NCBI GenBank assembly: GCA_035048485.1
Contig: CM068587.1
Coordinates: 25,500,534 to 25,564,533 of the forward strand
Direction of reading: 5' to 3'
Source: Pteria penguin
Taxonomy: Eukaryota; Mollusca; Bivalvia; Pterioida; Pteriidae
DNA: 64,000 nucleotides
In this document: piece by piece, positions 1-64,000 of the stretch
Position numbering within the stretch: the stretch's first letter is position 1
Layout of the letters: each line of letters opens with the position of its first letter
Position numbers and translations under genes: made by a program
Notes under the pieces: model-generated
Database searches by the model: none
What the model saw: only the letters and a program-made list of their open reading frames with translations
What the model was told of the DNA's origin: nothing

Positions 1-400
1 AATGTGGATTGGTGTATTATATCATCACCCACATTATTGACAGGGTATACACATGTAGTAATGCCATCATGAGTACATCTGTTTGTGCATCCATCCTGCT
101 TACCTTGTGAACACTATAGAAGACAGATTGGGAAGTTTGGTTCTCTTGTTCTTTATATCATGAGAAAAACCTATTGTTTTGTAAAATCGAAGTTCCAAAA
201 TAAAGGTCATGTGAGGGACTGCTCTACTTTGTGCTGCTTTTATATGGTATTATCAATCATAGCATATTGATCCTAGATATTAAAGATTAAAAATAGGAGT
301 GAATTTGTTGTGTATTTCGTATTACACATTCTACATACCCCGATATATCACTTAGCATGAGTTAATTGTCAATGTTTTTATACACTCACATTAAAATGTG
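1..400. other. No recognised feature
   Basis: AT-rich non-coding sequence. I see no splice-bounded exon, RNA gene or clear repeat. The only open frame is about 60 codons and shows no family motif. Confidence 0.5.
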
Positions 401-1130
401 GGCATGTTATGTTATACTGCTGTCGTCTGTATGTCTTTCCATTCCCTAGATCTTGTCCGCACTTTTCCTCCTTTGCTTTGAAAGGAACAGATGTTTTTCT
501 GATGGTGGCTTGAAGTTGTACACCTGGATTTATAACTGGGGTCTGGCCCCTGGGGTAGGAAAAATTGGAAATTTCAAAAAACTTGTTTGTACTTCTTCTT
601 CTTAGTCCAGACAGATGCAGATGATTTGGTGTTGGTATGTGAAAGGGTCTGATTTCAAGTTGTGCACCTGAGTTTTAAACTGTAGTATGGTCCTTGGAGT
701 AGAGAATATTTGTAGGGTAAAGAAAACCTCATCTGTGCTTCTCCTTATCCAAGACAGATACTGATGATTTGGTGATGGTATATGGCCCTTTGAGTAGAGA
801 ATATGCGTGGGTAAAGAAAACCTCATCTGCGCTTCTCCTAATCGAAGACAGATAGGGATGATTTAATGGTTAGGTATGAGAGGGCCTAGCTTGAAGTTGT
901 TCATCTGGATTTTACACTGGGATCTGGCCCATGCGGCAGGAAAAATGGGCACAATAAAAAAAATTGTCCACATTTATTCTCCTTAACCAAGGCAAAGTGG
1001 TGGCCCTATTATGATGATCAAATATGGCCACAACTTGCGCCTGAAGAAAGGTCTGACTTGAAGCTGTGCTTTTGGGTTTCAACTGGGGTATTGGAACAAT
1101 AGAAGTAATCTGTTAGTTTACTGGGTTACT
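401..1130. repeat. Degenerate dispersed repeat with internal duplications
   Basis: The block opens with GTTATACTGCTGTCGTCTGT, which recurs at about 59931 with one mismatch. It then repeats diverged motifs: CTTGAAGTTGT...CACCTGGATTT...AACTGG, GACAGATGCAGATGATTTGGTG, and AGAATAT...GGGTAAAGAAAACCTCATCTG twice. The pattern is old and imperfect, with monomers of roughly 120-200 bp. No protein is encoded. Confidence 0.55.
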
Positions 1131-2339
1131 CTAAATTCTTCCAATTCACTTAAACTTAATCATCGTCTATGTCTTATGTCTAGAGGAACACACCACAGCT
1201 TTATTTTACTGATCAGGCTATGACTGAACGTCCTGCTCTAAACAGTATCCAGTGAAAACATAGGAATTCAAGTTATGGAAATTATGATATTTTGATTGGA
1301 TTTAAGTTTACGTCAGATGTTTTTATGGAAGCAAAATGACAAAAATTTACTGGTAATCAAAATGCATATATTTCAGATTCTGTCGCAAAATAATTGATTC
1401 AACATAGATTTGAAATTTTATGTATAGAATTCTATATTAAGTAGTTATGGTTATTTGTTTCTGCCTTTAGGCTGTTTCACACAAGGACCAACCTCACAAC
1501 AACTTTTTTTTCTACAATGGTGTTGAGGGCAGTGGACTAGTGGACAGGATTGGAGCATAATGGACCATTTTCTATGTTACTCTCATCTCACTAAATCATG
1601 TACTTCTTCATAAAATACACATACAAATATAAGATTCTATTGTCATGTTTAATTCTTTCTCAACATATTACAGGATTCACCAGTAATTGTCGTGTAAGTT
1701 TGTACAGTTGGAGTTTGGTTGGAGCATTAGGTTTTAACAAACTTTCCTGTATGTAAGGTTTCCATTTCATTAATTAAGATACATTATACATGTACCTAAA
1801 CAACTAAATTTACATGTATTGATGAGCTGTGCTGTATAGTAAGACAAAAAAATTTACGGTAACTTGTCTTTAGTTAAGCCTTGATAAGTTACTTGGCTTA
1901 GTATAGGCTATCATCCTTCTGTAAAGTTGTATCCAGATAAGGCAGCTTTTGTTCAAAGTAAATCAAATACATGTAGATGTAAAATAGTAAAAGCCTATTG
2001 TTTGAAGTTTGCAGTGCCTATTCTGCATTAAACAAATTTAATGGCTAGTTGGACTTATATGGGTTCATATTAATGTTATTTCATTTTAAGGTGCATTTTC
2101 AATCATTACAAATCGAAGTGCACATTTATCACTTAAGGCTGGTTCATTTGTAACATTTTTGGTTAAAATAACCTTAAAGAATGTCACTAATGCCTAATAT
2201 CGTGTGCCAATAGACAAGCATTTCCATTTGAATAAATAAGTATTCAAACATATAAATGTTATTATTATAATTTTAAGATTTTCTTGTAAAAGAAACGAAA
2301 CTCGGAAAAGGCCTATTAGATCTATGCAACGAATCGATT
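1131..2339. other. Intergenic, nothing recognised
   Basis: AT-rich sequence with several stop codons in every frame. No repeat match elsewhere in the window was noticed. Confidence 0.45.
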
Positions 2340-2455
2340 TGAATCTTCTATATGCCGACGTATACCGTGGCAAGGGGCATCGGTCCTTAATGTTTGATCC
2401 GGAAGACGGGACACCGACGACCTGTTTGTTTGGGACTTGAACACGGGAGGCGAGG
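2340..2455 (-). repeat. Fragment of tRNA-derived SINE (decayed)
   Basis: The stretch CCGGAAGACGGGACACCG resembles CCGGAAGACAGGACACCGG in the better SINE copy near 61240. It is followed by a GGGACTTGAACACGGG segment that looks like a decayed tRNA B-box region on the minus strand. Only a fragment remains. Confidence 0.35.
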
Positions 2456-2639
2456 AAACTTTGATGTTACCTCTTATTTCGTATAACTTTTAATATTCTG
2501 GAGTTTTTGCATTATGACCAAATCAAAAATAACACCCCCTAGCTATGGATAAATTGACATCTATACATCGGTGTACAGTAAATAAGAAACAAAGCTCCAA
2601 ATATTCAATATACATGTAGAAAAGTGGAATATGCATTAC

Positions 2640-4200
2640 GCCTTATGAAGTTGTTCAAGGGTAGTTCGTGTGAACTGACAATTTTTAGATAGGCTTATAA
2701 AGGAAATAGATTTAAACATTTTCTTAAGACTACATAGGAAATATATCTTTAAAAGTTTTCTTTGTAAGAACTACAAACCACTATGGCCATATTCGGCATG
2801 CAACGTTTTTATGATACATAGTATCAAGTTTGAGGGAAGACTGTGTGGCAATATTTGGCCCTACCTAAGGGACCGACTGTTCTTGCGTAGGCTTATATTG
2901 AAAATATATAAGAACCATAAGCTAAAATATCTTCTTTTGGTGTATAACGTCCTTATGACATGCAGTATTAAAGTTTTTAAAAGGAAGGTTCTAAGAACCA
3001 CAAGCGACAAAGACTTCATATTTAGCATTTCACATAAGCAAGACATACGGTATCAAGTTTCTTCATGAGAGGATTCTATGGCAATATTAATATCTGCCGC
3101 AGGAGTCGACAGTTTTTACAGAACCTTTTACAGAAAATATATTCAGAAACGTTCTTCTGAAGAAGCAGTTGTCCTAATAACTTTCTATTTCGTATACGGA
3201 ATTCTAATTAATGATGTTTCCTGTTTGGCCAACGGATGGCTTGAGCAACATTTGGTCCTGCCCAATGGGTCAACAGTTTTTACAGAAGCTTGTTTAGGAA
3301 TGTCTGTAAAATGTTCCTTTCGAAAACTACAAGAGACAGTGTCATCATATTTGGTATATAGCATCCCCAAGACAGGCAGTATCATGTTTGTTTAAGCGAA
3401 GACCCTAGATGTTGGAATATTTGGTTCTGTTCAAGGGACCGACAGTTTTTACTTAGGATGACATAAGTAATATCTATCTAAATTTTCATATAAAGAACCA
3501 GAAACCATAATGACAGTCTTTAGGTGTCCATATTATGTGTTGTATAGAGTTTGCTCAAAGGAAGGCACCACGGCAAATTCTGCTAGCTCCAGGAGTCTAC
3601 AGTATCTTAATTTTGAAATAGGCTTATAAAGGAATATCTTTAGAAATTTTCCTTTCAAGTACTACAAGACACAATGACTTCGTATTTAATATAGTCTCGG
3701 TACGTACCAAGTTTGTTCTAGACATAGGTATTTGAAGCACTGTAAGCCCACAACAAACGTCTATTATGCCCCTACAGGGGTATAAATCAAAGAAAAAGAG
3801 CTTCAAATACATGTGGTTCAAGGAAAGGCTCTGTGGCAGCGTTTAACCCCACCCAATGGACTGACAGTTTTCACACTGATTTATAAACAGAAAATGTCTT
3901 TCAAATTTTCAAATCATTCTTTGCAAAAACAGAAGATATAATGACTTCATATTTAGTATATATAAAGTCAGCATGACATACATCACTGTGATCCAAGGAA
4001 AGATTCAGCAGCGGTATTTGGATCAATCACAAGGGTCGATAGATTTTATGAGGAATATCTTTAAAAATTATTTCCTAAGAAGCAAAAAGACTTCATATCT
4101 GGTACATAATATCTATATGTTTTCTTTCTACCCGTTTATTGTACCCCAGGAAATGAAAATAGTAAGTGTTAAGAATTTAAAAGATGATGACTCTAAATAG
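2640..4200. repeat. Degenerate tandem repeat, about 160-260 bp monomers
   Basis: A diverged unit recurs about seven times. Its landmarks are TATCAAGTTT, GGCAATATTTGGCCC, GACCGACAGTTTTTAC (near 2871, 3105, 3267, 3438, 3594, 3855 and 4035), GGCTTATAAAGGAAATATCTTT and ACTTCATATTTAGTATA. Spacing is irregular because of indels. The short open frames inside (for example 2811-3068 and 3078-3395) are repeat translations with no protein signature. Confidence 0.65.
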
Positions 4201-4264
4201 CCTTTGGCACAAGTAATAATGTCACAAAAAGTAAAAATTTTTCTGAGATCATATTTACGGCAAG

Positions 4265-4365
4265 CTCTGTGAACTTTGTGACAGGTAGGGAAAATTGATG
4301 GCTAGAACGGGAGACGAATCCTGGTTCTTTAGCAGATCATGTGCCCAACTCCTACACGAGACACT
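4265..4365 (-). repeat. tRNA-like SINE fragment
   Basis: On the minus strand the sequence reads as a degenerate tRNA body: CTCGTGTAGGAGTTGGGC, then a B-box-like AGGATTCGTCTCC. No full tRNA cloverleaf can be formed, so I read it as a SINE head. Confidence 0.35.
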
Positions 4366-4741
4366 TTAATATAATGCAGAGTATGAAGGAAGTGCTGGTA
4401 AGATTTCATTTTGTGAAGGATATGAAAACTCGCACATGGCATAAATATTTTTGACTTCTCACGTGACAAATATTTTGACTGGTATCTTAAAGGTGAAAAC
4501 AATCAATCAATATTAAACTCCAAAAGGTAAATTTATTCAAACACATATTGTGAGGATACAGTTCATTGATATCCCTAGGCTTATAATGGCCTTTAACTTT
4601 CATTGTCTTTAATGATTTCAGTTAACCCAAACTGTGTGAATTTGACCAAAGGCTGATTGATGAGTCCCTACGCGTCAGGAAAGCAGGATGATAAAGGTGT
4701 GAAAACGTTTGTATATTCTTAATTACTCGAGAAATTGAAAA

Positions 4742-5915
4742 ATGAAGATCACAACAATCAGTTTTGTTGTTTTAAGTATTTACGTCGCTCTCCAAAAAGG
4801 TAAGGTCATTAATTTTTCTTGAGTTAGTTTGAAATCGATTTCAATAGATAAGTCAGAAAAGTTTAATATTTTGAATATTTTAGCAATTGTTCATTATCTG
4901 CCGTGAAAACGAAAGGCTATGGACAATGCTGTGATAAAACCATTTGGCGTATTTTATTTTCAAAGGAGTTATCTGTCAAACGACACAGCAACGACCGCAA
5001 TGGCTTCAAGACATGTGGTTAGAATGGCAGCTACGACAACAGAACCATAACCTAAATGCAGATGGCATTCCTATTGATGCCGACGGCAATCCACTTCCTA
5101 TAGATCCTGGAACTCCTGGAATTCCATCCGATTTTGAAACTCTCGGTGTCGTTAATCCTAATCAGATAAGAACTGTTTCTGACTCGGAAATCGAAGCTTC
5201 TTTATCCGGTAGTGGAATCACCGAGGCACCTACTACTACACCGGAAGCTCCCTCTGCGCATGGGCATGAACACCATGGTGCTCATGGGCATGAGCATCAC
5301 GGTTCGGCTGCTAATTGTGATGGTAGAGGAGGTGTTATAAAAGACAACACAGGCAAAATCACTCACCTTATTGATATACACGATTGTAGTTTGCTCCCTG
5401 TTATTCACAGTGAACTGACCGGGGGTCACGTGTTTGACCCGCATACAAACGAATACATATTTGCCTTAGAAGCAACAAGTTTTCTTGAAAATGAAAACGC
5501 AGGAACTGGTGACAAATCTTTAACTCCTGGGTCACAAATAACAACTGGGGTAGTGAATCCATCTCACATACAAGAGGTGCCGTCTAATCCTGTCAGTCCA
5601 GGAAACACAATACCTGTTCCTGGAAATGCCAATCCGATCGTTCACGGAAATATTCCAAAACCAAAAACAACGACAACCACTACTACCACCACAACAACAA
5701 AGAAACCTACTACTACTACAACAACTACCAACAAGCCGACAACAACGACGACGACGACAACAACAACAACAACAACAACCCCGAAACCGACCACCACAAC
5801 TAAGAAGCCAAAAGTAGTCCAAAAACCACCGTGCACACTTTCAGCCAAATTAAAACGTAAATTAATCATTTTGAGAAGAAGGGGTTATAACCCACCGTGG
5901 GGCGCGAATTGTTAA
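4742..5915 (+). CDS. Family gene A: secreted His/Thr-rich protein with C-x22-C and C-x25-C motifs (335 aa, two exons)
   Basis: I do not recognise this family. Exon 1 (4742-4799) encodes a 19-residue hydrophobic signal peptide starting MKITTIS and ends at AAAAAG|GTAAGG. The 166-bp intron ends TTTTCAAAG|GA, and exon 2 runs 4966-5915; the junction is phase 1. The start was chosen because it gives the signal peptide and joins in frame. The mature protein has an acidic, Pro/Asp-rich N-terminus with an ETLGVVNP motif (again GVVNP further on), a His-rich doublet HGHEHHG at about residues 120-134, and the conserved block at 137-194 (GKITH, HDCSLL, TGGH, DPH). A Thr-run mucin-like stretch with Lys-Pro breaks lies at about 251-307. 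It ends with a basic C-terminal module, C309 to the final C335, with NPPWG. It lacks the RxRFG repeats of its two downstream paralogs. Seen: all motifs. Inferred: secretion, likely O-glycosylation, extracellular matrix role. Confidence 0.85.
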
Positions 5916-5981
5916 CAGCTCATGTTATTAGTCACTGTAATTCTGATTCTTTGTTACCGATAAAATGATTTTAATCCTTGG

Positions 5982-6068
5982 AATAAACACTATTGTATAT
6001 GATAATGTATGTATACAAGATTTAAGTATTGCACTAAAACCTTTTATAGATGTTAAAAACAAAATAAA
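5982..6068 (+). promoter_or_regulatory. Candidate poly(A) signals for gene A
   Basis: Two AATAAA hexamers lie 67 and 148 bp past the stop codon, at 5982 and 6063. Either could direct 3'-end formation. The motif is common in AT-rich DNA, so the call is tentative. Confidence 0.45.
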
Positions 6069-6549
6069 GTTACTGGCAGTGGGTGAGTCGTTGTGGCATT
6101 TACAATAACGGTGGACATCTATGTACCCTTGGGAATAATAGACTCCTAGTAATGATAATAAGTGCTACGAAGAAACGAGTATATCCCGTTTGGTTAGCCG
6201 CACCTGCCATACATACCCAAAATATACAAACGGTAATATGAGAACGAGAAAAGTGATATTTACCCTTGATTGATTGATTATTATATATGGCGTTATACTT
6301 GATAGTTACAGGATTAAAATGTAAATTATAAAACGTTTTTCATTTTGTCACTTATCAACAATACATACACCACTACAGCTTTGTTGCTGCCAAACAATTA
6401 TGAGAATTGTTCAGACATTAGTCCTTGACAGAACTATATTAAAGTTTGATAATATGATGTACCAAGCACTGATCTGCATATTCCAAATCTAACTAGAGAT
6501 CATGTAAACAAGGTACTGGAACTCAGATCATCAGATAATTGAGGTCTTT
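6069..6549. other. Intergenic, nothing recognised
   Basis: Non-coding spacer between genes A and B with no repeat or exon signature that I could support. Confidence 0.4.
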
Positions 6550-6960
6550 CAGTATATGTCCCAAAGGTAAGGCTAATGAACTTTGATTTCTATTGAATCA
6601 AATTATCAAGTGTGTAACAAGCAGGGTCATAAAGTCATGGACAGACTTTGAATCGGACCTAGAACCTTCCGCCTACATGCGGATGCTCTAATACCTGAGC
6701 TATCTGAACTGACATCCTATTCTGCCAGCCATATTCTTTCCTGCCAATTAGACGTTTCATCGAAACCTAAAAAAAGTCTTCTTCTCATAAAGACCTTACA
6801 AACACTAACTGATGAGAGTTTATGGAACCTCAAATTCTTTAACAGACAAGGTTAAAATTTGTGGCCAGACTGGGATTTGAACTTAAAACCTTTCATCTAC
6901 CGTGAGAATACTCTACTACTGAAGTATCTGAGCCAATACCTTAGTCAGTCACAGGTGAAA
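6550..6960 (-). repeat. Two tRNA-derived SINE heads in tandem
   Basis: Read on the minus strand, two tRNA-like bodies follow each other. The one near 6650-6715 has an A-box-like TAGCTCAGGTATTAGAGCA and an intact anticodon-type stem (TCCGC/GCGGA). The one near 6868-6945 has AGTAGTAGAGTATTCTC and a B-box AAGTTCAAATCCC. T-arm pairing is poor and acceptor stems do not close, so these are SINE-derived and not functional tRNA genes. Confidence 0.55.
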
Positions 6961-7070
6961 TAAACTTGGAGTGATTTGATCAGTTGGTTGTTTCTAAAAA
7001 TCCAAACTCTAATTTTAATTAGACTGTTTTAGACACTTCCTCTACGTTGATTCTTCCTTTCCTTACCTTG

Positions 7071-7123
7071 ATACATAACGTCGTCAGTTACGCATCGTCA
7101 GTGTTGCATACATTACCGATTGG
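7071..7123 (+). promoter_or_regulatory. Upstream block shared by family genes B and C
   Basis: About 270-320 bp before the gene B start codon lies GATACATAACG, TCGTCAGTTACGC, ATCGTCAG and ATACATTACCGAT in that order. The same ordered words occur before gene C at 19914-19993. Outside this block the two upstream regions are not obviously alike, so it is a candidate conserved promoter element or 5' exon remnant. Confidence 0.5.
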
Positions 7124-7388
7124 ACCCTAGCATGTGCGGACGCGGAGGAATCAGCAGGGGTTCTGAATATTTTACACTCCAACAGCATGGTAAGAACACC
7201 TCTGAAACTTTATCTGGAGTAGACCCACTCTTGATGAAATTTCTTGGATATGCGCTTTTCAAGAAGAACAGATTTTAAATATATTTTGAAATGAAAGATA
7301 TTTTTTTGTATAATGTAACAAAATCGTGTATTTACAACTAGGCAAGTCTGATGGATAATTTCATTTGATTTTCAACATCATAATTGAA

Positions 7389-12203
<4,815 letters not shown>

Positions 12204-12409
12204 CGCAGTAGAAATACAAAGAAAATATGAATTATAGATATTTATCTAATATTTATTGTGTAACAATCTATCATGGATATAAATCTAAGCTTCTTTATAA
12301 TGCACTGATTATATGTATTTTTACTCATTTCATTGTAAAAATGTTGTTTCGGTTTTGTTTGTGCCTGTCGATATTATGGATTCTGAAATGATTTTAGAAA
12401 AGTGTTTGT
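12204..12409. other. 3' flank of gene B
   Basis: AT-rich. No canonical AATAAA was found before the reverse-transcriptase remnant, so the native 3' end may have been displaced or may use a variant signal. Confidence 0.4.
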
Positions 12410-13740
12410 TTGTTTGCCTTTACTCGTGGATGGAGTGTGCAAACATACTGGATTAAAACTCTATATACAACCATTCCTCATATACAACTAAAGAACAGAA
12501 TGACATCAATTATTCAAAACGCCTTCTTTAACAAAAAAGGAATTCGCAGATATAAATATCTCGTTTTAGGCCACAACGACACATATTTTGTAAAGGAACA
12601 GTCTGATTCCAGCAGCAAGTATACAGAAAGAGATTATCCAAATGTTAGAATTTCTTATAGATAATATTTTTGTGATATTTGGTGGGAAAGTGTTCCAACA
12701 GATTGTTGGCATTCCTATGGGTACTAATTGCGCGCCTCTTCTGGCCGACATATTTTTGTACTCTTACGAGGCAGAATCCATACAGTCTCTGCTCTCTAAA
12801 GGCAATAAACAATTAGCATCTCGGTTCAACTTTACATACAGATACATCGATGATGTTTTGTCTATTAACAACCCTGTATTTGAGAATCACCCCAACATCA
12901 TATATCCAAAGGAACTCGAGATAACGGATACTACAGAGAGCACATCTTCTGCTTCATACCTCGATATACTATCAGTTAGATAGTTCATTAGTAAACTCTC
13001 TTTATGACAAACGTGACGATTTCAATTTCATTATTACCAACTTCCCTTTTCTGAGTAGCAACATACCTTCTTCTCCCGCATATGGCGTCTTCATTTCACT
13101 ACATATACGCTTTGCCAGGGCATGCTCTAAATACGAAAATTTCGTCCTGGGAGCGAGGCTTCTTGCCACGAAACTACTCTCACAAGGATATATTGAGGAA
13201 CGTTTGAAATTGTCACTGAGGAAGTTCTATGGTCGTTATAGGGATCTATTGCAATTTCAGATTCCTCTTTCAAGAGAGTTAACCGATATTTTGGGACCTG
13301 ACCATACTAAATAACCATCTTAACTTTTTGACTATATTTCATTTGACAAAATACGTGTATACATGTATATACAGATATTTGTTCACCTGCGTTTCCGACA
13401 CCGGAATTTCAGGCAGGCAGCATTTCTTGCATTGAATTGGAAATTTCACTTCGTGTTCCTGTCTCCTTCGTATGTTCATGCGTGTATATTTATGTATTTA
13501 CCTCCTCGATTTGAAAGGTCATTGCAGGACTTTTGCGACGGTTGTTGCATGCAACCAGGGGACGCTTACTCCTCCCGGGCACATGGTCTCACCTCGATTT
13601 TATTGGGGTTCGCATTTGTCTGAATATGACACTAAACACGATATTGTCCCCTTTATTCCATGGACTATGAGATATGGTTTACCCTTCGGTACTTCTTCGT
13701 TTTTTTACTTCCTTTATATTTTTCTTTACTAATGTACTTT
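12410..13740 (+). pseudogene. Decayed reverse transcriptase of a retrotransposon (Penelope-like or related)
   Basis: Three frame-shifted pieces read in order. First is a fragment with LYTTIPHIQLKNR (about 12450-12640). Second is the RT core at 12642-12983 with GIPMGTNCAPLLADIF and the catalytic YRYIDDV motif. Third is a thumb-like region (about 12985-13312) with SLYDKRDDFNF, ITNFPFLSSNIP and KFYGRYRDL, ending at a TAA. Frameshifts and a stop make it non-functional. A partial sister copy lies at 41760-42225. No endonuclease domain is visible, so the class is uncertain; a Penelope-like origin fits best. The tail to 13740 shares CGGTACTTCTTCG with the sister copy. Confidence 0.75.
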
Positions 13741-14158
13741 CATTTTAATAAATAGTTTACAATAGGTCAAGGTTGATCTTGTGTTTCTCTATTTTCATGC
13801 AAAATTCATCAAAAATTGATGACTCTTCCTTGTCTCAAAACGTAAACTTGTTGATTTCTTTTCAAAGCTTAAACGTTTATTTTCAAAATTTTCACAGTAT
13901 CATAAATATGTGATTATAAATGCCTGTTTCAAATGATCTGTTTGAAAATGGTTATGAGAGAAAAAACTATTATTTGACTCGTAAATTGGCCGACAACGGG
14001 AGGTAAACCAAAGGATTATGACCCTATGAAACGTATCTATTAATTATAAAAATTTTTCTTTTTGCTTTTAAAATGCTTTAATGCTGTTATATACAGATTT
14101 GAAAGTGAAACAATGGACAAATATTGCGACTTTTTTTGTGTGCATCAGTTTCACCTTT
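13741..14158. other. Intergenic, nothing recognised
   Basis: AT-rich spacer between the RT remnant and the 349-bp array. Confidence 0.4.
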
Positions 14159-15504
14159 AATAAATATGGAACATATATACCTTTTAATTTAGTGCACCAT
14201 ATGCGCATTTCGACAACTTATGTCTCTTCAGTGATGCTCGTGGCCAAATGTTTAGAATTCCCAAAATATATAAATATTTGAAGAGCAGTGTTGAAACCAA
14301 AATGACCAAAAAGTGAACCAAAGAATCTATCTAAGGACAGAGCTATGCATGAGGGAGATACTCCTAAGTTTTAGAGTGATTTACTTAATTTCACGACTGA
14401 AAATTTGAAATATATATTTCATGTCAGTACAAAAGCACTGAAAACTAGACTTATGATGCCCTCGGGGACTATCAGTCCACCAGCAGTGACGCCGGTCTAT
14501 TGGTTATAATAAATATGGAACATATATACCTTTTAATTTAGTGCACCATATGCGCATTTCGACAACTTATATCTCTTCAGTGATGCTCGTGGCCAAATGT
14601 TTAGAATTCCCAAAATATATAAATATTTGAAGAGCAGTGTTGAAACCAAAATGACCAAAAAGTGAACCAAAGAATCTATCTAAGGACAGAGCTATGCATG
14701 AGGGAGATACTCCTTAGTTTTAGAGTGATTTACTTAATTTCATGACTGAAAATTTGAAGTATATATTTCATGTCAGTACAAAAGCACTGAAAACTAGACT
14801 TATGATGCCCTCGGGTACTATCAGTCCACCAGCAGTGACACCGGTCTATTGGTTATAATAAATATGGAACATATATACCTTTTAATTTAGTGCACCATAT
14901 GCGCATTTCGACAACTTATGTCTCTTCAGTGATGCTCGGGGCCAAATGTTTAGAATTCCCAAAATATATAAATATTTGAAGAGCAGTGTTGAAATCAAAA
15001 TGACCAAAAAGTGAATCAAAGAATTTATCTAAGGACAGAGCTATGCATGAGGGAGATACTCCTAAGTTTTAGAGTGATTTACTTAATTTCATGACTGAAA
15101 ATTTGAAGTATATATTTCATGTCAGTACAAAAGCACTGAAAACTAGACTTGTGATGCCCTCGGGTACTATCAGTCCACCAGCAGTGACACCGGTCTATTG
15201 GTTATAATAAATATGGAACATATATACCTTTTAATTTAGTGCACCATATGCGCATTTCGACAACTTATGTCTCTTCAGTGATGCTCTTGGCCAAATGTTT
15301 AGAATTCTCAAAATATATAAATATTTGAAGAGCAGTGTTGAAACCAAAATGACAAAAAAGTGAACCAAAGAATCTATCTAAGGACAGAGCTATGCATGAG
15401 GGAGATACTCCTTAGTTTTAGAGTGATTTACTTAATTTCATGACTGAAAATTTGAAGTATATATTTCATGTCAGTACAAAAGCACTGAAAACTAGACTTA
15501 TGAT
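14159..15504. repeat. 349-bp tandem array, about 3.9 copies
   Basis: The landmark TAAATATGGAACATATATAC starts at 14161, 14510, 14859 and 15208, a constant 349-bp period. Units are nearly identical, and the last is cut short after ACTAGACTTATGATT. Each unit holds GCACCATATGCGCATTTCG, GATGCTCGTGGCCAAATG and a TCAGTCCACCAGCAGTGAC end. No coding frame spans it. Confidence 0.92.
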
Positions 15505-15849
15505 TAACCTTGAAGTCTGTCCTGTATACTAGTAAAAAACCGCAGTCAAGTGATAATCACTATATATGTATTTAGTTTTAAGTCGATTTTTTTTTATTGA
15601 CAATAGGTTAACGGACAGTGTGTGCAGTCATTAGTTTTACACCTAAATAACATAAGATGAAGTTTACAGTTGAAATATTTGTCTACGAGAAATTTTGAAC
15701 TGATATATTATTCTGAATTTTGTGCTCATTGCTAAATCAAGAACTAAGTACATGAATATTATGGAAAACTTGAATTGCCAGACAGACGGACTTATTAGTA
15801 TCTTGACGACTGAAGAGGATATAAAATGTTCTGATAAACTTGTAATCAA
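15505..15849. other. Spacer between arrays
   Basis: Non-coding, AT-rich; nothing recognised. Confidence 0.4.
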
Positions 15850-16870
15850 ATAGGTGTCTTGTGTGTAAATCCGCATCAGCAATGCGGAATACCAATCTGA
15901 TTAAAACCATATCTTTATTCCGCTTCTCTGTTTGTAAGGGGTCATATTCTGGTGAACTCTGATGACGTTTCAGTCACCGAACCCCCTATTTCCCATAGCC
16001 AATCAATGGCTCGGATAAGCACGTGATAGTGACGCAATATGTAAAAAACACTGTTCAAAAACTACCTTGTAGGTCACGCACGCTGTGGATGTTAATTTCA
16101 TTCCTAGGAATCTGCCAGATTTTTATCCGCAATGGCACAAATAAGAAAACGGAATAAAGATATGGTTTTAATCAGATTGTGCGGAATACTAGTCCGAAAT
16201 AAAACCATCGGAAGCAGAAGTAGGACTTCGATCAGCACTTACGAAAAACTGGTCCGGGATATCGGATCCAAACATTGACACGAACAGGTGTTTTGTGTAT
16301 AAAGCAACCATCAGCTATGCGAAACGCTAGTCAGAGATAGATATAGCATATCAAACACAGGACATCGGGAAACAGTGATCATAAACTAGTCCATTATATC
16401 AGATCCAAACATAGGAATTCAGTCAGCAGTGCAGATAAATCAGTCAGAGATATCAGATCCAAACGGACGATTTAAGTCAGCAGAGTGCAACTAGTTAGGG
16501 ATACCAGTTCTAAAATAGGACGTAAGCAAGCAGTGGCCTGGATATCAGATCCAAATGCAGGACTACTGTCAGTATTCCTGAACAACTTGTTCGAGAAATC
16601 AGACCCAAACACAGAACTTCGGTCAGCAGTGCTGATGAATAATTCCTGGATATCAGATCCAAACGCAGGAATTTAGTTAACAGCGCCGATTAACTAGTAT
16701 AGGATATCAGGCCCACATTTTGGTCAGCAGTACGGACAGAGACATAGATATTTTCAGTATCTATGTCTCTGGTATAGATTATATGACTTGCTATACTATT
16801 GGTCAGCAGTACTGATTAACTAGCTGTGATGTCAGATTCAAACGTAGAATTGGGATTATACTTCTTACGG
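15850..16870. repeat. Degenerate 54-bp tandem array
   Basis: The word ATCAGATCCAAAC and its variants recur with anchors at 16401, 16455, 16505, 16547, 16601, 16655 and 16709, mostly 54 bp apart. Between them lie CAGTCAGCAGTGC and ACTAGTCAG. The array is interrupted by the MITE at 15893-16179. Confidence 0.75.
15893..16179. mobile_element. MITE (287 bp) with long terminal inverted repeats and a 10-bp target duplication
   Basis: It begins CAATCTGATTAAAACCATAT and ends with the reverse complement of that. The TIR extends about 36 bp into CTTTATTCCGCTTCTC. TGCGGAATAC flanks both ends, so the insertion split one unit of the 54-bp array. A 9-10-bp duplication is typical of Mutator-like elements (family knowledge). 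Related copies are at 30221-30314 and 44160-44218. Confidence 0.85.
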
Positions 16871-17707
16871 AGGACTTTGAACTGAAGATCACTGAAAAAC
16901 AATTCAGACTCAGACTTATAATATTGTCAGTAGAACCGTATCCAGTGCATTTCTGATCTGATCAAACATAAAGGGATTGCATCGGAAACCCAATGGATCT
17001 AGCTCAAAGCCCAGGTGGGGTCCAACGGCAAGCCTTTGAAAACCGAGTACTGTGTTATATAAATGAATGGCGTATAGCAGTTTTAGAAACTAAATATCTA
17101 AATCGTTTACATTGTATGTCAGATAGTATTATATGCACACTGAATAAGGTTACGTGTAAAAGTATATTCTGTATAATTCCGAGGGGGGGGGGGGGGGGGC
17201 TGGAAAATTTGGTCGAGTCAGATTATTTATTTTCAGATCTGTGAAAGATAGAATATTTATTTCCTTTATATCATGGGACAAATTATTTATTTTCTTGACT
17301 TTTTTGTCCCCAATAAATACTTGTTAGAATTGCACTGTAATACATGTATATGTCATGTATAATTATATTTTGTTTGAAAAACAATGTTCTAATATAAGGT
17401 AAACTCAACAAATAATATGCAAACAGTACTTTAATTGCATAAGTCTATATACTACTAGTTTCTATAGTGAAGTGTATAGTCTTTCTCAGTCTCTGGTATT
17501 CAGATGGAGAATTTCCAGTTATCACTTTAGAAGGATGTGTGAGGAAGTGTTGCTGTTTTGGTGTCTTATCCGAATGATAATATTTATTCATTTTTGACTG
17601 ACTTTGGACTATGTTATTTTAATGCAAAAAAAGCATTTCATAAATATAGTTGATATATTGATATTTCACATTTTAAACTTTGTCTTCGCTACTTCTAGAT
17701 TAAACGA
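16871..17707. other. Intergenic with poly-G tract
   Basis: No gene. A run of about 17 G lies near 17183-17199, interrupting an otherwise AT-rich stretch. The ORF across it is a chance frame. Confidence 0.5.
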
Positions 17708-18980
17708 CTAGGGTCAGTAAGGGCTTAATTTCGCCCCACTTTGAAAACAAAGTTTTTGTTGTAATTCTGATAGAAAATATTGAATTTAGGTATTTGAGGG
17801 AGTTTTCATGCTTTATTTCTCATATTTTATAAATTTGAGGGCAAAACTTTGAATTTGGAAGAAAAATCACAATTTTTTTTTTGGAATCAAATTAAGGTAA
17901 CACCTTGTCTGAGGCATAGTTTCTATATACTCTGTGGATTAACTTCATAGTTGGTAGAACTGGTCATTATGGGAAGATGGTGTGCCATGACCTGGAGTCA
18001 AGATTATACCTCCAAGGTCAAGGTCACAATATATTAGATGGGTAGAACTAGTCTGGGCCTTAACTTTTTACAGCCTTCATCGATTTGAATGATATCTCAC
18101 AGAATCGTTGCCCATGTCTTAATGTTGTGACATGACCTTTGCGAAGGTCATACCTCCAAGGTCAAGGTCACAGTGCATTTGGCTGATTAAGATATGTACA
18201 TTTAGATGTTTGTTGCGTTTGAAATAATGTATGATCGACGTATTATGCTATGTTGGTGTTGTTATTGTTAATGGAAAATAAATAATAAGCAGATTGGCAA
18301 TGGGATTTTGGCAATGATTATTTAATCTTCAAAGGAAATAACGAGATCAACGCCAAGTGCGGCATCTCCTCATACGGCAGCAAAATTCATGTTACTACAT
18401 ATTCCTTGACCTTTGACCTGTTGACTTCCAAGTAAATAGGGATGTTCCTTAAGCCATATGTGAAGTATGAGCCCTATAGGGCCAAAAACTATGACTTCTA
18501 GAGTGTCTGCATGGTTTTTCTACGGTGACCTCTAGTGACCTTATCCTTTTACTTTTTAACCCCGAAATCAACAGGGATCTTTCTCTCGTTATATTTAAGT
18601 CATATGCGAAGTATCACCCAATGGGACCAAAACTGTGACGTCTAGAGTTTCTACGAGGTTTTGTTTCAGACACATACACTCATGCATGACGGTATCATTA
18701 CAATAATCCCTCTTGCAACGCTGTTACGAGGGATAAAAAACCCTTTAGTCTATGGTCTTGTATATGTGATTGGCTGATTTGCAGTAAGGAGAGAGGGACT
18801 ACTATTTCAATGTATCAGGAGCTCTGATTGATTGAAATTATTTGTGATCAATCTATAAATAAAGACTGATTGTGCGGTAAAATCACAAAGTTTAACATCA
18901 TTTTGCTAATATAAAAATTCTATGACGTAAAACAAAGTTCTTTAATTTCGAGGCCGTCACACTATTGTTACTGACCCTAG
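17708..18980. mobile_element. Non-autonomous DNA transposon with CTAGGGTCAGTAA termini (1273 bp)
   Basis: CTAGGGTCAGTAA at 17708-17720 is mirrored by TTACTGACCCTAG at 18968-18980. Reading the terminal TA as the target site gives a GGGTCAGTAA TIR flanked by TA, as for Tc1/mariner-type insertions. Inside, TACCTCCAAGGTCAAGGTCA occurs twice about 138 bp apart. There is no transposase. Confidence 0.65.
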
Positions 18981-19912
18981 CCTTCTGAAAAAACTTAGTA
19001 GGTATTAAGCAAAGATGTTCCTCATGCACAATTTTCCATACTTTAAAAGTTTTAAAGAAACTAAAGACTTCTACAATCTACAATCATTGTTCAAAATTAT
19101 TGCCATGTTTTCTATGCCTAAGGTGAACAATATAGGCCCATTTGGGATCCTTTTTACTTTTGTAATCATGTATATTGATTTAAGTGAAGATACACATTTT
19201 TGTTGAATTTATAATTACTTTTGTTCTTATTTTAAAGTTACGTTTGTGTTTATTTTACATAATACATTTGAATAAATGTGTAAAAATCCTTTGACGAATG
19301 TCCTGTTACACTGATTTAAATGAAACTTAAAGGGAATGAAACAATGTCAACAAATATGGCCACCATAAATTTTGAAATGCACATGATTTAATTTAAACAT
19401 CAACTTTGCATATGTGCTCAGGTGAGTCTGGCATATAAATGAGGGGCGGACAACACAAGTGGAAGTTGGGGAAAGGGATTGGAAATTTGCCGCAAGGGGA
19501 CGGGAATGACACTATTCTGAACAAGAACCTGAAGAGAAAATCTTTCAGAAAGTAGATGGTAGAGCCCTTGTCCCCTGTCTGCCCTTTACAATGGACATGT
19601 AAATATATTTTTAAAAAGCAAGAATTCTATAAAGTTTTGCTGAACACATTGAATAGTTAGATTTGTCGAGTGCTATAAATTCCGGAAACTTTTTTTCCAG
19701 TGCGTATAGAGTGATTAACCCGAAATTAAATTGTCTCATTTCACGGCATCTGTGCGGACAGTTGGGTCATCATTACCTCATTAGAAAGTATGTCCGGTCA
19801 CGATTATGGACAATGATGTTACACGTCACAAAACACAACATTCCTATGTTTATTGCACAACATAATAACAAAAACATGATAACGGTTCAGTTTTAGTAGA
19901 GCAGGAAATGAT
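18981..19912. other. Upstream region of gene C, nothing recognised
   Basis: No exon or repeat signature was seen before the promoter block. Confidence 0.4.
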
Positions 19913-19913
19913 G

Positions 19914-19993
19914 GATACATGACGTCAGTTACGCGCCGTTAGTCGTATCGTCTGTCGCGTTAATCGTCAGCCAATACATTGTCCGATATATAC
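19914..19993 (+). promoter_or_regulatory. Putative gene C promoter block with CRE-like TGACGTCA, CCAAT and TATA-like words
   Basis: About 135-215 bp before the gene C ATG: GATACAT, TGACGTCA (a full CRE-type palindrome), AGTTACGC, ATCGTCAG, CCAAT, ATACATTGTCCGAT and GATATATA. The GATACAT...AGTTACGC...ATCGTCAG...CCGAT order is shared with the block before gene B. Function is inferred from conservation between paralogs only. Confidence 0.5.
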
Positions 19994-20126
19994 CTAAGGT
20001 GAAGACGTCAAAATGGATGAGATTGTTTTGTCGAACGTTGTACATGACATACATTAAACAGATCGGTTAAATAAAGTGCAATTTTTCATCACTGATTGTG
20101 CAAAGAGGCATTTGTTGTGCAGGGAA

Positions 20127-23100
20127 ATGAATCAATTTTCTCCAAGTGATTTGTTATTTTTTCTATCGATACTGTTGATAAACCAAGCAGGTAAGTTTAA
20201 CTGTTTTATATATACATGTGCATATATACAGTATGTATATAGTTACAAAGCACTATGTTAATAATACATATTTTCAATGGATTTCAGAAGAACTCTTTCC
20301 TGGTTTGCTAATACAATGTCCTTGAAATCCTATAAACTTTTTGTCTCAAAAAAGTAATACATACGTAAGAAAATAGTACATGTATGAATAACTGTGCGTC
20401 TCCAATTGAAATTCTCTTTCTTAATAGTCGAGTTGACTATGTTGTATACAATGCATTTTTTTTTTTCTTTCTCCGCTTTTGTTTTTTGTTTTTTGTTTTT
20501 TTTTTTGTTTTTTTATAATTTCTATTTCTTATTTGACTTTAAAAACTATGAAGAACAATAAATGCTTTTAATATAAACAATTTTGCATATTCTAAATGAA
20601 TCTGTTTTCGAAACATATGCTATATAATAGTGGAAGTCGTCTGTACAATAAAACAAATTCTATCAGAAAAAGATTTCACTTTTATACTATTATTTGATAC
20701 TCACGGAATCGGGTATTCAGGTCATATAGTTTTCGACTAGTTCATCTGTCTCTGGCAGAATTGTTAACAAAAACTTTGTCATTGGTCAAAACTTGTAAAA
20801 AGCAAGAAATTCGGATTTGATATTTCACACGTACTGTGTATATTCCTTATAACAATACCTTTTAATTGATACCAAAATTTTCACCTTTGACTTCTGACTT
20901 ACTTTTCAAAAATCGGACATTCCCTGTCATCTGGGGGCATTAGTGTTTCAATATTTCTCGTGTGTTGAGGTTTTCGGGTGTCTGGTTTTGTTTTTGTGTT
21001 TTTCTCATTCATTAGTTTTATATATTTATTATACTTTTGCTTCATTACGAATCTTCGAATATATTCGTTGTGAGTAAAGAAATTGTTTTACGTTACACCA
21101 AGATAACTTCACGTATGTTGGTGGCAACCGCTTGGCACATAGCTTCATAATTTTGACTGGGGGGGGGGGGGGTGTTGCACATTACAACATAAACCTATTT
21201 CATGACTCGGGGTCTCCGTTTATTTTGTGATATCGAAGGTCAAATAGGGAGGTAGAAAATGGTAAATTATTTCCAAAATAGGATTCGAACCCGGATCTTT
21301 AGATTAGAATTCTAGTATAGTATAGCTTGTTAGCTCACCTGAGCCAAAGGCTCAAGTGAGCTATTGTCATCACTCTTCGTCCGTCGTCCGTCGTTTGTCG
21401 TCCGTCCGTAAACTTTTCACATTTTCAACTTCTTCTTCAGAACCGCTTAAAGGATTTTCATGAAACTTGGTATGAATAAAGTACTAGGGGTCCTCTACAA
21501 GTTTGTTTATTTCGTATAAATCCCTCAACAGGTGGCGCCACCATTGCTAAAAATAGATCTCAGAGGGTACCCCTATTTGAAAATCTTCTTCTCCAGAACC
21601 AGTGTATGGACTATAAAACTAATGGCATCTGAGTGATCTAGAAGGATGTATGTCTCAAGTTTCTTTATATCGTTGAAATCCGATAAATAATTTTTGACGT
21701 TTTTTTGACGTTTATTTGGACTTTGTAATTTTAATGCAAAAGAGAGGTATTTTTTTCTTTTAGTAAACATTGATGCATTAATTTGGTTTAATTTGATCAT
21801 TTTTTTTTTGGTAAGAAATACTACTGTGAAGAAATAATTCAATATTTCATGTTTTGGATTTTTTATGAATTTTTAAGACTTTCAAGAAAAAAGGGGGGGG
21901 ACAATTGGTGTAAACATGTCACATTTTGAACTTTTTCTTCAGAACCGCAGAAAGGAATTTGATGAAACTTGGTATGCATCAAGTACTCAAGGTCCCCTAC
22001 AAATCTGGTCAGGATCCGTCCACAGGTGGCGCCACCACAGGCAAAATAGATCAAAGAGGGTACCCTCCTTTGACAAACTTCTTCTTCAGACTGGGGGCAT
22101 ACAGCGACAAACCGAATGCATAGGTTTGATCTAGGGGGATGTTATAAGAAGTGTTGTTAGTTTTGGTTCCGTTCAGAAATCAAATTTTAACGTTTTTTTG
22201 ACGGTTTTTTTTTTACTTTGTAATTTTAATACAGAAATGAGTTCTTTTTTTCTTTTAGTAAATATTGATGCAATAATTTGGTTTAATTTGATCATTTTGA
22301 TGGTAAGAAATACTACTGCGAAGAGATTTTTTCAATATTTCATCTTTTGAATTTTTTATGAATTTTTTTAAAACTGTTTTTATTCTAGTCTGAAATAAAA
22401 TTTGACATATTTTCAACATTTATGTTGACTTAGTCACAGTAATGCAAAAATAAATGAATTCTTCCTTCATGCATGACTGATCATCTAGGTACTCAGGTGA
22501 GCGATATAGGCCAACTTGGGCCTCTTGTATTTCTTTTCCTTTTTACTTGCTTTTTATTTGAAATTAGAATTTTTTGATATTTTGAAATTGAAATTCACAT
22601 TTGCCCACTAAACTGGTAAATAAATAAACAAGTAAATAAATAAATAAATATATGCCTTAAATTATAGATAAATTAGTAACAGAAAAGAAAAAGATCATGA
22701 GCCATCGTACTTTAAGTAAATATATTGTAACTCTTTTTATGAGATTCTAGTGATGCGTGGTCATTTAATAATTGTTTAAGAATGAAATAAATATTTAACC
22801 TGAAACAGGTAAACAGGACACAGAAAATAAATTTTCTTTCCGGGAAAGTTTTGTACATTAATAATCCAATCTTCTTGAAGACGTAGCGTCCTTCTCCTTG
22901 GAAAGAGGGTTGTTCGCTATAATGTGACGATTTTGAATGTCAACATAACATTCAGTACTTATATAATTGCTATATTAGTTATTGTTAATTGCCGTGGTAA
23001 CGTGCGCTTCAATATTAATTCTAGGTAATTTTTTATTATTTACTTAATTTAATTTTGACATATAACTTTACAGTAAAAGATTTATATACATGTAATAAAT

Positions 23101-26100
23101 ATTCATTTTTTCGCCTGAAAATATTGAACGTTTCCATTTCAGTTGTTTTGAGTCAACACTTTAGGCCATGGCCTCCAGCCAATGATTGGTGGAATTCTGG
23201 TCCATGGCATTCGAGATTCCCTCCCGGAAGAAGAGGTGGGACTAGCGACAATATAAATGTACAGATTTTAGACATTAATCGCGAGCCCAATGTGAGAATT
23301 GGCAATAGGGCAGATTTATGGAGACCTACGGTTGATTCACATTTTCCTACTTCAGGAGTAGCTAGACCACCGAGTGTCCAGGCGGTATCTGATACTGGTG
23401 TGTCAATGTCTCAGACCGCAGTCGAGAATTCAGATAATCCCGTCAAATCTGGTTTAAAGAATAAAAACTCCAGTTCCACGGGTACTCCAAAGTCACACGT
23501 GAGTGATACGTCTCCTACAGCCGTTCCTAATCATTCCGATAGCAATGATCCTTTAGGAAACAGTGATTCTCAAGCTAGACGTGTAGAGCAAATCTCAAAC
23601 GATATGTCTATTTCCCGAAATAGATTTGGCGGTAGGGTTCTCAACCGCCCATCAACATTTTCAAGAACGCGTTTTGGCCCAGTTCCACTTTCTGCTGATA
23701 ATGGCCGTACCAAGTCCGAGCAAGTAGGTAGTTCAAGAGACACTGCATTATTAAATACCGAGAGGGAACGATTTGGTACGGAATTCGTAAATAGAAAAAC
23801 TCCTTCTGGAACCAACGCATCGGATAACGCCTTTAATGCACGTAATCGTTTTGGACCACGACAAAATTCTAATTCACGAGATCGATTCGGCACAAGACGG
23901 AATTCAAATCGTGCTTCCCAAATCTCAAGCACACTGGGTAATAAAGATACAGAGAACAGTTCGGGATCAAGCGGCACTATTGTTCCATCTACCTTTAACG
24001 GTCGTGATCGTTTCGGACCTAGACCTAATTTACGTGATCGTTTTGGTCCTAGACCAGTTTTCCGTGATCGTTTCGGTCCTAGGCCTGACTCAAGAGATCG
24101 TTTTGGTCCAAGACCACATTTACGTGATCGTTTTGGTCCACGACCGATTTCCACTATAAGTTCACAATCCACTAGTAAAGTTAATAGTACAGGCAAAAAC
24201 AATAATTTCGGACGAAGTGACTCCAATGGTGTTCCATCTACCACAGTTTCTCGTGACCGTTTCGGCCCAAGACCGGATATTCGTGATCGTTTCGGCCCAA
24301 GGCCAGATTCAAATTCTAGCCACAAAGTCGATAGTAGAAACAAACAGAACAATTTGGGATCACGTGACACGAGCGATGTTCAGTCTACTATTGATTCGCA
24401 AGATCGTTTCACTCCTAAACATAATTTAAATACTGGATCTCAATTAACTGATAAAGTGGATACACAAATAGACACTCGGACTACACCTCTGTTGGTTACA
24501 TTGCATCAAGAGGGTCCAAACTCTTCTCATGAGCATCATATTCATCTCAATAATGAACCATGTGATGGAAAAGGGGGCGAAGTGAGGGACGTAACTGGAA
24601 AGATTACCCATTTGATTGACCAACATGACTGCTCATTGCTGGAGGTTGTCGATAGTGACGTGACAGGGGGGCACGCAATAGATCCACACAATCACGAATT
24701 GCTTTTGGCTCTTGATTCTAAAAGTTTCGTAAACCCGAACACCGATCACTCACAGGTAGTGCCGAATTCCGGATCGTCAGTGTCCGACCCATTTATACCA
24801 GATCCTCATACCAGGAATCATGTAGATCCGCTTGATATACATACCGTGAACGAAGGTATAGGCCAAGCCATTCCAGTTTCAGGACCAGTTATACCAATTC
24901 CAGTTTCAGGACCAGTTATACCTGATCCACATGCCATAAATCCTGTAGATCCACTCGATGTACGTACTGTGAACGAAGGTATAGGCCAAGCCATTCCAGT
25001 TTCAGGACCAATTATACCAGTTCCAGTTTCAGGACCAGTTATACCTGATCCACATGCCACAAATCCTGTAGATCCATTCGATGTACGTACTGTGAACGAA
25101 GGTATAGGCCAAGCCATTCCCGTTTCAGGACCAGTTATACCAGTTCCAGTTTCAGGACCAGTTATACCTGATCCACATACCATACATCCCGTAGATCCAC
25201 TCGATGTACGTACTGTGAACGAAGGTATAGGCCAAGCCATTCCAGTTTCAGGACCAGTTATACCAATTCCAGTTTCAGGACAAGTTATACCTGATCCAAA
25301 TACCATAAATCCTATAGATCCACTCGATGTACGTACTGTGAACGAAGGTATAGGCCAAGCCATTCCAGTTTCAGGACCAATTATACCAATTCCAGTTTCA
25401 GGACCAGTTATACCTGATCCAAATACCATAAATCCTATAGATCCACTCGATGTACGTACTGTAAACGAAGGTATGGGCCAAGTCATTCCAGTTTCAGGAC
25501 CAATTATACCAATTCCAGTTTCAGGACCAGTTATACCTGATCATCATACTGGAGATCCTACAGATCCACTAGGTGATGCATTCCCAGTCGTAGGACCTGG
25601 TCTACAAAGCAGACTGCCAACTTCTGATCAGACTAATATTGCATTGTTAGAAGCTGAAAACAAACGATTAGAACGGCGTCTTGCAAAAGCAGAGAGACGT
25701 AGACTTCGGAAGGAAAAGCGAAAGCGAGAGATGGAGAAAATGAAGCTGAGAATTCGTGAGTTAGAGCAAGCAGCGGGTATAGCTCCATCTACAAGTAACT
25801 TTACGGATATATTGAACACTGATATATCTCGTTCTAAGACATCCAATGATGCTCCTATTAAGAAAAAAGTAATGAGAAAATTGAAAGGAAAAAAGCAAAG
25901 TAAAAAAGCTAAAAGAAAACATCAAACAGTACCCTCTACTAAAACTATTACAACAACAACAGCAGCAACAACAACAACAACAACACCAAATCCAATGAAA
26001 GCACCCAAAAAACAAAATAAACTGTCAGATATTTTGCGGCCTTTATCACAACTTTTAGGACAATCATTGAATGTACAAGGTTTAGAAAATCCACAAAATA

Positions 26101-26285
26101 TTTTGGGTTCTCTGTTAGGGAATAATGCACCACAAAATATTCTGAATTCATTGTTAGGGGTCAATAGGCCAAGTCGCTTTCCTGTACCAAGGAGAAGTAT
26201 GTGTAGACTTAGTCCATGGCAGTTACATGAATTGAGAAGACAACGTGCCATGGGATATGACCCTTTTTGGGGACGTGGCTGTTGA
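20127..26285 (+). CDS. Family gene C: 1068-aa secreted repetitive protein with RDRFGPRP repeats, 41-aa repeats and C-x22-C / C-x25-C motifs
   Basis: Largest, intact member of the family; family unrecognised. Exon 1 (20127-20190) encodes a 21-residue signal peptide starting MNQFSPSD and ends AAGCAG|GTAAGT. The 2952-bp intron ends CCATTTCAG|TT at 23142, joining in phase 1. Exon 2 runs 23143-26285. The mature protein has a Trp/Pro-rich N-terminus, then about 12 RxRFG motifs (residues ~177-411), seven of them RDRFGPRP. Next come a short His cluster, the conserved block 495-552 (GKITH, HDCSLL, TGGH, DPHNHE), and six 41-residue repeats (590-835) rich in IPVSGP. A heptad-like charged coiled coil follows at ~854-902 (ENKRLERRLAKAERRR), then a Lys-rich basic stretch, a Thr run and Leu/Asn repeats (NILGSLLG). 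It closes with C1042 to C1068 and DPFWG. Repeats, basic patches and terminal cysteines suggest a cross-linked extracellular structural protein (inference). Confidence 0.87.
21330..22527 (-). repeat. Copy 1 of a dispersed repeat (GTGGCGCCAC family), in gene C intron
   Basis: It starts TAGCTCACCTGAGCC and ends AGGTGAGCGATATAGGCC...CCTCTTG. Copies in the opposite orientation lie at 52545-54027 and 61935-63634. Internally a monomer with GAAACTTGGTATG and AGGTGGCGCCACCA is present twice (anchors near 21532 and 22024). It encodes no protein. Confidence 0.8.
24001..24312 (+). repeat. RDRFGPRP-coding tandem repeat within gene C
   Basis: Seven near-identical units CGTGATCGTTTCGGTCC with short linkers (PN, PV, PD, PH and so on). 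An unrelated segment of about 30 codons splits them 5+2. The high nucleotide identity between units suggests recent expansion. Confidence 0.9.
24846..25583 (+). repeat. Six 123-bp (41-aa) tandem repeats within gene C
   Basis: Each unit begins GTGAACGAAGGTATAGGCCA (last unit: GTAAACGAAGGTATGGGCCA) and encodes VNEGIGQAIPVSGP, a second IPVSGPVIPDP and NPVDPLDVRT. Units differ by few substitutions, and the sixth diverges at its end. They are preserved in frame, so the expansion was tolerated by selection on the protein. Confidence 0.95.
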
Positions 26286-27024
26286 GTTTTGCGGTTGAGT
26301 CGCTATCTAGTAGCTACATTACAGACACAAATGGTAATTCTTGTTAATATGTCAAGTGTAAACGATCTACATAGGTATTATTTTTCTATAGTATTATCTA
26401 CAAAATGACACAATACAAAAAGGAACATCGAAATAAGGAAAATGAAACAAATCTCTCTCTCCTTTCGTGACGTCGTGCAGCTATTCTATTCAGTATAACG
26501 ATTGGACAAGCATGCTTTTTAAAACCATGTATTCAGTATTATGATCCAGCAAAATGTAAGACATAAACGGATCTTTTGAAAGGGAAGGGGGGGGGGAGGG
26601 GGCGAAGTGGTTCCCGAAACGCACCCTAATCCCACTCCATTGAAGAATTCTCCGAATTAAAGTTATTCCGGGATATTAACATTATTCTTTCATTTTCTGC
26701 TTGTAAGAAGTCGGAATCCTCGCAGATAGATACAATGTACATACAGACAATATGTTATTATATAATATGCTATAATAATATTTATTAATGTCATATATGT
26801 TAAGTTACGATTGTACTTTGAAAATGAGTGAATGTACTTGCCTTGTATGGTGTTTTTTCATCTTTGTCTTGGTATACAAAGGCTGAGATGTAACTGTAAC
26901 GTCCTCTTAAAGAGTTACACGTGTTATCCCATTTTATTATTTATTCATATGAAATAAACAAAATATATGAACCCGTAGTATATTTGTGTTGAAATAGCAA
27001 AATATTATTGTTGTATCATTGATA
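26286..27024 (+). other. 3' flank of gene C
   Basis: Non-coding. A G-rich run lies near 26587 and a canonical AATAAA at 26953, the best poly(A) candidate about 670 bp after the stop. Confidence 0.45.
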
Positions 27025-27200
27025 AAGTCAAAGTAACTCAGTGGATGAGGTGCTTGGCTGGTAACCGAATGGTCGGGGGTTCGACCCGTTGTGAGTGCAT
27101 CAGTGTCCTGTCTTTCTAATGAGACAGTACAAAACCGAGGTTTCGTGTCACGGTAGGCGTGGCACGTAAAAAGATCCCTCGCTCCCTAGGAGTGGTCTGT
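27025..27200 (+). repeat. tRNA-derived SINE with invertebrate central domain
   Basis: The tRNA-like head has an A box TAACTCAGTGGATGAGG and a B box GGTTCGACCC. It is followed by GAGACAGTACAAAACCGAGG and GGCACGTAAAAAGATCCC, the central-domain core. It ends where the 50-bp array starts. Confidence 0.75.
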
Positions 27201-27270
27201 TGCATACGTATAAACTTCTGTACAATGTATCAGGTAGATACCATCCCAATATACGTGAAATAACCATGGA

Positions 27271-27640
27271 GTGACCTTGTAGCAGGGTCCGTGAATGTCC
27301 GCTTTGGAACATAATCGTGAGTGACCTTGTAGCAGGGTCCGTGAATGTCCACTATGGTACAAAACCGTGAGTGACATTGTAGCAGGGTCCGTGAATGTTC
27401 ACTGTGGCACATTGCAGTAAGTGACATTGTAGCAAGGTCCGTGAATGTCCACTATAGTACATTGCCTTGAGTGACATTGTAGTACGGGTCCGTGATGCCT
27501 ACTATGGACATTGCCATGAGAACATTGTAATAGGGGTCTGTTAATGTCCACTAATGTACACTGCCGTGAATGACATTGTAGCAGAGTTCGTGAATGTCCA
27601 CTATGGCACATTGCCGTGAGTGACATTGTAGCAGGGGTCC
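27271..27640. repeat. 50-bp tandem array, about 7-8 copies
   Basis: The unit GTGACATTGTAGCAGGGTCC + GTGAATGTCCACTATGG is anchored at 27271, 27321, 27371, 27421 and 27471. Three further units carry small indels. Minus-strand ORFs of 60-75 codons across it are repeat translations. Confidence 0.9.
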
Positions 27641-27665
27641 TCTCATTTCTCCCTGGTATTTTACA

Positions 27666-27669
<4 letters not shown>

Positions 27670-27698
<29 letters not shown>
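27670..27698. repeat. (CT)n microsatellite
   Basis: An uninterrupted CT tract directly after the 50-bp array. Confidence 0.9.
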
Positions 27699-27700
<2 letters not shown>

Positions 27701-28513
27701 AAGTATTGAGCAATGTGTATAACTGTTTTAGCGCATCATTCAGCTTATGGGGTTGTGCAAATAAGTTCAGTTCATATCGTTCAAAACAAGCATATCTGCA
27801 TATCGTAACCTTTACAGACGCCATATCGACCGTCAGATTGTCTAGTCGGTATTGCAGCTATAATATGATATTGACCATACAGTGTCCCAAAGATAAACGG
27901 TTTTCTGCGGGCTTATAATGTATCGACTAAAATTTCCATAACATTGATTTACCAAGGGAAGACAAATTGTAAAATTAAATGGACGAGATATACCGTTGTA
28001 TATTGACTGCCCATTTTTATTGAAATAACTTTGATATTTGGAAATTTATAACTTTCACTTGACGTCACTTTTCCTTCAAATTACTTTTTATTTTTTCATA
28101 TTTTATCGTCAGGATTAAAGGCTTCTTTTTATCTTTTTGCTAGTGCCTTGAATCCAATGTATTGTTTTAATTTTGGTCTGCGAAAAGTAAATCTGAAAAA
28201 AAACTTGTTTTCATTTTCACAAACGAATAAACAGATAAATGAAAAACAATTCTTATCATATTAATCATCATATTGGACATAAAGACAATTTTGTTCATAC
28301 CATTCCAGTCCAATTAAGCTTGTTCTACTAAAATCATTTATACATTGTCAATATAAAGGTAGACAAAAACTGAGATTGAACAGTAGCGTAGGCAATTCTG
28401 AAAAAGGGAGAAGCACAACTTGCAATTCTAAAGTGAAAAGGCAAATATAAAACATTAGATAAAATAAATGAAATAATAATACAAAAAATAAATAAATACT
28501 GAATATGAATAAA

Positions 28514-28518
<5 letters not shown>
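27699..28518. other. Intergenic, nothing recognised
   Basis: AT-rich, no exon signature. Confidence 0.4.

Positions 28519-28562
<44 letters not shown>
28519..28562. repeat. (GA)n microsatellite
   Basis: An uninterrupted GA tract of about 22 units. Confidence 0.95.
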
Positions 28563-28565
<3 letters not shown>

Positions 28566-29628
28566 GGTACCCCCAGTCCTCTGTTATGCATATACATATC
28601 TACCGGTAGTTAATTAACTTGTTAACCTCGTATAGCGGTTCTTCATCTTTTATCTGTATCAACACATAGAGACAGAGAACAGGTGCAGAACTATGTAATG
28701 TCTTTGTTCTTGTTGATTATAGATCTACTGTGATTACATTGGATATGAATGTTTGTGTTTCGGCATTATTTATTATAAACACCTCTAGCCGGGATCGGGA
28801 TGCGGTTTCATAAACTGAGAATATAGTTTTTTTCGTTGTTAGCAGTTTCATAAATTGCTATGAATGCTCTTTACTGATAAGACACAACAGAATAAACTTT
28901 AAATCCAGTTCTTTATTTCTTGTTTAACAAAAGAATTTGACAAAAAAATCTCAGTTAATTGCGCCGGACCCGTATACAAAAGTTTTAGAAAATACTCAGA
29001 ATCCAGCCCTTAGATCCGCCAATGGTACTCTTGTCAATTAGAACTGAGAAGATACATCGGAGATAGCCAATGAATGAAGTTTCATATGGTGACGAATGCA
29101 GAGTTCGTTGTGAACTGAGAACATGTTGGAAAGTCATAGTAGTGCAGTCTATCTAGACAAAAGTTTTGCACAATTTGGTCTGGAAGGGAGGGGGGATTGT
29201 AGCCCTACAAAATGACCTGTTTTGGTAAATTTTCTGACTAAAAGGAGGGGGGGGGGTGTTTGCAACCCTTGCAATTCCCCTCCTCTAAATCCGCCAGTGA
29301 CATAGATCCGAAATTTCATATTTTGCAAAGTATCGATAATTCAACTGTTAAAGAAAATATCACACATTCTCACAACTAACTTATTCTTCAGAAATCCGAG
29401 GCTGTGATGTTTTTGGATAACATATATAAAGCCCCCGTTTATAATTAAATCTATACTGTCATATCATTAATTCCTGGTGACATTAAATAAAATCTGATGA
29501 TTGAAACACATTATTACTAATGTGTGTATAACATCTAAAGAAATGAATGAATAAATACAGTTCTGACAAATTATGCAGTTTTTTTAATCATTGTAAATAA
29601 AAGAGTTAAAAAGTAGATTAGCAAAATT

Positions 29629-29633
<5 letters not shown>
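28563..29633. other. Intergenic with dispersed repeat scraps
   Basis: It contains a poly-G run near 29246 and the word CTAAATCCGCCAGTG, a recurring TE-terminal-like scrap also seen near 56420 and 63746. No gene. Confidence 0.4.
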
Positions 29634-29669
<36 letters not shown>

Positions 29670-29670
29670 G
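29634..29670. repeat. (GA)n microsatellite, one interruption
   Basis: A GA tract with one ACA interruption. Confidence 0.9.
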
Positions 29671-30210
29671 CGCAATGCTCTACATTGAATAGTGATGGTC
29701 TAGCAATCAATCCATAAATCTATATATGCAATTCCCTTAATACATTTTATTGACATTTCGTCTCCAACGTTTCTATATGCGTGTACAATGGATCATGTCG
29801 GGACAATAAATAAAGGGGCGGATCCAGTGGAAGCACATGGAATGAATATCATTACATCCACATCACAGTCCAATTCTTACACTGAACTCAATACGTGATA
29901 CCGCGACCGTTATAGTCCGTCACGGTTTGCATTAAGTCACCTACTAACTCGATTGTTCCATGTGGGCCGAACTCCCGGCCCCGACCAGTATAATTTAGAG
30001 AGATTTGCGTGCAAATGAACTCTGGCGGAACTTTGCAATGTGGGCATCTTTCATTCTCTACCAAAGGGCGTTCTCAGGTTCGCATTTCCCTCTGTTGTCG
30101 GCTGGAAATAGTCCGGAGCGTCACATGATTTACCAAATTCGTGTGAATGCATATCATATATCATATATTGAGGGTATTTGTATATTTTCAAAATAATTCA
30201 TCACTGTTTG
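29671..30210. other. Intergenic, nothing recognised
   Basis: No supported feature. Confidence 0.4.
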
Positions 30211-30220
30211 GGAAGTTTTG

Positions 30221-30314
30221 CAATCTGGTTAAAACCTTATCTTTATTCCGCTTCTCTAATTGTCCTATTGCGGATATAGAGAAGCGGAATAAAGAAATGG
30301 TTTTAGTCAGATTG
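30221..30314. mobile_element. 94-bp minimal MITE, same family as 15893-16179
   Basis: Almost pure hairpin: CAATCTGGTTAAAACC...CTTTATTCCGCTTCTC, a short centre, then the inverted copy. It is flanked by GGAAGTTTTG and GGAAGCTTTG, a 10-bp target duplication with one mismatch. Confidence 0.85.
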
Positions 30315-30329
30315 GGAAGCTTTGCTCCT

Positions 30330-31160
30330 TTTAGTATTTTAAATTCTGGGATATGCGAATTTCATTTAGATACCCCTAAATTACTAACTATATGAATAAA
30401 TAAAATTATGTATAAAACCTCTTCTGTCTATCCACTCTTCTTCTCTGACATTTTAATTGGATTATACGACTAAATATTTAATGTTCCTTAAAAGTTCTCC
30501 TAAATTAATGTCTAACAAAGACCGAAACCGCTGATACATAATGTGCTTGCTGCCATGTGTAATACATGTAAATAATCCAAATGTGAACACATGAACAGTT
30601 TTCTTGGTATGCACTAAACTAATTTTTTAAATTACATAATGTAGATTATCCAAGCCAGTGTAAGGAACTTCTATTGTTCTTTTTATCGTACTTTCATATA
30701 TCTTTGTTACGTTTTCATGCATTATTTGGCAGTGTATGAAATATTAGGTATAGAGTAACAATTTCAAAACTGGTGTTAGAATTCATTTCATATATTCTCG
30801 GGTAGCACAATAAAAAGACATACCAGTCTAGCATTGCGCGTTGACATGATCATGAAGCAGTTTCTATCTGGTTATTGTCTGTCAGTAGGATCGTTGGCAC
30901 CTCGTCGACAATCTACGAAGCCTTTCTTTTACCCTTTCCAGTAAAGTGCATACATCAGACTCAATCAGTTCGCAGACACTGACTTCGCTTTACCGTTTTG
31001 ATATATTTATACGTTTTGTTTACTTGACGTGCAATACATGCAGGTTCTTTGAACGCATATTGATTCGACATATGCTTTAATCTACCGCATGCCAGTATTG
31101 GTATTACCCTAAAACACCATCTTCACCACGTCAAGGTTATGCGTTTGTAGCTCTCTGGGA
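30330..31160. other. Intergenic, nothing recognised
   Basis: No supported feature. Confidence 0.4.
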
Positions 31161-31519
31161 CCGCCGTTTAGTCCGACGGCCCGATAGTCCGACAGCCCAA
31201 TAATTCGATAATCCGACAGCCCGATAATCCGATGGTCCGACGGCCCGATAGTTGGACTGATTACGAGGCTAAACCTACCTGAACCGTGCAAACAGTTTTC
31301 GGAGTGCAAAAACCTTTTCCCGGCCATGTATCACAGAAACAGTTTTCGGAGTGGTCCCTGCCCACTTCCATAAAAATAAATAAACAACCTGTTTTGCAGT
31401 GCTTTCGTTTGTAACATTTGCTGAATTATGTCCAACATCTAAAAATATTTACACTCCCAATGTATTCCCATGCGATGAACAAGCACAGACAAGGGATCAC
31501 CTATTTTACAGTCGTTTCG

Positions 31520-31640
31520 AGATACCGGACCCCATTGTCGTGCAGTGGGATTTGAACTTACGACCCAGGGATCACTACTCTTACCATAAGTGTAGACCGA
31601 GACCAACGTTGATTACCACTGCGCCTACTAATGAAAACCC
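31520..31640 (-). repeat. tRNA-like SINE head
   Basis: The minus strand carries a B-box-like AAGTTCAAATCCCACTGC and a tRNA-like anticodon region. There is no closed cloverleaf. Confidence 0.4.
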
Positions 31641-31754
31641 AAGTGTTGTACAATTTATATGAAAAAAATTTTCAACTGCAATCTGTACGAGTTCTGTCCA
31701 TATTTGGAATCAGGTACGTTGTCTGTCGTTCGTAAACCTTTCAGTATTTATTTT

Positions 31755-32110
31755 TAAGTTAATATTGCTGATTAACGTCAGGTTCGGCAGTATATAATTT
31801 CAGCTAAAATGACGGGATATAGTCGCCCATACTTAAAATTTGGACTTGCTGTCGAACACTGAGGGGTCTTTAATGTGCCAAGTCTATCTCAACACGGCGA
31901 TTGTTCTTAACTTTTGCCAGATCCATGTCTTTATATGGAAATAAAGTATGTTTCAACTAAGACCCGGGCACCGTTTTAACATCCCACCAATGGAGGTTTA
32001 TGTACATGTACACTTGTACAAAGTTAAAAGAATTCCGCTTTCGAACCAGCGACTTTCCTATCTGCAGTCCGGCCGGCTATTTATTAGACCGCGCCGGTCG
32101 GAGTTTTCAG
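31755..32110 (-). repeat. Decayed SINE with central domain
   Basis: GAGGGGTCTTTAATGTGCC is the reverse complement of the GGCACGTAAAAGATCCC-type core. Further on, GCTTTCGAACCAGCGACTTT is an inverted tRNA B-box region. The order fits a minus-strand SINE. Confidence 0.5.
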
Positions 32111-33000
32111 ATGTGTCACCCAGAATTACTGCAAGGACTTCAACACAACTTGAAGGAAACAATTACCGATCGAATGTTCTCGACCAAGTTCGTGTTTTTT
32201 CCCCCGCAAAATGGCTACACTGACCTCAAAATTGGTTTACACATTTTTAATATTTTCTCTGTAACTGCTGAAGCGATTTGGATGAGCCATTTCATTTTAT
32301 AATAAGATTTGTTTGTGAAACGTTATGCCCCACTTGACACTGGTAGTAACATACAAAACAAACATACATTCCTTATTAATTCATTTCACCTTTTTCTCAT
32401 CCTTTTTTCGTTCCGGCGGGCCCTTACATTCCACCTTGACAAAATTCCTGGAACCGCGCCTGTGTGGAGGCGATTGATCGGTGACTACATTGAGGCCATT
32501 ATTTGCCGGACGTGTGAAACATTCATTTTCTTTATAAAAAAATCGAAGAAAGGATACAATATTCTGAGCTGCAATACGTTTTCATTCCCTAAATGAAATA
32601 GTTTTCTGAATTCTTTAATATAACCAAATTTTAGATATCATACATTGCGATGACAAAAAGTGTGGGAAAACTGGTGGGAAGGACTGACAGTCGGATGGGA
32701 AGCAAATAAACCGATAGCAGATTTTAATCACTTTCCTTTTGAACATCTTTTCTGTTTGACTAATTCACTCAAAGACAAATCCAGATAAAAGTAAGTGATG
32801 GAAGGAGAGCGGGTAACAGCCCAAAATTGGCAATTAATTATCTATTTTGGTACATGTACACCTTTCTGACAAAATTAGGGGTTGGGGTCGCTAGCCCTGT
32901 CCCCCTCTAAATCCGACGATTGGGCATTTGTCTTCTCTCGGGTTGCCCCTTTCACCTAGAATCTTCAAAAGGCAAGTTTTAACGTGTTAGTGCAATACCA
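32111..33000. other. Nothing recognised inside the inverted pair
   Basis: Short open frames only; no protein motif. Confidence 0.35.
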
Positions 33001-33076
33001 TCCATCGCCGTCCGGACTATTGGGCTGTCGGACTATCGGGCTGTCGGACTATCGGGCCGTCGGAATATTAGGCTTG

Positions 33077-33925
33077 AACTGTACAGAGCAGGACACAAAA
33101 CTTAATACAAAACTTGACGTAGTAAAGATGCTGCAAAACACTGTACAGTAAGTATATTCTGAAGAATCCATCCCATCCGGAAAAAAGTTCATTTACCTCA
33201 GCCTATATAGTAGGATTTGCTCAATTTCTGGACAGTGATAAAAAACTTGTCTTTGTCATTTTAACAGAACAATAACCCCAGATTTAGGGTCTTGTTAGGC
33301 ATTTGTAAGTTCTTCTGGTTCAAGAAACGATTGATCATGATCTGCATATAACACATCACAAGACGGTGTTTGGATAGATTACTCAATTTGGTGATCTTGT
33401 ATCGCCCTTGACGGTTATTTGCTGTACACGATTCGTGCTCTACTCTGACCCGGCTCTGGCTCTGTGGTATAGAACGTCACAGCATCTACTTAAAATTATC
33501 GTCTAAAGTATTTTAAAAACAAAGATCATTATTGTTTTCCATACATTTCATTCATTTCAGAATGTGACAGATGGTGATATCATTATTATAGATTATTATT
33601 CATCCCTGTATAACTCACTACCGCTTTTTATTACAAACATCATAGAAAATTTATACATTGATTTCTTTATTTCTTTTTGAAGGAATTGAATCCTGAACTG
33701 CGATATATACGGCAACATATTGCACTAGACTGCAACATGTTGCTCTAGATGCTAGTGAGAGGCACATTCCCTTTAACCCCAAGGACAGTTGGCACATCTT
33801 TTTACATTTCTAGGCTGTTGTGACTACGCAGTCGGAATGTCACTTTCGTAACGGTGACCAGTGAAGTCCGTAAAATCAAACCTCGTGTCATTAGACGTAT
33901 GACCAGTATTTATATACTATTTGAA
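33077..33925. other. Intergenic, nothing recognised
   Basis: No supported feature. Confidence 0.4.
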
Positions 33926-33961
33926 GACCCCCCCCCCCCAAAAAAAAACAAAAAAACAAAA

Positions 33962-33992
<31 letters not shown>

Positions 33993-34131
33993 CAAAACAA
34001 AAAAAAAAACAAAAAAAAATAAAACAAAAAAAAAAAAACAAAAAAAAAAACCCCCCAAAAAAAAAACCAAAAAAAAAAAAAAAAACCAAAAAAACAAAAT
34101 CAACAAAACAAAAACAAAACCAAAAAAACCA
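33926..34131. repeat. A/C low-complexity tract
   Basis: A C run followed by A runs with AAAAC units. It produces Lys/Gln-rich and Phe-rich open frames on opposite strands, which are not genes. Confidence 0.95.
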
Positions 34132-34379
34132 TAGCCCATAGTTCCCCAATTGTCTCGTGTGTAAGCTGATACATTAGTACATTTTCTACCGTGTTAGTAT
34201 CACCAACATACAGGAGGCAGGTACAGTGATAGAAGTCTACATCAATTACATTAGTAGATATTTACACTAGTTGGTACCACCAACATACTTTGTATGTATC
34301 ATTAGATCCTTGTATTGTTTGGTAACTACAAAATACAACAGATTCATCAGCATATCTATTTACATATACCAACAGACAA

Positions 34380-35353
34380 CGGGTACAGAACTTTGTACTG
34401 GTTGGCATTACCAACATACAGCAGATACAATGGTATATGTTTATACTTGTTGGTACCAGCAACATATAGCAGATACAGTGGTATATCCTTATACTTGTTG
34501 GTACCAGCAACATACAGCAGATGCAATGGTATATCTTTATACTTGTTGGTACCAGCAACATACAACATATACAATGGTATGTCTTTATACTTGTTGGTAC
34601 CAGCAACATACAGCAGATGCAATGGTATATCTTTATACTTGTTGGTACCAGCAACATACAACAGATACAATGGTATGTCTTTATACTTGTTGGTACCAGC
34701 AACATACAGCAGATAAAATGGTATATCTTTATACTTGTTGGTACCAGGAACGTACAGCAGATACAATGGTATATCTTTATACTTGTTGGTACCAGCAACA
34801 TACAACAGAAACATGGTATGTATTTATACTTGTTGGTACCAGCAACATACAACAGATACAATGGTATATCTTTATACTTGTTTGTACCAACAACATACAA
34901 CAGAAACATGGTATGTATTTATACTTGTTGGTACCAGCAACATACAACAGATACAATGGTATATCGTTATACTTGTTGGTACCAGCAACATACAACAGAA
35001 ACAATGGTATGTATTTATACTTGTTGGTACCAGCAACGTACAGCAGATAAAATGGTATATCTTTATACTTGTTGGTACCACTAACATACAGCAGATACAA
35101 TGGTATATCTGTATACTTGTTGGTACCAGCAACATACAGCAGATACAATGGTATATCTTTATACTTGTTGGTACCACTAACATACAGCAGATACAATGGT
35201 ATATCTTTATACTTGTTGGTACCACTAACATACAGCAGATACAATGGTATATCTTTATACTTGTTGGTAGCAACATATAGCAGAAACAAGGGTATATCTT
35301 TTAACTTGCTGGTACCACCAGCATACATCCGATACAATGGTAGATCTTCCTAA
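34380..35353. repeat. 48-bp minisatellite, about 20 copies
   Basis: The unit is TTGGTACCAGCAACATACAG + CAGATACAATGGTATATC + TTTATACTTG. Because 48 is divisible by three and the unit lacks stops in several frames, long ORFs appear on both strands. Some units lose one base (AGAAACATGG), shifting those frames. Confidence 0.95.
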
Positions 35354-35469
35354 TTGTGGGTACCGCAAAGATACATCTGTTGGTAACTGTTGGTGTCACG
35401 AACATAAATAACATTTATCTGATAGATTAAAACATTTCTTTTCCCGCTGACACGACCAACCTAAAAATA

Positions 35470-36900
35470 TACATCTACCAACATACAGTAGAGCTTCCTG
35501 CTTGTTAGTTCTATCGACATACAGCAGAGCTTCCTACTTGTTAGTTCTACCAACATACAGCAGAGCTTCCTACTTGATAGTTCTACCACCACACAACAGA
35601 GCTTCCTACTTGTTAGTGCTACCAACATAAAACAGAGCTTCCCATCTGTTAGTGCTACCAACAGATTCCTGCTTGCTGACTCTACCAACATACAGCAGAT
35701 TCTCCTATTTCTTGATTCTCAAACATACAACAGAGCTTCCTATTTGTTGGTTCTACTAAAAAACAGCAGGGCTTCCTACTTGTTGGTTTTACCAACATAC
35801 AGCAGAGTTTTCTTCTAGTTGGTGCTACCAACAAACAGTAGAGCTTTCTACTTGTTGGTTTTACCAACATACAGCATAGCTTCCTGTTTGTTAGTTCTAC
35901 CAACATACAGCAGAGCTTCCTGCTTCCTGACTCTACCAACATACAGCAGAGCTTCCTACTTGCTGGTTTTACCAACATACAGCAGAGCTTCCTATTTGTT
36001 GGTTCTACCAACATACAGCAGAGCCTCCTATTTGTTAGTACTACCAACATACAGCAGAGTTTCCTTCTTGTTAATTCTACCAACATACAGGAGATCTTCC
36101 TATTTGTTAGTTCTACCAACATACAGCAGAGCTTCCTATTTGTTAGTACTACCAACATACAGCAGAGTTTCCTTCTTGTTAATTCTACCAACATACAGGA
36201 GAGCTTCCTATTTGTTAATTCTACCAACATACAGCAGAGCCTCCTGTTTGTTAGTTCTACCAACATACAGCAGAGCTTCCTATTTGTTAGTACTACCAAC
36301 ATACAGCAGAGTTTCCTTCTTGTTAATTCTACCAACATACAGGAGAGCTTCCTATTTGTTAATTCTACCAACATACAGCAGAGCCTCCTGTTTGTTAGTT
36401 CTACCAACATACTGGAGAGCTTCCTACTTGTTGGTTATACAGCAGAGCTTCCTACTTGTTGGTTATACCAACATACAGCATAGCTTCCTACTTGTTGGTT
36501 TTACCAACATACAGCGAAGCCTCCTATTTCTTGGTTCTAAAACATACAGCAGAGCCTCCTATTTGTTAGTACTACCAACATACAGCAGAGCTTCCTTCTT
36601 GTTATTTCTACCAACATACAGGAGATTTTCCTACTTGTTAGTTCTACCAACATACAGCAGAGCTTCCTATTTGTTAATTCTACCAACATACAGGAGAGCT
36701 TCCTATTTGTTAGTTCTACCAACATACAGGAGAGCTTCCTATTTGTTAGTTCTACCAACATACAGCAGAGCTTCCTACTTGTTAATTTTACCAATATACA
36801 ACAGAGCTTCCTATTTGTTGGTTATACCAACATACAGCAGAGCTTCTTGCTTGCTGGTGCTACCAACATACAGCAAATCTTCCTACTACATGCAGCAGAT
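35470..36900. repeat. 36-bp minisatellite, about 38 copies
   Basis: The unit is CTACCAACATACAGCAGAGC + TTCCTATTTGTTAGTT. It shares CAACATACAGCAGA and the CTTGTTGGT edge with the adjoining 48-bp array, so both derive from one ancestor. Higher-order blocks recur (for example the GTTTCCTTCTTGTTAATT variants near 36060, 36170 and 36310). The 370-codon open frame is a repeat translation. Confidence 0.95.
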
Positions 36901-36931
36901 ACATCTGCGTGCGTTGTATAAGCGCTTATGA

Positions 36932-38190
36932 CTTCACTTGTGTAAACAGATATAAATACACAAGGTTTATTTTTTCTTATATCTTACACACGAGACAGGT
37001 TTCCGAATGTTCGCCTACGCCGAGTATCTCTGGTATTTTGTGTTGACTCAGACTTCACCCACGCGAATGCAGCGGAATATATATGCATTTGCTTATCGGC
37101 CTTTTTATTTTTCGTGTATGTGTCAGATTTGTAGTATGTGCATTTTGCAAAATATTCTTACTTTTGTTATTTTATTACATGTAATTGTTAGATCCATATT
37201 AAATGAATAATTTGTGAATCTCCTCTCTCACACTACCATGTACATGTATATGATACTGTTCTACTAATAAGCTTCTAAGTTTAAACGCATGTTACACGGG
37301 GAGGGGTTGCAACTTGCAATGACTTTATATGCGGGTATGCAGCTGAAGTCGTTAGCACCATACCCATTCATATATTGGGCAAAGTGTGGAACCATACCCA
37401 TTAAAATACTAAACACAGTGCAAATATGTTTTCTCCTTCGCGAAAATTTTTTCTTCTTTTTCTAATTATTATTATTATTATCATCATCAAATTTACACCT
37501 ATTGATTAAATTTTTAGTGAAAATGAATTATTCTCTCTTAAAATATACCACAGACGAACCCCCTACCTAAATATACCTCAACATAGACAATGTATAAGAA
37601 TTTTTTCCCCGCGATATCAGTAGTCACTAACAATTACTAAAGGCATTTAAAAGTATAGACTATAGATCAGCAGAAATGCAATTCCCTTCACCATTTACAA
37701 CATTTACGTGGTGGGTCACTTCTTGGTAAATGGTTGAGCATAAACACGCATTTTAATATAATAGCACCACGATGGATAGCAAGTGCTGCCAAAAATCTTA
37801 TCATGTCTGATATAAGAAAACATCCAACGCCCAGCACATGACTTGGTGAAAAGTTATACTAACATATTGATAAAGTTGATTATATATAAAGCATGCAGCA
37901 CAGAGCATGAACACCTCCCCCCCCCCCCCAAACCATCAATAGATCACTGAATCAACATACAACACATTTTTCATACTACCCTTTACCAGGCCCCTTCTTC
38001 TTTTTTCAGTACACACATCCTGTACGCGCAGATTACCTGTATTCTTCCGCGCTCTTAAGAAACCTATAATTTTGCTGAAGCTGATAGATAGAAGGCGACT
38101 ATTTTGATACTATATATGAATTTCACATTACTAAAGAATATACATACATGAGATACAAACATTTATACAAGAAGTATCAATTTGAGAAAG
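36932..38190. other. Intergenic, nothing recognised
   Basis: No supported feature; a C run lies near 37918. Confidence 0.4.
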
Positions 38191-38194
38191 CGGC

Positions 38195-38275
38195 CACAGT
38201 GCCCGACTTGGTTAAAATCCTGTGCTGGAATTCAGTTCTGTCAAATCGGGGTTCGATGTCCGTCCAAACATCTAG
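38195..38275 (+). repeat. tRNA-like SINE head
   Basis: An A-box-like GCCCGACTTGG and B-box-like GGGGTTCGATGTCC are spaced as in a tRNA gene, but stems do not close. Confidence 0.4.
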
Positions 38276-38430
38276 CTGCCATGTATTTGTCAGAAATGGC
38301 TGCCATCGTGTTGGTTAGTAATTCGGTGTGGTGGTTAAAATGATTAAAATCTGTCCACATCAAAACTACTCTATGAATCGATTTCTCTTCCATGGAAGAA
38401 AGAATATACATGTACTTGAAAAGGGAGGAA

Positions 38431-38514
<84 letters not shown>
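38431..38514. repeat. (TA)n microsatellite
   Basis: About 42 TA units. Confidence 0.95.
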
Positions 38515-38517
<3 letters not shown>

Positions 38518-38934
38518 CAGAACAACCCAATCCTATATTTCTGTGGGACTATTTAATATTATAATATTATAATAACATTTTATTCAATATTTTCGACTTT
38601 TTATCTCTTAAACATATAAATTCAATATGTGACTATGTGAATTTGAACATGAGCTTAAATGAAGGTTTCTCCCACCTGAAAATATTTGAAAGTTGTATAA
38701 ACCATTAAGTTGAAAGAGATTACATTCTACTCCTTCCTCGGCAGCTGTTTTACAACTAACATAGAGGATGTCTGGATCCAGATGATAAAGATACACACGT
38801 GTAGCCTTGAAAACTATTTGTAAGGTTTTTCTATTACTCAAACTCTGGTCGGTGTCTATATGCTATATTTACAACAGAACAGCTTCTGGAATAATATCAG
38901 GTCAACGTGCAACAGGAACCGCGGATCAAGAAAT

Positions 38935-39040
38935 TTTGTCGTATAAATGGGGTCTAACCCAGATTTCTTTTGTCGTATAAATGGGGTCTAACCCAGATTT
39001 CTTTTGTCGTATAAATGGAGTCTAACCCAGATTTCTTTTG
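38935..39040. repeat. 34-bp tandem repeat, three copies
   Basis: GTATAAATGGGGTCTAACCC starts at 38941, 38975 and 39009 (third copy GGAG). Confidence 0.9.
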
Positions 39041-39118
39041 CGATTTCTGAATCAGTAGTAAATTACGCAATTTTGGCCTGGTAAATCAAAAAGTATTAAA
39101 TAGCCATTCTTACCATAT

Positions 39119-39120
<2 letters not shown>

Positions 39121-39150
<30 letters not shown>
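39121..39150. repeat. (GA)n microsatellite
   Basis: About 14 GA units. Confidence 0.9.
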
Positions 39151-39153
<3 letters not shown>

Positions 39154-39697
39154 GCGGGGGTTATTCCGACTTCTGATCACTCATCTGAGAGGATCTCTCT
39201 TGTGAATAAGGACGTAAATAATTTAATTAAATTAGTAACAAAGCAGATTTTAACGCTGTTTAATCACATGCCGCCCATTCATTCGCGTGTAACAAATGAT
39301 GCATTTTAGGCTACGTTGACATTACAAGTGTATAACTTTGTTTTTAAACTCTATAAAAAAGTGCAACATATTTTGTTTAATTGCCAAATACACTTTAGAG
39401 TCACGTGTTTTATTACATTAGCTATTAATTACCAAAACTAACCATGCTGATTTTAAAAATGGAAAAGTATATGAATAAATCGTAAAAAGTACATGTATAT
39501 GAATAAATTGTCAGTACTGACTAGTATCATGATGACTTTACTTAATATGCGGGGAAACCAATCAGTGATTTTACTGATATTGAAATGAACACAACAAATA
39601 TACATATATATACAGATTGTGAAGGAACGATGGAACACGAATCGTTTTTATACTGTGCTGTAAAACATGATGAAGGGGTTTAAAATCCTCACGAATT

Positions 39698-39700
<3 letters not shown>

Positions 39701-39740
<40 letters not shown>
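39701..39740. repeat. (GA)n microsatellite
   Basis: About 19 GA units. Confidence 0.9.
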
Positions 39741-39741
<1 letters not shown>

Positions 39742-41466
39742 GATTCAGTTACATAAATTTCATCATGGAGCGTGAATAACTAGTTATATGGGCAAAAACA
39801 CAATCACAGAAAAATCCAACAATACGACAATTGCAGTAATATGTTAACGAGTATACGACAGCTGCATATGTTTACGACATATATAAAAGTATAAAAGTGA
39901 AATTACGTAAAACCTTAGGTGCTGAGATTGGAGGAGCTACAGGGACAGACACCCCTCCATCATTGGGATATACCCTCTATCCGCTGGGGACGCCAGACGA
40001 CGCTTTATTTCGTTCTCTCTGGCAGCAAAAGCTGGATCTGCACTTGTCACTACGAATAAATATCAAAATCGCAGCAAGCTTGTGGAAGGATATATTTCAG
40101 TCGATAAATCATTTTTTCATATGAGGACTTGATAGCAGCCGGTTATCAGATGTGTTTAATACATACATAATCGAGGTATAATCATGTCTTCTTAGCTAAG
40201 TGGTGTTAACGTAGAAGTAATTTTTGATTAACAAATTCCATACAATTCATGTAGAAAATATTGACGATACTGCAGTAGACAATTTTTCTTGGTCATGTGT
40301 TTGAAAACAGAGTTGTATGTACTACACCACTAAACTAACAGCTGTTGTGTTTCTTTAACTCGTCGAGTTGTCCGTGATCGCAATACGTCTCGGTGAATCA
40401 TTCTGGATTGAAAATGAATATTTCGGAAGTATACTTATTGCTTATGAATTTATAGCTGAAGAAACCTTCCAGAGCACTGCATCATGAATGAATTAAACGT
40501 TTCCTATACATACATCGACATTTGCCATTATGATCACCTGTAAGAAGCGACCAGTTGTTTTACCCCCTTGTTATGTACAGGAATCTGTACTAAATGACTT
40601 GTGTAATTGTATAAGATGTTCTCTTTTTGTTGTCGTTTTGTTAACGTTACTTTATGGAGCCCATGGCCAGCAATAGAAATAAAGAAATAAGGTTTATGTT
40701 GTGTCTGTAACTTTCACATTTAACATTTCGACATGAATGAGTTTGGACTCCGGAATTCCGTCCTGCCAGTATACACAACTCATTACTAAAAATAAACAAC
40801 GAATATTTTATTACGATTTAATGAAAGATTTCATGAAAAAACATGCATACATACTTAAAAATAACATTATTTACAAAAATAAAAATGTTGCTATTACTAT
40901 CTATCTAAGCCACATAACACAATTGATACTTTCAATCTGAGAACTCCTTTGTTATTCTATATTCATATATGAATTAAATATCGGCTACAACACTAAAAGG
41001 CAAGATGTAACTAAGGCATTTACAGTAATCTAAAATATATAATGTGATGTTACATATATATTTCTCTTCTTTTTTCTTTTCAAAAGGCCCCTTTTCAAAA
41101 ACTTATATACAATTAAACACACATGAAGCAGAAAAGCTTGCTACAAATGTACAAGAAACCCGTATGATTAAAGCAAATTTGTTCATAAACAATTTAAAGG
41201 GGAGTTGGCCAGCCAAATACTATCAGAAGATATTGAACACACTTGGTAATACTAGACCTTTATGAAGCTTCTTTTCTTAAGTAATCAGTCTAATTTGATT
41301 TTCTATCTAAAACATTTAAAGAATACAGATGTGTTCAGATCTCATACACGTTTACACACTAGAGGAATTAGTACAGACATTTAAGCACCAAGATGAGATT
41401 CTACAATAAATATCGGTGTTTACATAAAAGCAGAACATTGGTTGAATCTAAGGTCAATGGCACCCT
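39741..41466. other. Region 3' of the claudin-like gene, nothing firm
   Basis: No exon. An ATAGAAATAAAGAAATAAGG stretch near 40674 on the plus strand resembles the 3' end of a retroelement or transcript but has no matching coding region. The 3' UTR of the minus-strand gene probably lies at the right-hand end. Confidence 0.35.
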
Positions 41467-44400
41467 CTAACGCCTGGTCACGGTTACGGTGGTAGTTGTC
41501 GTCCTTGTCTGAACAGCGCCACCACCACCACGGACAATGATGATGCGGGAGCGGCGCTCGGGTATTAGGAGCAACCCTACGATGATGGCTAGGATTCCCG
41601 CTATTATACACAGCGCGAAGGCCCAGGAAAGGTAGTTATTAGTAACACCTGCAACCCAGATGATGATGCCAAGGAAGATACATCCAGCTACAAATACAAG
41701 AGATTAATATTAATGGTGATAGTGGTGATACATCGATGACATTTTATCGATTAACAACACTGTATTTAAGGATCACCTCAACATCATATATCCAAAGGAA
41801 CTCGAGATAAAAGATACAACAAAGAGCGGATCTTCTGCTTCATACCTCGATATAGTCGTATCAATTAGTGACGATGGTTCATTAGTAACCTTTCTCTATG
41901 ACAAACGTGACGATTTCAGTTTCATTATTACCAACTTCCCTTTTCTCAGTAGCAATATACCTTTCTCTCTCGCATATGGCGTCTTCATTTCACTACTTAT
42001 ACGCTATGCCAGGGCATGCTCTAAATACGAAAATTTCGTCCTGAGAGCGAGGCTTCTTGCCACGAAACTACTCTCACAAGAATATATTGAGGAACGTTTG
42101 AAATTGTCACTGTGGAAGTTCTATGGTCGATATAGGGATCTAGTGCAATTTCAGATTCCTCTTTCAAGAATGTTAACCGATATTTTGGGACCTGACCATA
42201 CAAAATAACCATTGGTACTTCTTCGTTTTTTACTTGGTATTATGCTAAACCATTCAACCAGGCACCGTAACATACATACACATGAGATCAGGTATCATGA
42301 TGCACGTACCACATTAGCTTTGGTACCATATTAGCTTTAGTATTATGCAAAAATTACTGGACGAGACACCATAACGTACGTACCACATTAGCTTTGATAT
42401 TATGCTAAACCATTCAGACCAGATTTCGTCGCATACGTACCACATTAACTTTGGTATTACGCTAAACCATTCAGACTAGGCATTTTAACATACGTACCAC
42501 ATTAGCTTTGGTATTATACTAAACCATTCAGACCAGGCATCGTAATATACGTACCACATTTGCTCTGGCATTATGCCAAAACCATCTGGCCAGGCTTCGT
42601 GACGTACGTACCACGCTAGCTTTGGTATTATGTCAAAACCATCGGACCAAACATCGCAGCCTACCTACTACATTAGCTTTGGTATTGTACCAAAACCATC
42701 GGACCGGGCATCGTACCGTACGTAGTACGTACCACGTTCGCTTTAATATTATGCTAAGCCATTCAGATCAGGCATCGTAACATACGTACCACATTAGCTT
42801 TGGTGTTATGCCAAAACCATCGGACCAGGCATCGTAATGTATGTACCACATTAGCTTTAGTACCATATCAGCTTTGATATTATGCGAAAACCATCGGACG
42901 AGACACTGTTACGTACGTACCACATCAGATTTGGTACTATGCCAAAGCCATTGAATCAGGCATAACTCGCTAATATAGATTGTTATTGTTTAACGTTACC
43001 TAAAATTATTTCATTTATATGGTCGTGGCACCTGTGTGGTGCCTAATTTCATAATTCTCTTTTGTCCTCTTCAAAATGCCCACCGAAGCAGCGAGGGATT
43101 TATATAAATACGCGCCATTATAAACCGTAATGCGGGGCCTCAGTTTATACCGTCTCATCCAAAGGACAGATACAAAGGTAGAGGCTGATAATCGAACCGA
43201 CAGCCTGAAAGGACAGATACAAAGGTAGAGGCTGATAATAGAACTGACAGCCTGAAAGGACAGATACAAAGGTAGAGGCTGATAATAGAACCGACAGCCT
43301 GAAAGGAACCTGCGTCGTTAGACTGAAAGTCCATTACGAAGCCATTGGACCAGCTGTCCCGCCTGGTATAGTCAAAGTAGAATATAGTACATGGTCATTG
43401 TGTATATTTTTGATATTTTAGAATCTGCACTACTTTCTGTATAACTAAATTAGCCAAGGGAGAAGTTCGGTGTGATGAAATGCTCCGAGTAGAATGCAAA
43501 TTGCATTTTACCCCTCTGTACACCTCGCTGTGTTATGACCTCACTTGTATAATATTTTCAGTTCCCTATAGGAAGTAAGCAATAAAGATTTGAGTAATAT
43601 TTCATACTTTAATCTTTAAAGTCGGGAAGTGAAAGTCTTATTGTTTCAGTGTTTTCTTACAATGACCCTTTTGATGGTGTGATGTAATAAGCGCTATTAA
43701 ATCATAATGCTCCGCGTTTCGGTACGATAGGATACCTGGTGAAAGTTTATATGCCTTTTCCTTATCTAATATACATATAAATATGTATAGAATATTGAAA
43801 AGTCTTCCACGTAAGATATTTACCTTGGATTGAATGGTGGATCCAGGAACAAGAACTGCACACATACAGATTTATTAGATGATCATTTAATTCTGAAGAG
43901 AGGAAATAGTGGGGGAGGGTGCATTTTAGAAATGAATATTCTGTCCTTTCAGAACATGTAAATACATAGTCTGAAGTCTTCTGGCGAGAAAATAACTATA
44001 TTCAAGCCACCATGTATGGTTAATGTGCAGTCTCAGTCGGATTTTATGACTCGGTTCGCCCGCCATATGTATTAAATACAGAAGTTGGTTACTTGAAAAA
44101 ATTTAAAAATAACATACTGATGCAAGTATTTTAGGTAGCTCTTTGATTACCTAAATGTTCAATCTGATTAAAACCATATCTTTATTCCGCTTCTCTATTT
44201 GTCCCATTGCGGATAATTTGTGAAAAAACCCCACTTTTTCTCAAAAGTTCATTAATCAATATAACATGCAATCTGTTCCAAAGAAAATGAATATAATCTC
44301 TTTTGTCGTATATTATAAATATTACTTATGTATATCTTTTACAAGAAAGAATAAAACTCAGGGTAAGATTACGTTCTAAGACTTTTGCTTCGGCATAAAG

Positions 44401-47400
44401 TGATGGCCAGTGGTTGTTTGTTAAGTCAGAAGATGTCGTTATAAATCCTATTGGGATCAATCTTTATGTTAAACGAGTCGTGTTGGTAAACAGAAGGATA
44501 ACCGAAACCACAAATGCGGTTCTGCTCAATATGTTATAAAAGCAAAAAAGCTCAAACTCAGATCAGACATGGCACTCGTTAGTTCAGTGGAAGTTTGATA
44601 AGGTCGTATGAACCTTCATCCCTCACTTTCTTTTGTAATTTTACTAGTTCTTCAATACGTATGTTATTTTTTTTTTCATATACTGTTGAATGGAACTCTT
44701 TTTGTGACAGATCTTTCCTGAAAAGTTTTAGTATTTCGGATCGGAACCTTGCTCATAACCACTCAATCGGACAGTTTAACAGATTATTTACGGTAACAAG
44801 ATTTATATATTAAAACAAAATACATAGTTAAAACAATACCTATTGTTCTCTGCATGTAGGCACTCCCGGAATATATTTTATATAAAATGTGGGCATTCCC
44901 GGAAGACACCATCAAAATTGCTCGATTTGCCTATAAATTGCAGATTTGATTCTTCATTTTTCACAGGATGAAAAAAAATTTTTTTTTATTTAAATCTTTT
45001 AGAAAGATCGTTCTTCGCCCCTATGATTAAAGTAAAGAGCTAAAAGGTTCTTTCTTCTTGAAAATTAATGCTAAAATCCGGTATTTAATATTTTATAAAC
45101 GACTACCAAAAAACTATGCATGCATAATATTGAAATACGCATCACCTCCTGATGGCAGTAGTATAGACCTTTCTTGAAATTTTTTAACAAAGTTGTTACG
45201 AAAATGAGGGAGATAATCCGTTTAAACTTTTTTCTAAAAGACGGCTACTGCATAATGTAACACCACTTGTCATTTCACATCAATTCATCAATTATCATAG
45301 GTAGATAATGTTAAGTCAAATGAAAAGTATTGCGAACATGAGAGAAAATCCAGTGAAAGAAAAATTCAAGATGACTTCCACATTTTAAACACGTTTGTAA
45401 TGAATAAAAATTTCAAAAAGATTTATACATATTACTACAAAATATGGGGTGGTGGGTTGGTGGAGGAATACACAAAATGTTATGCAGGCAAAGACGTGAA
45501 AGGTAATTAGCCCCTTTTCTGAGCCCCAGAGTCAAGGAGGAGATAATAAAAACATGTAAAGCCGTTCAGTTCAGTTTAATCAGAAAAAAAACCCCAATCA
45601 TGTTATATCTGTCGCATGCATATGGCGATTAACAAAATGAAAACGGTGAGGGTGAAATGACGTGGGTGATGAACAGCCCTGTACTTCAATTTATTCGTTT
45701 GAAAGCCAGACACTAAAACTAATCTAAATTCTTTGACATTATTTGAACTTAAAAGTTGTACGAGCAACATTGAGTAAAGCACAAAGTAAACCACATAACG
45801 GGTTCCTGAGGAAATGAGACTATTTAAAGTGACTTTTGAAAAGGTCATATCTCATCCTACTAGCATTACAAATAATGGGATGAGTGAACGGAATCGCGGA
45901 GGACATCACGGGGTATCGCAGTATGGACCACTGGGTATCGAATGAGCGTGAATGGTCCTTGACTGAAGGCCACCCACCATCTACCTATGAACTGACGGGT
46001 CCTCCGATTCCTTATTCACTTTAAGTTATTCACATCATCAGTAAACATTTTACAAAACATTTCACACTGCCCAAACATTTCACTCAGACCCTCCCATTTC
46101 CTGAAGTCACAGCTCCTGTTCGACAAACTTTACCAGTTTGATTCATCGTAGCTCCTACGCATCACCTAGGGTTATCAAAGTATTCATCTATTTATATATT
46201 ACGAATACCACTGAATCAGCAACATTGACTCATCACACCATAGTAATACCACAAGAAATGCAAAAATGCTAATAAATATTCTATCATGAATAACTATTCA
46301 ATACTTGGCATAAGCTTGAATATAAAATGAGTATAAAATTCTTTTGTCCTCATTTCCCGTTAATTCTTTTTTTTTTTACCAAAGTATCCCTGTATGTATT
46401 ATCTTTCATGTCCACAGAATCAGAGATTGTGGGGTATTTAGTTTCTGTTCAATCCTGTCTATCAGTCTGTCTGTATCTGTCTTTGTCAGTCAGTCTGTCA
46501 GTTTTTACCGATCAGAGAGAGGCATAAGCTTTTCACAAAATACACCTTGTGTTTATACTGTAGCATGATTACAGGCTCTTATACTCCCAATCTTTAACTA
46601 TTAATCTAACATGTAACATGTACTGTAAATTTTTCATACAAGGATATTTATTATAAATATATATTGCATGTACATTGAGAAGTATATTTATTGTAAAAAC
46701 TTCACGAGAAATACATGTTAACCTTGCTGTTTAGGACGTAATGACGGATTTAGAAAAGGGATGGGGAAGTTTTGCCACAAATTTACAAGGCATATGTTAT
46801 ATATAGATGATAAGGTGGAAAACACCCAAAACCTGCACAAAGACATATCATTATGGAATTTTAATTAGAATAAAATCCGAAATAATTTGAGTAAATTGTC
46901 CAGATTTGGCACCCAAATGGCTGAGTATTTTGGTTAATTCTTGACTATCACATGTGAGCCCCCTTTTTGGAAACTTGAAAACCCTGGATCCGCCACTGGG
47001 ACGAAGATTAATCGAAATTAATATACACGTATACCGTGGAAAATACATCTGTGGATTAATTTCAGGGTTCTTTACCGTGTCCTTTTACATATGGAAATTA
47101 ATAGGTGCCTATCTCTCGCGTGTATATCAAAACTGAATAACTTTCAGTCTCTGTCTTGTCTACATTTGTTACTTCAGATTTGATTTTGCCCTTGACCTTA
47201 AAAAATAGGTGTCTTTCAGTCAGCAGCAAGAGTATTTGTATCAAGTTTGATCAGCCTAGTTATAGACTTCATTATAACATTGCCTTAAAATGCAGATATA
47301 CAGACAGAAAGACAGACAAACAGACTCAGATGGACAGCACTGTATACGTCCGTTTACAAACAGCTCATAAAACTCATATCCCGAGGGGTAAACTCACCTG

Positions 47401-50400
47401 CAACGAAGCAGAGAATGAGGGAGACGAGAATGAAGGTTGGGTTGGCGTCTCTGCAGATGTAGATCAGGAGCAATAGCAGTACTACAGCCAACAAAATGAA
47501 GCCAATTACCTCAAAAGCCCTGATTGCACTAAGTTTACCATCGGCTGAAATGAATTATAAATGATTATAAAACATGCACTACACACACAAAAACCCAATA
47601 TATATTTTTTTTGTAAAACTTTTGCTTGTTTTACTGGATTGCTGTCAAATTGTGTCTTTTATTGTTGTATAACTATTGTTAAATACATCTTATCATTAGC
47701 CGATTCTTTCTAATGTCCTTCTGTGCTAATTCTAGATCTTTGACCCTTTTTAAAGCTATTTCAGTTCTCAGCATTTCAATAATATTATGAACTTTTGTGC
47801 CTAATGCACTACATAAAAAGTTGTATTAAGAAGACTAGAAATCATGCTTGATTGGTTGGTTGAGTTGGCTTTTACGTCGCTTTCGACAATCTTTCAGTCA
47901 TAATATAAGGTAGTCAGTTTAAATAAAAATAGTGACATCATCTGAGATTCGAACACGATCGCCTGTATCGCATACAAAACGTTTAACCAACAAACCTAGC
48001 CTAAAATTCTACTGGACATGTACCGATTTTAACGCAACCATATTTTATTTTAAACAAGAGCAACACCTATCGTGGCATAATACGCCCGTCGCTTAATTTG
48101 GACGGGATCAATTCGCATTTGGCACGAGTTTCATGAAAAACATCTGACGTTTACTACAGTTAATTGCGTTTCATAGCATTTTATCATAGGAATAAGTCCA
48201 AGGGCAATAACTCCTGCAGAAATGGTCCTATCAAACCCATCTTCGAACTTGATCTGCAAAAAATAATCTAGAAATTTTTTTGTCCAAGTCCCCCCCACCC
48301 TCCTAAAATTACGAATTTCTCAAAAATGAAGAAAAAGATATCAATACCTGTAAAATATGTGATAGTTGGTACATTTTACTTGTTTCATGCTAAATTTCAC
48401 AATGTTTTTACGAAAATGAGATTTTCAATGAATTTTAAAAAAAAAAATCTTGAAATTTATAAGTCCAAGGGCCATCCATAAATCCGTCAAAAGTGATCAA
48501 TCGTAACAAAACTCAAACTGGTACTGACGCCGCTTGAAATAAAGCTATATACAAAATTTCAACTCAATATCTTGAAAGACGGCAAAAAAAAGTCCGGAAA
48601 ACATTACCCCGGACGCACGTACGAACAGCGCCATAACATAATACGTGCCGTCTAATGACGTAGGTATAAAAACTGAAAGTAGCGAAGTCCACAGGCGTAA
48701 AGAAAACTTGGGTTGCTATGTATGGGTAGAAAAGAACTCCCTTGCATAGCAACCTAAGCTTTCTTTACGCCTGTGGCGAAGTCATGACTTCACGTGATTT
48801 GTGACGATTATAGGAATACTCATCAGGGACATCTGATTCCTTCAAAACGTTAATTCTAAGGTACACACAATTTTCAGCTTAGAAGTAGCACGTGCTCGTT
48901 ACTGAAAATTTGAAATTTGCAGTTTCTTTTAGCATGAAAGGTTAGAATTGTCTGTCAACTTTATACTGACACCATTTCTTAAATTCCTATTTATTTAGTA
49001 TACATTACATCGATAATCAAATGCATAATTTAATTGGCATTTCTAGTTTTAGAAAGCATATATTCCTTATTCACCAACAAATTGTGATTTGAAAAACGTA
49101 TGTATCGGTACTGCCTGAGGAAAACCCTAAACTAAAAATGCCATTATTTAAAATTATAAAGAAGGATAACATAAAACTGAGGACTGTATCGTGTTCACAC
49201 GGAAATTGACGTCCTTGACCTTTTGACTTCAGATTCATTAGGGTTCCTCACTCCTCTTCCCGATGGCAAGACACGAGCGAAGTTAAGTGGCAATTGTTTG
49301 TATTGCATTTTACGACAGAGTGATAGACACACCCACACATAACTCAGTGGAGTATCAAATACACTAACAAAAGCTATCCTCTAGCCGTCACTGCAGCTCG
49401 CCATCTATGGAGCATCAACGAAAGTTCCGCTAAAACTATAGTACTGTATGCAGTGGAGGATCGGCACATCAATGCATACAAAGTTTACGAGCTTGACATT
49501 GTTCACGTTGTTATACAGTATTCTCATCTCGGTGGTGTTGCGTCGATATGACCAATTCAACCAGAAAACGAGGGAACTCGGTCATGCAGTAGCAAAAACA
49601 CGAGCAAATGATTAGGTTGGAAGAGTCAGTCCGGTCTTCTTTCTGTCCGTGCTTCCATTCACCATTATAAACACTAAGAACTCTGGCAGTACGTCCTTGG
49701 ATACACGACTTCAGAGAATAGAGACAACGCGGAGAACGGCTCTTCTTACTTATAAAATGAAATAATCTGTTCTAGTTCGGCTTTGAAAGTGATGGCATTT
49801 CGTGTGCCCCGTCTCCTCCCTATTATACTCATACACCTCCTTTTCGGGTGTAATTGTAACAAACTGTCATGACTACTTTCTACGACATTGATTGCGTTGC
49901 CTTCTGAACAAATTTAGATAATGGATAATTAAATAATAAATTCAAATTGAAAAATAATTAAACAAATAAATACATAAATAAATAAATGAAGATATCGAGC
50001 AACAAACGCGTTTGCAGAGCATACGTGACATTCATTTCGATCGGTTCCCATGGAAACGAAGAAGTTGGAAGGCCGTGTTTACCAAATATTGCTATTTTAA
50101 TCGGCTTTTTAAAAGAATATCACATTCGCACTGTGTATGAACATAAGAATGTGTGGGAATCCACTGCATGGTAGAAAATAATATTATTCCAATTTACTTA
50201 CTTATATAGTCAACAATATCGGATAGTGCAAAGAACTGAGATTAATGTTTAAGCTTGGGTTACTCAATGAGTATGTATTGCATTTGAAAATAGCAAGCTA
50301 CAATAATTGACCACTTCCTTCTTTTTTTTCTTTAAATGAAAGATTTAAAATCTTACCGTTGAAAGAGACGCATCCTCTATAACCACAATACTGCCATAAT

Positions 50401-50519
50401 CCTTGATTTACTCCTGGCCATGATATCCAGTATGGCGCTGCAAATCCAATTAATTGACACAGAAAAGCCGCAATTAAAAGCGCAAGTGCCACTTTTAAAT
50501 AGATTGACATCACAATCAT
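41467..50519 (-). CDS. Claudin/PMP22-clan four-pass membrane protein (176 aa, three exons)
   Basis: Exons on the minus strand: 50519-50357, 47544-47398 and 41687-41467 (stop). All junctions have GT-AG ends (ACG|GTAAG, TTTCAG|CC, GCAG|GTGAG, TTTGTAG|CT), and both introns are phase 1 (2812 and 5710 bp). Exon 1 gives TM1 (about residues 5-29) and the first extracellular loop with W34, GLW at 40-42, C45 and C50, the W-GLW-C-C signature of claudins. Exon 2 carries SAIRAFE (the Arg before TM2 is typical of the family), TM2 (about 61-85) and the start of TM3. Exon 3 completes TM3, gives TM4 (about 122-146) and ends in a short basic, Thr/Val-rich tail. The loop between C45 and C50 is shorter than in vertebrate claudins, and no C-terminal PDZ-binding YV is present. 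Known for the clan: cell-cell contact, septate or tight junction barriers. The exact subfamily is not resolved. An alternative start is Met4. Confidence 0.82.
41760..42225 (+). pseudogene. 5'-truncated reverse-transcriptase fragment, sister of 12410-13740
   Basis: It begins inside the region after the YIDD motif (AACATCATATATCCAAAGGA) and runs to TLYDKRDDF-like, NFPFLSSNI and KFYGRYRDL motifs and a TAA near 42205. It then joins the element tail at GGTACTTCTTCG. It sits in intron 2 of the claudin-like gene, in antisense orientation. Confidence 0.75.
42235..42965. repeat. ~57-bp tandem array, about 12 copies
   Basis: The unit is CGTACCACATTAGCTTTGGT + ATTATGCTAAACCATTCAGA + CCAGGCATCGTAACATA, with diverged copies throughout. 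It starts right after the RT fragment tail. Intronic. Confidence 0.88.
42980..43350 (-). repeat. SINE with an internal 47-bp triplication
   Basis: Minus-strand SINE layout: tail at the left, a core-like GCGAGGGATTTATATAAATACG, then CGTCTCATCCAAAGGACAG. GGACAGATACAAAGGTAGAG recurs at 43164, 43211 and 43258 (47-bp period). Confidence 0.6.
44160..44218. mobile_element. Single terminus of the CAATCTGATTAAAACC MITE family
   Basis: It matches the left end of the 15893 copy through CTTCTCTATTTGTCCCATTGCGGATA. No matching right terminus follows, so the copy is truncated. Confidence 0.65.
44219..47397. other. Rest of intron 2, nothing further recognised
   Basis: AT-rich. It contains a CCCTGGATCCGCCACTGG scrap near 46982 and a short CTGT-rich stretch near 46460. 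Confidence 0.4.
47850..47995 (-). repeat. tRNA-derived SINE
   Basis: The left part TTGGTTGGTTGAGTTGGC + TTTTACGTCGCTTTC is a SINE 3' tail, and GAGATTCGAACACGATCGCC is an inverted B-box region. The minus-strand head GTTGGTTAAACG is A-box-like. Confidence 0.6.
48055..48620. repeat. Probable dispersed repeat
   Basis: The motif ATAAGTCCAAGGGCAATAAC is echoed by TATAAGTCCAAGGGCCATCC about 270 bp later, giving an internally duplicated non-coding block. No second full copy in the window. Confidence 0.4.
48689..48776. mobile_element. 88-bp palindromic MITE with CGAAGT target repeats
   Basis: The arms CCACAGGCGTAAAGAAAACT...GGTTGCTATG and their inverted copy (two mismatches seen) surround a 24-bp centre. 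CGAAGT flanks both sides. Located in intron 1 of the claudin-like gene. Confidence 0.75.
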
Positions 50520-52544
50520 CTTGACGGTTTAAATTTCGGGATCAGAATGAAGAAAAACTAGGTATCCGTAGGAAGAATTTCAGTGAATCACTAGCCTCTG
50601 TGTAGCGCCCGAACTGTGGAACGCCCGCGGAAACATTAGATAGAGGCTCATGCAAGACATATTTTAAGGCAATCACTCTAACAGCTGCTGTTATGTGTAC
50701 ATGGGCGAATCCATTATGCATTAAATATTACGATTGCACAAAGGAAAAAAGAAAAGAAAAGGGAGGGGGGGACATCATCTCAGCAATCGGAACTTGATCA
50801 TATCAGATCTTTTTGCTTAAATTATGGTACATTCATGATATATTTATTCTAAGTTTGCCATTAAAATGCACAAGCATACCTTGAGGTATAACTATAACGG
50901 AAGGAGGGGTTGGTAGTACGCAGATGATCGAAGTCACATCCTCGTCAGTGACGGACCCAGGGTTTTGAAAAAAAGGAAAGTGTGTGTGTGGGGGGGGGGG
51001 GGGGAAGTGTTTCGAGGTGGGCAAAATAAGAGACGATTAATACAAATGTTGTACAGTATAACGAAACCTTGTTGTTTTCAACTATTTGTCTGTGGTAAAC
51101 ATCAATAACATTGTAACTCTTTTTATAAACTTAAATTAATAACTATAACAATACAAAAACAATACAATACACTTTATTGCCAAAAATTGGGCCCGGGAGG
51201 GCATACATGACATACAGACTATAAACATAAGAAACAAGTTAATACAGTTACAATGATCATATATAGACAATATGAACATAGGTGAATTTTATGTATACAA
51301 AATTGAAATTGAATATAACAATATGTCAGTTGTTTTTGAATTTCAAAATAAAAATGAATATTTGATTGAGACACTTTTATAATAATATTCTCTGTAATTA
51401 AGATCGAAATCGAGCGAAAAGAAGATGTCTTTACGAGGAGTGATATCCTAAAAGTACAACACCTAGACATGCGCGGATACAGACCCCCTACCCCCCCCCC
51501 CCCTGGAATCCGAAAATTTTACCCAAAAAAGGGTAATATTTGGGCATTTTGGGGGTTGGACCCCCTCGTCTAAGAGAAAAAATATACCTTTTTTTGGTTG
51601 GACCCCCTCTGACAAAAATTTCTGGATCCGTGCATGCTAGATATAACTTGTTCAATGCGACTGGGGCATTCACAACAACTTCACCACGGTGGACATTCAG
51701 GGACCACAGAGAATCATAGGGGAATGAAATATTCACCACCAAACACGTTCTCACGCTCCTTGTTTAACTTGGGAGAAACCTTTCTTAAACGCCAAGAGCC
51801 ATTCATCTTGAATGAACGAAACTACGCGGCATAAACAATATTTAAATTCTATAAATGTATTTCAAGACATGCTTTGTATTTAATAAGTGGGGCAGTTACT
51901 GATTCTAGATTTTAACGACAAATTCATGACACAATGTAGTTTTGTATGTATTTTGTTTTAGTATAACTGCGATTTTGTTATTCGTAAAATAACGGGGCGA
52001 TGAAAATGGTTATAACAAGACCTGTGACTAATCATACCAATGATATATTGTTCGATTCAGGCTAAGCTCTAAACTTGGTAGAGGTTTTTTTTTTTGTTTT
52101 TTGGTTTTTATTTCTCAAAACCAACACCCCCCCCCCCCCCCCCCATCTTCGTTGTGACAGAATAAGAACATACTTGGTTAATATGCTGAGTTACTTTTTT
52201 CATTAAGATTCGACCCGATATATATGTAGATATATTCTTAGCTTAAATCTTGACCTACCGTAACACACTTCTCTAGTTCTGCCTATGTGATTGAGGAAAG
52301 TGTATTTAAATGTGGGTCGTTATTTATCGAACTCGATATTTTTTTTTTAAATACAAAAGTCAAATTATCTAGAAAACAGCCGAGACATTATTATAACTAT
52401 AAAAGAATTGACATTTAATGTGAAATACATAACAGATATCCATAAAAACCGAAATTTCAACCTCTGTTTTGAATTTCAGTGGGCGTCTTAAAGAATGTGT
52501 TCATCTGTGCTGCAGCACAGTGGAGGATTTGTGGATTAAATAAA
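50520..52544. other. Upstream region of the claudin-like gene; low-complexity and repeat scraps
   Basis: It holds the presumed promoter (no clear TATA element identified), poly-G near 50990, poly-C near 51490 and 52127, and a GGGTTGGACCCCCTC repeat pair near 51551 and 51597. No additional gene. Confidence 0.45.
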
Positions 52545-54027
52545 CAAGAGGCCCAAGTGGGCCTATATCGCTCACCTGCGTACCTAGATTATCAGTCATG
52601 CAGGAAGCAAGAAGTTATTTATTTTTGCATTACTGTGACTAAGTCAACATAAATGTTGAAAATTTGTCAAATTTTATTTCAGAACAGAATAAAAAACAGC
52701 AACAGTTTTTGCACATCCATTCAGGTGATTTTGATATTAAGCATTTGCTTTGTCTCTGCAAGATGTGATTCAGGGCAAGAGGTTGATCATTTTCTTTAGG
52801 TGGAGCCTTTTGTAGACTGATTTCAAGTCTGGGTCATGAACAACAATTATTTCAAATATTGTCTAGATCCAACTTGAAATGGCCTAATTTCATATGTTGA
52901 GTGTTGAGAAACATCTAAAAACTTACTTAGATGTATAAAGAAATGAAAAAAAAGTTTTGACCACAGCTGGATTTGAACCGCTACTCGCCATATTTTAAAT
53001 ACCAAGTGGTATATGTACCATTGTGAGACCTACGTTTTAGACATTGTGGCACCATCTGTTGACCAATTTGGAAGAAATGTACAAAATTGATAGAGAACCT
53101 ACAGTACTTCATATATACCATGTTTCATTAAAATCTGTCATGCGGTATAACAGCAAAAGTAAAAATGTGAAGAATTGTCCCCATACACCCTCATTTGGAA
53201 GTCTTAAAAAATTCATAGAATCCAAAAATTGAGATTTTGACAAAATTCTTTCAAAATAACATTCCTTACCATAATTAAGATCAAAATAGTCCACAAGAAA
53301 TCATCTTTATCAATTAACTAGGAAATATGACACTTTTCTGCATAGAAATCACCAGGTCCAAAAAAATGTCGAAAAAATTTCTAAAATTTGATTTTGGAAG
53401 GGAACCAAAATGACAACATTTCTTCACTCATCCCTCCAGATAATTTCTATGCATTCTCTTTGTCTCTGTATACAGCAAATATGAAGAAGATTGTCAAAGG
53501 AGGGTACTCTTTTGTGACCTACTTTTGACTGTGGTGGCGCCACCTGTGAAGAGGTCTGGACGAAAATGACAGAATTTGAAGGGGATTATAAGTGATTTAT
53601 TTCTACCAAGATTTATTAAAATCCTTTAAACAATTTTGCAGAAAAAGTTGAAAATGTGAAAAATGGCCACCCCCTTTTTTGGAAGTCTTAAAAATTCATA
53701 AAAAATAAATAAAAAAAAAAATTAAGATATTAACAAAATTCTTTCACAATAATATTCCTTACCATAATTATGATCAAAATAGTCCATAAGAAATCATAAT
53801 TATCAATAAACTGACAAACATGACACTTTTCTGCATTGAAATTACTAAGTCCAAAAAATGTTGAAAAAAAAAACGTCAGAAATTTGATTTGGGAAGGGAA
53901 CAAAAAATAACAACACTTCTTCACACATCCCTCTAGATCATTCCTGCATTCAGTTTGCCTGTGAAAAGTTTACGACGGACGGCGCGCTATGACTATAGCT
54001 CACTTCAGCCTTTGGGTCAGGTGAGCT
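52545..54027 (+). repeat. Copy 2 of the GTGGCGCCAC dispersed repeat
   Basis: It starts CAAGAGGCCCAAGTGGGCCT + ATATCGCTCACCTG and ends TTTGGGTCAGGTGAGCTA. It includes an inverted tRNA-like segment (CTGGATTTGAACCGCTACTC, reverse B box) at about 52970-53040 and GTGGTGGCGCCACCTG near 53529. Confidence 0.85.
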
Positions 54028-54544
54028 AAAAAAAAAGGGGGGGGGGGTGGGACACATAAATGAAAGAAAACGATTTCTCGTCAATTTTGTTGAAAAGAGA
54101 AAACATGCCTTCCGCCTTCACTCGGTCCACCAATATTGCCAGTTGTCTGTGTCTTCAAGTGAGAAGAAAAATAAAAAGTAATGAAAAAGTGCAATATTTC
54201 AGACGTGGACGAAGGATTTGTTCTCGAGTTTAGGAGTTTAGACGTTCAGGCTAGATAATGTTTGTAGAGAATATAGTATTATAAACAATCAGTATTAGTG
54301 TGTGTGTCTGCTTTTTAGAAGGATAGCAATACCTAATATTGAATCATGATTCTTACTTGAGATATATCATCCACACTGCAATACCTGTGATCCAAACACC
54401 TCAGAGTTTCGTAGAGAAATTAAGCAATTGTAGGCACTATTGAATATGTTAAATGTGTTATAGAATTTGTGGTAATCATTATATATTACTATCATAATGA
54501 CAATTTTTTTTAATTATCCAGGAGATGGGACGGGGGATGTGTTG

Positions 54545-54815
54545 TATATTCATATCCGTGATCATGGGTACTGCTCTCCACATGTGGTGGTTACATGTTG
54601 GTCTAGAGATATAGTTATGGGCTTCAGATCTGGGGACCCGTGTTCGAGTCTGGGTATCGTGACGTATGATCTTCTGCCTTCATGTATGTCCTTCGGATCA
54701 CACAGTATAAATCGACGCCGCATGTCAAGGTATACAATGGCGCGTAAAAGATCCCTCAGCGCCACGGATGGGTTCGTAGTAAAGGACAAAATTATGAAGC
54801 AATGCACCAGACAGG
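54545..54815 (+). repeat. tRNA-derived SINE with central domain
   Basis: The head has TTGGTCTAGAGATATAGTTA and the B-box CGTGTTCGAGTCTGG. The core is GGCGCGTAAAAGATCCCTC. The open frames of about 100-120 codons on each strand here are SINE translations. Confidence 0.7.
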
Positions 54816-55544
54816 TGCCGCCACAATATAAGTGCAATAATCTTGGAACAGTGTAAAACAATAACAAAACAGAAATCCACCTTTGGTAAATCCAAGACTG
54901 CGATCATGATGGTTGATACGGGTTTTACATCGCTTTCAGCTATTTTGACATGGAAACGAGCGTAAGGTAAACAACTTCTTAAACAAAGTGGAGCAATCAG
55001 GAACAGCTGCACTACATACCATTCAACCACTACACCAAATATATCCACTAATAGTATATCTATGAAAGATATTCAACAAAGCAGTATTACTGACAATTTA
55101 ACAATTAATGCTAAACAGAAGATATGTTTATGAAGCTGGGATGCACTCGGACGGAATCCAGTTTTGAAGTTTTTGAAAAGTATGTCACGGTCAAAGTCAC
55201 AATTAAGTCAACAAATTTTGTTTCAAGGAATATACACATGATACATCAATGATTAGTTTTGTTTCTTTTGTTTGTTTTTACACGCAGTCAAACGGACAGG
55301 CCAAATATTACACACTACTATAATGGGTCTTTCGAAAGACAACTGAAATGCAAGCATGTCAGAGGTGATATAGATCTAACGTCAAATTACACATTCTTAC
55401 TTTTATTCAGTTCGAAAAATCTTCAGTATAAAAAATCCATTATATATAATGTAGAATATGTCATCATAAATGAACAAAAATATACTGAACGATGCGTCGA
55501 TTCTTCCCACAAAATCACATTCTAATGCAAACATATAAGTACCA

Positions 55545-56727
55545 GGGCTGATTGATATGTTTTGGGCCTCATACGTAAGGTTTGAATTTTGGTGGACGTA
55601 TTGCCTTATTTTTTAATATAAACCCCGTCAGAATCTATACACTTTTGCCAGTGCTGTTTAAAGGCCTCGGTGCCACTATTAACGAAGTCCTCTTCTTGAC
55701 CGTTCAGAAAGTCCTCCACTGCGTGTATGACGTCATCATCTGACTGAAAGTGGGTACCGGAAATCGCTGTCTTCAGTTCTGGAGACAGATGAAAGTCTGA
55801 CGGAGCGAGATCAGGCGAATAAGGGGGGTTCTCAATCAGTTTAAAGCCACAATCATTAACAGCAGCCATGGCAATGGCAGACGTGTGAATAGGAGCATTG
55901 TCCTGGTGGAAGAACATTTCCGCGGCGCTGGAGTTTAATATTTTTCCGTAACTGCCTCAAAAGTGATGCGTAGTATGTACCATTGATTGTTTGTCCTTTT
56001 TGGAGAAAATCTACTATCAGATTACCATCAATATCCAAGACACCGAGTCCATACCCTTTCCATATGATGGAACAGTCCTTGCCTTTTTTTGCGAGGTTAA
56101 ACATTTCATCCATATTTACACATCTCTGAAGAATGTGAGGAAGATCTATCTCTAAAAGTCTCAGATTAGCACGCGACAAAGTGCACCTGGTGCGCTTCTG
56201 GTCAACTGTCAACCCAACGGGCTGAAAGCTTTTTTATTGCAAGATCCTCTGTCAGAATGGAATGTACTCTTGTCTGGAAAATGCCAACTGTACTGGCTAT
56301 ATATCTTTCTGTAACTTGCCAGTCAGTCATAACAATATCATGGACTTTATTTTACCATTTCTGGGGTTGCAACAGTTACAACCCTTCCAGGAGGGGGTCA
56401 TCCTCAGGGCTCTGCCTGCTGCGCCTAAATTCCGCCACTGATGTTTACTGTAGCATATGAAGGGCATCTTTCCCTAGTGTTGCTACTTTATGGATATCCT
56501 TAGGTGCTAAACCTTTCTTATGCAAATATTGGATCACTGTTCTTTCACTGATTTTGTCCATTTTGCAAAAGTCACTTGCCTTGTTTACTTTAGAGTGCTA
56601 CGTCACTGATATAATCTGAGCAAATGACACCAGTTTTCGGGTACACGGCCTTAAATAGTCAAGGAATAATATCGATGAAAAAGGAAATCCCTGCAAACCT
56701 CCTTCTATACGAGGCTCACAATCAGCC
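55545..56727 (-). mobile_element. Decayed mariner-family transposon
   Basis: The termini GGCTGATTGATATGTTTTGG at the left and, inverted, GGCTGATTGTGAGCCTCGTA at the right bracket a transposase pseudogene. Terminal repeats are diverged after about nine bases, with later matches (GCCTC.TA). Confidence 0.75.
55606..56561 (-). pseudogene. Mariner transposase (DD34D type), frameshifted
   Basis: Read from 56561 leftwards, the pieces fall in family order. They are an N-terminal MDKISERTVIQYLHKKGLAP segment, an HTH-like region with VHDIVMTDWQVTERYIAST, a KKLSARWV linker, a central part (56212-55920) with VDQKRTR and LGVLDIDGN, and a C-terminal part (55917-55606) with HQDNAPIHTS and the catalytic YSPDLAPSDFH. 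At least one in-frame stop near 56447, one frameshift near 56200 and one near 55915 inactivate it. The length fits the usual ~345 residues once breaks are allowed for. Confidence 0.85.
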
Positions 56728-57232
56728 TTCGTAACATGAAATTTCATCGGATGATGAAAGTAAATCTGAAGCAAATAAGTACTTTATTACAAGCCACAAA
56801 TGTTAAATTTGTATTAATGCGCGTCACGGATGCCTGTCAAAGTAAACAATCTGGCGGATCTGGAGAACATTCTTGGTTGAACTCTAGTGGATCCAGCACG
56901 ATATTTTTACCATACCGAAATTTTGAGTTGGATTTAATGTACAAGAAACATTAGACAAGATGATAGTTCAAACATACAGTAAGCTCTGAGAGGGATGATG
57001 AGTGTTTATCCCAGGTAGGCTACTGTAGATACTGGACGCGCGTGCAGACGACACAAATGTTACGGAGAGCAATATATCGATGATTATCGTTTTCAAAATG
57101 AATGATATTGTTTCGATTCAATCATACATTTTTATTCTCGAAGTCGTTCATTCGTATATTTGGTAACGAGCATTCGGAACATTTGGGGTAAAGCATCGGA
57201 CTTTATCATAGAGAGCAATGCATACTCCGTGA
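56728..57232. other. Intergenic, nothing recognised
   Basis: No supported feature. Confidence 0.4.
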
Positions 57233-57311
57233 TAGTCGGGCGCGTCTGACCCGAATTTCCGCTACGCTTCAAAATGGCGTAGCGAAAATCCGGGTCAGGC
57301 GCGCCCGACTA
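57233..57311. mobile_element. 79-bp GC-rich hairpin (MITE-like)
   Basis: TAGTCGGGCGCG...CGCTACGC and its inverted copy pair over about 35 bp around a 9-base loop. CCGTGA lies close to both ends, suggesting a target duplication. Its GC content contrasts with the AT-rich surroundings. Confidence 0.7.
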
Positions 57312-57979
57312 ATTCCGTGAGGAATTTTGGTAAAAAGGAATAATTAAAATATGTTATCATTTAAACATGTAAATTTTGAATACATGTTTTACACATTCCC
57401 GGTCGTATTTTATTAGAAAAACTTTTTAGAATTGATACAGAAGAGTTTAAAGCTGTATTAACACTAACGATAAACTCAAGTTTTATTCCGAGTGTCATGG
57501 CCCTACTCCTCGTGTATCTACGTAGACCAATAGAGACAGTGACGTCACGCCGACTTCGAAAATTATTCATGCAAAATGCGAAGTACTTCGTAATGCGCGT
57601 GCATAATATGCATCGACACAATCGGTTGTTTGACTTCTGCATATCTGTACTGAGTAGACTTCTAAAATGCAATATACACAGTTTGCATTAGAATGGGGAT
57701 AACATGCTTGTATTTTCAAATTTCCGGCATGTAATCGGTGATTTACAGGTCCAAATATCCGTTTTTGGACTCCGCTAACTGGTGTTACTCAAGAATGACT
57801 GAGGTGCGGTTTGAATGAGAAAGTTTGTTTTTGGAAACGTCGGATCTCAAATTTATTTATGTATTTATTTATTTGTTTATTAGCTCATTTATTTAATTAT
57901 TTATTTACTCGTTTAATAGTTTCTTTGATAATCGCAACAGTTATCTAATTTCTTTGGTGTTTGAATATTTTCATTTTAG
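57312..57979. other. Intergenic, nothing recognised
   Basis: No supported feature; ATTT-rich stretch near 57855-57910. Confidence 0.4.
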
Positions 57980-58057
57980 ACACCACAAAAAAGAAGAAAT
58001 ATGTGTGCAAAATTGTGACCAAAATTGTTCGGCCAACTCGCATATCAATGACAGCAG
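57980..58057 (+). other. Orphan exon candidate
   Basis: TTTTCATTTTAG|AC ... GCAG|GTAAAG bounds 78 bp. Read in phase 1, it is open and encodes a Lys-rich KKKKYVCKIVTKIV peptide. No partner exon was found, so this may be chance. Confidence 0.2.
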
Positions 58058-59038
58058 GTAAAGAGAGATTACTCTTGTATCTCGGCTACAGATTGCTTTT
58101 AATTACAGCGACAACTATAATAACGTCGACAAGTTACCGATTTGATACAGTTCAATAAAGTTTTTTAAAAAAAGTAATGGACTCAAAAGAAGAATTTTAA
58201 GGAACATTAATACGACTTGTAGGAAGGAATGAACAATGAACTAGATTCGAACACTTCGGATAATTTCGTGTGTGAGTTCATGCTGAGGATCAAGAGACTG
58301 GATGTTGCTTTCCTTTTGGCCTATCGAAGGCTGTTCGTATGACTGCATACATATTATAATACTCCGCATTGTCCTTTTGTATACATTTACATTTACATAT
58401 TTATTTCTATATGTTAACTGATCCATCAAATACAAAATATGTACATGTATATGAAAATTTTATTGTTGTTTTACAATATATGCAAAATGAACAAAGTAAT
58501 AACCCGATAGAATTTGTTGTATTGTATTGATTAGAGAATGGCAACGTAAACATCCGCTTGAAAGGGGAGGCAATGATAATTGAACTCTGTTTCCCTACTT
58601 CTAACCAAACTTTCTATATAGTTCAGTTCTTTGGATTGTTACAACATAGCCTACATGAAAATAAGTTTCGAGACAGCTAGGACTTGTATGGGTTTCAAGT
58701 GATGCTAACAGAAAATGCACAAATCACGACCAATTTCGAATGTCTTGATTAAAACTTCAGTTAATATATGAACAAAAATGGAGATACGTGTACTACGATA
58801 TGAGATATTTTGTGGTCAAAATATTTCGAGAGTTTTAAAAAGGCACTCTTCATGTAACACAGTGCCTGTGCATGAACCAAATAGAAAATATATAACTGAT
58901 TGGTATTTAATTTTTAATGTATGCTATCTAAAGCATCTTTCAATCTAAATACTCTCATGAAACTTTCATTCTTTAGTTTCATTTTAAAGGGTTTTATATG
59001 ATTTTTAAGACAGGACGTTTCTTATTAGTATGACGAAA
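58058..59038. other. Intergenic, nothing recognised
   Basis: No supported feature. Confidence 0.4.
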
Positions 59039-60355
59039 GGCCATGACATCGACCCCCTTGCTCAGTGTATTCAATCGTTTCAAGAGATAAACCAATGGTG
59101 CTGGGTATTGTGCATACATGTAGCATATTCGATATTGGCTTATGTCCGTTAGATCGAGACAGGCCAAAAGACTGTTTTATTATTGGTGGGTTTTTGGCAT
59201 GAGAATTTCTCTGATTTCGAAAATCAGACTTACTTTGGCAAATTAAGGTGAGATTCAATCAATCATAACCATATCTGCTTATTTCCATCGTATATTCACT
59301 AGAAAATGACTGTTTAATAGCATTCATGACCATTTTTCTTCTTCTTGCATGTTGTTTATTGTACTTTCTGTTCGAAACAGAAAGTGAAACTACACTACTG
59401 AACAGCATGTAAGATGAAGAAATATGGTCATGGATGCTATTGCGTAGTGAATTTACGATAAAACTAAGCAAATACAGTCATTATGATTGAATATTATTTT
59501 AATATGCCCAGGCAAGTCCAATTTTCGAAATCGTAGAAATTCTCAAGTTTTTGAACGTTCGATTCTTAGGCCAAAAACCCATCAGCATGTTTTTGGTCTG
59601 TCTCGGTCTTATGTCTGTATGATATATATTAGTTATATATCAATCAAAGTATTCAAGATGCCACAAAAGGTAATACAATAACGATCGTTGGATGTCAGAA
59701 TAGGACAAGGTGCTGTTGCGGGCATGAAATTGCGGAGTTTTGTTTTGTTTGGGTTTTTTGTTTGTTTGTTTTGTTTTAAGTTTAGTTAGGGTTTTTTTTT
59801 TGGATTTTTTGAGGGGGGAGGGGGGGGGGTGTTGTTATGTACAGCAATGTTCTATTTCCAGGGTCCGGTCTATTATATATTTCCAAGTTTATATTTTTAT
59901 AAGCCCGCATGAAAATTTTGGCGTATAATGTTATACCGCTGTCGTCTGTCTGCCTCTCTGTCCCCACCATCATGTCTTTGCAACTCCTCCTGAACCCTTC
60001 GGGGATTTGGATGAAACTTGGTACAAAGAAGGACCACTATAGTTAGATGTGCATATTGGATGAGGAATGCTGTTACGGCCCTTGGACTTTGATTTTCTTA
60101 GACTTTTCTTTGCAACTGCTTCAATGATACATACACTTTTCTTACCACCGAATATGCTCATGTGAATATTTATGAAACCAGCTAGCTTTACCATGCAATG
60201 ATAATGCTATATAACAACTCTCATTTTCTTAGATGTGATTTTGAAATCCTGTAATAAGTCCAAAAAGTTAAATTAGTTCTGATTTTAATATTGTAATTAC
60301 ACAAATTCTTTTCTTTGCACAGACGAGTGTCTCTCATGACCGTCAGTCCTTTGAT
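59039..60355. repeat. Copy 2 of the ~1.3-kb element, containing a ~0.5-kb fold-back
   Basis: The ends match 7605-7690 and 8831-8915. From about 59130 to 59620 the sequence is an imperfect inverted repeat centred on ACTTTCTGTTCGAAACAGAAAGT (59363-59385). Outer arms share GACATAAG/CTTATGTC, GGGTTTTTGGC and GAGAATTTCT.GATTTCGAAAAT in opposite orientation. From about 59921 on it includes a TTATACCGCTGTCGTCTGTC block also found at 411. Confidence 0.6.
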
Positions 60356-60587
60356 CTTCACTTGTCATAAATAGAAAGAGGTGGTACTTTTCTCACATGT
60401 TAGACTTCTTAATCACATGAATTACTCAAGGTACCCTTCAAGTGCTTTGTTATTAAAGGCGCAAGTGGTAATGCGAAAGCTGTGTCGATCTCGACCTCTC
60501 AGTTTAGTGAGTTACCATATTTCGAGTCGCTTTAGTTTCATCAATTTCTTCGTCATGGAAGTTTATCTTACAACCACAGTGGTCACG

Positions 60588-60719
60588 ATGGATACTAGTA
60601 TCAAGATTTCCTTCCCTTGTGGCCGATGTGGACTAAATCATTGGGAATTCCACTGCTTGGCTACAATTAAACAATGCTACAAGTGTAAATTCGGACCAGA
60701 ATTCGGCCAGAATGTTTAA
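60588..60719 (+). pseudogene. Retrotransposon Gag zinc-knuckle fragment
   Basis: A 43-codon stretch before a TAA carries CGRCGLNHWEFHC followed by CYKC, the paired C-x2-C...H-x4-C pattern seen at the end of LTR-retrotransposon Gag proteins. The second knuckle is incomplete, and no protease or RT follows. It is an isolated relic. Confidence 0.45.
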
Positions 60720-61072
60720 TATGTGAACGATAAGTTACAATCCCTTCGACATTGTATAACCAAAATCAAAATTAAATACGTGTATATGAATAAAACTGAC
60801 CCGACGAAGTTTTCTTTATGATACATTGATTCAATTACAAAGAAACAATGTTCAGTATTTCTTTACATATTTATAGGACACCGTTAAAACGCTGCGCTTG
60901 GTAAATTTTGAGATCGAAGAAAATTGCGTTACGAAGTGGTTTGATTCTATGATTATTTAAAAACGAATTTTACACTTGTTACTTTTCGATTTTCAAACAG
61001 GGTTTGAAATACTCGATGTGAAGAGGTTCCAGAAAAAATCAGTGAAGAACGAATTTCCGTTAGATGTATTCT
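60720..61072. other. Intergenic, nothing recognised
   Basis: No supported feature. Confidence 0.4.
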
Positions 61073-61360
61073 TGATTGATTGATTGTTTAATGTTTTACG
61101 TCACTCCACGATTTTTTTGGTGACGGCATCTTCCTGATGCATCACGTAAGAATTTATACCTTTGCAACGGACTCTTTCGAAGCAGTGAGGGATCTTTTAC
61201 GTGCCGTGTTTACCGGAACCTCGGTTTTCACTGTCTCATCCGGAAGACAGGACACCGGTGCGCCCACTGGTGCGGGAGTTAACCACTGAGTGCGGGAGTC
61301 AAACCCTGGCCTCCAGGGCATGAGCCGAGCGCCTCTTCCACTTGGCTACATAAGCTTTGT
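61073..61360 (-). repeat. Well-preserved SINE with central domain
   Basis: The tail GATTGATTGTTTAATG + TTTTACGTCACTCC comes first. Then come the inverted core GGATCTTTTACGTGCCGTG and CTCATCCGGAAGACAGGAC. Last is the inverted tRNA head with GTCAAACCCTGGCC and AGCCGAGCGCCTCTTCCACT. Confidence 0.75.
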
Positions 61361-61539
61361 ATCCTTGACTATCGGCATATTCGATTTAAAAGTATTGTGA
61401 TTAAGCCATATTATTGAGTAATTTCATAGGAATCATGTCTCACATATTTTCGATCAGTTAATTAAAGTGATTGAAAATTACTTTAAAGCAAATTTCAGTA
61501 CATTGTGGTACTAAAGCCTTTTAGGAGATTGAAAAAAAA

Positions 61540-61665
61540 GAAGGCGTTATAACGCAAAATGAAAGGCGTTATAACGCTAAAAAAGGCATAATAGCTTAAA
61601 AATGCGTTATTGTGCTTTTTTTTGGGAAAGACTGCGTAACAACGCAAAATGAAAGGCAGATACCA
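61540..61665. repeat. Cluster of GCGTTATAACGC palindromes
   Basis: GGCGTTATAACGC occurs at about 61543 and 61564, followed by a diverged GCATAATAGC, GCGTTATTGTGC and GCGTAACAACGC, separated by AAAATGAAA-like spacers of about 10-20 bases. Confidence 0.7.
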
Positions 61666-61934
61666 TACAGGAGACGCTTACTTCTGAGAACACTGGGATT
61701 AATTTGTTATTTTCACAGTTTGATGAAGGCATATCGTAGTGCTTTGTTGTGAATGCCATAACAACAGGGACATTCATATTTTACGTGGTCACTTTTACTC
61801 CTTTTGCTGTGTAGAGCTGAAACAATGCTACCTCGAAAGCCTAGACCCCTACGTTTTTATGTAGTGACAATGCCTTTGCAATGCTAACTTTTATCACATG
61901 TATCAGTGGCAGATCAAGTATCCCCCCCCCCAAA

Positions 61935-63634
61935 CAAGAGGCCCAAGTGGGCCTATATCGCTCACCTGAGTACCTAGATGATCAGTCATGCATGAAGGAA
62001 GAATTCATTTATTTTTGCATTACTGTGACTATGTCAACACAAATGTTGAAAATATGTCAAATTTTATTTCAGACCAGAATAAAAAACAACACTTTTTTGC
62101 ACATCCATTCAGGTGATTTTGATATTAAGCATTTGCTTTGTCTCTGCAAGATGTCATTCAGGCAACAAGTTAGTCATTTTCTTTAGGTGGGGCCTTTTGT
62201 TGACTGATTTCAAGTCTGGGCCATGAACAACATGTTTCAAATATTGTTCAGATCTGACTTAATATGGCCTAATTTCATATGTTGAGTGTTGAGAAACATC
62301 TAAAAACTTATTTAGATGTGTAAAGAAATGAAAAAAAATTTTTGACCACAGCTGGATTTGAACCGCTACTCTCCATATTTCAATTACCAAGTGGTATATG
62401 TACTATTGTGAGACCTACTTTTTAGACATGGTGGCATTATCTGTTAACCAATTTGGATGAAATTTACCAAATTCATAGGGGACCTTTAGTACTTCATGTT
62501 TTCCATGTTTCATTAAAATCTTTCATGTGGTATAACAGCAGAAGTGAAAAATGTGATTGAATTGTTCCTATACACCCTCATTTGGAAGTCTTAAAAAATT
62601 CATAGAAAATCCAAAAATTGAGATTTTGACAAAATTCTTTCAAAGTAACATTCCTTACCATAACTATGATCACAATAGTCCATAAGAAATCATCATTATC
62701 AATTAACTAGGAAATATGACACTTTTCTGCATTGAAATCAACAAGTCCAAAGAAATGTCGAAAAAAAATTCTAAAATTTGATTTTGGAAGGGAACCAAAA
62801 TGACAATACGTCTTCACTCATCCCTCTAGATCATTTCTATGCATTCTGTTTGTCTCTGTATACAGCCCATATGAAAAAGAATATTGTTAAAGGAGGGAAC
62901 TCTTTTGTGACCTACTTTTGACTATGGTGGTGCCACCTGTAAAGAGGTCTGGACGAAAACAACAGAATTTGAAGAGGATCATAAGTGACTTATTTCTACC
63001 AAGATTTATTAAAATCCCTCAAACAGTTTTGTAGAAATAGTTGAAAATGTGAAAAATGGCCACCCCCCCCCTTTTTTTGGAAGTCTTAAAAAATCATAAA
63101 AAAATCCAAAAAATGAGATAAAGACAAATTTCTTTCACAGTAATATTCCTTACCACAATTATGATCAAAATAGTCATTAAGAAATCATCAATATCAATTA
63201 ACTGAAAAACATGACACTTTTCTGCATTGAAATGACCAAGTCCAGAAACACATCAAAAAAGCGTAAATTTCTATTTGATGGATCTTAACCCCGAACAAAA
63301 TTTTTAATAACCCATCTTTATAGATTGTTGAAACGCAATTAGTTTCCCCATTTATGTACTGATTCTGAAGGAGAAGATGTTTGAAAAGGGGTACCGTTTT
63401 GGGCACTTTTGACCCTGCCCTGGATCCACCCCTGAGGGAATCTGGATCCAGAACACAATTTTAGTAGGGGACCTTCAGTACATCATTTACACAAAGTTTG
63501 ATCCAAATCTGCAATGTAGTTCCAGAGAAGAAGTCGAAAATGTGAAAAAGTTAACGACGGACAGACAACGACGACGGACGACGGATGGCGCACTATGACT
63601 ATAGCTCAATTGAACCTTTGGCTCAGGTGAGCTA
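61935..63634 (+). repeat. Copy 3 of the GTGGCGCCAC dispersed repeat
   Basis: It starts CAAGAGGCCCAAGTGGGCCT and ends CTTTGGCTCAGGTGAGCTA. It is collinear with copy 2 across most of its length, including the inverted tRNA-like segment near 62350, but carries an additional monomer near 63240-63540. Confidence 0.85.
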
Positions 63635-64000
63635 AAAACGGTGGGGCACATGTGAAAGTCTTATCCAAACTACTCAACCAATTTGGGTGCCAAATCTGGA
63701 GTTTTACTTGCAAATATGTAGCGAAAAGGAGGGCCCGGGTCCTCCCCCCCCCTCTAAATCCGCCACTGTGTGTGCAGTGTTCAACTTGTTATAGCTGTAT
63801 TATTAGGAATTTAAGCGACTGTGGCAACAGACAAAAAGAACAACACCCTTACAGACACTCTACTATGATCTCTTATCCAATTAAAAAATAATATTAGTCT
63901 ACTTTCTAACGCTTTCCACGGGAAAAAAACCCATATCATATCAATATCAATAATATTTTATTCATCCTTTGTATGTACATAATGCACAAACCTTAAATGT
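63635..64000. other. Repeat scraps to the window end
   Basis: CCCCTCTAAATCCGCCACTG near 63743 is a recurring TE scrap. Nothing else is supported. Confidence 0.4.

What the first reader, a model, noticed from the sequence alone, without database searches (positions are those of the whole stretch)
4742..26285. Three-gene tandem cluster of an unrecognised secreted protein family
Genes A, B and C lie head to tail on one strand. All share a separate signal-peptide exon, a phase-1 intron and a single large exon. The large exon carries the same ordered modules: LGVVNP-type motif, His-rich run, C-x22-C block, charged or Thr-rich zone, and terminal C-x25-C. Sizes grow 335, roughly 900-950 and 1068 residues, mainly by repeat gain. 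I know no named family with this architecture. The low-complexity, basic, repeat-built composition resembles extracellular structural proteins of molluscs (shell matrix, byssus or foot).
Basis: partly seen in the sequence, partly recalled or inferred. Interest (0 to 1): 0.88.

Follow-up and report, generated by a model that had tools for sequence, protein, structure and literature searches.

The report
Four-gene bivalve secreted protein family
A genome that is very probably a bivalve's carries four related genes for secreted, repeat-rich proteins that share one small, strongly conserved histidine- and aspartate-containing module; they look like building blocks of a secreted material, but their function is untested.

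Summary
Three genes lie head to tail (A 4742-5915, B 7389-12203, C 20127-26285). Each has a short signal-peptide-like exon, a phase-1 intron and one large exon. Two corrections apply. B's frame is broken once, near 10290, so its 948 residues are two frames added together. The "LGVVNP" motif is weak in C.

The new result is a fourth gene, D, on another large contig (986 aa, same exon plan). D keeps the His-rich run, the ~56-residue block and a cationic tail, and lacks the terminal C-x25-C, so the block is the family's core. Across four copies 27 columns are invariant, 9 of them His/Asp/Glu. In A-C together it shows a 16-residue internal duplication (HxIDxH...). Two protein searches and one DNA-pattern search of the genome find only these four genes. 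No Pfam model reaches its cut-off; PDB and the protein collection give no relative.

A ten-copy RPGW/KPGW/APGW precursor in the same genome points to a mollusc, very probably a bivalve. Best reading: secreted, disordered matrix proteins whose block plus His run act as a cross-link or metal node. RFamide-precursor, DOPA-adhesive and collagenous-byssus readings fail their tests. Expression, metal binding and occurrence in other species are untested. Interest is moderate.

The parts
4742..4799 (+). gene A exon 1 (start codon and signal-peptide-like stretch), phase-1 donor at 4800
4966..5915 (+). gene A exon 2, to stop; protein 335 aa
5241..5315 (+). gene A His-rich run (25 residues before the block, 32% His)
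5316..5483 (+). gene A conserved block (C-x22-C, HxIDxH-like pair)
5832..5912 (+). gene A terminal C-x25-C
7389..7449 (+). gene B exon 1 (signal-peptide-like), donor at 7450
9425..10299 (+). gene B exon 2, first frame, ending in a stop at the frame break
10290..12203 (+). gene B exon 2, second frame (637 aa), to stop
11193..11267 (+). gene B His-rich run before the block (12% His in the 25 residues; a denser His zone lies further upstream)
11268..11435 (+). gene B conserved block
12120..12200 (+). gene B terminal C-x25-C
20127..20190 (+). gene C exon 1 (signal-peptide-like), donor at 20191
23143..26285 (+). gene C exon 2, to stop; protein 1068 aa
23622..24305 (+). gene C zone of 12 R-x-R-F-G motifs, most continuing P-R-P
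24486..24560 (+). gene C His-rich run (20% His in the 25 residues before the block)
24561..24728 (+). gene C conserved block
24789..25570 (+). gene C 123-base (41-residue) tandem repeat, 6.4 copies
26202..26282 (+). gene C terminal C-x25-C, protein ends on Cys

Best explanation
A-D are a small family of secreted, mostly disordered matrix-forming proteins of a (very probably bivalve) mollusc, likely part of an extracellular secreted material (shell organic matrix, periostracum or another gland secretion). SHOWN: signal-like exon plus phase-1 intron plus one large exon in all four, by splice consensus; four paralogues in the genome; one strongly conserved ~56-residue block preceded by an acidic His-rich run; a net cationic C-terminal part in all four; low-complexity arms that differ between members. 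INFERRED: secretion; the block's two cysteines are disulfide-bonded, since they are the only cysteines of D; the block folds as a pair of beta-hairpins; its repeated H-x-I-D-x-H motif, together with the His run, binds divalent metal and acts as the cross-link node; the cationic tails, and in A-C the terminal Cys loop, add electrostatic and disulfide links. This would be a sticker-and-spacer polymer with variable spacers and one constant sticker.
For: Block: 31 invariant columns in three copies and 27 in four, including four His, four Asp and one Glu. Internal duplication (C: HLIDQHDCSLLEVVDS / HAIDPHNHELLLALDS), offset 21, 16 columns of A-C: observed score 29.1, 0 of 1000 column shuffles reach it, the highest shuffle being 28.9 (singly 0 of 2000 for C, 9 of 2000 for B, 430 of 2000 for A, so A alone does not show it). 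dN 0.18-0.30 while dS gave no value (NG86) or failed (YN00), as expected at saturation; of identical residues only 14 of 38, 11 of 35 and 15 of 42 keep the same codon, which I read as purifying selection. AF2 model: strands 10-13, 19-23, 30-32, 42-45, 50-53, mean pLDDT 83-87 per ten residues over 11-50, from only 4 sequences, and two of the five models were poor. D has only two Cys, both in the block. In A/B/C/D: His 32/12/20/24% just before the block, block net -5/-4/-7/-7, C-terminal part net +14/+30/+8/+63. Mollusc-type APGWamide precursor. Repetitive low-complexity secreted proteins are typical of mantle secretomes (PMC4897951, passages including parts of the abstract). His-rich domains that coordinate Zn are known from byssal preCols (PMC6477608, passages).
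Against: There is no expression, proteomic or metal-binding evidence. In C the C-terminal part is only weakly cationic (+8), and the part before the block is cationic in B and C (+14, +25) but acidic in A and D (-9, -49), so the arms follow no single charge plan. The fold model is not confirmed by any structure match. B/D and C/D N-termini are not similar (E 13 and 0.8), and A's arms match B only at E 0.9, so different members could serve different roles.
Confidence: 0.5

Rival explanations
1. Rapidly evolving reproductive secretions (egg-coat, jelly or accessory-gland proteins) in which the block is a binding module and the arms are disordered spacers.
For: Tandem paralogues with divergent arms and one constant module; a Thr-rich, O-glycosylation-prone C-terminal part in A (29% Thr).
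Against: Pfam shows no domain over its cut-off, so no known egg-coat domain was recognised. No tissue data. Strongly cationic tails and His runs are not a hallmark of such proteins (recalled).
Confidence: 0.2
2. Peptide-hormone precursors: the repeated R-x-R-F-G units of B and C would be cut out as RFamide-like peptides.
For: 8 RFG motifs in B and 12 in C; signal-like exon.
Against: 0 of 20 RFG motifs are followed by K or R, the amidation-cleavage signature. A and D have no RFG although they keep the block. In contrast, the genome's APGWamide-type precursor shows ten clean PGWGKR units.
Confidence: 0.05
3. Secreted metal-buffering or antimicrobial/immune proteins: His-rich run plus HxIDxH block sequesters metal, cationic tail binds microbes.
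For: His-rich run and invariant His/Asp in the block; very basic tail in D, net +63.
Against: Large size, repeats and low-complexity arms fit a structural protein better; Pfam shows no domain over its cut-off.
Confidence: 0.12
4. Byssal or foot adhesive proteins of the DOPA or collagen (preCol) type.
For: Mollusc-type genome and His-rich runs.
Against: Tyr counts 3, 0, 1, 3 in A-D leave almost nothing to make DOPA from; Gly 5.8-8.1% speaks against a collagen core of any size, and no collagen model matched at E <= 1.
Confidence: 0.08

Closest known systems
Repetitive low-complexity mantle-secretome / shell matrix protein families of molluscs (such as KRMPs, shematrins)
   Same: Signal-like start, low-complexity and repeat-built arms, basic regions, paralogues, no Pfam domain at the curated cut-off (the kind is described in PMC4897951, passages including parts of the abstract).
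   Different: Carries a strongly conserved 56-residue His/Asp block that no Pfam model recognised; presence in shell or mantle, and lineage restriction, are untested.
Mussel byssal preCol histidine-rich domains
   Same: His-rich stretches in a secreted protein, proposed metal cross-links (PMC6477608 passages).
   Different: No collagen core; the paper places the His-rich domains at the N- and C-termini, here the run precedes an internal block; no sequence relation shown.
Histidine-rich extrapallial (EP) protein of mussels
   Same: His-rich secreted mollusc protein found in shell (PMC4517812 passages).
   Different: The paper's EP-like proteins carry a C1q domain and 14.3% His; here no C1q match and 2.8-4.8% His overall.
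Lepidopteran heavy-chain fibroin (recalled)
   Same: Short signal exon, one intron, one giant repeat exon, and a C-terminal Cys as last residue in A-C.
   Different: Analogy only: not compared here; Gly/Ala/Ser composition is not silk-like; D lacks the terminal Cys.
YD/RHS beta-hairpins of teneurins, tandem WW domains
   Same: Small beta-hairpin arrangement in the AF2 model; best weak structural rows.

Membership tests
Repetitive low-complexity secreted proteins of the mollusc mantle (kind, not a sequence family) | N-terminal signal peptide | tested here: met
   Hydrophobic first exon in A-D with consistent phase-1 splice; judged by eye, no SignalP run.
Repetitive low-complexity secreted proteins of the mollusc mantle (kind, not a sequence family) | Repetitive low-complexity arms | tested here: met
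Repetitive low-complexity secreted proteins of the mollusc mantle (kind, not a sequence family) | Mollusc genome | tested here: met
   APGWamide-type precursor with 5 RPGW, 4 KPGW, 1 APGW (compare PMC4200219 section 5). That such precursors are confined to molluscs is recalled, not tested.
Repetitive low-complexity secreted proteins of the mollusc mantle (kind, not a sequence family) | Expression in mantle or presence in the shell proteome | not testable with these tools
   No RNA or proteome data.
RFamide neuropeptide precursor | RFG followed by basic cleavage residues | tested here: not met
   0 of 20.
DOPA-type foot proteins | Tyr-rich sequence | tested here: not met
   Tyr 3, 0, 1, 3 in A-D.
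preCol byssal collagens | Gly-X-Y collagen core | tested here: not met
   Gly 8.1, 5.8, 7.6, 5.8% overall in A-D; no collagen Pfam match at E <= 1.
EP-type histidine-rich shell protein | C1q domain | tested here: not met
   No C1q match at E <= 1.
New_glue (PF21827) | Score over the curated cut-off | tested here: not met
   A's Thr run scores 20.1 bits, cut-off 31, E 5e-4; B, C and D not listed.
Teneurin/RHS YD repeat or WW domain | Fold match of the block | tested here: inconclusive

The most novel reading that the evidence does not exclude
The block is a new extracellular domain: a disulfide-closed double beta-hairpin born by internal duplication of an H-x-I-D-x-H unit, which serves as a metal-dependent cross-link node and has been kept nearly constant while the surrounding arms were rebuilt between the four genes.
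Probability: 0.25. Interest if true: 0.6.

Novelty: new variant of a known kind. Interest (0 to 1): 0.42.

Why it matters
Mollusc secreted materials are full of fast-evolving low-complexity proteins that are hard to align between species. A small constant module inside such proteins would be a handle for tracing them across species, and a concrete candidate for a sequence-defined cross-linker. It is testable with one recombinant 60-residue domain.

Tried and rejected
Led nowhere: Pfam on whole exons and on the block; the rows listed were New_glue (E 5e-4) and Mucin (0.29) on A's Thr run, Sigma70_r4 (0.059) on B, Calpain_inhib (0.031) and DUF937 (0.32) on C, all under their cut-offs; one member matched a phage tail model at E 0.054. 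PDB sequence: best E 0.14, 0.9, 0.87. Protein collection three times: one search scored 7973 candidates and hit one PF00404 protein, E 9e-4 over 5% of the query; two searches found none, with 302 and 4 candidates. Foldseek twice and VIA once. Ten paper searches (one search was rejected for a bad term) include two for letters of the motifs (0 papers each), one for letters of a bivalve-like repeat (0) and two for the genome's size; none identified the species.

Rejected: RFamide precursor, DOPA adhesive, collagenous byssus (see Membership tests). A hidden intron in B: 428 formal GT-AG pairs, none convincing, not strictly excluded. More family members: the DNA pattern for D-x-H-D-C-S-L-L gave 7 matches, four being A-D; of the other three, two were translated and are full of stops, and the third is the neighbouring unit 46 bases away in the same repeat; the reversed control pattern gave 4. 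A shared N-terminal motif in D (B/D E 13, C/D E 0.8). Promoter similarity: B and C share one 33-base stretch at E 0.002, too little to build on. Two Pfam families that I recalled as mollusc markers, ELH PF02323 and haemocyanin PF14830, did not ring; their controls did not ring either, so this says nothing firm.
Full report
OBSERVATION. Open frames and the splice reading give A (4742-4799, 4966-5915), B (7389-7449, 9425-12203) and C (20127-20190, 23143-26285). All are on the + strand, each with a start-plus-signal-like exon, a GTAAGG or GTAAGT donor, an AG acceptor and a phase-1 junction. Introns are 166, 1975 and 2952 bases. The cysteine spacing C-x22-C and C-x25-C is exact in all three, and the last residue of each protein is Cys. 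The copies are clearly homologous.

FRAME BREAK IN B. The frame that begins at 9403 stops at 10299. The next frame opens at 10290 and runs to 12203. Of 428 GT-AG pairs that could bridge the break in the range scanned, none has a 6/6 donor; the 36 with 5/6 need introns of 794-1385 bases, and the 14 of at most 200 bases have 3/6 or less. A's own real donor scores 5/6, so an intron is unlikely rather than excluded. B may be a null allele, or the assembly may err by a base. The block downstream is still 75% identical to C's.

A FOURTH MEMBER. A whole-genome search with A's block (E <= 0.1) returned four places: A, B, C and a locus on contig C4 (74.1 Mb; the window lies on C8, 56.6 Mb). Search with that locus's block returned the same four at E <= 10. 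A DNA pattern for D-x-H-D-C-S-L-L returned these four plus three non-family matches, control 4. The tool scores only its best candidates, so very divergent members could be missed. Gene D (L026, minus strand, exon 1 8423-8369, exon 2 7834-4929) has the same exon plan and encodes 986 residues. It has only two cysteines, both in the block, and no terminal C-x25-C. No further copy was found by tblastn (E <= 1) within 100 kb on either side of the window. The N-terminus of C matches only B (E <= 1). C's terminal module matches only B, plus one row at E 2.4. So the family is defined by the His run plus block plus cationic C-terminal part. The terminal Cys module and the LGVVNP-like motif belong to subsets.

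COMPOSITION; the 25 residues before the block hold 32/12/20/24% His and 0-4% K+R in A/B/C/D. The block is net -5/-4/-7/-7. The part after it is net +14/+30/+8/+63. The part further upstream has no common sign: -9/+14/+25/-49. Tyr is 3/0/1/3. RFG occurs 0/8/12/0 times and is never followed by K or R (0 of 20). C's extra length includes 6.4 copies of a 41-residue unit at 93% matches.

WHICH ANIMAL. The window's genome is 838 Mb in 49 contigs, unnamed. A pattern for PGWGK[RS] found 16 matches, ten of them within 509 bases of C4 (control pattern 12 matches, places not shown). That stretch encodes a signal-like start and ten units, 5 RPGW, 4 KPGW and 1 APGW, each followed by KR after the Gly. PMC4200219 section 5 (read whole) reports six RPGW, three KPGW and one APGW for the pearl oyster Pinctada fucata, and says that gastropods more often have APGW where bivalves have T, R or K forms; it lists related peptides from a cuttlefish too. 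So the animal is a mollusc, and very probably a bivalve. That it is near the pearl oysters is a guess from the matching count.

HOW IT LIKELY WORKS. Secretion is inferred from the signal-like exon. A constant, probably disulfide-containing, His/Asp-bearing node inside low-complexity arms suggests a sticker-and-spacer matrix protein. His-metal links are documented for byssal preCols (PMC6477608 passages), and low-complexity families of this general kind are common in mantle secretomes (PMC4897951 passages; PMC4517812 passages). The assignment to shell, periostracum, byssus or another secretion is open. The Tyr and Gly figures argue against DOPA adhesive and collagen types.

LIMITS. No RNA, no proteome and no second mollusc genome could be searched. 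The protein collection gave no convincing relative, but whether it holds molluscs was not tested. I claim no more about print than this: the motif-letter searches in open-licence papers found none, and most sequences are in figures or supplements not held. The family may well exist in public databases as 'uncharacterized protein'.

Noticed in passing
L045 (G000:C4:41760293-41760801): APGWamide-type neuropeptide precursor with ten units (5 RPGW, 4 KPGW, 1 APGW), which types the genome as mollusc, very probably bivalve.
   Followed up: yes
window 12594-13314 and 41729-42208: Fragments of a reverse transcriptase (RVT_1 E 0.003 for 12594-12980), broken between frames; the second is similar by eye.
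   Followed up: partly
window 55609-56233, minus strand: Transposase-like fragments (DDE_3 E 6.8e-5 for 55609-55956, under its cut-off).
   Followed up: partly
window 14158-15504: 349-base tandem repeat, 3.9 copies, 97% matches, between genes B and C.
   Followed up: no
window 34391-36887: Two long minisatellite arrays (48-base x 20.5 and 36-base x 39.8) that create large spurious open frames in several frames.
   Followed up: no
window 41467-41703 and 50298-50528, minus strand: Two open stretches that look like exons of a claudin/PMP22-type membrane protein (recalled resemblance; Pfam gave nothing).
   Followed up: partly
L010:9141-9578, L007:6962-7285, L020:4807-5094: Flanking genes for synteny: tRNA_edit domain gene (E 1.6e-24), a protein kinase (E 1.7e-7, just under its cut-off; looks like an MSK-type kinase, recalled) and a SCYL1-like exon (recalled, no Pfam match).
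   Followed up: partly
window 10287-10299: Single frame break in gene B; null allele or assembly error not resolved.
   Followed up: partly
window about 7070-7102 and 19914-19943: A 33-base stretch upstream of exon 1 shared by B and C (78.8% identity, E 0.002), containing TGACGTCA in C; possible shared promoter element.
   Followed up: no
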